Part shown: positions 1 through 64,000 of the stretch, one piece after another
How positions within the stretch are numbered: position 1 is the stretch's first letter
Layout: each line of letters starts with the position of its first letter
DNA from: Setophaga petechia
Taxonomy: Eukaryota; Chordata; Aves; Passeriformes; Parulidae
NCBI GenBank assembly: GCA_024362935.1
Contig: JANCRA010000003.1
Location: 1,237,501-1,301,500, forward strand
DNA: 64,000 nucleotides
Direction: 5' to 3'
Notes under the pieces: generated by a model
Seen by the model: only the letters and a program-made list of their open reading frames with translations
What the model was told of the DNA's origin: nothing
Databases searched by the model: none
Program-made: the position numbers and the translations under genes

Positions 1-1924
1 CATTTTCCAGGCAAGCAGCTGGGGATTTATCACTGTATTGCTGCATTTTGCAATCCCAGAAGATACTTCCATGTTTTCTCCACTGCCCTTGAGGTAACAG
101 CTCTGGCAGGTCTCATCCCTGCCTTTCCATGATGGCATTTTTGGGATAGGTGGGATGGACATTCCAAGCAGTGTCCATGCCACACACCTGGCTGATGCTG
201 GGGAGTGGGGGCTGGCCAGGCTGAGGTGGAGAGATGTTCTCAGAAGGATTTGGTGGCTGTGGTGCCAGCTTGGCACACACCTCACATCCTCGGATGTGCT
301 GACCCTTCTGGGCAGCTCTCTGCTCCATTTCCCTCCACATGAGCAGCACTTTGGACCATTTATCTCCAAGCACTGGGTGCACCTTCCCTACCAAAGGAGT
401 CTTCTTGCCTGGATTTCACTCCAGCCTCCAGGAGTCAGCAGCTCCTGTGGTTTCATCAGGAGGGATCCAGGAAGCCACAAAGCTGAACTGTGTGAAAACT
501 GCCCAGCCAGAGCCCACTGCTCCCCTGCTCTCCTCCCAGCACACAGCCCCACAGCCCCCAAATTGCTCTGGCATCTCTTCCATGTGCCCTCCCATGCCTG
601 GGAAACAAAGGAGGGACAGATGCAGTGCTTTTGAGAAGCTGGCTGCCCTCTCCCATTAGGATTCTTTGGGAATTCATGCTAAATGATCTTTGCTGATCTG
701 TACAAACTGGCTGCACACACATTTAATGTATGGGTCCAGTATTAATTCAGCTTGGTCAGGTCCATCCTGAGCAAGAACCTTTCCATTTGCAGCCTGTTGG
801 GTATGACAAGTGCTGTCATGTAGTCATTTCCAGTCTGTTGCCCTTTCTTCCTATGAAGAATGGATTTTCCCTCCCTCAGGAACCAGGCAGAGCAGTTTTG
901 GCACTGCTGCTGCAGCCCAGCATGGACAGAAAGTGAAGACAGGTCTAACAGAGGCACCTGCTGAACTGGTGAAGGTGAAGGCGACCACAGCTTGAGTTGG
1001 AGCCCTGTGAGGCAGGGACAACCTTTACTGCTCTGCATTTGCCCCCAAGCATGGCACAAGGCTGGTGTGAGCCCTCAGGAAATAAAGAGCAGCAAATCAC
1101 CCCATTTTACCAGCACAGCCAGCTCACCTGGCCGTAACACTGCTCCTAAAGGAGCAGGTGAGGCAATGAATCTCAATCTCACACATCTCAAAGCCTGCTG
1201 CTGTGCACCAGCAACAAGCACTCAGCTCCTCCAACTTTCCTTAAGGCTTTTTCCCCTCAAGGAAGAAACACTTAGGTAAATACCAAGCCTGCAGAATTCT
1301 AAATATCACACACACAATTCTGAGAAAAACAACAAAACCTCCTGCCTGGTCCATCAAACCCCAGCCCTGTCTGTAATTGAAGGCAGCCTGAGCCAGGTAG
1401 ATCGAAGGTCACGCTCTGCTGACCAGCACTGGACCGTGGCTCTTGCTTTGTTTTGCTCCTGGATGAATTCAACTCACAAAAAGGAATTACATTTTCATTG
1501 CTGGTTGGCTCAAACCAGAGACAGCACACACACCTTGCAGTTTTACAGCTCCAGTGTCCTCACCACACACACACCTGGTGGGAGAACAGCTCATTTCTGC
1601 ACAACAAGCAACTTGGGGAAGTACCAGGCAGCTCTTCAGGACATCTGACACTGAGGATTATAAACTCAAATGGTGCAGTTAAAGCCTGAGATTTCTACAG
1701 ACATTTAAGTCAAAAACTCAAACCTGAACATCAGGAGTGTTTTTAAGAAAGCTTTCCCTTTTGACCTCTGATTTATACAGTATGTACATTTTCAGCACAC
1801 TGACTTTTATTTGTTTCATTATCAAGGCAGTCAAATCTCCTGCTGGACAACATCACCACATTCCCAGGGACTCTGAGGTGTGATGTGAATTTGATGGGCA
1901 CTCCTAAAGGAACAAGGTTCTCTT
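1..1924. other. Non-coding stretch, probably intron 1 of the minus-strand SLC35F-type gene
   Basis: I see no exon, recognisable transposon or RNA gene here. Open frames are short and unlike known proteins. If the first exon at 2487-2562 is correctly called, this DNA lies just downstream of its splice donor and is therefore intronic. A very short CA run occurs near 1565-1575. Confidence 0.55.
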
Positions 1925-2241
1925 GTCTGATAAAGAGCATACAAAAGAATTCCCAATTTCTATCTTGAGGTTTTTTTGTATTAAAGAATTGCTTAAGAGC
2001 TGACACGTCTGAAAACGAAGGGGAAGAAAAGCACTTTAAGGGGACAACTGCTAAGCTGAGCTGAGGGACAGCAAGCACAAAAAAAGTTGGCGCCTCTGTC
2101 TTCACAGCAAAACCAATATACCTAGAGCACCACAGTAAAATACTCCAGAAAAGCCAATGACATTACATGGACCTAATTTCACATAATTTTAAAAGCCAGA
2201 ATTGAAGTACAACAACTTTACCCATTGTTCATGTTTCAACA
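1925..2241. repeat. Left copy of a ~0.3-kb direct duplication
   Basis: The core (1976-2240) matches 6331-6592 in the same orientation with about 8 substitutions and one 2-base change in an A-run over about 262 columns, roughly 97% identity by eye. Similarity continues more weakly leftwards to about 1925. I do not recognise the sequence as a named repeat: there is no CR1 tail and no TG...CA LTR ends. It is either a local segmental duplication or two copies of an unrecognised interspersed repeat. The copies lie about 4.35 kb apart on either side of the first exon at 2487-2562. Confidence 0.85.
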
Positions 2242-2362
2242 TCAGTTTCTTCACCAGGAATCGTTCACACAGCAGCTGAACACAAGCAACAAAAAATTAA
2301 CTGCCACTTATCCCAGATGATATTAAAGTGCTAAAAATGCTATCTGAGCATTACTTTAAAAT

Positions 2363-2395
2363 CACACACACACAAACACACACATACACAACACT
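2363..2395. repeat. Imperfect CA microsatellite
   Basis: About 33 bases of CA dinucleotides with AA and TA interruptions, lying 90 bases downstream (in the gene's direction) of the first-exon splice donor. Confidence 0.9.
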
Positions 2396-2486
2396 CCTGT
2401 TACTCTGCACGGAACAGAGCAGGAGGAGCATGCAGAGTGAACTCCTGCCTAGGATAAGATATACAGGGGGGAAAAAAAGCATTTAC

Positions 2487-2562
2487 CGTCTGGCACAGGC
2501 AAGTTTAACTCGGAAACATTGTAAGATGGTAGCGGTGCCACTCTCGCCGAATGTTTCTTCAT
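2487..2562 (-). CDS. SLC35F4: First coding exon of an SLC35F4/SLC35F3-type solute carrier (5' end of gene only)
   Basis: SLC35F proteins are multi-pass membrane carriers of the drug/metabolite transporter superfamily; SLC35F3 has been linked to thiamine transport. Read on the minus strand, ATG at 2562 opens 25 codons plus one base: MKKHSARVAPL, then PSYNVSELNLPVPD and a split Gly codon. The exon ends at 2487 and is followed by GTAAAT, a good donor, so the intron phase is 1. An in-frame TGA lies eight codons before the ATG, and A at -3 gives a favourable start context. MKKHSARVAPL is, from memory, exactly how one human SLC35F3 isoform begins, and its first block is also 26 residues; N, L, L and G recur at matching positions afterwards. 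The differing second half makes me favour the paralogue SLC35F4, with SLC35F3 the alternative. This short cytosolic N-terminal segment precedes the membrane domain, whose exons must lie left of the window. It may be one of several alternative first exons. Confidence 0.72.
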
Positions 2563-2775
2563 GCTCTGCACTTGCTCTGCTGCTCAGGGCTCACTCTGGC
2601 TCACTCTGCATCGCCCCTGGTCCCGAGTACTACAGCAAACGCGGGGCTATGGCTGGTGCTGGATGCTGTTCTGGAGATGCTGCAGGAGCCTACGAGTACT
2701 GATTTGCTGTTTCCCTGGGAAACCATGTGCAACACGTTCAAACAATGCTTGACCCCTGCCAACTTCTCTTTCATT
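2563..2775 (-). other. Putative 5' untranslated region with upstream open frames
   Basis: This lies between the likely core promoter and the start codon at 2562 on the minus strand. It is richer in CpG than the surrounding DNA. Two upstream ATGs are visible: one at 2774 opens a 57-codon frame ending in TGA at 2603-2601, and one near 2612 opens a 6-codon frame. If transcription starts near 2775 these could limit translation of the main frame, but the true transcription start is not shown by the sequence. Confidence 0.45.
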
Positions 2776-2860
2776 CAATTGTGGAGCGCAGCAGATAAAA
2801 TATAAACGTTATCAGCGGCGGCGCCTCGCGGACTCCAATCCGTGTCAGCCCCTTTGCAGG
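2776..2860 (-). promoter_or_regulatory. CpG-enriched promoter-like segment with TATA-like and CCAAT elements
   Basis: In minus orientation the order is GGATTGG (inverted CCAAT, 2835-2839 on the plus strand), a GCGAGGCGCCGCCGC-type GC block (about 2815-2830), then a TTTATATTTTA TATA-like element (about 2796-2806). A start 25-30 bases further would fall near 2770, about 210 bases before the ATG. CpG is rare in the flanking AT-rich DNA, so this local enrichment stands out. TATAAA also reads on the plus strand, so direction rests on the downstream exon. Confidence 0.5.
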
Positions 2861-3173
2861 AAATTGGGATTTCACATCAAATCTCTGCGCTGTGCTGGCA
2901 ACACAGCACACACAGGAGATTTCTCAGACAACTGCGAGGGAATTATGCAATGCAATTTTCTGGTTCCTTACACTGCGACAATATACGGATGATTATAGTA
3001 ATTATTTTAAGTAAACTTTGAATAATGGGGCTCCTGTAGAGCTGCTAAATCAGGAATGCCTCGGGCAAAAGAACAGGTGACATCCAGGTCTGTGTCTGAT
3101 AATAAAGCAGTGGTATTGCAGGAGGCTCTTCTAACACCCTACAAAAATTGTCACAACCAAGACAGATAGAGAA
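2861..3173. other. AT-rich flank of the promoter, no gene
   Basis: Unique-looking AT-rich sequence with scattered CpG and TAATTA-like words near 2995-3015. No open frame or repeat is recognised. It may belong to the regulatory region of the adjacent first exon, which only alignment could show. Confidence 0.3.
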
Positions 3174-3216
3174 ATATATATATATATAAGTATATATATA
3201 TACATATATATATATA
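3174..3216. repeat. TA microsatellite
   Basis: About 43 bases of TA dinucleotides with two short interruptions (AAG and AC). It is self-complementary and likely variable in length. Confidence 0.95.
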
Positions 3217-4267
3217 GGCTATGGCTGGTCTACATTTCTTCCTCACTTCCCTTGAGACAGCCAGGACATGTTTTGTCTCTCTTTCCCTGACACCTTCTCT
3301 CTCTTCTACTTCCTTATTACTACTATTAATATTTTTGGAAGTTGTTCACTTGGAGCAATGGAAAAGTTTCACTGAGCAAAGCAGTGTCAGCCCACACAAC
3401 TTCTGGAACTCTTAGAAGATCTCATCCCCTGGTGCAACCAGCACTGTGCTGGGAGCTTCCTTTGCCAGAAGTGGTTACTGACACCGCTAAAGAGCCCTGG
3501 CTCCAGAGCTCTTCACCAAGAGATCAACTATCAAGTTTTATCCAAGAATTTGTAGGGAGAAACATTAACCATTTATAATCAAGTGTTTGCTATAGGAACA
3601 ATGGGAAATAAAAAGGGAATGATCAGAAAGGCAGCTTAGCTCTCCCACAATCTGGTGGCAAAGCTGATGAATTTTTAAGGGTACTAGCCCTTTTATCTAC
3701 AGTCCTTGTGCTTTTGACAGCAGCTGAGAGTGGAGATTCTTGGCCCAGGGCTTGGTTCTTTTTTCCTCACTCTCCCACCAAAGAGGGAGAAGCCATGGCT
3801 CTAGGGAAGGCCAAAGTGGTTTGAAAAGGATGAAGAACAGCTGGGTTAGAATTCTCCAACTTGGGCTTCCTCCAGCACAGTGCTGGAATCTCACAGGATT
3901 TAGACAATAATGTGTTGTGGTTGGAGTGTGTGTGCAAGGACTGGTCCCTTCCCTAACCCTCAGGGAGGAGAGGGAAGAAGCAGAGTCCCAGCTGGAATAA
4001 TCCTTGGGATGCAGCCACAGCAGAGGACAGCACATGGGGAGAACTGTCCTGTGGCATCCTCCTGGAAGAGGCAGCCTGTGACTCCTCTGTACCCAGAGGG
4101 GCAGGAGGGGATTCTTGGATCCTTGGAGCAACCCACCAGGACATGATCACTTGATCCTGCCCTGCACATTCCTGTAAAGTTGCTCTCTTGTCCTTCTTTG
4201 GGGACTGAGTGGTCTCACATTTCTCTTGGGGCACAGTGACACAGCAGGGAAGAGACAGTGATTAACC
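3217..4267. other. Non-coding stretch, nothing recognised
   Basis: Short open frames only (longest about 144 codons on the minus strand, 3697-4131), with no family similarity and no splice pattern I would defend. No transposon recognised. Confidence 0.5.
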
Positions 4268-4413
4268 CTATGGAAAGGAGGGACAAAGTACCTCAATCCA
4301 CTCCCACTCTATGGAAAGGAGGGACAAAGGACCTCATCCCACTCCCACAGCCATCCCACCCTATGGAAAGGAGGGACAAAGGACCTCATCCCACTCCCAC
4401 AGCCATCCCACCC
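4268..4413. repeat. Short minisatellite, about 52-bp unit, near three copies
   Basis: Units begin with CTATGGAAAGGAGGGACAAA at 4268, 4309 and 4361, giving spacings of 41 and 52 bases. Each unit continues into a CCTCATCCCACTCCCAC block. The first unit lacks the trailing CAGCCATCCCAC segment, which accounts for its shorter length. Confidence 0.92.
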
Positions 4414-5695
4414 AGTGGGACACATCATGGAAGGAGCACAGGGAAGAGAAATGGTTACAGCTGTCTGGTTTCCCACCCAGCACATCCTGTTCTGAAAGGC
4501 TTGGAGATCTCCTTTAGCATCTTCATTATATCCCTGGTGACTCACAAGGCTCTCCACCATGACAGTCTATTCCAAAGCATCAACTGCACTGCCTTCAGCT
4601 AACTGGCTTTTACTGCTTATCTGCATTCAGAGGGTTTCCAGCACTGTGTAACAACCACCATTCCAAAGGAAATTATCTTCCCAATTTGCAGAAGGAATTT
4701 TATTCTCCTGTCCGAAGTGCTGAGAGTCAGCAGAGTTTGTGATGGAGTAATCACCAGTCAAGTAATTGCTGGCTCCACAATCACAAGGCTCCCTATTAAT
4801 ACATGTCTAGTCCTTGAGCATTTATATAATATAAACAACATAATAATATAACACAGAGATTGCTTTTAGAAAGCCATTTCTGCAAATAGGGGTTTATAAT
4901 GGAATCATTAATGAACCTTAACAATGGTGAAGATGAAACGCATGAGACAGTGTCAGGCAATTCCAGACATTTCTTCCAGACAATTTCAGCACTAACAACA
5001 GAACGTGACTGAATCTAAGAGTTGCTGCCTTTTTTTATTCAAAGGAGAATCAGCCATTGTTTCAACACTAAGTCAGAAGCCAAATTCAGCTCCTCAAAGC
5101 AATCTTTCAGATCCTCCCCCCAGCCATCTCTGCTTCCTAAAACAGTTACACAAGAAATGAAAGATACAAAACTGCTCAAAACTATGTGGAATTGGTACTT
5201 AGAACTTCCATCAAAGATTGCAGTTTGATAAGCATCAGTTCTCTGGCCACACAAGAGTGATCCTGGGCCATCTGTTTCTGCTCCAGCGTTTCTGCTCCTT
5301 CCTCTGTTCTATCTCTGCTCTACCTGTGCTGAAGAAAAGAGTAAAATAATATGGAGGGGAAGAGAGAGGAAGAATCTCTGTCCCTCCCTGCAATCATCCA
5401 CAAGTGCAATGTGATGACTGACTTGCCAGGATGGCAGAACAGTTACTCCAAGTAACTACTGCAAGACTACAAGTCAACAGAAAATCCACAGGCAGTGCCA
5501 CCTCACTCACCTCGAGCTCATATTTTCATTCAGAATAGGAAAATATCGGGGTTTCCCTCCAAAATCCAAGACTAAACTAAGTTTTCAGTTACTTTTACAA
5601 CAGCTCTTCACATGTTGTTGTTAGCTTCCAGTTCTGTGCTTTCAGCCTGGAACATGTTTTAAGTTTTCTTATTCTCAGAGTAATGCTCCTCATAA
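4414..5695. other. Non-coding stretch, nothing recognised
   Basis: AT-rich in 4800-5000. No convincing exon, RNA gene or transposon. Confidence 0.5.
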
Positions 5696-5699
5696 TAAA

Positions 5700-6125
5700 C
5701 AGTAACAGGCTCTGGAGCACAAGTCTGAGGAGAAGCAGCTGAGGGAGCTGGGGGGGGACAGTCTGGAGAAAAGGAGCTCAGGGGGCACCTTGTGGCTCTG
5801 CACAGTTCCCCAACAGGAGTATGTAGTCAAAGGAGGTTGGGCTTTGTTCCCAGGGAACAGGGATGGGACAAGAGGAGATGACCTCAAGTTAAGCCAGGGG
5901 AGGTTTATACTGGATATTAGGGAGGAAGATTTCTTCATGGAAAGACTTGTCAAGCCCTGGATCAGGCTGCCCAGGACAATGATTGAGTCCCCATCCCTGG
6001 AGGGATTTGAAAGATGTGTGGCTCTGACACCTGGGGACATGGGTTAGTGATGAGCTTGGCACTACTGGGGGAATGGTTGGACTCAATGATCTCAGAAGTG
6101 TTTTCCAATCTAAATTATTCTATCA
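5700..6125 (+). mobile_element. CR1 LINE, 5'-truncated 3' fragment
   Basis: Contains the ordered CR1 3' landmarks: the block ending in CTCAAGTTAAGCCAGGGGAG, then TTTATACTGGATATTAGG, CAGGCTGCCCAGGA, CCATCCCTGGAGGGATTTGA, and finally TTGGACTCAATGATCTC with TTTTCCAATCTAAATTATTCTAT. It is one of the longest and best-preserved CR1 pieces here. CR1 retroposons have no poly-A tail and integrate with heavy 5' truncation, as seen. Confidence 0.93.
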
Positions 6126-6261
6126 TCAATCTACATGGCAAATTATTCTCCCTCAGGATTCCCTATTTGTCAAGGAAGCCTGCAGTGTGAATCACAATCA
6201 CAGCAGTGTAAGTGATAACCCAGGCTGCAGGCGTGCACCCTCCACACCTGCTCCCAGTTAA

Positions 6262-6593
6262 GGCAAAAACTGATGGGGCACACAATTCCGAGTTTCTATC
6301 TTTCTGGTTTCTGTATTTCTGTGTTTTTTCTGTATTAAAGAATTGCTTAAGAGCTGACAGTTCTGAAAATGAAGGGGAAGAAAAGCACTTTAAGGGGACA
6401 ACTGCTAAGCTGAGCTGAGGGACAGCAAGCACAAAAAAAAAGTTGGTGCCTCTGTCTTCACAGCAAAACCAATAAATCTGGAGCACCACAGTAAAATACT
6501 CCAGAAAAGCCAATGACATTACATGGACCTAATTTCACATAATTTTAAAAGCCAGAATTGAAGTACAACAACTTTACCCGTTGTTCATGTTCA
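6262..6593. repeat. Right copy of the ~0.3-kb direct duplication
   Basis: Partner of 1925-2241, in the same orientation. The core at 6331-6592 is about 97% identical by eye. A short T-rich insertion or expansion (about 6305-6330) separates the core from weaker similarity further left. Unlike the left copy, it lies directly after a CR1 fragment, so CR1 is not part of the duplicated unit. Confidence 0.85.
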
Positions 6594-8814
6594 GCATTAT
6601 TAGGAAAGGAAATCAGTGAATAAAGTGTGTCTCAGGACACATTCCTCATGCCAGCCAAGAGTCCTTGTGCGTGGAGGCCTCTGCTCCACATCCCGTTTGC
6701 TCCTCCCCACCCTCCCTGCAGCACTGTGCGTCCCTGGGCTCAGTAAATATTCATCCAGACGAGGGCAGGGTGAAGCTGCAAGCTTGCTGACTCACTAACC
6801 AGACAGCAAACCAGCCCTGGCAGCAGAGTCAGGGCTGGGGAGTGCTGAATCACATCCACTAACAAGCCTTGCACTCTCCAGCACAGAGGGGCTGATGCTA
6901 TCAAAACTCACTCTGCTCCCTGGCTTACCCCACTCTGCTGGCACTAGTTACTACTCATACATATTTCAGGGACCTACTGCACAAGTAAAGGTTCTTTACT
7001 CTTCTCTCTGGAGCTGCAATCACAGCTGGAGTTGAGCTCCAGGCAATCACAGGTTTTCTGATCCAGAGAGGATGGCAGGTGTGGTGTAACACACCCAAGG
7101 AAGGCAAATCATCACAGCTAAAGGAAAACAGATGCATAACGACCTGGAACAATGAATTTACATGTTGATAATGGGATCCATCTAATTGGACTTTGGATGC
7201 CAAAGTTTGAACCAGCCACACCAACATCTTTATAAAGTGAGTGGTGAGAAAGTGGTAAGGTTAGGAGACAACTCACAGCCTCCTCTCCTGCAGGTGTATT
7301 ATAACCTGATATTAGTAACTCAAGGCACCCACTTCTTCCCCCTGGCTGTGATGGCAGTAATGTGACTTGCTTCCACCTGCTCATGTGGCTTTTAGATAGC
7401 CTGGGAAGGGCAGATGCTCCCAATGGGAAGCACAGTGTGGGAATGCCTGATAAAGACATGAAAGTGTTTCTTTGACTTTAACTGATTTTAGAACAGTGCT
7501 CAGATCCAAAACTGTGCTGTTTGCTAGTTTTGAACACCTCTACCTACAAGATCCATCTAAAATCCACTTTGCATATGTCCCTCAGCCAGCAGGTCAGTCC
7601 ATTCCCAATCACTAGACTGTAAGACTCTCATAAACAAGACTTTTATAGGCTCTTCCAGGCTGAGCCTGTGTTTTAAGATGACAAGCTAAAAGGCCATTAT
7701 CAAGTTCATTTTATCCCTCTGGAATACCAATTAGATGCAAGATGCAGAAGAGACAAACAGTCAAACTGAGATCAAAACAGACATATCCTACAAAGGAATT
7801 TTTATGTACAGCGAAGTCAAGACTTCAGTTTGAACTTTTACTCGCTTCTAGCAAAACCAGAAACATGCAGCAAATGCTTCTTGAACAACTCAATCCAAAA
7901 CAACTTCCAAGGCTCACAGAGAAAAGAACCCTTCCCCTCTCTGCTGTGCCCAGTCATGTTATATGGATTTTAAAGAATCAAATTCTCAAGTCCTTACTCC
8001 GTCTGAACTCTCACTGGCTTAAAAACTGTCAGATATTCCTGCTCAGCATTGAGAAAATCAGCAAAGCATTTCATTGCCAGGCAGGGGAGGATCCTCCAGC
8101 CCTACCACAATCACTGGGCTGCTCAAACCTTGTCCCTTGGTGCTGTCCATGTCACCAAAGATGCTAAACCAGATCCAAAAGTGACCCCTCATAAGCAGGT
8201 GTGATTTAATTGAGAGTGTTCACATTGAAGGCAGTCTACAGTTTCATAAGTTTTTTTCATTGAGGCAAAACTGGACTTTAACCAGAATTTCCTGTATTTT
8301 GCAAATGCCAAGAAGTAGAGTAACTCTCTAAAATCTCACCTAATGACTGCAAGAAATACCTACTAAACCTGAAGCCATTTTAATGCCCTTGGGGGCTGCA
8401 TGTTTGTACACTGATCTCTGGTTGACATTAACATGAGTTGCTATTTTCAGTGAATCAGCCCAAGAACTCACTCTTTAATACCCTGATTTTGTAACAGAAA
8501 AACACAATGTGATCTATTTTTAGCCTTCCCTAGCAGGCAAGTCCTGGAAATAAGATAAACAGGACCAGCTAAACATCCACTCCAAGATGACAACGTGAAG
8601 ATGTGCAGGGGTGCTGCAGGACAGCAGCTCCCACACCACTGAAACCAGTCCAAAACACTCAGACCACCTATGGGGATTTTTGGAAGGAATTTTGAATGAG
8701 TTACAGATGGGACCTCTGAGTTTTTTAGATGATGTGGTTTATTTTCTTTTCCACATGGGCAGGAAGGGTGAGTTCATTCACATCTTCACTGTATGGCTCA
8801 GAAGGTCACAAGAC
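6594..8814. other. Non-coding stretch; one chance-like 141-codon open frame
   Basis: The plus-strand frame at 7742-8167 is 141 codons and not in a recognised repeat, but its protein resembles no family I know and has no domain-like pattern. No other feature is supported. Confidence 0.45.
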
Positions 8815-9250
8815 CCTTAGTTACAAGACCTTTCAAGGATTTATTGACCAATGAAACACTGCCAACAAGGATATTTATGGTTTTGACCCAATCCTTAAAT
8901 ATTTTGTCTTATGGACTCATGCTACAGTGTAAGCTTCCTTATCCAGTCATGTTATGACACACAAACCTACAGTGCTGCATTCTAAACTCCTTGTTTACCT
9001 TTGTAACTATTTTTATTTTTTCTGTATCTTAAACTCTAAAACTCTAAACTTTCCTCCACTTAACGTGTCTCTGCTTTAAACTACAAATCCACATTCTCAC
9101 TTCCAGCACCTAAGTTTGGAAGCCTCCTCCAAGGTCTCAGATCAAATCCTGTGTTTAATTCTAAGCTTTGGCTTACAGGCCCAAAGTTCTGAGAGTTTTC
9201 CTTGCATTTTGGATTCCAACAACCACCCACAGCCAGTGGTCTCTTGGCTA
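8815..9250 (-). mobile_element. Degraded endogenous-retrovirus LTR fragment
   Basis: Shares ordered blocks with 38210-38660: a TACAAG...CCTTT...AAGGAT block, TTATCCA, a CTTAAACTCTAA/TTTTCC block, then TTTGGAAGC..CTCC..GG.CTCAG and a GGATTCCAACA region. A minus-strand AATAAA (plus-strand TTTATT near 8840) suggests minus orientation. It is old and diverged, so boundaries are approximate and no target duplication was found. Confidence 0.6.
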
Positions 9251-9274
9251 CTGATGCCTTGGAGTGGCTACCTA

Positions 9275-9672
9275 GAAAGGAGGTTAGACAAGATTAAGAG
9301 AATAAAGTGGATATTTATTAAAGGCACACCTTGGGCAGTCACAGCCTCTGAGGGGCTACACCCAAGCTGGGCAATGGTCATGAGTTTTTCAGACAATTTC
9401 AAGTTTGATCCATTTACACATCAGGGGTTAATCCTCCAAGTATAGCTTCAGGTAATGAAGTCATACACCCTCAGTTTGCTTTCCCACAAATTCACTTTTA
9501 TTTACACTTTTGGGGCCTGAGGCTGGAGGGTGTCCTTGGATTTCAGGCCTAGAGGGATTGTTTTGTCTGATCAAAATGTGAAAAACAGTAACTAACACTT
9601 CATATGGAGTTTAGAGTAATGCAGTAAAGAATTTGAAAAATATAAAAGCTAAAATCCTAATGCATCACTACC
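9275..9672 (-). mobile_element. Diverged solo LTR, same family as 14.6 and 21.4 kb copies
   Basis: Matches the LTRs at 14649-15109 and 21447-21904 in order: ATTTATTAAA, GGGCTACACCCAAG (partner GGGCTACACCCAAGATG), ATGAAGTC, TTTTGGGGCCTGAG, ATTGTTTTGTCT and AAATATAAAAGCTAAAAT near the end. Minus-strand AATAAA is present. It is the most diverged of the three copies and its left end is unclear. Confidence 0.7.
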
Positions 9673-9689
9673 AGTGGCCAGGTCCTCTA

Positions 9690-9790
9690 TCACAGAATGG
9701 TTTGGGTTGGGAGGGAGCTTTAAATCTCATTTAATTCAGCCCTCTGCAATGAGCAGAGACATCTTCAACTGCATCAACCACATCACATGT
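9690..9790 (-). mobile_element. CR1 3'-end fragment
   Basis: Begins CACAGAATGGTTTGGGTTGG, the reverse complement of the CR1 3' terminus, followed by a diverged GGAGCTTTAAATCTCAT block. Only about 100 bases are recognisable. Confidence 0.8.
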
Positions 9791-10394
9791 TGGTGTCTCA
9801 GCCTAATGGAAGTCCCACCTTGACCCTGCTCTGTCCAGCTCCTTCCCCTCTGCCTCTGGGCCTAAGAAGAAACACTTGAAACCCAAAAATATCTGATTCC
9901 CTCACCCCCTCCCTCCACAAGCACTTAACTGACTTGGAAGCAGCAATATCTTCTGCTACAGCGCTTTTGGGAAGATTTTTATTTACTAAGTGATTTTATA
10001 GACCTGACAACCAGAGTGCTCCTGGGAAGCACTAGGATTAAATTTTCAATTAAAAAAAAACCTCAGGTTTTCCTTAATCACGCGAATTTTGAAACATAAA
10101 CCACCCACCCACAAGGATGAGGAAGTACATGGTGATGTCTCCAGAGCTGGAAAAGCAGCTTCTCAGGCTTTTTATTCTGCTGGAATATAGAAATATCATA
10201 CAGCAAGAAATATTAAACTCTTAATGCAATTAAAGATGGAAGGAAAAATAGTAATTGTGGGCATGGAGAGCAATTCTTCAATTTTAATAAAAGTCATGCA
10301 GTGTTTCATGGAAACAGCAAATGTATCAACTCTGATGCATCTTCAATATTTTGCATCAAAGAAGGAAGAAAAAAAAAAAGTAAGAAAAAAAAAT
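9791..10394. other. Non-coding stretch, nothing recognised
   Basis: Contains an A-rich run near 10360-10392. No exon or transposon is supported. Confidence 0.5.
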
Positions 10395-10505
10395 ATGGAT
10401 GTACCCCAAGCAACCTGTGGTAGTGGAAGTTGTCCCTCCCCATGGCAGGGGGTTGGAATGAGGTGAGCTTTAATGTCCCTTCCAAGCTAAACCATTCTGT
10501 GATAA
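10395..10505 (+). mobile_element. CR1 3'-end fragment
   Basis: Ends with CATGGCAGGGGGTTGGAATG, then AATGTCCCTTCCAAGCTAAACC and ATTCTGTGAT, the standard CR1 terminus. Confidence 0.85.
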
Positions 10506-10879
10506 TATCAGGTTGACAAAAATATTAAGAAGTTACCTCCAGCATTAGAAACTCATTCCTATTTACAGAAGAATCAGAAGGAAAGGAAAATTGAAAAAAA
10601 CAAATGGAAAACCAATGAAAAACCAAAAAGGAAATTTTTCCTTCAAGAGGAACTTAATTTCATGCACAAACTGTTACTGGCCTCAGAGCCTCTGCCAGGC
10701 TGCATGGATCCTAATCCTGAAACACCAAGACAAAATGTGTTTAGTACCCCATCATGAATTTCAGCTTAGGGGCCTTACCCACAGCCAGGCATGGAGAAGA
10801 GCAAGAAACTCTTGGGGAACACACAGAAATCTCACTTGGAGCATGCACAGACCTCATCTGAGAAAGCAGAGCTCACCAG

Positions 10880-10975
10880 GCTCCCTACAACCCATCCCTC
10901 CTGCTGAAGGTGGGAGGATTTAGGTGACCTTTATGTCCCTTCCAATCTCACCCATTCTCTGCTTCTGTGATCTTA
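10880..10975 (+). mobile_element. Diverged CR1 3'-end fragment
   Basis: GTGACCTTTATGTCCCTTCCAATC followed by CCCATTCTCTGCTTCTGTGAT matches the last ~60 bases of CR1 with several substitutions. The segment to the left is too degraded to place confidently. Confidence 0.65.
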
Positions 10976-11219
10976 TCATTTGAGAAGCAGTGCTGCCAGC
11001 AGGGCAAGGCCACGAGCTTCTGAAAAACTCAAAATCCAAGCGTTCCCCAAGCTGCATTTCAAACTCTTTCCACTTTTTAAGAGTTTAGGAGAAAGGTTCC
11101 TGCTTCACCCTGGCCACTCTGAAACTCCCTGGCAGTAAAACACAGCCCAAGTAGACAACCAGCACCAGTCTGCTCAATAACAAAGCATAAATTGAGTATC
11201 CATTCCAAATATCCAATGC

Positions 11220-11520
11220 AGCCTTTCTAGACAGGATAATAAAATCAGACGCCCAACACTTCTATTGTGGTTTTTTTTCCCAAGGAAAACAGCTTGGATG
11301 TAATTGCATGTCAGGTAATTATTTGCCTTCCCAATGTTTTATTAACAAAGCTGCCAGGAGTGAAATAAGCTGTCTGCATTTTCTGGTTCTGCAATTATGA
11401 AGTGCCTCTTCTTTACCACAAGAGAGCATTTGAGTTGAGAAAACTTCCATTTTGTGCTTGTCATCGTGACTGTAGAGCATGTCAGTGTGGCAGTAAATCA
11501 CTCCTCATATTTGCTGTGCT
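11220..11520. other. Repeat-free AT-rich block, possible conserved non-coding element
   Basis: Contains GTAATTGCATG and GGTAATTATTTGCC words (octamer- and homeodomain-like) and a stretch of unique-looking sequence between repeats. No open frame of note. The suggestion of conservation is inference from composition only. Confidence 0.25.
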
Positions 11521-11986
11521 TTGGGTAGCCAGCAGTTAATGAGATGGCTCAGGGCTTCTTGCAATACCATCAATCAGAATTGCATAGCAGGCTAGAAATC
11601 CAGGGCTGGCCAGTCCCAAAATTTAGCCACCAGCATGTTCTTGTCTAGATAGGTTCTGTGGTAGGGATAGGAATTGCATCATCCACCACTGCAACCCCTA
11701 CCACTCCAGATGGCTTCAGAAAGTTCCTTGGATGAAGAAATATAAATAATTATTAAGGAAAATTACAAAAAAAGATGAAGTTTGTTGCCTTGTTAGTGGT
11801 GCTCCATTACATTTCTCAGCCCTTCTGATTTTAAAGGCTGGGTGCAGAATTCCCAGAGCTTTTGAAGCAGGACCTGAAGCTTCAGCAGAGATGTGAAAAT
11901 GGATTAAAGCAATCAGAAATCTGTGAAAAAAAAAACCCCACATGTGTGTGTGGGGTCAAACAACTTCAACAAGACAAGAGGGGAGA

Positions 11987-12085
11987 CAGAAAATCAGAGA
12001 ACAGCTTGGCTTGAAAGGGACTTTAAAGATCACCTGGTTCCAGCCATCCTCATGTGCATTTTCCTGCCCAAGAGAAAGGGCTCAT
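11987..12085 (-). mobile_element. CR1 3'-end fragment
   Basis: AAATCAGAGAACAGCTTGGC followed by TTGAAAGGGACTTTAAAGATCACC is the reverse-complement CR1 terminus. It fades after the CCAGCC block. It sits about 100-200 bases from an oppositely oriented CR1. Confidence 0.8.
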
Positions 12086-12224
12086 TAGGCATGTCCATGC
12101 AGACCAGGCCAGGACCAGGGGGCTTTAGTTGCATTAATGGGAAGTTCAGTGGGACAGCAGGTCAGCTGTTCCACAAGGAGCACAGTGAAGCACTCAATGA
12201 GATGATGTCAGGCAGAAAACTCCC

Positions 12225-12492
12225 AGTGCTGGAAGATTTTCAGACCAGGCTGCCCAGGATGGATGGAGTGGAGTTGAACAGCTCAGAGCAGGGGGACAGA
12301 GCAGATCCATTTTCCAACAGGCTGCTCAGGGAACTGGTGGAGTCCCCATCCCTGGAGGGATTTCAAAGCCCTCTGGATGTGGCATTTGGGGACATGGGTT
12401 GGTGGTGGGTTGGCAGTGCTGGGGGAGCAGCTGGACTGGAGGATCTTGGAGGTGTTTTCCAACCCAAATCACTCAGTGACTCTGTGACTCAA
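12225..12492 (+). mobile_element. CR1 3' fragment
   Basis: Carries AACAGGCTGCTCAGGGAACT, GGTGGAGTCCCCATCCCTGG, GATGTGGCATTTGGGGACAT, GGCAGTGCTGGGGGAGCAGC and TTTTCCAACCCAAATCACTC, ending in GACTCTGTGACT. A long open frame across this region (201 codons, 11923-12528) is only a read-through of the two CR1 pieces. Confidence 0.9.
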
Positions 12493-13984
12493 CCTCTATT
12501 CATGGAGCTAGTAACAAAGAGGTGCTAATAATAAAGACCAGCTATTATTAGCTGGGCTGACAAGGAAAACTAGGGTGAAGGGAGCCTGCTGAGAGCTCAG
12601 AATGGGTGTCAGAAGTAGAATGTTCTGTAGAATTCCCAGAGAAGCATCCCACCCCTGCATTCAAATCACTGCAGGTGGTGTTTTCCAATCTCTGCAGAAC
12701 AGGGAATGCAAGACCACTGTTAAGGAAATGTTAGAAAAGCTGTCAGCAAGCACCATTTCTTATTCATTATTTGTGTGTCTTCTTTGGAAGGAATGGATAC
12801 CTGAAAGTCAAAACAGCCTCACACCCACCAGCACCAGACAATTACACAAGATTCCTGAGGGAAATGTGAAGTCTTGGGAAAGGCTTTTATGGCAGAGCAG
12901 AAAGGGATTCACTGAACACACAGTTGTAGCTTTTGAAGGAAAAGTGACCAAATCCTGATTCAGAGGCTGGCTCTGATTAAGACCCTAGAGTAAGATTCAT
13001 TTCCAGTAGCTCTTGAGAGTTAAACATAAAATCTACCCCCTCTTGGTTTCTGCTATTTTATTTAAAAGTGTTTTAATTTTCCACTTTAAGTGCTGACCTA
13101 ATTGAAAGGTGCCTTTGCTCCTGCAAAATTTCAGCTACATCAATTTACTGATGGTGAAACAACAGCCCAAAACCTCAGCTCCTGAGATCCCTGCTCCTCC
13201 ACAGCCAGGCCTTAGAGTTGGAGGTTAAATAATTGTGGTTATAAAGGCTCAGCACAAAACATTTTCCAGCGCCCACAGAGCCCTCTGAAATCTGTGATCT
13301 GAGTGAGTGTCAAAGTCCACCTGCACTCATCAGCAGGGAGGATGCTCATGTGTACCTGATCCAGCAGAGAGATCCCATGTGAGTTTAATTTCCCCTCTTT
13401 TTTTGCCTCTCATAATTTGGATCCACTTTTTGAAAAAAAAAAAAACCAAATAAAACCAGATGACAAATACAGCTAGTAGCAGCCTGAACATAACCAGTGC
13501 TGTAGCTCAAGAGAATTCTTTTGAACAGCAGCAACTTTTTGAATTTTCCAGAAGAAATTCTCTATGAATTTTTGGAAAAAAACCAGTAAAAACCTTGTGC
13601 TATAGAAATTAAAAATTGGGGTACTCAGAAATCTCCAACCAATTGTGAATGTTTCTTGTCTAATCTTCACATAATCCTCCTTAATACCTTTCAGTGTAAA
13701 TCTCTGCTACGTGCAACATCTTATTAGCAAGACAATAAAGATAACACAAGAAAAGTCACTGAGCAGCATTAGGGGATTAAGGGAGGATTAAACAGTCGTG
13801 ACACAAAGAAAATGTTGAAGCTGAGTATTCACCATAATTAGTCTGGTTCCTCATACTCTCCCTGGGTCAATTACCCAAGTGTCTGGATGGACTCAGGTGA
13901 TGAGAGCAGACAGGACTCAGACATTGTCTCATGACTGGTGATGGTTTGCAGTGTCAGAGAGGGACATGGACACTGCTCTAACAT
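12493..13984. other. Non-coding stretch, nothing recognised
   Basis: An A-run of about 13 bases sits at 13433-13445. No exon or recognised transposon otherwise. Confidence 0.5.
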
Positions 13985-14232
13985 ACATGACAAGCTGAGT
14001 AAGGAGGAGAGATTAAACTGGATTTTAAGAAGAAATTCTTCCCTGTCAGGGTGGGCAGGCCCTGGCTCAGGGTGCCCAGATAAGCTGGGGCTGCCCCTGG
14101 ATCCCTGGAAGTGTCCAAGGACAGGCTGGATGGGGCTTGGAGCACCCTGGGATAGTGGAAGGTGTCCCTGGCATAGCAGGGGTTTGGAATTGGATGGTCT
14201 TAAAAAGTTAATTCCAAAACATTCTGTTTGAA
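13985..14232 (+). mobile_element. CR1 3' fragment abutting a TA microsatellite
   Basis: Shows GATTAAACTGGATTTTAAGA, CAGATAAGCTGGGGCTGCCC, GGATCCCTGGAAGTGTCCAAGG, GGCTGGATGGGGCTTGGAGC and GGTTTGGAATTGGATGGTCT in the CR1 order, ending with CCAAAACATTCTGT. The TA repeat begins two bases further on. Confidence 0.88.
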
Positions 14233-14233
14233 C

Positions 14234-14261
14234 ATATATATATATATATATATATATATAA
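14234..14261. repeat. AT microsatellite
   Basis: 28 uninterrupted bases of AT, immediately downstream of the CR1 3' end. Confidence 0.97.
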
Positions 14262-14648
14262 CAAAATGAGTGGTAAAAGCGAAACAGGCTTTTCCTGGAG
14301 AGATCCTGCATTTCTTGAGGATGATTACACCTCCTAGCAATGTGGTTTCATGGGTATGTCTCTCTCCCAGAGAGGAACTGGCAGCCCCATGCACTACAAA
14401 ACTCTCCCAGGGGTACTGGGACAGCTCACCCTCCCCACAGCCATCCCCCCCTGGGCTGGGGAAGCAGGGACACCTCCACTGTGACAGAGGAAGCCCAGTC
14501 AGACCAGATTTACCTGGTGGATATGGGAAGTATTTGTATGAAAAGTCTCCCCAGGTCCTCAGGCCACTCACAGAACTGAGTGATGCTTCCAAACCAGGTG
14601 GTTCCAAGTGAAACTGATCCCAGTAAAGAGATCCCTGCTGCCTCTCAG
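14262..14648. other. Non-coding stretch, nothing recognised
   Basis: Open frames on both strands cross this segment but none resembles a known protein. Confidence 0.45.
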
Positions 14649-15109
14649 TGCCCAGGGGAGATGCATTGTGAAGGCTGACCTAGAACAAAGGCTGGACTGA
14701 GCTAAAGGATTAAGCAGGGATTTATTAAAAGGCCTCAATGGATCCACCTTGAGCAGCACAAGAGCCCAGCCAGGGCTGCACCCAAGATGAACCAAAATGG
14801 TCACAAAATTGACAACTGGTCACGGGGTCTCTCACTTTTAGAAGTTTTGGTCTGTTACCATATTGGAGTTAATTGTCTAATTACAGCTTTAGGTTATGAA
14901 GTCCCAGCCTTCTTGTTTTCCCTCTTCAGTCCACATTGTTTGTGCTCTTGGGCCTGAGATCTGGATCATTTGGTCCCCAGCAAGAGAAGGAATTGTTTTG
15001 TCTTCCTACTCTGTGAAGAGAGTGTACTGTCTCCTAATATGAAGCTGAGAACTACACACTAAAGCAGCACAGAATGTGAAAAATAGAAAAGCTAAAACCT
15101 GAGGCATCA
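14649..15109 (-). mobile_element. Solo LTR, copy 2 of a three-copy family
   Basis: Closely similar to 21447-21904 throughout: GTGAAGGCTGACCTAGAACA, CAGGGATTTATTAAAAGGCC, CACAAGAGCCCAGCCAGGGC, ATGAACCAAAATGGTCACAA and a right end GCTAAAACCTGAGGCATCA. Minus-strand AATAAA lies in the ATTTATTAAA block. The right end ending in CA is clear at 15109. The left end is uncertain (14649 by alignment, or 14667) and I could not find a matching target duplication. Confidence 0.82.
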
Positions 15110-15788
15110 GGGGGAGTGATGTACCCCTGCTTTCACTGGCTCCCTGAGCAAGGCTTTGCAGGAGCTGAGATCTGCACCAGCAAGATCCAGTGGCCATCCA
15201 CAGCCTTGAAAGGCCAGTGCACTCTACCTTTTTAAAAATCCACCCTGAAAGAAATTCTAACTCAATACTTAAAATCAAGCTATTTACTGCCACAGAGCAC
15301 AGTATTGATCTGGCCTTGGTTGAACGTGTCAGAGGTAAATCAGAGTCTGTGGCAGGATTCTGTGGAGTTGTTGAAGAGCCCATCTCTCATTAGAGAATGA
15401 GCTGGGCTCTCAGGACTCAGTCCCCAAAATTAATGTGGCACCCAGGGGTTCCCTTACATCCCCTGCTAGCTATTGGCACCTTCCAGCCCCTCTGCTCACA
15501 GTACCTGATTGTCATGCATTATCACAGATTATTTGGCCAGAGCAGGCCAAATTCATATTCCCTGAGAGACTCAGCAGGGGAAACACAACTTTCCACAGCC
15601 TGTGGGACAGAGCTGCTCACTCAGCTCTTATTTCTCAACACCTAAGGAGGAATTGCCCCTTTTTTCCAAAATCTTTCAGGACTTGAAATCCATTTTAGTG
15701 AAAATGGTTTTTAAAGACCTTTTTTCTTTCCCCTGATGACTCCCTGGCAATGTATTGCCCCAGCCTTGCAATAGGTCAGAGCACAACA
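15110..15788. other. Non-coding stretch, nothing recognised
   Basis: No exon, RNA gene or transposon is supported. Confidence 0.5.
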
Positions 15789-15828
15789 TTTGATATCAAA
15801 ATATTTGATATCAAATATTTTTGATATC
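15789..15828. repeat. Clustered palindromes TTTGATATCAAA
   Basis: A perfect 12-base palindrome occurs at 15789-15800 and again at 15804-15815. A third partial copy (TTTGATATC) lies at 15820-15828. The spacing is 15-16 bases, and the 40-base block can fold back on itself. Confidence 0.9.
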
Positions 15829-15892
15829 CAGTGCACGAAAGGGCTCCTTCCAGTAAGTGCTCTCTGGGGCACATGGGGATCATGAGTAATCA

Positions 15893-16215
15893 CAGAACAA
15901 CAGAAATAATAAATTAGTTAATAAATTCATTAAGGTTGGATAAGAACTCTCATGGACTCCAACCATTAACCCAGAACCACTGTGCTCACCACTAAGCCCT
16001 GTCCACAGATTTTTAGATGTAATTTTCAGTAATGTTGAACATTTTCAGTAATGTTGATTCCACTGCTATTCCAAATTCTGACCACTCTTTTAGGGAAGAA
16101 TTTTTTCCTAATATCCAATCTAAACATCCCTTGGGACAACTTGAGGCCACTTCCTCTGGTCCTGCCACTTGTTATGTGGGAGAAGGAACCAACCCCCACC
16201 TGGCTACAGCCTGGT
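15893..16215 (-). mobile_element. CR1 3' fragment
   Basis: Reverse-complement CR1: ATTAAGGTTGGATAAGAACT, GACTCCAACCATTAACCCAG, GACCACTCTTTTAGGGAAGA, CCTAATATCCAATCTAAACA, GACAACTTGAGGCCACTTCC and CCCCCACCTGGCTACAGCCT in order. A short internal duplication (AATTTTCAGTAATGTTGA, about 16021-16056) has replaced part of the middle. Confidence 0.9.
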
Positions 16216-18450
16216 GTCAGGAAGCAGCACCCCAGGGATAATGGGAATGCAGGAATATGGTGCAGAGGCCCTGGAAGAGCACACAGACTTTTCTGCTTCC
16301 TATAGATGTGTCCTGACAGCAAGAAAACCTTGCATTAGTTTTTCCATGCACGTAAAATGCCTGTAGGCCTCTCTCTGCAGGAACTTGGTGCAAATGCAGA
16401 TTCCTGGCAGGCTCAGTCAGACTGAACACACTTTTTACTCTCTCCACCAAAACTTCAAGAGCATGAAGAAGGGGAAAAAAAAAAAAAAGGAGAAAAGGGA
16501 AAAACAGATCTCCATGTGTCATGGTCACCTGAACCTCCCCAGCTCGCAGCTCACCCAGCAACTCTGTATTCAGGGGCACAAAAACTGCTCTAATGATTCA
16601 CAATACCCAATGAACTTACCCTGAGGACCTCCAAGTCACCCTGTTCTGCTCCAGCTCTGTTACAAGTGAAGCTCCCTCACACCATGCTCTCTTTTGAGCA
16701 GCAGTTTTCCCTCAGGGATTGTCCCACCAGTGATATTTTGAACTGGTTTTACTCCATGATACACCACCCAGGATGGTTTTCCCTGCTCCCAGGAATCCTG
16801 TTCCAGGAGAGCTTCTCCAGCTCTCTTCTCCTGGGGTTTGAAGCAACTCAGCATTAACTTACCAATTACTGCAAAAAGGACTTTGCAGAGGGTTTCACTT
16901 GTTCTTTCACCAATCCTTTCTCTGTTCCACGTGTTCCCCTGTCCCCTGCCCTGTCCACTGTGGAATCTGGGGTGCTTAACATGACTCTCCTGGATGACAA
17001 AAGCAATATATAAAAGTATGGAAGAATCTGGCCCAGGTGCAGCATCTTGCCCTCGGTCTTGTTAAACTGTGTGAGATTTCCCTGCCTGGATGAGGTAACC
17101 CCAGAACTGAGGAGTGATGCTGAGCTGGGCTCTGATATGGGGAAAAGGAAAGTTGTTCTGAAATTGATCCCCAAAGGACCTTGTGATGGTTTTGTTGGGG
17201 TAAGAGGGGAGCTGAAAAACAGGAGAAGAACAAATGGCTGAGCATGCACAGCTCATGAACTAAGTCTGGAAACTGATCATGAAACACAGCCCTCATTCCT
17301 TCCAGAGGAGCACAAGCTCCTGAGTTCCAGGCTCAGGAACTCCTGATCCTCACCAGACCAGATCCACCCTGAAGGATCCCAGAAGGAGCAGCAGGAGGGT
17401 GCTGGCAACAGAGGAAGCTTTCAGAAACCCCATAGGCCAAATTCAGCTTTAACCTCCTCTTTCTGTAATCCCTGCTTGCTTCAAGTAGCTGTGTAAACAC
17501 TGTTCCCAAAGAGGGAAAAGCTGTGTTGGGAAATGCAGGCTGAGGCAGCTGCTCTTCCTCCAGCACAGCTCAGAGCAGTGGAACAGGATGCCAAGTACTT
17601 CTCTTGGCATAGGATATCACAGGAGGCTCGGAAGGAGAAGTTGGAGGCACTTGAGCTAACAAAGAAAACCTGTTTTGGATACTCTTTCTGCCTGATACTC
17701 TGTGTATGTTCAGGTTTTGTAGAGCAGAGCCCTGGGTAACACAGCTGTAAACAGAGAAATGCAGCAGCCACATCCTCTGAGGCTTTTAATCATCCTCTAC
17801 CTGTGCCTTCCTAACCAGGGGCACAATTTAATTACAAAAGCACAGCTGCCAAAAACACAGGCAAAAGCCCAGAACTATTTTTCGTGGTGGCAGGTAAAGC
17901 AAGTATTTCTCTTTGCAGTGTCAACAAGCATCTATCAAACTGGCTTCTCTTCTGTCATTCCTTCCCTTCCAGCTCCAGCTGCAGCTCCCTCTTATTCTGC
18001 TCCCAGGCAATTCACACATGGGGGTTTTTCCCTAAAGCACAAAGAAAATTGAAACACAAAATTGATGGTGAGATTTGGCCACTCCTTCCACTTGCAGAGT
18101 CCTTTTTCCCAACCTATCCCAGAGCAAGATGAACCCATAAGGAGACTCCAGCAGAACAAATCCATCACCTCCCTTGATGATGTTCTCAGTTGCATGAGCT
18201 GCCAGGGCATGGGTGAAGTTGCCACAAGGGCCACACTCTTCGATGATCATCCTGCTGTGTTTCTAGAAAATCCTAAACTAGAGAAGATTAATTGCTTCCT
18301 GGCCCATTTCCCAATGCCTGCCTGGCTCAGCAGCCTTGGAAGCATGAAGGTGAGGGGAGGATGCAGAGCTGCTGAGCAATCCATCCTTTGGTGCTCAGCA
18401 GCGTGTGCTGAGGGCAAAAAACCAGGCTGGAAAGCACCAGGCAGGGCTCC
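16216..18450. other. Non-coding stretch, nothing recognised
   Basis: Contains an A-run at 16475-16488. Many short open frames on both strands, none like a known protein, and no recognised transposon. Confidence 0.45.
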
Positions 18451-19121
18451 TGTCCTGGACTGCCAAGCAAATTGTATTCCATTTGCCATCTGGATGGCAG
18501 TGGCCTTCTATTAAGTGGGCAGTTTTCCTTATCTCTTCCACAATCACTCCTCCCTCAGGAGGGGACATCTGCTGATAACAGCTATTGAATGTCCCTGCAT
18601 GGCTGATAAGAACTACAGCATCCCATTGGGAGATGTGAGCCCAGAGGGAGGAGCCAAGCATTCCTACCCAGATATAATCTGGAGATTCTGGAACACCAGC
18701 ACAGCTTCTGCACTGGATTCCCAGAGGAACAGCAGCTGCCTCTTCCACTGGATCTTCAGAGGATGACTACACCCTTCTCTACAGGATCCCTGCTCCAACA
18801 GAACCACCCCTGGCACTCCAGGAGGGCTGCAGCCACAATTCCAATGGGACTGCCACCAACACCCTGACCCACAGGGTGTCAGGTTGGGTTCTGACTCTGT
18901 CAGTGTTGTTCTAGTGTACTGCGTTGTTTATTTTATCCTTTTATTTCCTTCCCTAATAAAGAACTGTTATTCCTGCTCCCATATTTTTTTTTGCCTGAGA
19001 GCCCCTTAATTTCAAATTTATAGCAATTCAGAGGGGTGGGGAGGGTTTACATTTTCCATTTCAGGGGAGGCTCCTGCCTTCCTCAGCAGACTCCTGGCTT
19101 TCCAAACCAAGACCAACGAGT
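18451..19121 (+). mobile_element. Endogenous-retrovirus solo LTR
   Basis: Matches, from memory, an abundant songbird LTR: it starts TGTCCTGGACTGCC, runs through TTAAGTGGGCAGTTTTCC, CTACAGCATCCCATTGGGAG and GTGTCAGGTTGGGTTCTGAC, and has AATAAA at 18955-18960 followed by GAACTGTTATTCCTG and a GAGAGCCCCTTAATTT block. The polyadenylation signal sets plus orientation. The right boundary is approximate (the sequence ends in an AAACCAAGACCA block) and I found no clean target duplication. Confidence 0.85.
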
Positions 19122-20997
19122 TCCCAGACCAACCCAGTCCCTCTGAGCTTTAACACATGGCACTGGCCACAGCAGAGACAGAGTGGCACATGCTCCCTGT
19201 GTCCCCAGCCAGGCCAGCAGCAGTGGTTTAGGTGGCATTTGTGAATTCCTCCACCCCAGGAAGGAAAATAACAGAGCTGCTGCTTCCCCCAGCACTTCCA
19301 GCTGTATTTTGGCTGTTTTGCAGCACGGGAGCAGCTCCCTCTTACAGGAACCAATCCATATGAAAATCTGCACCTCTAAATTATTTCCCTTTGCACTGGT
19401 GCAGTGCTGGCTGGAAATTGTGATTTCAATTAGCTTAATCACTGAGGTAATGCCCACCTTTAAAACACAAACAGCAGCACCCCCAACCGAGTGCATTTTC
19501 AGGAGCACAACCAAGCTGGCCCTGCTCTGATTTCCATCAGTTCATTGCTTGTCCAAAATCAAAGACCAGGAATTCTGTCTGTGGGTATTTCCAGTTGTGC
19601 TCATTAGTGTGGTAACTCAGTGCTACACACTCAGCTGGACAATTTGACTGGAGCTGAAGACTAACCCAGGAGCCACCATGATATACCCACAGCTGTATTT
19701 TTCCATTTGCCAAAACTCCAGATTCTTATTTTAAAAAAATTTCTCACTTAGGCTTCTGACTGAATCCTTGTTGTATTCCCATGGACAGCAACTCTTGCAA
19801 TGACTGCAGGGGAATGGAGCTGGCACCACTTCAGGACCATTACAGGGAGACAGAGTTCTTGGTTACCTCCAGCCATAACTCACCAGAACATTCCTGCAGC
19901 AGGTCTGCAGATGATTCCCTTTCAGCAATGTTCAGATCAGGGTAACAATTCCAGCCTGTGGCCGCATTTCAAAGGGAAATTATGGATTTTGTGATTTGTG
20001 AATTCAAGAACTTGCAATTTGTCACCTCAGGGATGTAAGTGACTTCACAGTCACCCATTGAGAACTTCATGTTATCCTTTCACATACAGGAACCTCCCTC
20101 CCCAAACCCCCCACCTCACTCTGCTGCTTGGCAAGGATCTGACCTGGAACAAACTTCCAACCTGTCCATGCCTTGATCCCTCCACTGACAACACACTTGT
20201 GGAGATCAGGCTCTTCCATCCCTGCCCAGGACCCAAATATGAAAGTGACCTGATTTCCAGGAGTCCTGAGCATCACCAATCCCCACTGAAATCAAGGGTA
20301 ACAACAGGATCCAGCACCTCAGGAAACGAGGACAGGCACACTCTGAGGTGCCTGGGCACAGATTTAGAAGCGTGGTTGAAAATCTGGCCTGCTAATTTTA
20401 CTTTCCAACAAACTGCTCCTTATTTATAGCTCAGACTGGATCAAGTATAGCACGTAGTATCCACCCAGGAACTGGGGTGAAAGGCAAGAATGAGGACAAA
20501 AATGCAAGAGGTGTTTGAAAAAGCTCTAAAGAAGAGAGGGGGAGGGAAAGCAGCAATTTTGTTCCAGTGAAAATACACTGGGTATTTGAGAAGAAGCACA
20601 GTGGAACACAGAGCAGGGAATGGACCAATGGTTAAGGGATGCAGAGCTCCAGAGCACCTGATGAAGTGAGCAATGCTATTGTCCAGAAAATGAGGCTGAG
20701 ACAGGGAATATGGAAACTGGGAATCTGCAGAGTTCCAAGCACTGGTGATAGCCCTGGACTCACCCAGCAGCTGATCTGAAGCCTTCAGGAAGCTCTGCTG
20801 ATGGAGCTGATGCTTACAGAGCTTCACATGATGCAAAATTTAAAGGATTGCCTATTTATGACATGGAATTACAGACAGGTGTAATTCAAAATAAACAGGA
20901 AGGAATAAGCAGTGAAGCTCAACACTAGAAAAGCAGGTGTAATTCCTAATAATTCATCTAACTGGTATCTCCACAATGGCATCAGACTCAGGAACAG
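19122..20997. other. Non-coding stretch, nothing recognised
   Basis: No exon or transposon is supported. Open frames up to 143 codons (19083-19514 minus) partly overlap the preceding LTR and look like chance. Confidence 0.45.
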
Positions 20998-21055
20998 CCA
21001 CAGAATCATTTAGGTTGGAAAAAGCCCCTAAATGATCAACTCCAGGTGTTAGCCA
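20998..21055 (-). mobile_element. Short CR1 3'-end fragment
   Basis: CCACAGAATCATTTAGGTTGG followed by AAAAAGCCCCTAAATGATCA matches the reverse-complement CR1 terminus. Only about 58 bases. Confidence 0.8.
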
Positions 21056-21446
21056 TCTATTATTTTTAATTTGTATTCCCTGGGGAAGATGTTTTCCCTT
21101 CCAAATTCCTCTCCAGATCACTGAGGGTTAACCAGCAGCAAAACCACCCTGGAAGTGCAAGCACAGCAGATGCCTGGTCTGCCTCTCCAGAGGCTCCTGT
21201 GCTCCCAGGATCCTTCTCCTGCCCATCCACACGTGCTTCCATGCCTGGAGGAACCCTGCAGCATCTCAGGAGAGTCCACTGTTCCCTCTTGTGCCACTCA
21301 GGCTGGCCCTTCTCTGGTCCTGGACTCCTGGACACCTCACCTCAGAACACAAACACCCCTCCTGCACCATGAATTCCCTGGAAACCTGCAGTGCCTCCAA
21401 CTCAAGCTGCACTCTCCTGTTTCTCTTGCCTCCTGCTTGCACAAGG

Positions 21447-21904
21447 TGATCCCCAGGCTGCAAGTGAAGCCTTGTGAAGACTGACCTAGAACAGAGACTA
21501 CATGGAGCTAAAGAATAAAGCAGGGATTTATTAAAAGGCCTCAGTGGATCCACTTTAGGCAGCACAAGAGCCCAGCCAGGGCTACACCCAAGATGAACCA
21601 AAATGGTCACAAAATGAATGACTGGTCTCACACTTTTAGCTTCTCCTCCATTTGCTTATTGGAGTTGATTGTCCAATTTAGCCCATGCAGTCCCATCCTT
21701 CTCGTTTTTCTCTCTCCAGCCCACTTTGTTTGTGCTCTTGGGCCTGAGATTTGGATCACTGTCCTTGGTCCCCAGCTAGAGCAGGAATTGTTTTGTCTCC
21801 CTGCTCTGTGAAGAGAGCTCACCATCCCCTCATATGAAGCTCAGAATTACACACTAAAGCAGCACAGAATCTGAGAAATATAAAAGCTAAAACTTGAGGC
21901 ATCA
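21447..21904 (-). mobile_element. Solo LTR with target-site duplication, copy 3 of the family
   Basis: Starts TGATCCCCAGG at 21447 and ends GAGGCATCA at 21904, giving TG...CA ends. CAAGG at 21442-21446 is repeated at 21905-21909, a 5-base target duplication as used by ERVL-like and some other retroviruses. Minus-strand AATAAA lies at 21527-21532 of the plus strand. It is very similar to 14649-15109 and less so to 9275-9672. No internal retroviral genes are present, so it is a recombined solo LTR. Confidence 0.88.
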
Positions 21905-21909
21905 CAAGG

Positions 21910-22654
21910 TCATGGATCAGCATCTCCAGGCAGTGCCAAATGGAGCTGGGATGAAGTCAGCTTCCCACAGCGTGCTCTGGGGCAGACACTGGATATATTT
22001 GAATCTGGATACATTTGCAGGAAGACAGGAAGAGTCTGCAGTGACATATTGCTGTAATTCAGCACCTGATGAAGTGGTTGGGTTTGGGTTTGCAAAGTAC
22101 ATTTGAAACCAGTCAGGGAGAAGAGCGTTTCTTGCATGTTATGAGCCTAAATTATTCATTATTGCAAAGAAAAGAGCAATTAAAAACAATATTTTAAGAG
22201 CTAGGAACGAATTCAGAGAGAGAGAGAAATCAAAGGTACCCAAAACACCCTTATTTGAAGGAAAAAGTGCTAATTATCCTGCTTTTTGCAGCACAGAGCT
22301 GTCAGATTGTCTGACCACAGCTACACAACAGTGGATTTTCACTGGCTCTCCTTCAGTGAGGCTTTTCACACACACACTGTCCCCTTCTAATATTCCTCTT
22401 CAGATCCAGCTGAATCATTGCCAAGATGCATTTGTATCCATTTTTGCCCATCTCCTCTCAGTGTGGAGCACTAACCAAGTGTTAGCAGAATGTATTAAAT
22501 GGAATTATGTTGTCGTTGAAAGGCAGCAACAGAAAGAAAAGAGATTTATAGGCTGAGCTGTTCTTCACTGAGCAGACTGACTCTGATGGATTTTAACCAG
22601 GTGAGTCACCATCAAATGAAGCTCTTTGAATCACCTGGCACACAGGTAAGGAAC
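21910..22654. other. Non-coding stretch, short GA run
   Basis: A GAGAGAGAGA run occurs near 22216-22227. AT-rich and otherwise unremarkable. Confidence 0.5.
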
Positions 22655-22768
22655 TCTGCTCCTTTGGAGCATCCTGGGGTAGAGGAAGGTGTCCCTGCCC
22701 ATGGCAGGGGGTTGGAATGGGATGCTCTTTAAGAACCCTTTGAACACAAACTATTCTATGACTCCATG
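22655..22768 (+). mobile_element. CR1 3'-end fragment
   Basis: GAGCATCCTGGGGTAGAGGA, GTGTCCCTGCCCATGGCAGG, GGGTTGGAATGGGATGCTCT and CTATTCTATGACTCCATG match the CR1 terminus. Confidence 0.88.
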
Positions 22769-25148
22769 AAAAAACTGACTTCACTAACAAGGCCAGACTT
22801 TAAACTGATATTAAGTGACTTTATTTTGCTCCATCCTTCAGAATCTCTTCTCAAACAGGGATTATCCTTGCCAACTCTTTATTACCACAAGCTGTTTGTT
22901 ATAGCTCTGGAGCATTTGGAAATTTCATCCTATTTCCAGGGCTTTATCACCTTCCAAAACTGCTCCTTTTTAAGCCAATATTTCTCATGCTGGCATTCAG
23001 CCTGGAAGTGAATTTCTTTAGAGAGTTAAAGTAAATCTGTTCAGTATTTTCCTTATGATCATCAGCATGCACAGCAGCACAATCTCCTGGTGACGTGTTT
23101 AATGCAGAACTGTGCTTTTTGTTTTGCTTTAAAAGGAACTCGAGCACAGAAGACATGTAGGAGTTCTGGTGAGAGGAGAATCAAGACCTGAATCATACAA
23201 AATCAAGAGGCAAAGATGGAAAGCTGCAGCACCAGCTCCAACTCTCTCCCTCCCAGTGTATCTCTCATCCCTATGGCACAACAGAAGCAAGTGATGCACG
23301 CTCAGAAAAATACTAGAATGGGACAACACTCCTCCTCCAGGAAAGCTGGAGTAGGAAATGAAATTTAAATGAAATTAATTCATTAAAATTAAAATTTGAA
23401 ACTGTGATTTCATTTTTAAACCAGAATATTTTGGGCACACATGCAACATGTTGGGCCACTGCCTTTAAAATGTATAATCATGAAGGGACAATCATATGTA
23501 TAATCACATGTATAATCATGAGGAGCACAAGCAGGGGGACACAGCCACAATTTGCTCTGGGAATTGTAACTGAATTCCATGATTTTGTGGCAATTAAAAT
23601 ATTAAATTATTGACAGAGTAATTTAAATGGAAGTTTCAGACTCAACCAGAGTCTCAGGAGGTTAAGTGATTATTTACCTTTCCCTTTCCCCTTTAGGAAA
23701 ATTTAAAGGGTGTTTTTATTTTACTTCCTTTGCACAGTGCTTAGTCTTAGCCAGAAAGCTGCTTTAAACTGCTAGTGTTAATTATTCATACATCATGTTG
23801 AAATTCCCTCGAGTATTCAGCTGACATTGAAAATTAAAGTAGAAGTTTAATTATTTCCAGATTTAGGGCTTTTCACTGGTCACTTAACCACTAAAAATAC
23901 TGCATGGAAGTTGTCTGGCTCTGGGGCTGATCATAGACACAGACTGTGTGAGCCAGAACTTGTAAGAAATGCTGGATTTGCACCTAAAGAGTGGAACAAC
24001 ACAACCACAACTCACCTAGAGCAGCCTTGCTGAAGGCTGAGAGCCAGCCCTGGGGAAATATTTAGTGGGATGACTTGAGCAAAGCTATGTGGCAGATAAA
24101 TTCAGACCTCTGAGTGTGGATGTGTGGCCGAAACCCCAAAGTGAATGAGCGTTTTAGGGATATGGAATTCTTCAGTGGTGATGATACCAGCGTGACAGAT
24201 TTCGCTTCAAGAGGAGACCTCAAATCCTACAAACCACCAGAAAAATGAGGTGAAACACATTTCACCTCACCCCTGCTGCCTGCCAGCTCTCCAAGGCATC
24301 CCTGGTGGTGGCCACCAATGCTGAGGGAATTGAGCTAAAAGGCTCAGCCACTGAACCCCCTTCACAATCCTCTCCTGTGACCCATCCTTGCTGCAGCCCA
24401 CAACCAGAATAAGCCTTTCAGGGCCTTGAAGGCAATGCCTGCAATCTAATTTCATGTAATTGGATCCCTCCCCAAAATAAAAAAAGTTATTCTTCAAAGG
24501 TACAGCTTTAAATGATGAAACAGGGCTAACAACACACCTCCAGAGGTCACTCAATCCATTTCTCTGGCAGAGGATCCTCTCAGCCTTGCAGGAGGATGAT
24601 GTGAGCTTGACCTGCAGTTTAAATCCTCCTGAAGTGACTTCACAACGTGCCTGAGAGATTCACTGCCCTGCAGAGATAACCTAACCCTGCCCTGACTGCA
24701 GCTCAAGCCTTTTGCTTCCTGTCCTGCTCCCAGGGGCCACCACAACCAGTGCAAAATCTGCCACCAAGCAGGATTTCCACACTCTGCTGGCTGCTCCAGC
24801 ATCCCTGTGTGCTCCAAGCTACCCTCCAGGTGTGCATGATGAGATTTAGAGGTAATTCTCTCACACCCACAGGCAGGATGTAGCTGCTCCCAACAGCAGC
24901 AGGGCAGGGATTTCCAGCTGTGCTGCCAGGAGCACTGAAATGGATGTGTGCACTGGGCTTATTGTGAATTTTGGGGGCAAAATCCAAGTGGGAAACTGGA
25001 GCCCTTACATGAGCAAATAGGCTGGTAAAGTTTGACAAATGTAGCTCAGCTGAGCCCAAAAGGTGTTTCCATGTGAATTAATTGGTGGGTGGGAAAAATG
25101 CATGTATTATATGACTGGCTTTTTGTAAATATTAAACTGAATATTATA
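22769..25148. other. Non-coding stretch; possible conserved block at 23590-23900
   Basis: No exon recognised. The part around 23760-23870 is AT-rich and unique-looking, with TTAATTATTC and TTTAATTATT words and one retained CpG, a composition often seen in vertebrate enhancers. This is a compositional impression only. Confidence 0.35.
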
Positions 25149-25682
25149 TGTGTTGTGTTAGAAAGTAATGCTGTATTAATTCTCTTAAGTGTGTGTTAAA
25201 TATAGTTTTAGGTTATAACATAAGGTTAAAATAGAAACTATGCTGTGTAGAATACTTTTTTTAAAGAAAGGACTTGCACCCAGATAGCAGCCACAGGACA
25301 CCTAAATCTTTCAGAGAAAAAGAATTTATTGCTCTCTTATCAGAAGAAATGAACTTCTTCCTGCCTCAAAGACGCTGTCAGGATTCAGAGGAAGAAGCTG
25401 ACACTGACCAGACAGAATCCTGTGTTTGGATGGAATTTATGCATCATGTATGAAGTGCATGAATATGCAACAGGCTGTTGCTTTTAAGGGTTAATTCTCT
25501 GTTAACGTGGGTCCTTTTTTGGGCTCATGCCCAGAAAATGGTACCCAGACTGTCTGTAACTCTTTGTTTTTATTGTCTCATATTGTCCTAATTCAAATTG
25601 TCCAAATTATTGTATTATTATTTTTATAACCATTTTATTAAACTTTTAAAACTTTAAAAACAAGTGATTGGCATTTTTCACA
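25149..25682 (+). mobile_element. Endogenous-retrovirus solo LTR, inverted relative to the 44.7-kb copy
   Basis: The reverse complement matches 44693-45303 along its length: shared blocks include CTTTCAGAGAAAAAGAATTTATTGC, the AAGCTGACACTGACCAGACA block, AACAGGCTGTTGCTTTTAAG, GGTACCCAGACTGTCTGTAA and a right end CAAGTGATTGGCATTTTTCACA. I take this as the sense direction because the family's LTR ends in CACA here, but the orientation is not certain. The left boundary is approximate and no target duplication was confirmed. Confidence 0.85.
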
Positions 25683-26110
25683 GTGAGGGAGGGACACACA
25701 CTGATCAGTATTTACACACCCTGAGGACAGGTTTTCCTGCATGTAAGACACCCCTGCATGCAGTGCTCAGGCTGGACTGCCAGCCAGGCTCTTCCCAGTG
25801 GTTCTCTTGCCACCTGGCTATGCCCATCCAAACTTCTGTGGACATTCTCTGCCTGTGGAAAGGGTCATACAGGACAGCTCTCACTGTCCTGCTGAGGCAC
25901 CCTCAGCCTGTGGGCCATGGAGGGAGCTGAGCTCCTCTGGACAGCCCCTTTGGGATCAGGTCTGGAAGGGAATCCTGCTCTCATTCATTTTTCTGTGATT
26001 ACCAGCACAGAGACTCCCCTTCCATGCACAGCCAGCTCCCAGGGACACTGTTATTTCCTGGCCACTGTGCTTTCCACAAAGCCATTAGATTATCCTAACA
26101 GTGCCCAACA
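25683..26110. other. Non-coding stretch, nothing recognised
   Basis: No exon or repeat is supported between the LTR and the following CR1. Confidence 0.5.
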
Positions 26111-26340
26111 GAGAGAATCAAAGAATATCCTGGGATGGAAGAGACCCACAAGGATCACTGAATTACCAAACCCAAATCCAGGCCCCCAGCAATCCCACCC
26201 TGTGCCTGGGAGTGTTGTCCAAACTCTCCTGTTGCCTTGGGGCTGTGCCCATTCCCTGTTCAGCCTGGGCAGTGCCCAGCACCCTCTGGGGGAAGAACCT
26301 TTCCTGATATCCAACCCAAACCTCTCCCTCTCCCCACACC
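26111..26340 (-). mobile_element. CR1 3' fragment
   Basis: Reverse-complement CR1: AATATCCTGGGATGGAAGAG, CAGCAATCCCACCCTGTGCC, GTCCAAACTCTCCTGTTGCC, TGTGCCCATTCCCTGTTCAG and CCTTTCCTGATATCCAACCC in order. It belongs to the subfamily that also gives 31447-31660 and 39560-39745 (GGGATTCTTGG/GGGATTGTTGG with CACAGCCCCA-type blocks). Confidence 0.9.
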
Positions 26341-29300
26341 CACGATATATCTGCGCTCACATCAGAACCAATCCAACTTCTCGTTTGATTTCTTCACAGA
26401 AAACATCAAAGTGCAGCACTCTGCTCGCTACCAGAGGCTGGAGCTTCACTCTGCCTTTCATCATCAAGGTTTGAAGGGACCTTGTGGTGCTGCAGCACTG
26501 ACAGGGATCTCTCACTATGGAAAGACTCTCCTCTGTCCTCACAGAAAACCAGATCCTGGGTAGGACATGGTTCAAACCACTCATTGTCTCATGTACAGAC
26601 CCTGGGACAGCCACACTACTGGGACAGCTCAGCTGGCAGAGGCACATATGGCATTTATCTGCTTCACAGGGGCCTAAAAAAAATCAGATTAACTGATTCC
26701 TGAGAGCTGCTCTGAGATCCACCAGTGGAAAAAGCCAAAACCAGCCCAGCACTGTCACAGCTCAGTCCCTTGGGAAGGAACTCAACATCAGCAGACTCCT
26801 GGAGATCAAGGTACCAGAGAAGTTCTAAAGCATCACAGAGATGCTCCTTTTTGAAAATACAGCTCCTGAACGATGTTAACCACCTACAGCAATCCACTAA
26901 TGTGCACACTGACCCTCTATTTATCACTGCTCTAAACAATACAAACTAAAGTCACAGTGAACAGTTTCTTGCTGACTTTTTGGCATTTCAGAAACCAAAG
27001 TTCATTGTTTTCCTTCCAGTTCTCCAGAGTAAGCAGCTCTGGTGCTTACAAGCCCTCTAAAAGCCACCATCTCTGGCAGTCCTGACCTGCTCTGCTCCAG
27101 GGGCCTGGCTCAAAAGCCTTTCAGTTTCTGGATTCATTTGCTTCACTGATCTCTAAGCCAGGCAAGCATCAGGAGTGCATGAAACAGTGCCAGGTTAGGA
27201 AACTGTGATGCTTCACATGTTTTTTAAACAGGCATCAGAAATAGCAGCTAACAGAGAATGGAAAACGAGCCCACAGCCTGAGATGCTTTAAATTATTTAG
27301 GTTTTCTCCCCATGGAAAAAGAAAAAAATCAATAAAACATTTCCCCACTGAAAACAATGGCTGTTCTAATATTCATCTTGCTGGTTTTAGAACTTGGCCC
27401 CAATATCTGGGTTTAATGCCAGCCAATGTACCACAGCAGGCAACCAGAAGTGAGCTGAGGCCTCAGCTGCTGCCCAGTGACTTCATCACAAGCCTGTCCT
27501 CTCTTCCTCCTCCTCCTGATGTCTGAAATGGAAAAAAAAACCCAAACAAACCACACCAAAACCACCCCTAGAACTATTGTAGTCAGTCCCAAAAAGACAC
27601 TTAGAGTTTAAAGTTTGGTGTGAAACTCAAAACTGCCAGAAGAACAAGACAACTGCAGCAACACCCAAGTGAATCCCATAAAGGCTTAAAAAATCCCATC
27701 CTGACCCTCAGCACTGCTCTCAGTGTGTCTCATGGCTGGCAAGAGACACAAACTGCCTCTCCTTTGGCCATACACCCTTTATTAAAGCAAGAGTGAGTAC
27801 ATCCCACTAGAAGACTCCAGAAACTCTACTCACAAATTCTAATTCCAAAGAAAATCCAAATACAAACACCCTGTATGTGAAAAGATAATATGAAATCCTC
27901 TGTACTGGAGGCATCATTGAAATAGTGTGATTGCAGTAATTAGGAGCACATCAGTAGGTAGCTTTGCAAGCAAGAATCTTTCACAGATGTCTCAAGGGAC
28001 ATTTCCTAAGCCAGGCTTTGTTAAAAAAAAAAAAAAAAAAAAAGAATAGCTGATTTGGAAGCTGTGCATTGTGAAAGCTGAAATGGGGAAGATAATGGAA
28101 CTTTAACTCTGAAAAAGGAACAGTGCAACACCCCAATCACCAGGCAGTTTGAAAACTTGCCCATGTCCAGTCCTCTTGCTCCCTGTCAAGCCATAATGAG
28201 GATGCTCCACTCCTGTGGCCATGGGAAAATAAACCCATCTGTGCCCCAGCCCCACATTCCAAGTGCAGAGCACTCATCCATCCCTTCCAGAGACTCACAG
28301 CTCTGGGCAGCACAGCCAGGGCAGGGGGAGGCAGCACAGAGCTCTGAGCTATTCCCTGTTCCACCCCAGGCCAGACGCCTGCAGCCAGAGCTGGATGCAT
28401 TTTTAAATCAACTTACACTCAAAACTTTATGGATCAGTGCTCCCACAAGGAAAAATCACTGCAGCTGGGGAGGGTGTCTGTTCAAAGCCTCCTGTTTATT
28501 AATTTCAGTGCTTAACTACCTTCAGTGTGGACTGAAGGATGAGGGCAGCTCCCCAAACACCATTCCCATGGCTTTTGGCTCCTTGTGCCAGGGTGGATGG
28601 AACCAGAAGGGAGGAGCTCCACGTTTGGCTTTTTGCAGATATTTTGAGTTGACATGAACAACAGCTGACAGAGAGTGCAGGAGGATTTCAGGATTCAAGT
28701 GCTTGGAGGATCACCCAGCTGGAAAGGTTTGGGAAGGGATGGAGCAGGCAGGTCACAGAGAGGTGACCACCAGGAGCAGTCCCAGGACAGCTACACTGCA
28801 CAGTCACAGCTCATTTCCCCATCTTCCTCCTCTCTTCTTCCCCTCCCTGTCATTTCACTAAGTTTCCTCCTTGGCAGGATTTGATGCCAGTGTTTTCAAA
28901 GTCTGCACAGCTTTGAGCCCTGCTCTTCCAGCAATCTGAGGGCACTGGCCAGAGTCCCTCACAGCAGGAAAACACCAACACACTCTGAGTGCTTCAGCAC
29001 CTATTTACCAGTCCCAGAGACTCAAATGAGGTATCTGAGCTGAATAAACATGAAATCTTTCCAGTTGTTTTGATACTTTTCTCCCTGTTTTTTTATCTGT
29101 GGAAGCACAGCTAAGCATATTCAGAGCAGGCTGACAAACACATGTGGTAGAATGATCTACAACATTCACTCTAGCAGGCAAAAGAAGGAATATTTTAGGG
29201 TGATTATCCAGGAAACAAGGGCCAGCCTGCTCAGGTTGTCCAGCTGAGAGATGTGTGAGTTTGCTTTTAGCAAACTTAGACCTGTCTTAGCTCCATGTGG

Positions 29301-31154
29301 TTGTCCCTGTGCTGTACAGGCCTTGCTCTTTGCATCCTGGCCAAAAATGCAGCTTCATTTTGAAAAAGAGAAAAGAAAAAGACCCTCTAGGGTGGGTTTT
29401 TTGGTTCTTTTTTCATCATGGCCATGAGCTCCATTAGGATTTGCATTTAACACTACAACTGACCAAAGCCACAGGTCTCTGCTCCAACACCTCTCATGTA
29501 CAGCACAGTCAAGAGCATCCCAGGACAGGACTTTTGTGCTGCTCCAGGTGAACTCCAGACTCCAAAGCAAACAGACTGTATGATCACATATCACGTGTCT
29601 GACAAGCCAGCACCCCACTGTGATAGCCATGGTAAAAAAAAAGCACAACTGGAAACACTTTTTCTTTCTGATTCAAAGTGTTTTGCATCAAAGAAGAAGG
29701 AATAGTTCATAGCAAGGCTTCCCCAGGGTGCCTGATGAAAAGAAGGAGTTTCAGGTCACTTCTGATGAAATAGAGTGAAAATAGAGAGTGAAAACATTCA
29801 GGAAAACTCACTTTTTTAAAGCATTGCTGCTTGCTGTGGAAGTCACCCAGCCTAGCACCTCTTTTCCCACAGACAGTAAGAACAGAGGCACAAAGCAGAG
29901 CATCAGCTCAGCCCTGAGACACAATCTCAAGAGTTTGTCTTTGGGTATTAAGACTTGCTGTGGAAGTCTGGAGGCTCGACAGGAGACGAGGTTTTTGAGC
30001 AGAGATCTGAGAAATGAGCAGAAAGGATGAGGCTGCTCAGAGCAGTGGAGGTGACAGTGTGAGGGGGCTTTGTGACAAGTCATCTTAAGCAGGCAATGAA
30101 GAGCAGAGACAGGCAGGGTCACATGGAGAGGTCAGCAGAGCCCTTACAAAGGCAAGCATGCTGAGGCAGAGGGGAAAAATGAGCTAAAAAGAACAAAAAT
30201 ACAGCACCTGCACCATGCCAGGCCACTGAGCCTTGCTGCTGTAACTGGATTTTCTAACTCATAAAGTTGTTAGGTTCCCTCTATCTCTCCCTGTCCTCCT
30301 GCAGGGCTGTAACAGTGATGGATTTCAGCTTTAGGCACATCATTGCTGACCAAGGTTAGCCATGTTCTCTACCACAATTTTTCCCTTCCCCTGAGCTGCT
30401 CACACTGGCAGAACATGACCTTTGGATCACAGTCCTGCACCCCTCCCTGTGCATCCCCCAGCTTCTTGCAGCCTATTTGTTCATGACGGACAAAACAAAA
30501 ACCCATCTGGCAGCCCATGATGAGCTTCCAAACGTTTTTCCCTGACAAATCTGAAGCTGCAGCCAGATCTCAGGGCTGACACAGTGTTGACATGAACAAC
30601 ATGAACCTCTCTTGTCCGGGCAGAGGTTAAAGCTTGTTCTGCTCTCTGGCTGTGACTCTGAGGAGGAAATAGTGACAACTCTGGCACTGCTGAGCAGAGC
30701 CCCTGTGCAGGCTCTGGCTGCTCAGTGCATCTCTGCTGTCACACAGCAGCCACAGAGTGGCAGACGAGGTACCTGGAGAGAAAACACAACACCCTCAGAC
30801 AGCTGAGAGCCTCCTGCAGCACAACCCTCCCTGCCCTCAGCACAGTGTCCCAGCCTTGCCCTGCTGCCCAGGGATAAGAGGGATCATCAGCAGGCCTGGG
30901 ACAGCTCTGGGTTTTGCAAAAAGCCCCTGTTTGATGGGCCAGTTTTGTACAAGGCAGCCCTAGAGATGATGGCATTATTCCTCCAGCCTGCACACAGCTC
31001 TGTAAAGCCAAGGCAGAAGAGCTCCACTGTAATTAAACAGCAGTGAATTACCACAGGGAGGCCAAAGTTGTTGGCAGCAAAGCCCAAACCTCCATTTAGC
31101 TGAGATCCAGTGACTGTGTTCTTCAGAGACCAAAAGACAAGGTGACCTCCACAT
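26341..31154. other. Long non-coding stretch with one A21 run
   Basis: No exon or transposon is recognised over 4.8 kb. A run of 21 A occurs at 28023-28043, but the sequence before it does not resemble a transcript 3' end (no AATAAA nearby), so I do not call a retropseudogene. Open frames up to 166 codons (28157-28657) look like chance. Confidence 0.45.
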
Positions 31155-31417
31155 CATACAATCATAAAATCATGAAATGGCTTGGTTGGAAGGGACTTCT
31201 AAAGATCATTCAGTTCCAAGCCCCCAGCCAAGGGCAGGGACACCTTCACCTAAACCAGGTTCTTCCAAGCTCCATCTAACCTGGAGCACTGCCAGGGATG
31301 GGGCAGCCACAGCTTCTCTGGGCACCCTGTGCCAGGGCCTCAGCACCCTCACAGCCAGGAATTTCTTCCTTATTTCTAATCTAAACCTCTCCTCTTAGCT
31401 TAAAACCATTCCCTGAT
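31155..31417 (-). mobile_element. CR1 3' fragment, left half of an inverted CR1 pair
   Basis: Reverse-complement CR1: AAATGGCTTGGTTGGAAGGG, CCAAGGGCAGGGACACCTTC, ACCAGGTTCTTCCAAGCTCC, GCCACAGCTTCTCTGGGCAC, CTCACAGCCAGGAATTTCTT and TTAAAACCATTCCCTGATC. It is separated by about 30 bases from a CR1 in the opposite direction. Confidence 0.93.
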
Positions 31418-31446
31418 CACAGGATTCAGCCTTGCACAAAGCTTAG

Positions 31447-31660
31447 GGAAAGGTTCTTCCCCCAGAGGCTGCTGGCCCTGCCCAGGCTCCCCAGGGAATG
31501 GGCACAGCCCCAAGGCTGCCAGAGCTCCAGGAGGGTTTGGACAATGCTCCAGGCACAGGGTGGGATTGTTGGGGTGTCTGTGCAGGGCTTGGAGTTAAAT
31601 TTGATGATCCTTGTGGGTCCCTTTCAGTTCAGGATATTCTGTGGCTCCCTGGACGGAGCC
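31447..31660 (+). mobile_element. CR1 3' fragment, right half of an inverted CR1 pair
   Basis: Shows GGGAAAGGTTCTTCCCCCAG, GGGAATGGGCACAGCCCCAA, GGCTGCCAGAGCTCCAGGAG, GGTGGGATTGTTGGGGTGTC and GGGTCCCTTTCAGTTCAGGA, closing with ATATTCTGTGGCTCC. It is close kin of 39560-39745. Confidence 0.92.
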
Positions 31661-33529
31661 CCCTTTCCCCATCACACTGAACGTGGTGTGCACATGTAGG
31701 CCATAACCCAAATACCCTGCCTTTCCACCTGGAGTCAGCAGAAAGAGCTGCCTTCAAATAAAAGCCACATCATCTTCTGGGAAATATCTGTGCCATAATA
31801 TGCATGAGCCAGAAATAGACACTCCAGTACTGTCAGTCCCCTGCTCCATCTCCTCTGCACTTCTCTGCTCACCCACCAGTGCTTCCCTCCCTGGCTGTCC
31901 CATGGCAATAGGAATGGGCTGGAATGTGTTTCTCACCCAACAAACCTGATTATATGCTTGAAATCACTGAACTATAAATATTAGGAAAGATGCAGGAAAC
32001 CTCAGGCAGCTCCCACTCCAGCACTTGTCTCTCAATGGGAATTTAATAGATGCCTGAACTTCTCTTTTCCAGTCACGTAAGGAGAAGGAGGGAATGCAGG
32101 CTGCTTGTTTCCACACCAGCACCATGAAAACACCAGGGAAGAGCCAGATTGTGAATGTCAAAACAAGAGATTGGTTTTGAAATACGGGGAGAAGTTCCTT
32201 CTAATGATCCTAGCAGCTTACGTACTTATGTAATGTGAAAAAAAAATATAAGAAAGCAACAAAAGCCTTCTCCAACTTTCCCTTCCTTTGGTGGGGTGAT
32301 GGCAGACGTGGTTTGCCTACAGAAGACATCCCTGTCAGGCCAGTCTGAGGAGCTGGCAGCCTGCTCACAGCACAAACCACGGGCTGCAGCTGAAGGGAGC
32401 TCGTCAGGCTTTTGTTTAGTGTCTGCCTCTGCCCTCACGACTTTTTCCTAAATATATTCACCCCCCTGCAACCTCCCTGTCTGCTGGAATGGAATGCTCT
32501 CGGGGCAGGAGCTGTGTCTAAAATTCAAGCAGAAGGAACGGTGCTCCAGCACAACACACCTCACATTTCAGAGGCAGCCTCCCAGGTGCTACCACAACAG
32601 AAAGGGGAGGAAATATTTGCTGTAATTCTTTGGCTCCCTGGGATTTGAGCCTGTCAGATACTGATGCAAAAGCAAGTAAGAAGAAAACAACAAACCTGGA
32701 AGCCCCACAGGCTGTTCAGCTGATAGGCTCCCAGATTTGATCTCCTGTCCCTGTGGGAAGCCACTGAGCTGGCAATTCCAAAAGGCATTTAAAGCTAGAG
32801 GGGGCCCAGGCAGCTGGAAACAGCTCAGGCAGCAGGGATGGGCCAAGCAGGGCTGGGTTTGGTTCAGGAGCTGAGTGTGAGCTCTGGGGAGCTAAACTGG
32901 GAGCTGACCAGTGCTTCCAGTGAGGAGGATCTGGCACATGCTGAAGGGTCACACCATGCTGCTGCCACAGCCCTGGTGGGGAAAACCACTCCTGAAAAGC
33001 AGCCTGCCCCTGTCCAGCCACCTGGCCAGGAAGGAAAAAACTGTCCTGAGAGCCAGGGAGAGCAGAGGGACTCTGGGATAACAGAAATGCAGGGATTTGA
33101 GAAGGAGTGACTCAGTGACTGCTGACAAGGTCACTCATATACCCAGGACCAGAAAATGCCCACATGGCCAAGGGCACTCCTTGCTCAGCTCATTTTGGGG
33201 TCAGGGTCTCACCCAAAACAGGTTGTGAACTTGAGGGCCTGGAAATCAAAGCCAAGAAGGTCAAGAAGCTTTTTGAGCCCAAGCTAAGGATGGGGAAATC
33301 TGAAAAAGTGATGCCTTGACTACACTGGGGCAGTAAAGAGGGTCCTCAGTCACAAACCACAGCAGAGCCATGGGACAGCAGGAAGGGGAGAGAGCACAGG
33401 TTGTGAACAGCACCTGCCTTACTGAGTAAAATTACATCCCATTTTCACTGTTTCCTGTAAACCCAGCAGCTCCTCAAATCAGGGACTGACCTGGGCTCAC
33501 AGGACTCTGCAGAAAGAATTATTTTCCAA
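31661..33529. other. Non-coding stretch, nothing recognised
   Basis: A short Lys-rich frame near 33240-33318 was considered as a ribosomal-protein retropseudogene and rejected. No other feature. Confidence 0.45.
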
Positions 33530-34100
33530 AATTATTTGAAGTGTGAAGCGTAATTTATTTTTCTGTTTAAATTATTTTATATAATTCCTTCACTTTCCAC
33601 CTAAGCAGTACCTTCCTTTTGAAAACAGAACTTCAGAATATATTTCATTCATTGATTAATAATGGAGTTAATTAGTCTTTACTTAGTTTTTGCTTAATGA
33701 CCTAGCAAAGGCCTCGGAATTTGGCTTAATAACAGTGCTGCAAGATCCTTCAGCTGATGAATTATAGCATAATAATTAACATCCTAGCAGTTGTCAGGCA
33801 CAAAGCCTAGTGATGTACAAAGCCTCTGCACACACAGCATACCAATGATGGCAGTAGCCCACAGTTTGATGTGCTTATTGCTGTCACATCATAGCTGATA
33901 TTCAGCATATCTGTAAAGTACACAGAGACTACTCTTTTTATTTTTCACTTATACAAACATATTTAAGCTCCAACACATCAACAACAGATTTAATACAAAC
34001 TGTTAGGAAATGAGCCCTCACATAGTTCGTGTCTCAGGAATCCATTAAAAATATAAATTTTGCTTCCTTAACATAAAACAGAGAGCTGTTCTCAGCTCCA
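33530..34100. other. AT-rich unique block, best candidate conserved non-coding element
   Basis: About 570 bases without CR1, LTR or simple repeats. It has dense homeodomain-type words (GATTAATAATGG, GTTAATTAGTC, AATAATTAACATC near 33655-33785) and a GCACAAAGCC/GTACAAAGCC pair near 33798-33825. There is no substantial open frame. The texture resembles deeply conserved vertebrate enhancers near developmental and neural genes; this is inference, and no alignment was made. Confidence 0.35.
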
Positions 34101-35879
34101 CAATTCTCTAGTCGTAGTTGATCTCAGCCTGACCTAAGCCAGAGTAATGAACAGCAGTTAAATGGCTGCTCTAATTTATGTGACCTGGTGTGGTTCTTCA
34201 GGGAGCACCCACCAGCCCAACAGAGACACCCAGTCAGTCCCTGCAGGTCCTGCCCAAGCAGCCCTGAGTGCTTCACCTCCTCCAGCTTTGAACCAAACAG
34301 CCTGGGATAGTGTGGAGAACTCCATTTTCAGAAAGAAAGAAAGAACAGCTCCATCTGGAAGGAGAGAAATGCAACACATTTGGACAAATCCACCTGAAAA
34401 CTCAGCCTAATTGGGAATCTAATCTAATCTAGGGAATCTAATTCCCTACACATGGCACAAGCAAACTGTGGAAGCAGAGGGAAAGCTGCTGACCTCCCTG
34501 AGCATCAGTAAATAACAGGAGATTCCAGTGCTCCAGCACTTTTCGGGGAATACTCCTGGGAGCTGTGGGCAGCTGATGATGCCCAGAGCTGTAATTTACC
34601 TGGCAAAGGAAAGGGCTTCCCTGACCAGCTTCTCCATTCCAGTTGTGACAAGGATTGCAGGAAAATCCACTGGGACCAGCAGCTCCTCAGCTGCCACAGC
34701 AAAGCTGCACCTGGGTGGTTTTATCACTGAACAGCACAAGTAAAGCCAAATGTGGCCCAAGTTCCACCTAAATTGCTGAAAGACCACAAGACCTATTCAG
34801 TCAATAAGAAAAATTATCACACCAATGCAGCCCAAGCTGGATGTCTGGGTACAGCCATAAATATTAGAGCAGGAACCTCTCCAAAGCCCTTCAGTTTCAA
34901 ACATGCACCTTCACTCAGATGCCAACGCATCCATCAAGTCTGTTTGAAAATCTGCCCTTAAACAATAAAAGAGCAGCACATAAAGCCCATCTCAGCTGGG
35001 AAACAGCTGGATATGTGTCCTGGCTGGGTGGCTTCATCAGGTGTGCATCTCTGAGATCCCTGAATGCTGCTCTGAGGAGGAGACAAGGGCCAAGGGGCTT
35101 TTGCAGGGCTCTGACAACTCTCTGAGGTCTTCTGCTCACTCATCTACCTCCTCTGAGACAAAGAACCCGTGAAAGTGTCAGGAAGGGGGAATCTAGAGCA
35201 AATGCTTTACCACAGAGACATTGAAATCCATCTGTTTTGCTGAAAGCAGCAAAAAATGAGGAAGGCAGTAACACACTTCCTAGAAACCAGTTCTGCTGGA
35301 GTGCTAAGATACCAGTCAAAGCTTCAAGACAAGGCTAAAAGAAGCGAAGGCTTGTGCTGTGACTACAAAACATATTTTTCTGGCCAGGTTTTCAATCACC
35401 AGGTTAATGGAGTTCTCCATGGCACTGGTGTAGGTGCCTCCCTTGGCTCAGTAGAGCAGAACCCATTCCCAGGAGCAGCAGTGCCTGCAGCCACCTTCTC
35501 CTGAAGAGGGGTTTCAATTCCAGAGCACAATTTCTGGAAAAACAATTACACAGGAGCTCTGCAGCAGCTCGAGCTGCAGGGGAAGCTGTCAGCCCTCATG
35601 ATACCCAAACACAAGAAATTTCTCCAGCTGCCAATATGGAAACAGCTGCCCAGTTCTTGCCTTGCCTACAAAGAGGGTTCCTTGGTGTCAGCAGGAATCA
35701 CAGACCTTCAAGGGCAGGATAAATGTGCTGCACAGGCTCTACCAGGTACCTGATGGCACTTGGGTTTAGTTAGTACTAAATTTATGAACACTGGAAGGCA
35801 AATGGAAGATTTGTGAAAAGGCTCAAATTTGGAAAAATTCAGATGGTTTTGAATGCTCAAGACTGAGCTCAGGCATCAT
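34101..35879. other. Non-coding stretch with a small hairpin
   Basis: At 34413-34446 GGGAATCTAATC and TAATCTAGGGAATC repeats end in ATTCCC, which can pair with the leading GGGAAT. No exon or transposon is supported. Confidence 0.45.
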
Positions 35880-36240
35880 ACCACAAAATCACAGAATCAC
35901 AGGATGGCTTGGGTTGAAAGAGACCTCAAAGATCATCCATGGGCAGGGACACCTTCCACTATCCCAGGTTTGCTCAGAGCCCTGTCCAACCTGTCCTGGG
36001 ACACTTCCAGGGATCCAGGGGCAGCCACAGCTTCTCTGGGCAATCTGTGCCAGGGTGTCATCACCCTCAGAGAGAAGAATTTCATCCTGATATCTAATCT
36101 AAAACTACTCTCAGTTTGAAACCATTCCCCCTTGTGCTATCACTCCAGGCCCCTGTAAAAAGTCTCTCTCCATTTTTGTGTCAGCTCCTTTCAGGTACTG
36201 CAAGGCCACAGTTAGGTCACCCCAAACCCTTCTCTCCTCC
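35880..36240 (-). mobile_element. CR1 3' fragment, long and well preserved
   Basis: Reverse-complement CR1 with AATCACAGAATCACAGGATGG, CCATGGGCAGGGACACCTTCC, GCCACAGCTTCTCTGGGCAA, CCTGATATCTAATCTAAAAC, CCATTCCCCCTTGTGCTATC and GGCCACAGTTAGGTCACCCC. A deletion has removed the TTCCAACCCC block just before the CCATGGGC. Confidence 0.93.
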
Positions 36241-36849
36241 ACAGGCTCTCTGATTTCTTAACAGGAGTCTCAGGCATGAAAAAGATGTTCCAGCAGAGAA
36301 GGTGATCCAGTTTGGGTAGGCTTTGCTTCACTTTGTCTCACTTTAGCAGAACATTTAATGAATCCATTAATGCCAAGTGATGGTTTGCCTGCCCGTGCAG
36401 AATTGGAAGGACTTTGGTTTTAGGCTGGAGTGGTAGAACTTCAACCTGACAATGAGAAACATCTCAGTGATTTAATGACCACATCATTCTGGCCAACACA
36501 GCAGTCTGCCCACAGTCTGTCTGTAAAAACAGAGCAGATGGTCCTAAGCTTTCTTGCAATGATTTTTAAAAGTTTTAAGTGTACCACATGGCAGACTTCA
36601 GGCTCAGGAATGGCTTTAAGGAAAAGACAGCTTTACAAAGGCTGCCTCAATGACTGTGGATGTAGTCAGGGAGTGATTGCAAAAGCCAGCACAAAGCATT
36701 CATGGTACTTTGTGAGGATGGGAGAAAATACCAGAGTTTAAAAGGAGGAAAAAGCAGAGATACCACAAAAAGTCACTCAAAGGCCGGTGAGAAACAGTGG
36801 AAATTGGCATGGGAGAAGAATACACAATAAAATAAGGAAATTGGAAAGG
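36241..36849. other. Non-coding stretch, nothing recognised
   Basis: No exon or repeat is supported; a 103-codon open frame (36430-36741 plus) looks like chance. Confidence 0.45.
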
Positions 36850-36854
36850 AGCAA

Positions 36855-37035
36855 AAATGCCAGAAGGGTGGTCAGGCACTGGAATAGGCTGCCCAGAGAG
36901 GTGGTGGGGGAAGTGCTCAAAGCCATATGGATGTGGCACTTGGGGATGAGGGTCAGTGGTGGCCTTGGCAGTGCTGGACTCCATTTTAGAAGTCTTTTCC
37001 AACCTAAACAATTCTGTGATTCTATGACTCCAAGA
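36855..37035 (+). mobile_element. CR1 3' fragment
   Basis: GGTCAGGCACTGGAATAGGC, TGCCCAGAGAGGTGGTGGGG, GATGTGGCACTTGGGGATGA, GGTGGCCTTGGCAGTGCTGG, TTTTCCAACCTAAACAATTC and a terminal CTGTGATTCTATGACTCC define it. Confidence 0.92.
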
Positions 37036-38116
37036 GAAGGACAGGACAAGAAGATGAATGACAGTGAACAGGGACCCCCTTGCTGCCGGGATGGAGGGCC
37101 AAGATGTAAATCCACAGAGGAAAATCTCTGCATTCTCTAATGAGGCCTCAGAGGAGATTAACTGTGACTGTCTTTTGGGAAACACATGAGATAATTCTGC
37201 AGGTACAGAAATGCCACAGTTTGAAGACTTTTAGAAGCTCTAAGCCCTCAAGAGGCTTTCAATGAAAGGGCTCAGTAGCTTTGAAGGGCATTATTTTGGC
37301 AGGATGCTTTGTAAGAAGGGACAAATTGAAGACCCAAAAAGAATGTCCTAAAAACCTGACAGGTGATCAGAGACCTCACAGCTCTATCAGGTGCACTGCA
37401 AGAAGTCCATGGAGAATTCTGTGACCATAAAGTTCCTGTAAACCTCTTAGCAACAGCTCTGCCTTGTGTGTATGTTGGGTTTAAAGAGGAAACAAGCAGC
37501 AAGCAGCAGACACGGGATAGTTAAAACTCCTGAGAGAGAAAAATGCAAAATGTTTCCATGCTGCAGCACAACAAATGACAGGAGTCGTTTGTCAAGAAGA
37601 AAATGCTACTCTGCAGACAACAGGCTTATCATGTGCTATTAAGTGTAAAAATTAGTGTAAGATAGGCTGCTAACATCATCACTCAAATCCTTCCTTGGAG
37701 ATATGCTGCAGCATAATAGAATTTCTCCAAGCCCAGATAGGAAGAGCAGGCAGCCTCCTCTGCATGAAGATTAGCTAAAACCATGGCTTAATCTTTCATT
37801 TTGGACTGTTAAATCTATGCTTGTCTTCAAGAATCCAGAAGGCAAAGTTAAATGTAGATAAGGTCACTGTCAGCACAGGCAGGACCTGGGAAGAAAAGCC
37901 ACAAACCCTTGAAAGTATCTCTATTTATCATAAATCACTGAAAAGTGTTCAGCCAGTTAAGGTGGCACAGACCACAGCTGGCACAGAGAAACAGCAGAGC
38001 CCTTTCCAGGCTGCCAGCAGAGTTGAGTTCATATGGAAAAGTTAAAGAAAGGGACAAGCAGGGATGCTGTCAATTCTTTTGCATCTTTTCTCTGCCAAGG
38101 TTGGGATTAAATGCTT
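37036..38116. other. Non-coding stretch, nothing recognised
   Basis: No exon, RNA gene or transposon is supported. Confidence 0.5.
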
Positions 38117-38690
38117 GAGATGGAATTTCTTGTTGGGACTCAGATGTTTATGAGTTCTTATCTCTGTTACAGTCTCACAAACCCTGAGTTCTACAGCACT
38201 TCACTCTAACAAACTAAAAATGGAACCCTATCTCTCTTTCTACAAGGCCTTTTAAGGATAAACTGTCCAATTAAGAAATGACACCTAAATTATTTTTACT
38301 TTTAACCCAATAACCAACCACCCCTGCCCTGCAATGCAGACTTTTTTATCCAATTACACAAAACTACCCAAACCCATGGAGAAGAAGGTGAGGAAGAAGG
38401 TGGGGAAGAAGGACCAGCCTCCACCCTAAAACCTCCATCTTGCTTTATAGGTAATACTATATTCCAAAACCTTAAGCTCTAAGTTTTCCACCCTGTGATA
38501 TTACACACTTCTATTCAAACTCCACACCCACAATCCCAGTGCTATGATTCAATTTTGGAAGCATTCTCCATGGCCTCAGGTCAATGCAGGGTTCTCTTGG
38601 GGGTCAGTGCCTAACAGCACAGAAAGTCTGGAATTCTCAGCATCCAGGGTTCCAACAGGACACCTTGGCCATGAGCAGAACAGAGTCACC
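38117..38690 (-). mobile_element. Diverged endogenous-retrovirus LTR
   Basis: Shares ordered blocks with 57410-57800 and 8815-9250: a TTTTAACCCAATAACCA region, GGAGAAGAAGGTGAGGAAGA, CCTAAAACCTCCATCTTGC, TTTTCCACCCTGTGATATTA and AATTTTGGAAGCATTCTCCA. In minus orientation the GGGTGGAAAA block lies near the 5' side, as in the younger 57-kb copy. Boundaries are approximate; the low-coordinate end is taken at TGAGATGGAATTTC. No target duplication found. Confidence 0.65.
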
Positions 38691-39559
38691 AAAGGGTTTT
38701 CACAGCTTAACCTGTGGGAATAGACAGTGGCAAGCTCACAGAGCAGCTCCAGTCACTGAAGGAGGAGACACATCCTCCAAACAGAGCTGGGAAAGATCCC
38801 AGCCCACCAGGAACCAAAGCAGACACACTCAGCTGAACGTGGTCACCAACATCTGCCAGCCCACAACCACTCCCCTTAGATCTAAAGGAGGGAGGAGAAA
38901 TGTTACCCAGTATTTGCAGAAATCTTAAGAATATTCCCAATGTCACATGAGGAGTTTGTGGAACAGCAGAGAACTGAATCCAAACCTCGGACCCGTTTTC
39001 AGCCTTAACCCCCAAATCAGCCCTTGTCCCCCCTGCAAAGGCTTGGCTGGATGGACTCGAGATCATTCTCAAGCTCTAAATAGAGTACAGAGGATGGAAA
39101 ATAACTTCCAGCACTGACAATATTGTCCCTATTTAGCTAACAAGTATTGATTTCTTCCCCAGCCACTCCAATGCAGATGGAAGCAGCACAGATTTGGTTC
39201 TTTTGTTTAATTCCCTGAATCCAATCAGTTTTACTGATGCTATCGCCAGATTCTGAGGAATGATCACCCATGTGCTATTTAAAGTCAGAGAGGTGCTTAC
39301 ATCTCGTTTTATTTGTGACCAGTGGGAACTGTAGGTTATGCAGGAAGTTTGAACTTTTTTTCCCTTTTTTTTGTTCGTTGTTGACAAAGCTCCCCCATGT
39401 GAAGGGACAGATCTCTGTCAAAACAAGCTGTTCTCACAGCAAGAGAACAGATGATGCCTTGTTCTTCTACAGATTTATCCCTTTTCTGGATAAAGCAGAA
39501 ACACTGCTTCTACTTCTGCCACAGTTCCATCTCTCCAGCAAAGAGGGATCTGGAGGGTT
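38691..39559. other. Non-coding stretch, nothing recognised
   Basis: No exon or recognised transposon; short T-rich run near 39355-39372. Confidence 0.5.
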
Positions 39560-39745
39560 GGGCACTGCCCAGGCTGCCCAGGGAATGGTCACAGCTCCAG
39601 GGCTGCCAGAGCTCCAGGAGTGTTTGAACAATGCTCTCAGGCACAGGGTGGGATTCTTGGGGTGTCTGTGCAGGGCCAGGAGTTGGAATCAGTAATCCCT
39701 TGCAACTAAGGATATTCTGGGATTCTATGGCTCTGTGATTCCTCT
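39560..39745 (+). mobile_element. CR1 3' fragment
   Basis: GGCACTGCCCAGGCTGCCCA, GGGAATGGTCACAGCTCCAG, GGTGGGATTCTTGGGGTGTC and ATATTCTGGGATTCTATGGC, ending CTCTGTGATTCC. Close kin of 31447-31660. Confidence 0.92.
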
Positions 39746-40900
39746 TGTAAAGCTCTTGCCCTGTCATTTGAAGCTGAAGGAGCTCAAGTGGTCACACACA
39801 AGTTGCAGCTGAAGTTTTCCACCTGTGGCTGAGAATAGCAGAAAGCAGTGGGGTAACAATTAATCCGTGTATCATTAATTCCTTCTCCATGGGTAGATCT
39901 TCCCTCTCTCAATTCAGATGCAATGAGCATGGAGCACCTGCCTGCAGTCTCACCAGTTGTCCACATCTGTTGTGAAGATGAGCTGTCCCAATTGAGATGA
40001 CAAGAAAATATGACAATTTATGAACAGCCAATATTTCTGCCAGGTTTGCATTAAGCAAAAAGCCCCAGAGCCTTCAGGCAGGAGGGTCATGGGGCATCAC
40101 TCCAAGCCTTACAGCTGAAGAGCAGAAATAAACTTCAGAGAATTTTTTACAGTGTTTACAGTCCTCTGCATTTGAAGCCATTCCAATGGAAAATCCACTC
40201 AGCACAGTGGATTTTCACACAAAGCAGAATCTCATTCAGGACCTTCTGCTTTAGTCCAGCTTTGGTTTTGTTCATGATTACAAGTGACAGAGAACTGCAA
40301 ACCAGGCAGCAATGTCTGTGTGACTGCAACACCCAGATCCACCTGCTATCCCCATATCCCGTACAGCCTTATCTACCAGCCACACTCATTGTCCCTCTAC
40401 AAAAACCCTCCCCAAAAATCTCTTCAAACGACTGCTAGCCCATTCCTCCCTTCCAGGTCACCCAGCCAGGGTCACCTGGAAGTAAAGGCATGGAGCTCCC
40501 AGACACAGCTCTCTCTGCTGCTGCAGCACCTCTGTAATTTCCACAGCATCCTTAAGGGACAGGGATCTGCACCACAGCAGAGGCAGAGCCATCAGAATTC
40601 TGTGCCCATCACCACACTTCTTTCCAGCAATTGTAAATCCATTATCAAATACACTCTCAGACACAATCTGGGACACGTGTCTGGCACACATGGCGCCAGG
40701 CTATAAATAGGCAGATATAGACAATCATACTAGATATAACAAAGATTATTTGATTAAGCTGAGGCTCTGCCCTGCTGAACAGCCTGTGATCAGTAGAGAA
40801 ACCTTGTAGGAGCTGGCTCAGAGCAGCACAGCCATGTCCCAGGAGCAGGAGGATGCTGGAGGGCTCCACTTACACCCCACGCTTTCATAACCTCATGTTA
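39746..40900. other. Non-coding stretch, nothing recognised
   Basis: No exon, RNA gene or transposon is supported. Confidence 0.5.
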
Positions 40901-41219
40901 TTTTAGCCCACAGGACCAGGGGAATTCTACGGTACCAAAAAAAAGCCTGTATGAATTTTAAGTGGTGTTTTTCACTGGTCCCTACCAGTTTTATTTGGGA
41001 AGTCAAGAGTAAGTCACTACTCACTGCTACACTCAAAAAATACTTGGCTGGCAAATACTTCTTTTAGCTCACATGACCAGGGTATTTCTAGGGCTCCAGT
41101 AAAGCCTACATGGATTTTCAGTGGTGTTTTTCACTGGTCCCCACCAGTTTTATTTGAGGAATCAGGAGAAAGTCACTGCTCACTGCTACACTCAAAACCA
41201 CTTGGCTGACAAGTACCAG
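40901..41219. repeat. Tandem duplication, two ~161-bp units
   Basis: Unit 1 (40901-41061) and unit 2 (41062-about 41219) share TTTTAGC.CACA.GACCAGGG, AAGCCT..ATG.ATTTT.AGTG, GTGTTTTTCACTGGTCCC, ACCAGTTTTATTTG and GCTACACTCAAAA in the same order at 159-161 base spacing. By eye they are about 85% identical, so the duplication is not recent. The unit is not a repeat I recognise. Confidence 0.9.
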
Positions 41220-42555
41220 TAGGGAGCACTTGAGCATTTGCAGCTGGACTTCCTAGAAGGAAGGCAGTATAAGGTCAAACCACTCTAAATACACATTATT
41301 TTCACTTTATCCAGTCTCTCTGCACACACCACAGATGCTTAGCATCAGGGGAGCTGCAATGCTCTTTCAGAGCTGCCCCAGCTCATACACTGGGCATGAA
41401 ACTGGAGCACATTCCCACAGCAGGACGGCAGCAGGTCCTGCACTGCTGAGGTGAGGTGCAAAGCACTTCAGAGCACAGCAGCCCCAGCCTCAGCAGGGCA
41501 GCAGACACTGCTCAAATGCAGATAAATGTAAGCACATGTGCTGAACTAACTCTTTATATCACACCTGTGTGCTCACCTTCTCAGAAACACTGACAGACAG
41601 CTCAGGGCTTTGGATTTGCCATGGTCACCCACATCCTCACAAATCCACATTGCACATTTCTTCCAAATTAGATTCTCCACACTTGAGCCCTACTTTGGTC
41701 AGGTGGGGCAAGTTTTGTGAGCCACATGTAGCAATCACACCCAAAGGCTCAATAAACTAGTTTGGGTTCTGTGTAGAAGAGGAGCATTTGGAGCCTCTGG
41801 ACTGTGTGTGGGGAGTCCAGAGCAGAACTTCCACCATAGAACTGCTCCTTGCTGCAGCTGACAGGGCAGCAAGCTCCCTGCCTGAGAACAAAAGAAATTT
41901 TATATAAACCAAAGTACCTGCTGGAAACATCTGAGAACTGTGGTGCTGCTGCTCCCTCTGAGTCACCAAAATCCATTTCTGAGACACTGAGTGATGTTCA
42001 CACAGATACAGATGCTGTCTACTATCCAGTCATGACAGAACTTCCACCTCTTGCTTCCCAGCTGGGAGGAGACCTATTTTGAGTGCCTGGACCCTCAGCC
42101 ATCCCAGTGGCTCTGCAATACAAAACTCATGAGTTCCAGCCCTCAGCAGCCTCAGGCTGAGCTGTTCCCCAGGTCACAGACAGCTCTTGCAAAGCTACTT
42201 GATCCAGATGACCACATGCAACCTTGAAAGTATAAAACACAGCTGAGGAGGTAAAGAAAAAATTAAAAGAATGTTTGGTCTACATATGCATTTATGGGTT
42301 TACAGAGGAGGAGGAAAGCAGGATATGGCCCATCTGCTTTTCCATATTTCCTCAGTACACATGCATACAACCCACAACAAGCTAAAGCACAGGACTGACA
42401 GGGAAATAACTGTGACAGAATAAAACAAACAATTTTGGAAAAACAGAGATGATGCCATTAGAAATCCTGGTTTCTTCAGTGTTATCTCCTGCAATGACTT
42501 GGCTTTGGTATCCAAGATGATGCAAACTCAGAGTTTAGAACTGCAGTAGTGGCTA
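41220..42555. other. Non-coding stretch, nothing recognised
   Basis: No exon or transposon is supported. Confidence 0.5.
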
Positions 42556-42675
42556 AGGTTGTTGTTGTGGTTGTTGCTGTTCTCCTTGTCCTTCTTCTTT
42601 TTGTCCTTCTCCTTCTCCTCCTCCTTCTTATCCTTCTTCTTTGCTGCTTCTGACTCTTCTTATTCTTCTTCTGAT
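42556..42675. repeat. Pyrimidine-rich CTT/GTT triplet tract
   Basis: About 120 bases: GTT-type triplets (42558-42580) grade into CTT/CTC triplets (42581-42672). Read on the minus strand it gives runs of Arg/Lys and Thr codons, which is a by-product of the repeat rather than a protein. A long purine/pyrimidine asymmetry of this kind could adopt triplex DNA. Confidence 0.92.
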
Positions 42676-44104
42676 GTCTAGTAAGGGTTGAGCTCACACT
42701 ACACTTTCCCAGAGTTTCTAAGGAATTATTTCCTTACCCCTGCCTGCTGCATGCCCAAAAGTAGCAAAAAAAGATTACCTTTCAATTTTAATTCAAATGA
42801 GATTGCAAGAGTTTGGATCTCTTTAACCTGCTGGATGATCCAAAAGGTTCAAAACTCAGAAGAGGACGAGATGAACATCACCCACACAAAATGACAGCAA
42901 CCCTCACTGACTGCCTGGTACCCTGAGAAAATGAGTTCTAAAGTAGGATTATAGGAATTTATGTCTGAAATCTGTGAATGAACAACCAGCCAAGTACAGA
43001 ACAAGATGGAAGGGTGAAAGGCCAAACCAGAACTTATTAACAACAAAATGGACTTGTTTTGTACTTGTCAGAAATGAACAAGAAAATGCATCAACGCCAA
43101 GTAGATTCCACCACCTGTAATCCCTGCAGGAACGTGTCAGAATTGACCTCCACCTTCTTACCCAGCAGCAGTGAAATCAGAGAAGGGAAAGGGACTGACA
43201 CAGCTGATGCCACATCACTGATCCTGTAGTAAAAACATCCATTATTCTCAGAAGAGAAGCTGGCAAGTGAAACGGGATTTTCTGTCCCCTGGAGAATCCC
43301 AAAGCAGCCAACAACATCACACTCATTCCACAACATTCCTCACTGGAGATAAATTCATTTTATAAGAAGCTGTAAATCTTCTGCAGGCAAAGCTTGCTTT
43401 TAGGGAGAGCTACTGGCTTTCATTAGCCAAACTGATATATCATCATTAAATCTGACACTTAAGCAATTCCAGCTACGAAGGGCCAGGGTTATTTTTAAAA
43501 AGTAATATTAATCCAGAAGTAGAAGTTTCTCCAGCAAACCACAAATGTCTTCAGTTAAAGTGGCTCAACTGCAAAGACCAAATTCAGCTGGAGAAGTTTC
43601 TGTGTTTCAGGAGTCTTCCTTAGTGATTAATTAGTTTATTGAAGGCTTAGTGATTTTTTTTTAATTGTATGCAAAGAATTATCTGGCTTTATTGTGTTCA
43701 TAATATGTTTCTGCAGCTTAACAAAATCTGCGTCCTGTTCCCTAAAAATAATAGGTTGTACGCTTTCTTTCCAAGGACAACAAATTGAATTAAACTGTCT
43801 GGGGAGCTGAATTCTCTTGAGAATTTTTATTGGGGATTTAATTTGAAATATCGACTTTTTGCAAGTAGCTCTCAATGCTTTTGTTAGAAATTGAGGAGAG
43901 AAGCAGCGTTCTGGAGATGGAAATTCATCTGTAGACAGCCACTGGCTAATTTGAGTACAACTCTGAAAACCAAGCTTCTAAAGAATATTTTGGAAAAAAG
44001 CTCTGGTGACAGTATTTGGTAGGGGTGAGCCCCCTGGGCTGAGCTGTGTGGTCTGTGTGACACTGGTCACTGGAGGTGATGTTATTGCAGTTTAAAACCT
44101 CCAG
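42676..44104. other. Non-coding stretch; possible conserved block at 43420-43900
   Basis: 43420-43900 is AT-rich and repeat-free with ATTAATTAG and TAATATTAATCC words and several retained CpGs. A minus-strand frame (43636-43875) is open but lacks a start context or splice pattern I would trust. I do not call an exon. Confidence 0.35.
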
Positions 44105-44472
44105 GACAGATCAGGGAGCTGGGCAGGGGCTCAGCCTGGAGCAAAGGAGGCTCAGGGGGCCCTTGTGGCTCTGCACAGCTCCTGACAGGAGGGGACAGCC
44201 AGGAGGATCGGGCTGTGCTCCAGGGAACAGGGACAGGACCTCAAATTTCACCAGGAGTGGGTTAGACTGGTATCAGGGAAAATTCCTTCACTGAAAGGGC
44301 ACTGAAACAGCTGCCCAGGGCAGTGGTGGAGTCCCCATCCCTGGAGGGAGTTAAAAGCCTCGGGGATGTGGCACTTGGGGACAGGGGTCAGTGGTGGCCT
44401 TGGCAGTGCTGGGGGAATGGTTGGATTTGATCATCTTGGAGGGATCTTCTAACCTAAGTGATTCCACGATCA
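44105..44472 (+). mobile_element. CR1 3' fragment, long
   Basis: AAGGAGGCTCAGGGGGCCCT, CTGTGCTCCAGGGAACAGGG, GGACCTCAAATTTCACCAGG, CTTCACTGAAAGGGCACTGA, GGAGTCCCCATCCCTGGAGG, GATGTGGCACTTGGGGACAG and TTGGATTTGATCATCTTGGA, ending in CTAACCTAAGTGATTCCACG. Confidence 0.94.
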
Positions 44473-44692
44473 TTACTAGTACTACTTCCTACTGGTATAA
44501 AACTATTAATAAGTAAATATCTGTTATATGAATGTGGGAATTCCTCCACACTGAAGATGACAAAAAGTGCAATTCTTGGAATATTAACACAGACTTGGGG
44601 TGCTAAGAGAGCATCAGTCAAACAAAGTCTGCCCTTTATTAGTACAGCACAAAGCACACAGGTCCCACCTCACCATGGGGTTTGCCTGCTCC

Positions 44693-45303
44693 TGTGAAAA
44701 ACGCCAATCACTTGTTTTTAGAATTTTAAAAGTTTAATAGTATTAAAATGGTTATAAAAATGGTAATATAATTAGAGTAATAAAATGGTTATAAAAATAG
44801 TAATATAATTAGGGTAATAAAAATTTGAACAATTGGGATTTAGGACAATATGAGACAATAAAAACAAAGAGTTACAGACAGTCCAGGTACCTTTTCTGGG
44901 CAAAATAAGCCCGAATAAGAGCACACGTTAACAGAGGCTTAACCCTTAAAAACAATAACCTGTTGTATATTCATACACCTCATCCATGATGCATAAATTC
45001 CATTCAAACACAGGATTCTGTCTGGTCAGTGTCAGCTTCTTCCTCTGATTCCTAAGGGCATCTTCAGGGCTGAGCGAGGCAGGAAGAAGTTCATTTCTTC
45101 TGATAATGGAGCAATAAATTCTTTTTCTCTGAAAGATTTATGTGTCCTGTGGTTGCTATCTAGTGCAAGTACCTCATTCCTTTCTTTAAAAAAATATCCC
45201 ACATACATAGTTTCTATTTTAACTACAAAATTACATTTTAACTACAAAACTACATTTACCATACTTTTAAAATGTTAATGCAGCACTACCAATCAATACA
45301 ACA
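44693..45303 (-). mobile_element. Endogenous-retrovirus solo LTR with an internal 37-bp duplication
   Basis: Inverted counterpart of 25149-25682. The left end is TGTGAAAAACGCCAATCACTTG at 44693; the right end is placed near AATACAACA at 45303. Inside, a 37-base AT-rich unit starting AAAATGGTTATAAAAAT is present twice (44745-44781 and 44782-44818), where the 25-kb copy has one. Flanks CTCC and TGATA do not give a clear target duplication. No retroviral gene is present. Confidence 0.85.
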
Positions 45304-45439
45304 TGATACATTTAGTAAATCTCTGCGTAAAACCATATAATAGGCACTTTTCACACTCCACCAAACAGTTAGTAAAGTTTTACACCAAAACCAGGCTGAT
45401 TCACAGGAGATATTAGCAATAATTTTTTTGTACAATGAG

Positions 45440-45657
45440 CCCAGTGAGGCACTGGCACAGGTTGCCTGGAAAAGCTGCAGTTGCCTCATCTCTGGAATGT
45501 TCAAGGACAGACTGGATCCAACTTGGAGCAACCTGGGACAGTGGAAGGTGTCCCTGCCCATGAGAAGGGGTTGGACTGGATGGCCTTTAAGGTCCCTTCC
45601 AGCCCAAACCAGTCTGTGATTCTGTGATTCTGTGATTCTGTGATTCTGTGATTCTGT
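45440..45657 (+). mobile_element. CR1 3' fragment with expanded terminal octamer tail
   Basis: GCACTGGCACAGGTTGCCTG, TGTTCAAGGACAGACTGGAT, GGAAGGTGTCCCTGCCCATG, GGACTGGATGGCCTTTAAGG and CCCTTCCAGCCCAAACCAGT lead into about five to six copies of GTGATTCT (45615-45656). CR1 elements end in a few copies of an 8-base repeat, so this one has an unusually long tail for this window. Confidence 0.96.
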
Positions 45658-48423
45658 CACTGCACAAAGACCATTTCTCCCACCAGACACTTGAGGCCCT
45701 GTGCCAGCCCCTGCCCTTGAGAACTGAGCACAACTGGAAACCAAGCTAAAGATTAAAATCCCATTAGAGTCTAACACAAGGCAGAGGATAAACCCCAACC
45801 TCCAGCCCTACACAGTAGCAGCCCTTATACAAATCCAGTCCTGTGCAACCACCACAGACATTTCCTCTGCAATGGATTCACTGTGTTCTCCTAATCCAGA
45901 ACTGGCCTCTTTAGCAGCTGGCAGTAAAAAGAAAGTGCCAAGTCATCTATTTCCACATTTGGGGATGATGAAAAGCACTTGAAAATGCTCAGCACTTCTG
46001 CAATAATTATAACAAGCACTGTACTTGTTTTGGGAAAGTATAATGTATTCTGGGGAGCAGAATCACATCAAAGAGGAAGCTTTCAGACACTTCAAGGAGC
46101 AGAATATGAAGACATATATAGAGAGATATAATTATCACCACGGTCACAAGTCCCTCTTAGGCAAGGATCACAGGAAGGAGAAGCAGATAAGTGAAGCATT
46201 GTGGACACAGAGCTAAGGCTGTAGGCTGATGTAACATCAGCTCTCTCTACCTGGCTATGGCACAAGCTGGGCTGCAGCACTGCCTGTGCAAGATTTTCCA
46301 TGATTTGCAAGATTTTGCAAGATCTTCCTACCTGAGGATGGGGTGTGACTATTCAAAACCCCCACTCTTTTTCTAGGAACAGTGCCCCACAGGCATCTGA
46401 GTACCCCACAGGGCCCAGAGCTCGTCAGCAGCTCCAATACAACTTTAATCACATCCTTTTCAAAGGTGAAAATCCCTGTTCCCTACTGCCCAGCCTCCTT
46501 GCTTCACCTGCTTGGGTGTCTGTGTATGTCTGTCTGTCTGTCTGACAGATGCCTCTCCCAGCAGCTGATGGGTGTCAGGACATGTGAGATAAAAATCCAT
46601 GTCTGCAATTTTGTCTCAAGCCCCAGGCTGGCCCACTGCAAATGAAAGTTTGGCCAAGTCTTCATTGTTTAGCTGTCAACCAAACTGGGGACTTGCTTTA
46701 ATCAGCATCAACAACTGCTCAGAAATCTCATGTGGGACATGCAGCATGATGCACATGTGGAATTGCATGAAAAATTACTTTTCTTTCAGTTCTGGCAGAA
46801 TCTAAGAAATAGGTGGATGTGGCCTCATTTGAATGAAAGAGGAAGAAAAATTCTGGTGCACCCAAAAAAAAAAAAAAAAGAAAGAAAAAAGTGACACAAA
46901 ACCAAAATCCACTTGAAAACCTTCCTTGATTTTTTCTTTTTGTCACTGCTGGACATGCTGGAGTCCCCCTGGCTCTGTCTCAAATAGAAACAAGCAAATC
47001 CAGAACAGCAAAGCCTGGCTCTTCAGGATTTCCCACTCCACACTGGCCTCTTGCATCAGTTCTCTGAATTTCAGTACTAAATAACAGAATTAGTTAGTAT
47101 TCACATGAAAATTAGCCAGCATTGTAATGGAATTTACAGGATCTTAATACTAATAATTAACTGCTACTCCAGTTTGAATATTTGTGAATTCAGATCACCC
47201 CAAGATCTGTAAAATTTGCTTCAAATGGAGCAAGGGGTTCAAGAGTTACTAAGAAAAACCAGACCCTCACCAACACAGTATCAAATGCCTCCCAAGAAAT
47301 CATGCTAATATACAGCAAGGGAAGAAATTCTTACATTTTTCATGCACCTGAGGCCAGGCTCTATTGAGAACATGGTGAAGTTTCTCAGATGCATTTTCTC
47401 TGTAACATTTCCTACAGCAACCTGGTATTTTCAGGAAAGAAGATTAAGAACTGAGGTCATTTGCTGAACACCAAGGCTGGCAGCTTTGTCTTGTTAGTCA
47501 GCCACAGAAATCCTTTGCCTGGCAGGGTGCAAGCACAGGAGTGCCAAAAATGTTCAGCAAAGATGGGGCAGTGTGAACTTACCTGAACAAGAGGAAGGGG
47601 AAAGTGAGCACAGAACAGCTCCTGGCACATTTCCATAAACAAAGAGCTCAACCCCAGACCCTTCCCCCAGATGCTCAAGGGGCTTCTTTAGGATTTTAAC
47701 TCCTTTTTTTGCCATCAAACCTTGGCTGTAGAGAGGTTGAGATGATGATGGCACCATCCCAGGCTGAGTGCAGCAAAGACACACATCCCTCCCTCCTGCC
47801 TGCCCAGCAGCTCTGCTGTTCCCAAAGAATTTATGGTGACCAGCTCCAGGATGAATCACACCTCCCACCCTCACCTAATGGCTCTCCTTAGGGCAGGAAG
47901 GTAAATCCTGCTCCCCACACTGCTGCCAGCACTCTTATTAAACTCTGCAACTTTCATGTTTCCAGAAGGCTGAAATTCTGCTCCAAGGTGCTTGTGAGAC
48001 CCCCTTGACTTGCACAGTGAGGTGAATTTTGCACTGTGATTATTACTGGGAAAGGTCTCTCCATGCCCCTGCTCCTGCTTTTACTTCCAGAGCAATCCTG
48101 GTTTTGCCTCCAGTCACCCAAACTCCACCCCCCCCCACAGCTCACAGTGTTTAAAATTGCAAGTTTGGAAAGCTGAAAGAAACGAAGAGAATATTTGTGG
48201 TGCCTTCCCTCCACCCCCTCTTTCTGTGTTTGTTTTCTGCCGTTTGAGGGAGTTCAATCAGCACAAGGCACCCAGAGCCTGTGTGTAGTGAAGTGGGAGC
48301 ACAAAGCTCAGTTCCTGCAGCCTGACTCACAGGGTTTCAGTGCCACAGACTGATAATGCACCAAAAGTCATCTCAGGAGTTTTAATTTTGGGTTCTGTTG
48401 CAACAGGACATGAAATAAAATTA
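45658..48423. other. Non-coding stretch with small simple repeats
   Basis: A TGTC/TCTG tetranucleotide run lies at 46518-46543 and an A16 run with A-rich extension at 46864-46890. No exon or transposon is recognised. Confidence 0.5.
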
Positions 48424-48719
48424 TGTGGACACTGGAACTCCAAGGTAAGAAGAAGGGGAATTTATTTCCTGACTCCAATATTTATAGACTTTCCAAAGTG
48501 ACAGTGGATTGGAGGATGATGACACTGCCACCTCTCCAATGACACTGCACAAAGTAACAGCCCATCAAATTTCTCCTCCTCCAGAAAAGAATGCAAAAAC
48601 AATAATTATTTACATAAAAGTGCATGAGCAACTCCTTTACAAGAATATAAACATCAGAAGGCTTAGAAGAACTTAGAAGAACAAGGGAGACAGGGTTTTT
48701 TTCCACAAGAACCTTCTCA
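48424..48719 (-). mobile_element. Endogenous-retrovirus solo LTR
   Basis: Plus-strand ends are TGTGGACACTGG at 48424 and AACCTTCTCA at 48719, giving TG...CA. In minus orientation it has a TATAAATA box (about 48484-48477), an AATAAA signal (48466-48461) and a GTGTCCACA 3' end, a compact promoter/polyadenylation layout typical of retroviral LTRs. Flanking bases (AATTA left, CAATG right) are not a clear target duplication. Confidence 0.78.
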
Positions 48720-51700
48720 CAATGAGAACCATCCCTTTAAGCCCAGACGCTGAGTTCAGGGTCTCCCTGAGTGCCCTATGTACCAAATCCATTAAAATTT
48801 ACCTGGGCACAGCACTGCCCATTCCATGCTCTGCCATCCAAGAGCCTCTCAATGCTTCAGCATCAAACAAGGGCACTGCAGAGCCTGGCCTGGCTGCTGC
48901 CACATGCACCATGCCATTCCCTTCCCTCTCTGCCTTCCCATAAAGCAGGATCCATCCTGTTCATGTTTTTCCCTACCAAGTCATGGGAAAATATCTCTAG
49001 ATAAAAGCCAAACTCTCTTTTATCAGCTTGATGCAAAATACCTCTTGCCCTACCCAGAACACTCCCAGAGAACAATTTCTCCTGTCTTTCCTTCACACGT
49101 TTGAAAGCTCAGGTGTTCCTCAGTGCTGACTCACCAGGACTTGAAAACCCTGAACTCTTGAACCCTTTGATACTCCTGGACACTGATGCCAAAAAAATGA
49201 GCCTGATGCTTCCTTCCACAGCATTTCCACCACATGGCTGATGTGGGGTACTCAGAAAATTTTTTTGCTGCACAGATTTGCCCAATTAACCTAATGGGAA
49301 GTGTCTGTAAGGGGGAGACATGGAAAAGGAAGAAAAGTTTATGCAGTTCCTCATTTGTAATGTCAGAAAGACAGAATTTGCTTCATGGCACATCCTCAGA
49401 ACATTTCAGAAGGAAAGTGAGTCACTGAAGGAGCAGAGGCCAGTTTTGATAGATGGTGTGTCCACAGCAGTGAAACAGCCACAATGATCAGCACTGCCAT
49501 GGCATTCCTGAGATAAACAAGGACCTCATCAGAGGAGAAGAGAAATGACCACTGTGACAGCAAGCCAGCTCTTCCAGGAGGAAAAATGCATCAAGAATTT
49601 TCACTTCCTCACCTCAGTCATCCATCAATAAATAAGTCTTCTAATTGGGAAGCAGCAGAAGCAACTGCCTTTGACCTGATGCCATAAATGGGCTTTCAAA
49701 TCAACCAAGCAACAATATTCCCTTCCAAAGCAGAAAATTCCTCAGCATTTCTCTGCCACATACTTTGTAATGGCTTAGTCATCAAAGCACACAGACCTTG
49801 GGTGAAGCCAGGTGCCTCATGAGCATCTCAGCTGCAGCTGGGCACTGACAGAAGGAGCTGCTCACTGGCAGTGCCACTTTTGGGCCTGTCAGCAGCAGAG
49901 ACACTGTCCCTCTGTGGAACCACCAGCCTCCCCCAACCTTCCCCCCAATGCCAGTGAGATCCAAGGAGCACATTTCTCATCAAGACACAGATCTGGAACC
50001 AGTCCAGCCCAGCTGGAGCATCTGCTCTGTATTTGCATCACTTCACAGGATCTTTCCACTGGTTTCTTTGCTGCAGAGATGAGAGCAATTAAAAAAACCT
50101 CAAGCTCATGTCTGCTGTTCTCCCTGTCTTATCTCGGCTCTCTGATTGTCATTGAAATAACCACAACAAAAATTGGAACAGAGACCCAAAATCTGCTCTC
50201 AGTGAAATCATCTGCAGGCTCAGAATAAACTATGGGCTTAAGAGCTTTGCTGTACCAAGCCCTAAATAATAGAAGTGGGAAGGGAACAGAGCCCACAGCT
50301 CCCACAGCACTGGGAGAAGCTAAGGGAGACTTTACATGAACAGAGAAAAGACAGAGAATCCAAATGTAACCACCTCGACACATTCTTAATCAAATCACAA
50401 AAACCACTGCAGAGCAGGACAATGCTGAGCAAAACAGGGAAGAACATGAGATGAGGAGTGCTGGGAGCACAGCACACCAGCCCTGCCAGGAGGATTCACC
50501 TGAGCATCTAAAAGCAGCCTGCAGGAGAAGCAAGGACAGAACGAGTGAGAGAAGCCAGATGTTTTCTAGTCTCAGGTCACAGTCCTTGCTTATATGTTCA
50601 TCAATGGTGGAGGGGAAAAAGAGAACAAGTTGCTCATTTTAGTCTCCCTTTTTGGCCATATCCTGGATGACAAAGTCACAAGCTAAAAAAAATGAGGACA
50701 CCTACATTCTAGCTCTCAAAGAAAGGCAGAACTGCAGCATTGCTGTTCCTGCCTTCATCTTTCGAGAACTTCCAAGATATTTTCACCCCACACAAGTCCT
50801 GCTTCCTTATCCAGCACTGGCCAGCAGCTGCTTCCCTCCTTTGATGGAATGCACATCATCCTTGAGAGTCCTGGGGCACCTCAGATTTGAGGATTGTTCA
50901 TCCACATCCCACATTACTGAGGTGAAGCCCATCAGCCACATGGGACTGGCCTCACAAAGGTGACTCCAAGATCCAAAGCAGAGGAGGTTTTCCATGGATT
51001 AAACTACAAGAGGGCCTTCAGGCAGGCAGGTTGGAACCATCTAGCAAGGAATTTTATAAGGGACAGGGACTTCAGAGGTGTCTTCAAGGTCTTCAAAGCT
51101 TCAAGGACTTTGGCATCCATTAGGATGAAACCACACAGGGAAGTCATGGGATGGGAAAGCAAATCCTCCTGAAGCATCAACATCTGTGAGGGACATCTCT
51201 ACCAGACCCTGTGGAATGACTTTGCTGTGGACCAGAAGTCAGGTGGTGGGTTCAGGCTACAGCTCTTCCAAACATGAACACTTGCTGCAGGGTTTTCAAG
51301 GTAGCACTGGGACAGAATTTCAATAGGGACTCACAGCCAGCCATTCCTAGCAGGAATTTGCCAGGCTCCAACATCAAAAGAACAATGAAGACAGGTGGCT
51401 CCTGTCTCTGAGGACACCTCACTGAGCCAACTCTGACATCACCAGGGCAAGGCTGCTGTGGACAAACTATCCCAGCATTTCTAACAAAAACACCTCAGGG
51501 AACGGGCACAGGGCTCAGTTCGTCCAAACACATGAGAACAAGGAAAAATGGAAACAAATTTCAAAGGAGAACACACCATAACCTTAAAAAAAAACCCCAA
51601 ATCCTGTGAAATTTCCTCCCAGTCTGTCCAAAATACTTTACAACAGTTCCTCAGTGAGGCCCTTGCAGCCATAAATCCAGCAGACACAAAGCCCTGAGCA

Positions 51701-54700
51701 GAGAGGCTGCAGGAACAAGGATGCACAATGGATGCAATGCAACCTCAGCTGCACTGTATGGAAGCAAACAGAGCTCAGCTTTATTCCAGGTACAGAGAGG
51801 GTTATAGTGTTATTTTCCTTTTCCTTAGCAATGTGGGGTGTGTGTTAAAGGGCTCCTGTTATGGTAAGAGCTGTGCACGTCGCAGGGGACACCAGCACAA
51901 AGGCAAGAGGCCAAGTGACAGCTTTGGAGCCAGGAGATGAGAGAGATGACTTCAGCCTTTCCTGTGAATACAAGCTGGAGCTAATTAACTGAGGAAGGAG
52001 TGTGGGCCAGGGCACAAAGCTGGCCAAGCTGCCCTTGGGCTCTCTTGCTGGCTGGCCTGTGCAGGGGAGGCAAATCCTTTGCTTTGTCCTTGTGCCTCCC
52101 TGCCCCTTCCCACGAGGGACAGAGGCTGAGGAGCTCCCTTGCTTTTCCACAGGAAGCACTGAAGTCATGTCCCCAGCCTCTGTAAGAGCAAAGAAATAAT
52201 TAAGTAAGATAATAAAGCATCAAGCCCTAAATATAGAGAAAACCTCACCAGGAAAGCACCTTCTCCAGCCCCATCATTTAAACATCCACAGCAGCAGAGT
52301 GTGGTTATGGAGCACTTAAAAGACCAAACACCCTGGTGGGCTGAGATCAGGATGAGAAACCTCATCTCCACAGGTAATTTTTCACTAAGTTATAAAGCAG
52401 GCAGAACTGCGACTTTGAATGAAAGAGCCAGCTCAGCTTCCACTGGAGCTCCAGTGCTGCTGTGCCAGCATAAATTTTAATAAAATACCAATATAAATTT
52501 AGTCTTTTTACCCCTTGAAATGTTGCTCTATATAGAATGAGACTCACGGGCCTTTAAATAACAGTCTATTCAAGCATCACAATGAGCTCTTTTGCCCACG
52601 TAAGTAGATACTTTATTCCAGCAACTTGACAACGATTCAGAGAGCTGCCTTGCCCTGCTCTGAGCCATAAAGCCACTCCACATCTCCACAAATTGATTTG
52701 TAAGGTATGCTACTGCTACAATCTCTTCTTTGGCCTGTTGGTCTGTGCCCTTTCCACCAAGGCACTCACAGAATCAAAGAGCACATTTCTATTCTAAGGG
52801 AACCTCTCTGACACAGCACAGATTTGAGAGAGATGTGTATATTCCTTCATATTCAACGTGTGTGCCCAGTGAATTCAGCTCCAGAGCAGAGCCAAAGGCT
52901 CCACAATGGTCCTTCACTGCTTGCTGCAGCTGCAAGCAAGGTCTGTGCAACAGAGATGCATCTTTATAAGCCTATTTAATTTTAATACCTTTAAATTATG
53001 GCACTGGTTTTACAGCTGAGGTAGGAACTGCCATTACCATTTGTAAGACATTTATTTCTAACCTGCTCCAAAAGGCTGCTTTCCCCATGAATTTCCACTG
53101 CATGTCTTTACAACCCATGTAGAGCTTGGCTTGCAAAGCCAACCATAAATCAGTCACAGCAAACCAGACATGAGATACCCTTTTACATGAACACATCACC
53201 CTCTGAGTGCTGCACCTCAAAGAGGCAGAGCCTAGAAAACCCAGAGCTGCCTTATTTACAGCTCCTAGGAGAGAGACAGTATTTCAAAATTCAAATTCTG
53301 GGTGGTTAAAGGAAAGAAACAGCAGTTTCCAAACAGAAGCATCAGCTGGTTTTGCTTCCTGCTGACATTAATTCATCTGTGGGGTTTGCATGTTATGTGA
53401 GGCAGTAAAATGATGCTGTACGACACAAGACAAGCTGGCGTCACCCCCATGGGGAATGTGCTGAAAATACAGAGTAAAGGAAAAGGGGAGAGAGCATCAC
53501 TGAGCAGAACATGGATAACCTCTCCCCCTCAGATCAGGCACACCAGTGATCTCCCCTCAGAATGGGAAAGAGGGATGTGTTACATAAAGGTGCAGGATTT
53601 TTATATCCTGTCTCGTTTTTCTCAGCATCCCCTGGGCTCCTCACAGTACCAGCACTGACTGTAAGGGAAGCAGAGAAAAAGCTTCTCCTGATTTTACCCC
53701 AAACGTGGCAGGGGATGGAAATGATGTAAAGGCAAACAACACCATAAAGGAAAGTCCTCAGACAGAAACCCAAAACTACTCAATGCTACAAGCAGGGCCC
53801 TCCAGCAGGAAAAGGGACAGGGCCTCCAGGTCAGAAAGGCCACCTGGATCAACCACAGCTCAGGGCAGACAAGGAACAGCTGTCCTGAACACCCCTGTGC
53901 CAGAAGGCAGCCCTGGCACCTCCCCTTGCTGAGAAGAGCAGATTGTTTCCAGGACAGAGCTGGCTTTTGTGCCGACATCACAAACCCACTTCAGAGGCCC
54001 GAAGTGGAACAGCCTGTTCTCCTGTGCACGGATTTTCACAGCCCTGCAGCCTCAGGAGCTGCCAGGCTGTGCTGTGATGGATGGCCTGGTGTCCAACACG
54101 GCCCCTCTGGGGGACAGCCACGCTGTTTGCACCAGGACAGCTGCAAACCTGGACAGGGGATGATGCAAGGAGGAGTGGCTGTGCCTCCTGCCCACTTCCA
54201 CCTTGTGCCTGGTGCCACAAAGGCAGGAGCACTCAAATATCCCTTCTGAGCCTTTATGGCTCTGAAATGAAGAGTCCTCCAAGCAGCTGAATCAGCTCCA
54301 TGGATTTTAGGGAACACTGCTGATGTGTGGAAGCAGTAATCACTGCCCTCAATGTGTTTCTGCTCCCACATACGTGAAATAACCAAAACATGCACAGAAA
54401 CTGTGTCAGTTACCCTCTCTGGTCGAAGACATATCCCACACTTGGCTCAGCCACAAAGAATATCCTCAATCTCCTCTCAGCCAAAGGCATTGGACTGACC
54501 TTGACAGAACACAGAAATGGATACTGACTGGCCCAAAGTGTTTAAATTTTACTCTGCAGCAGCTGGGATGTGATTCTCACGTGCTGAACCAGAAACAGAC
54601 TGCAGCATTTGCTGAAGACAAGCCTTGCCAAAGGCTGCCAGGCTGGGAGGGACACTCCATCCCCTCCAGGTCACTTTTTGTGCTTTACCACAACAAAACA

Positions 54701-54904
54701 ATTCTTGGAAAGATTTCTCACAATTTCAGGCCCAGTGTGGGCATCAAACTTATTCTTTTTAACTCACAGAATGTGTCAGAGCATCACAACTTTATGATGA
54801 AGCTTCTGCCTTCCTCTCTGGGCCCTCCAAGCTGTCCAGATGATGGAGTGTGGCAATGACAGGGTAACTGAGGCTGGAGTGACCTCCATGTGACTGTCCA
54901 ACCT
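48720..54904. other. Longest repeat-poor stretch of the window, no gene recognised
   Basis: Over 6 kb without a CR1, LTR or exon I can name. Composition is even, with scattered short open frames on both strands. CpG is slightly raised around 53990-54130, but there is no promoter-like order or protein similarity. Confidence 0.45.
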
Positions 54905-55015
54905 GCTCAGGCCAGGGCCCCACATCACAGGTAGGTCAGGACCTCACCCAGTTGAGTTTTTAATGTCCCCAATGATGGAGTCTCCTCGACTCCAGGGATC
55001 CCCACTTCAGCACTT
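54905..55015 (-). mobile_element. Old CR1 fragment (tentative)
   Basis: CAGTTGAGTTTTTAATGTCC followed by CCAATGATGGAGTCTCCTCG resembles the reverse complement of the central 3' region of older CR1 subfamilies (GAGTTTTGAATATCTCC, AAGGATGGAGACTCC). The termini are missing and divergence is high. Confidence 0.5.
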
Positions 55016-56185
55016 ACCTGCTCTCATGGTGGATTCCACTCACCCTGACATCCTAAATTCCTAAAAATGACAGGTCTTGAGCTCCAGCAGCACAGCCCTA
55101 GCACCATGGCACTGCTCATTCCCTTTGGTCAGAATTTCTTCCTTGACCTGTAAGATGTCCCTCATTTGTCAGTTCAGATGCAGCATTCCCACAGGAATGC
55201 CATCCCTCCTATGAACTGCCACCACCTCCTGGCATCTGTCAGCTGGAAAATTCCCAGCTGTGTGTTTTATGTGATAAATCCACTGCTCCCACCAGAGATC
55301 TGCCCTGCCTCAGCTGGCTGCCCTTCACACTGCACTGCTGCTGCCCAGGACATATTGATAAAAATGCATGTCTGATACAGGCTGGGAAAGGAGGGAAAGT
55401 TGTAGCACTCAGTCAACAACATGGACACCTTCCAGCAGCAAAGCAGGGCCTTCAAACAGTGATGGATCACAAGCAAGAAGAGCCAGCTTCTGATTGCTCT
55501 TGCACTAAGGAAACATTACCAATAAAAATACAAAGAAAAATAAAGGTAATAATTTGAACTTGGCTTAAGCTGTGTGTCTTATATGGACATGCAAGAAAAA
55601 AAAAAGGAAAACACATCCAGGTAATTTGAGATTGCACATATATAAACTAGGGCTGAAAGAAGAGGTCAAGTTTTAACTTTTTTTGCCACTTCAAAGCAGA
55701 GTGTGACCACTATAGCAGCTCATCTAAAGCACATTCCTGAGTTTCACAGTGAAGTTCACTGTACCCTCACAGTCACTGTGGGACCAGGCACAAAGAAAAC
55801 AGAGGGACTCAGAGTTAAGGCTGCCAATCCAAACCACGACAGGAGCTGTAATCCTGTGTCTGATGAGTTTTCCAAACACAACCATAAACCCAAAATCCAA
55901 AACTGAAGTACTTAATTCTCAAGATCAGCTGAAGAACTCTGAAGCATTGAGGTGGTCTAGGAAGAAGAAGCCCACCAAGAGCACAACCATTTCTAAATCC
56001 CCTTGGGCTGACTCCAAGTACTTAGGTAAAAAAGAAGCATGGACAGATGCCAACCTCCCCCACAGGCAGAACTCTGCTATTTGGGCAAAACTATCCCACA
56101 ACATCCAGAACTGACAGAGGTGAAGGATGCACTGCTTTGCTGGCAGGGAACTTTCAAACAGAATCATTAAGATCCATCTCAGTCA
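55016..56185. other. Non-coding stretch, nothing recognised
   Basis: No exon or transposon is supported; A-rich run near 55592-55606. Confidence 0.5.
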
Positions 56186-56189
56186 TCCC

Positions 56190-56352
56190 TGGCAGTGGAT
56201 GTCCCATCCCTGGAGTGTCCAAGGCCAGGCTGGATGGGGCTTGGAGCACCCTGGGATGGTGGGAGGTGTCCCTGCCCATGACAGGGGGGTGGCGTCAGAT
56301 GGGCTTTAAGGTCCCTTCCAGACCAAACCATTCCATGCTGATTATTCTCTGA
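56190..56352 (+). mobile_element. CR1 3'-end fragment
   Basis: CCCATCCCTGGAGTGTCCAA, GGCCAGGCTGGATGGGGCTT, GGAGCACCCTGGGATGGTGG, GGTGTCCCTGCCCATGACAG and TTTAAGGTCCCTTCCAGACC match the CR1 terminus. Confidence 0.93.
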
Positions 56353-57228
56353 TTTCACTCTGCAGAGTTGGACACTGCCCTGCTCAAAGGGGGTAAATGG
56401 GACTCAACAAGTGACAAGTTGGGGTGCAAGAGCATTCATCAGTCTGCAACTTTAGCTGCTCCTCCTGCCTGGAGGGCAGACACATCTGCAATCTCTGTCT
56501 GACACTTCTTATGCAAGGTGCTGGCCCTTGTGCTCCTTCCTCCTCAAAGCAGATGTTAGAAAGGGCTAAAAGTTGGTTCTGGCCTCAAGTTGAGATGCTC
56601 TGATTTGCTCTAGAAAAACCCCAAGAGCAGAGCTGGACTTGAGTAGCCCCTGCAAGAAATTTTATCAGAAACTGAGCTGGTCCAGAAGAGCATCAGGTCT
56701 GCAGGACACAAGAATGACTCCTGAGCATGGAATGGTCCTGAAGTCACCTCAGACATTTTGGAGTGCACCAGAACCCTTCAGTCCATTAAAACCAGCACCT
56801 CTCACTCTCCACAGGCAGCAGCATTGGGCCCTTGATCATACAACAAAAGTGATCTCAAGCAAAATGGGACGTGCATCTGGTTTCTTATGAATTAAAAGCA
56901 GGAAGCTACAAATCACATTTTAGAGCAGCAGGAGCAGAGCAAAGCCTGCTGAATGCATCCCTGGGAAACACTGGTACCCTCTGCAAAATTAGCCATGCTT
57001 CAGCAATGCATTTAGTGGAATTATCTGAGAATCAAAATTACTCAATGTTCCATGGAGATCCTGGATTATTGTGCTGTGGTGTTGTGTCAACAAGACAGAG
57101 AAATAAAGTATGAGAAAAAAATACCCTTGTTAGAGTAAAAGGAGGATTGTGCTCTCACCTGTCCCATTACTACAGCTCAAGTAATCAAACATGGATATAA
57201 TTTTGCTGTTCCTGTGTCTGATCTGGCT
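56353..57228. other. Non-coding stretch, nothing recognised
   Basis: No exon, RNA gene or transposon is supported. Confidence 0.5.
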
Positions 57229-57850
57229 GTTGTCTCTGCTCGGACACGTGCAGGACGGTTTGGGGCAGCCGCGGTTCAAAGGACGAGTCTGAACTCTTCA
57301 ACATTTCGGTCTGCAGATTGTTTATTATTTCTTATCTTACAAAGTTTTCCTCTCTGCCAGCTGAGATCTGACCAGCAAGGCAGCCAAGGGCACTCTCACC
57401 ACCCACGGGGCGGTCGTGTCTTTTTATAATAAAAACTCCATACATCATATTTACCTTTTATCCCCAATACCTTTCACCCTTGTTAACAAGTGCACCTTCA
57501 CCACAAACCAATCCCCAAGTGCCAGCATCACCACAGAAGACGGAGGCCAAGAAGAAGAAGGAGAAAGGCTGGACACACCCAGTTCCCTCCATCTTGCCTC
57601 CTGAACCCCCATACCAAAAACCCTAAAATTTACTTTTCCACCCTGTGATAACTTCATTAATATTCCACTTAAACTGTTGTGGCTTGCTGATCTTCATAGA
57701 AGGTTGGTAACTTGCTCCATGGGTCATAATCAAACCCACACGGGCATCTTGGGCTCTGTGCCAGGGTCTCTGAGACCTTGGCAAGGGTCTTGGCTGCTCA
57801 TGACAGCCAGAGGGATGTCCTGGGTCCTGACATTCCTTAAAATGAAACAG
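57229..57850 (-). mobile_element. CpG-rich, probably young endogenous-retrovirus LTR
   Basis: In minus orientation it has a TTTTATTATAAAAAG TATA region (about 57436-57420) and AATAAACAATC polyadenylation signal (about 57333-57323), then a CpG-dense tail to about 57229. About ten CpGs survive in 57240-57420, far above the local background, suggesting limited decay since insertion. It shares the GAAGAAGAAGGAGAAAGGC, TTTTCCACCCTGTGATA and later blocks with 38117-38690. The 5' boundary could be as early as 57656 or extend to 57850. No target duplication identified. Confidence 0.75.
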
Positions 57851-59878
57851 TTCAGCACTGAACAAAGAATGGCTTCTGCTCCAACCCAATGTGACAAATC
57901 CAGTGATGCACACACCAGGCAATCTACTTCATTACTGTTTCAATAAAAATGATTTCATGGGTTCTTTTTTTTCTTCCTCCCCTGAGACACCAGCATACTG
58001 GTGATTACTTAGGATTATAGCAGTGCTTATTCCATTAAGCAATCCAATTCACCAGGCATTGCTGATTTAGACGTGCAGCTCCACAAAAGGCTTGGTACTG
58101 CTCTGTGTTTCCTAGGAAATGCGAGGCCCAGAGAATTGGAGGCAGAGACTGGGAAGCTCCCATCACCTGGAATGCCTACACGGCCTGAGGACTGAGATCC
58201 TGGGAGCAATTCTCTGCTGGCATTGGGAGGAAAAATCTGCCAAAGTCCATGGAATGGAGCAAGGGGAAATTGTTTTCAACCTGTGCTATTGCCATCCAAC
58301 AGAACAGCAGCACAGCAGGTCTGAAGAAAGCAGGAAGAAAATTGTCCCTGAAATAAAAGCCAGGACATGAGGGTGTGTTTGTCACCACTGTTCACTGCTG
58401 CTCAGATCCTCTTCCCAGTTTTCAAATGTTCAACACCAAACCAAACTCAGTGGAAGAAGTCTTCTTGGATCAGCGTTATGTCACAATCCAAGTCAGCTCC
58501 TTCTGAAGAGAACCACACAGTTCCCACTAGAAGGTAAAGCAGAGCAATGCTTTTATACCATCTTTTATTTCATTTAATCACAAGACAAGAACAGCTTCTC
58601 CAAATGTGCTTTTTCTAGAAAATGTGCCTGTTTTTTACCAGCCAGGGCAAATCACAGCGCTTTGTGCTGACCTCAGTATCTCTTCCACAGCCTACAGGAG
58701 ATTATCTGCTCCAGCAGTTAAAGAATCTTCCTAAAGACAGAAAAACTTCGTCTTTGATAAACAAAAACTCTGTTAGCATTCCAGCCAAAGCATAAGAAGT
58801 TCACTGCAGAAGCTGGATTGATTATGTAAGGCATTGATTCCTGCCTCACACATTTTTTTGCTCTATAATAAAGATGTTTGAGAGCCAGAAATTCAGCAGC
58901 TGCAGTAATAGATGGAAGAGAACATACTATAACTAGCAGACAATCTAATCCCAAATTTGAATTTTTCTTTCTTTCAAAAGCATAATTAAATACTTGGAGC
59001 TGAAATAAATCTATTTAATACACCCTGAATCATTTCATGCTGGTATAAAGCAAAATTCAAGGGACTGAGGAGAGATCAAAACAGAACCTTTGCCTGCATC
59101 AACCAAAATTGACAGCAGCACTATTAAGAAAAGAACCACAGTAAAGCAAAGTAATAGTCTTAATTTACTGCTGAATCTTTCAGTTCTGTTTCCTTCCCTT
59201 GCCTTCCTTGGAAAGCACATGTTTTATTTACGATTAGAGGAACTTATCCCTGAAGGGCACGTCTCACCAAGCTGATCTTTTAGGGGACAAAGTAAATTTA
59301 AGATGAACTTGGTCTGTTTCAAATTGCCAGAATGTTATTTGAGCCCATGAATTTCTATCAGGTTCTCTGAGTCAGTTGCTGTGTCTGGGTTATCGAGGAA
59401 GGAGCAGGCTCTGCTGCTGGGATAAAGAATGGTTTACTTTCACTCAATACTTCCTTTCACCATCAAAGGCTCCTTGCAAACCTAATAACAGACTCCAGAG
59501 AGACAGGAAAAGCTCCTTTTGCTGATAAACTAAGCTGAAGCTCTGCAAAAATAAAAAAAAAAAAAAAGCTGAGCAAAAGGAGTTAAAAATCCATCCACTT
59601 GTCTTTGTCCCATTTCATCCCACACAGGATTTCAGGGACAGATCATTATCAATGGTACCAAACACACTTCAGAACAACAAACAAAAAATAACACAGCACC
59701 ACGCACGCCTCTAACTCCAGCACTCCTCGTTCCTTATTCAGCTGACCTAAAACCCTTTCTAGGTTATCCCAGACTCCTTGGACCTGGACAGCTTAGGAAT
59801 GTCAGCCTTGAATTACCCACCCACACAGAGCACATTCCTGCTCCAGCCCTGGAGATCACACAGGATCCTGCTCCTCAC
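57851..59878. other. Non-coding stretch, nothing firmly recognised
   Basis: A minus-strand 61-codon frame at 59220-59035 contains a hydrophobic segment, but I rejected it as an exon (no in-frame acceptor). AT-rich, repeat-free sequence fills 58720-59030. Confidence 0.4.
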
Positions 59879-60043
59879 CCCAGCTCGCACGTTCCCAACG
59901 GGAGCAGCGGACACGCTCTCTTGAGCAAGCTCAGGCTTATATTTAGCTCCAAAGTACAGATCTGACAAGTGTTTATATTTAGATGGAGAGTCAATAAGCT
60001 CCACTGGAGGCTGAACATTGGATTTAATTGGCACCCTTTGCAC
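59879..60043 (-). CDS. Candidate internal coding exon, protein not recognised
   Basis: Read on the minus strand, TGCTGATG (branch-point-like) and a pyrimidine-leaning stretch lead to CCAATAG at 60044; the frame then runs 55 codons without a stop to GCTGGG at 59879, followed by GTGAGG, a strong donor. It would be 165 bases with phase 0 at both ends. The translation includes VQPPVELIDSPSKYKHLSDL and then YFGAKYKPELAQESVSAAP, which has the mixed polar/aromatic make-up of real protein rather than repeat translation. I cannot name a family. It is on the same strand as the SLC35F-type first exon 57 kb away and could belong to an upstream part of that gene or to another gene. Its phase-0 donor does not match the phase-1 junction of that first exon; a weaker GTGGGT donor at 59820 would give phase 1. 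It may still be chance. Confidence 0.35.
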
Positions 60044-61296
60044 CTATTGGAGCAGGATTCTTCATCAGCACGAGCCAGACCTGAAGGACTGTTACGAGGT
60101 TTTAACTTTTGTTCCACAGCACAGAGATGGATATGGAAGGAAGGATGACAAGGATGACAGTGCTCAGTACATCAGTTTGTTTGTCTCCTGCCTCCAGCAG
60201 ATGAAAGGAATCTTACCCTTGCCTGATTAATAAGTAGTTCAAGGGAGGGGAAAAAAAAAAAAAGAAAAGCCAAGGATTAGTCCTATGAAACTGCCCTTTC
60301 TGGAGCTAATCACATCTTATTTGCACTAATTTGATCCTTATTAGACTTTTCAAGGAAGATTTTCCCCGGGCCATCTAAAAAAATTTCTTTTTTCATTCTC
60401 ATGCTGTTTGGAGGATGAGAACACATTTACATACAAAAAGCAAATGATCCCCAGATTTTGCAGCAACCCTGAGATGCTGTTTGCACAGAAAATCCTCTGA
60501 AAGCAAAGAGACCAGGACTGAGAACCTGCTGTTGCCCTAACTGCAAATTTTTGTTTAGCTCCTCCTTGGAGTGTTTGTTCATCCCATTAGAAAACTCTAA
60601 CCACTTGCAAATAATTGAAGTCCCTGCCAGGACAATGCTGAGTCAAATGCTTCACTATACAAAGCAATTTTCCAAGCACTCTTCCAGATATTTGCATCAG
60701 ACTTTACCTCCAGCTTTCTCAGCTTTATCACACCAGCTTTAAGTTCTGCCAGCTCTAGCAGAGGTAAATTAAGATTTGAGTGTCACAAAACGGCCTGGAA
60801 TGACAAAATGGAAATGCCCATCAAAAGCTACCAGAAGTTTGTTATGGTTTGTTATGAGAGCCCAAATTTCCCCACATTACACAGCTCTGAGAGGTCTGAT
60901 CTGTGAAGCTCCAACTTCTCATCTCAGGACAGGGCACAAATACTTGTGGAATAAGGAATAACACAAGTAAAGAAAATATTCCAAGCATGAAGAATCAACT
61001 GAAAGCTCAGCTCTCTGTATTTGAAGGATGAACAGAGGAAAAAGTGCTTCAGATCCTGGAATTTATTCTGGATAAAGTAACATCTCTCCTGCCCTGCTGC
61101 CCAACTCCCTGAGTGCAGAGAAGCAGGTGAAAATTAGAAAAGAAAAAAAAAATCACAACACAATAGCATTGTTTCTCAACAGCAGAGATATTGTTGGAAA
61201 CCCACAGAGTGCTGGGCATTAATTAAACTCTGCTCGTTAATCAGGCATGGATAAAAAGCAGCTGTTCTGCAATAAGGGCATAGAAATGTTGGAGAC
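60044..61296. other. Non-coding stretch with a possible conserved block at 60290-60520
   Basis: A13 run at 60251-60263. The part at 60290-60400 is AT-rich and unique-looking (GGAGCTAATCACATC, GCACTAATTTGATCC words). No exon beyond the adjacent candidate is supported. Confidence 0.35.
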
Positions 61297-61649
61297 TGTG
61301 GTGTTTGTGAGGGTCCCCAGGATGAGGTGAAGAGATGAATCTGACTCCATAGAGGGCTGATTTGTTATATTATGATATTATATTATTTAAAAATGTTATA
61401 CTAAAACTATACTAAAGAAAAAGGAGACATCAGAAGGCTTAACAAGAATGAACAATAAAAACCCAGGACTGGCTCAGAGTCCGACAGAGCTGGCTGTGAT
61501 TGGTCATTAAGTTAAAACAATTCACATGCTGGATAAACAATCTCCAGAGCACATTCCAGAGCAGCAAAACATGGAGAAGCTGAGGCTTCTGATCTTCCCA
61601 GGAGAAGAAATCCTGGCAAAGGGATTTTTCAGAAAATATGACAGTGACA
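61297..61649 (-). mobile_element. Solo LTR with 6-bp target-site duplication
   Basis: Starts TGTGGTGTTTGTGAGGG at 61297 and ends ATGACAGTGACA at 61649. GGAGAC is found directly before (61291-61296) and after (61650-61655), a perfect 6-base duplication as made by class II (ERVK-like) integrases. Sequence order (TGAATCTGACTCCAT, ATATTATTT, GGCTGTGATTGG, CATCAGAAGGCT) matches, from memory, a common songbird LTR whose sense strand is minus here. No retroviral gene remains. Confidence 0.9.
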
Positions 61650-61655
61650 GGAGAC

Positions 61656-64000
61656 ATTTCCTCCCTTCCCACCAGCCTCTTCCTCAGAGTGGTGCCAAGG
61701 CCAGCACCAGATCAGGTCAGCCATGGCTTTATCCAGCTGAACCCTGAAAGTCCAGGATGGAGTTTCTGCCATTCCCAGGGACAGCCTGCTTCAACAGAAA
61801 ATATCAAAAATTCCCCAAACAAACCTCCCAAGCAGCAGCTTGAAGGACAAGGGTGTTGACCTTTTTCACCCTTTTAAATCAGCTGCAGGGGTGCACTGTT
61901 ATTTTCACTTCCAGCAACATCTTCAGAGGTTCTCAGGAGATGCAACTGCAGCTTGTAGCTGCTGCAGAGGTTAATGCCAGTGCAACAAACAGAGCAAGCC
62001 CACAGAGCACTGAGTTTCTTCAGGTTCCTCAGCTCTGAGTGACTGCTCAGAGACAGAGGAGAGGCTTGAAAGCTCTCAGCAGCATTTTGTATCATGCACA
62101 GGAGGACAATTCAGAGATTTACAGGCAATTTGCAGAGATTTCTACAGACAGAATTCAAGCATCCCACTGGTATTGGCTTGCACACACTCACAGTGAATGG
62201 TGGAGGCATATCAGCTCAAAGCAGGCCAAAGCAAACACCTGGATGGACCCACAGAGACCCTAAACCACCCTCTCTAAAATGAAAAAGTCACAGTTCAGGG
62301 CAGACTCAGTGCAATTCTTGTAGCTCTCTTTTAGCCATCACACCTGGGGCAGGGAAACATCATTTAGTTAATGAAGATGTGAGGTTTGGCAGCATGGAGT
62401 GAGGAAAACAGGCAGGAGAGCTGCTCCTGTTCCTGTCCCTGCTGAAGGCAGGTTTGGGATGTGCCCCATCCTCCTTGCCACTCTCACCCTCTCACACCCC
62501 AACAGAGGGGATGTTTTCTCTATCCAGACATCTCCCACTCTCCAGCTGGAATCTCCAGGCATTTCCATAAAACAACTCACAGCTCACTGCTGCAACAACA
62601 AAACATCCCCACAATTCCATGAAAAAAGCACCATTCCATGAAAAGCACTGGGTATTTTTCCTTCAGGAAGTTATTGGTACCACACAAAGTGCAAACTTCT
62701 TTTTGTATTTTTTTTTCCTCTCCTAAAATGAACATTTCTTAGGCTTTGAAGCATGAAATAAGCAAGCCCCATAGAGAATGGTATTTTTAGCCTCCAGGAT
62801 CACATGATGTGCCAATGGATTCTGTCAGGATCATCAGTCTTGCAAATTTAAATTGATTGAAGTAATAAGAGTGCTTGGCAAACATACCAAGCTGAAATAT
62901 ATGAAAGGCCAAAACTTCTAATCAGACAGCATGAAGTAAATGCAGTTCTCTTTATAACACTTCTAAACAATTCATATTTACTGGAAAAAAAGCTTGCTGT
63001 GTTGGAAAATTATGAAGAATTTTTTTGTCTTGTTTTTTCAGTTCTTTCATAATCAGTTAATTTTTTTTGTCACCACTCTGTCCTTTCTTTCCAAGTGTTT
63101 ATATAAATCAGTCTGATCCGCATTAAGAACTAATTAATTCAATATCAAAGAATAATTTCTTCAACAAACAAACAGCTGGATCCTTGCAGTTATCCTTGCA
63201 TTATTCTTATCCTAGATGGATGTGCAATGCAAAACAGACAAAAATGTATGATGAAATACTCTTACAAGGTTGGATTTAGATTGATCAAAGGCAGAACAGC
63301 CAAAGAAAAGCTTCAAAATTTCTCATCTTTGGTGTGGTTTTATTGGTTTGTTTTGGTTTTTTTTATTCCCTGTGATCAGACTTTAGTATAAACCCCAATG
63401 GACAGAGATTTTCCATCACCATTCCAACTTTAGCTGAAGGCCCACACCTCATGAGCATCCCTCCTACAAACACTGGAGAGGATTAAGGGCAAGAAAAGCT
63501 GAAGTCAACAAGGATAACAGGAAAACTTATATTTGTCAAGGTCAATGAAGTTAAAAATTAAAATTAGCCAACTTGCATTGTCTTGCAGGATTTTAGGTTT
63601 CTGATTTAATGATTTTGTGCTCTGGGATGAGATGCATTGACTGAAACACAAGATGTGTTTAGGAAGAAACAAGCAACACATGGGCCAAGTTCTCTCAATT
63701 GCACCAGGACAAATCCCCAACAATTCCATTAAAATCTCTGGGTTTTCACTGGGTAAAACTAAGGCAGACAACACCAATATTGCCACTATTATTCATTAAT
63801 TACAGTGCAAAGATAACCAGAATTTCTCATGAAGGCTGGTACCTTTTTATATTTAGAATATGAAATCAAAACTTCATTCAGAGATATAGAGTCCCAACTA
63901 AATCACATACTATGGTCAAAAGTAAGTGCTAAAGGAGGGTGAGTTATGGGCAAGCTCTGCTTGACTGCAGGAACACACCAAGGAGGAGGTGCTAGAACAA
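61656..64000. other. Non-coding stretch; AT-rich possible conserved block at 62820-63300
   Basis: No exon or transposon recognised. 62820-63300 is AT-rich, unique-looking and contains ACTAATTAATTC and AATCAGTTAATT words, a composition compatible with an enhancer but not proof of one. T-runs occur near 62710 and 63355. Confidence 0.4.

Follow-up and report, generated by a model that had tools for sequence, protein, structure and literature searches.

Our findings place the exon at positions 2487 to 2562 of the window (the whole 64,000-nucleotide stretch analysed here, C3:1237501-1301500, C3 being the contig that carries it) in SLC35F4, an identity that is settled by the exons around the window. 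The exon sits in the gene's long first intron, which also holds the rest of the window, its donor is compatible with the acceptor of the next SLC35F4 exon, and related exons are present in other vertebrates. Judged from these features, it very probably serves as first coding exon for an alternative transcript of SLC35F4 that would start from a second, CpG-rich promoter within that intron; we infer that this proximal promoter is active and that the transcript is produced. The exon thus gives the whole window its identity, strand and gene context. As the gene and the exon type are both known, what is new is an exon of this type unseen among bird representatives, and the result is one of gene annotation rather than a new kind of system. 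The features are as follows.

2487..2562, minus strand: predicted first coding exon of SLC35F4, alternative and proximal, with 25 codons and one extra base (phase 1), MKKHSARVAPLPSYNVSELNLPVPD(G); from sequence, tblastn with SLC35F3/F4 proteins and the in-frame join to exon 2.
2481..2486, minus strand: splice donor GTAAAT; from sequence, its phase fitting the SLC35F4 exon 2 acceptor.
2584..2586, minus strand: in-frame TGA stop 5' of the ATG; from translation.
2591..2611, minus strand: short ORF upstream, from ATG to TGA (MQSEPE), in a different frame; from sequence, relevant if the 5' UTR extends there.
2501..3000, no strand assigned: CpG-rich stretch covering the exon and the sequence upstream of it, 22 CpG per 500 bp; probable promoter and 5' UTR.
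1..64000, minus strand: everything else in the window, intronic sequence of SLC35F4 bounded by the distal first exon (C3:1323870-1323768) on one side and exon 2 (C3:1228477-1228287) on the other; from the flanking exons.

The original prediction had described a minus-strand exon with an ATG, 25 codons, a single trailing G and a GTAAAT donor, all of which can be read directly from the DNA (window 2562-2487, minus: ATGAAGAAACATTCGGCGAGAG...CCAGACG, then GTAAATGC), and translation finds the in-frame stop that it placed before the ATG (TGA, 2586-2584, minus, at a distance of seven codons). An A three bases before an ATG is favourable for a start site and position -3 of the exon ATG is A; the upstream ATG of the MQSEPE frame lies at position -49. 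At +5, where the donor consensus is G, the exon donor has A. The first 11 residues, MKKHSARVAPL, have a chance expectation of 9e-10 over all six reading frames of the window, and 71 of the 226 proteins from our SLC35F3/F4 searches match the window from exactly position 2562 (tblastn; best E 1.2e-5, against 0.007 for the same proteins elsewhere in the window). As a control, none of the 226 reversed proteins started at 2562, and their best E anywhere in the window was 0.01. Pfam and solved-structure searches with the 26 residues of the exon alone gave no match.

The flanks examined were 200 kb on the left side of the window and 50 kb on its right. In the left flank, the bird SLC35F4 protein P0170 has seven minus-strand matches at C3:1228475-1204658 (83-100% identity, tblastn; several slightly overrun the exon ends), the first of which (C3:1228475-1228287, minus, 100%) corresponds to SLC35F4 exon 2 at C3:1228477-1228287, minus strand, left of the window. 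Exon 2 is 100% identical to bird and 79% to turtle SLC35F4, and the next match 95-97% against 84%; this greater closeness to birds, a distal exon identical to that of birds (see below) and the CR1-like repeats point to a bird genome. A stretch of 19 P0170 residues (198-216) found no match in the left flank, where the next match is bordered by 60 consecutive N. The common SLC35F4 exons (C3:1228477-1204658, minus) hence bear out the leftward transcription that had been proposed, and the SLC35F gene expected within a few hundred kb in that direction is present about 11.5 kb from the exon, the distance to exon 2 being 11,509 bp. The acceptor of exon 2 reads TTTCTTCTCAG followed by GT GCC TCA (it ends in TTCTCAG before the GT), so that, after the last G of the window exon, the split codon is completed as G plus GT and encodes Gly, as had been claimed. 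The join is open, in frame and in phase 1 (...LPVPDGASRSSVIQCKPGGN...). Some SLC35F4 entries (P0222 from pigeon, P0151 from turtle) start with NSFFSG, which corresponds to translation of the intron just before exon 2 (C3:1228478-1228514); since this segment matches the intron's polypyrimidine tract and AG, their N-termini are probably annotation artefacts.

To the right of the window, at a distance of 22 kb, lies a distal exon (C3:1323870-1323768, minus) that is 100% identical to the bird start exon MDGKAAPNGVATIEDRILRITGYYGYYPGYSSQKS (MDGKAAPNG...) and has the donor A followed by GTAAGG. It is upstream of the proximal exon by 83,705 bp and contributes 103 nt of coding sequence, the window exon 76 nt; both end in phase 1 and both give open in-frame joins to one acceptor, that of exon 2. 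SLC35F4 exons flank the window on both sides, so the gene spans all of it, and the window exon is predicted to be an alternative first coding exon. The proposal that this is the first coding exon of the gene therefore holds in part: it would start the coding sequence and join exon 2, yet it is not the outermost one, because the distal exon lies upstream. No further convincing SLC35F4 match was found in the window (tblastn).

The bin from 2501 to 3000 has the most CpG of the window's 128 500-bp bins (22; the next has 10 and the median is 1) and ranks ninth of 528 across the 264-kb stretch. CpG is denser at the distal promoter, whose island has counts of 38 and 44 in two neighbouring 500-bp bins; the peak at the exon would fit a promoter, short of proof. 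Upstream of the exon we also note a palindrome, GTTTCCCAGGGAAAC (window 2709-2723), which we take to resemble an RFX X-box, and a TATA-like TTTATATTTTA at window 2806-2796.

A different view would see the exon as a relic, that is, an ancient SLC35F4 first exon whose frame is still open although its transcription has ceased in this lineage. Consistent with this, none of the nine named bird SLC35F4 representatives begins with the window exon, while five of them carry the distal start exon (the other four are two fragments beginning SRSSV and two with different starts), and tail residues 12-25 are identical to any other class at no more than 5 of 14 positions. Our protein database holds 90% cluster representatives only (P0170 stands for 617 sequences), and such clustering may hide isoforms, so the exon's absence in birds is a statement on representatives only. 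Against a relic, the open frame comes with all 11 conserved residues and an intact phase-1 donor, and a CpG-rich stretch would be expected to decay without germline hypomethylation. We therefore regard a relic as improbable and favour an alternative first exon in use.

Three protein searches bear on the paralogue. Search 1, probed with the window's 26 residues plus a human SLC35F3 body, gave 425 proteins (120 listed); among the matches listed (120 of 425), 56 carried the motif, in an exon (MKKHSARVAPLSACNSPVLTLTKVEG) that varies little between sharks and mammals; pigeon P0026 and quail P0041 are among these 56. Search 2, whose scoring used the 26 residues and a further 14 from SLC35F3, gave 12 matches from 16 candidates; 11 of them bear the name SLC35F3, the twelfth, an unnamed mouse product, has the SLC35F3 exon, and none of these matches is an SLC35F4. 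Search 3, with the SLC35F4 body, gave 110 matches (106 new), mostly named SLC35F4 and some hypothetical or unnamed. Eighteen of the 106 start with the M[KR]KH exon type; they come from sharks, elephant shark, sturgeon, bony fish, two frog genera and a cobra, the last having an extra stretch between the M[KR]KH block and the ASRSSV exon, and none is from a mammal, though hidden cluster members are possible. Residue 26 is Gly in 15 of these 18, Asp in two from one frog species, and Ala, followed by an insertion, in one fish protein. Where the acceptor motif was found (34 of the 106 proteins), the junction residue is G, S, C or R in 32, which fits an exon starting with GT since these are the residues it permits, and D in 2 (one frog species). 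Two entries are probably mislabelled: P0073 (Xenopus), which carries the SLC35F3 exon and is named condensin-2 subunit H2, and P0112, which is named SLC35F4 and has an SLC35F3-type N-terminus.

The fetched SLC35F3 proteins confirm what had been proposed, that residues 1-11 of the exon are identical to the SLC35F3 N-terminus (in many vertebrates) and that N15, L19, L21 and G26 are kept together with the 26-residue block length. These shared features are what would speak for a first exon of SLC35F3 itself. ACNSPVLT at positions 13-20, present in all 56 exons of SLC35F3 type among the matches listed (120 of 425), is absent from the window exon, and in BLOSUM62 scores over tail residues 12-25 the window exon is closer to SLC35F4 than to SLC35F3: it scores 29 with frog SLC35F4 P0121 (the best; reached by 0 of 5000 shuffles) against at most 4 with any of nine distinct SLC35F3 exons. 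The eight further distinct SLC35F4 exons from bony fish and frogs score 17-23, those of two sharks 13, and that of the elephant shark 5, not above the SLC35F3 level; the cobra exon was not part of the set. Sorting to the nearest class by tail score assigned all 22 distinct known exons correctly (9 SLC35F3, 13 SLC35F4), with near copies kept in, a choice that eases the sorting within bony fish and within SLC35F3. The genome agrees with the tail: pigeon SLC35F3 (P0026) has six matches in the left flank, in the same places as the SLC35F4 exons, at 37-80% as opposed to 83-100% for bird SLC35F4, and none at exon 2 (tblastn). The assignment to SLC35F4 made in the original prediction is thus supported by tail scores and neighbouring exons alike, and SLC35F3, barring contig misassembly, is rejected by those exons as hardly credible. 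Just as implausible is a processed copy or stray exon fragment without a gene, which we reject on the flanking SLC35F4 exons, as the similarity ends at the exon boundary with other sequence beyond, the exon is placed and oriented between two SLC35F4 exons, and the 301-bp stretch around it has one match genome-wide (1.22 Gb, 687 contigs).

Among its relatives, the SLC35F4 short form of frogs (P0121 from Ascaphus, P0150/P0204 from Leptobrachium) is like the window exon in its MKKHSA start and in a 26-residue block that runs straight into the TSQSSV exon (P0121: MKKHSAKVSPLTSFSISELQTAIADG followed by TSQSSV, 477 aa), and differs in that only 5 of 14 tail residues are identical and, in Leptobrachium, in a junction Asp instead of Gly. 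The SLC35F3 short form (MKKHSARVAPLSACNSPVLTLTKVEG), in turn, has the same first 11 residues and block length and is likewise an alternative to a longer N-terminus, one containing an ITGYYGYxP segment; it belongs to the paralogue, however, and its tail, nearly invariant in the 56 found, is identical to that of the window exon at 2 or 3 of 14 positions. The distal-promoter form of bird SLC35F4 (MDGKAAPNG..., P0170) comes from the same gene and shares everything from exon 2 onward, whereas its first exon differs and lies 83.7 kb upstream.

Residues 62-94 of an SLC35F3 long form (P0027) match the distal SLC35F4 exon (58%, E 9e-7). Both kinds of start are hence found in both paralogues, which suggests a layout older than the SLC35F3/SLC35F4 duplication, the SLC35F3 layout being deduced from proteins. 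With some reserve, we lean towards a model in which a two-promoter arrangement (a distal ITGYYGY start, a proximal MKKHSARVAPL start and one phase-1 acceptor) predates the duplication and, having been retained from sharks to birds, has a selected role for the 11-residue N-terminus, for example in sorting or regulation; its bird SLC35F4 isoform would be one that is absent from the representatives searched. For SLC35F3 and SLC35F4, both orphan transporters, an alternative N-terminus common to the two may alter localisation.

As to the product, initiation at the proximal CpG-rich promoter and leftward transcription would yield an RNA in which window position 2487 (phase 1, last base G) is spliced to the common exon 2, which lies 11.5 kb further on and begins with GT, to encode MKKHSARVAPLPSYNVSELNLPVPDGASRSSV.... 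The protein is predicted to have about 477 residues (the 486 of P0170 minus 35 plus 26), with an unchanged transporter body behind an N-terminus of 26 residues as against 35 in the distal-promoter form. This N-terminus would presumably be cytosolic, and a role in sorting or regulation is our guess.

The substrate of SLC35F4 is unsettled. In PMC12786601, a docking-based argument has SLC35F4 import FAD into the Golgi, SLC35F3 and SLC35F4 are placed as sisters, and SLC35F4 synteny is reported to be shared across vertebrates including birds; the words exon, isoform, N-terminal, N-terminus and chicken have no occurrence in its main text. Open-licence PubMed Central literature gave no match to the string MKKHSARVAPL and nothing for SLC35F4 with 'first exon', and in the passages of PMC10216814 that match SLC35F4 and 'isoform', the latter term refers to NOS.

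Over the window as a whole, scans with Rfam (gathering threshold) and for tRNAs gave no hit, and Pfam searches with 10 of the 62 window ORFs of at least 110 aa gave no family. Window-wide, CpG observed/expected is 0.08 (246 CpG in 64 kb), below our expectation for a bird intron, and a second CpG cluster (window 56951-57500, 10 per 500 bp) looks like a repeat or LTR fragment and not a gene. A direct repeat of about 267 bp occurs twice, with 96% identity and 4.35 kb apart, once on each side of the exon (window 1971-2235 and 6325-6591); the copies perhaps arose by two insertions of a single young interspersed repeat, or by local duplication. Further repeated stretches are window 45613-45657 and the repeat families D1, D3, D4 and D6, one with an array of the 8-mer TCTGTGAT, and these we presume to resemble bird CR1 3' ends.
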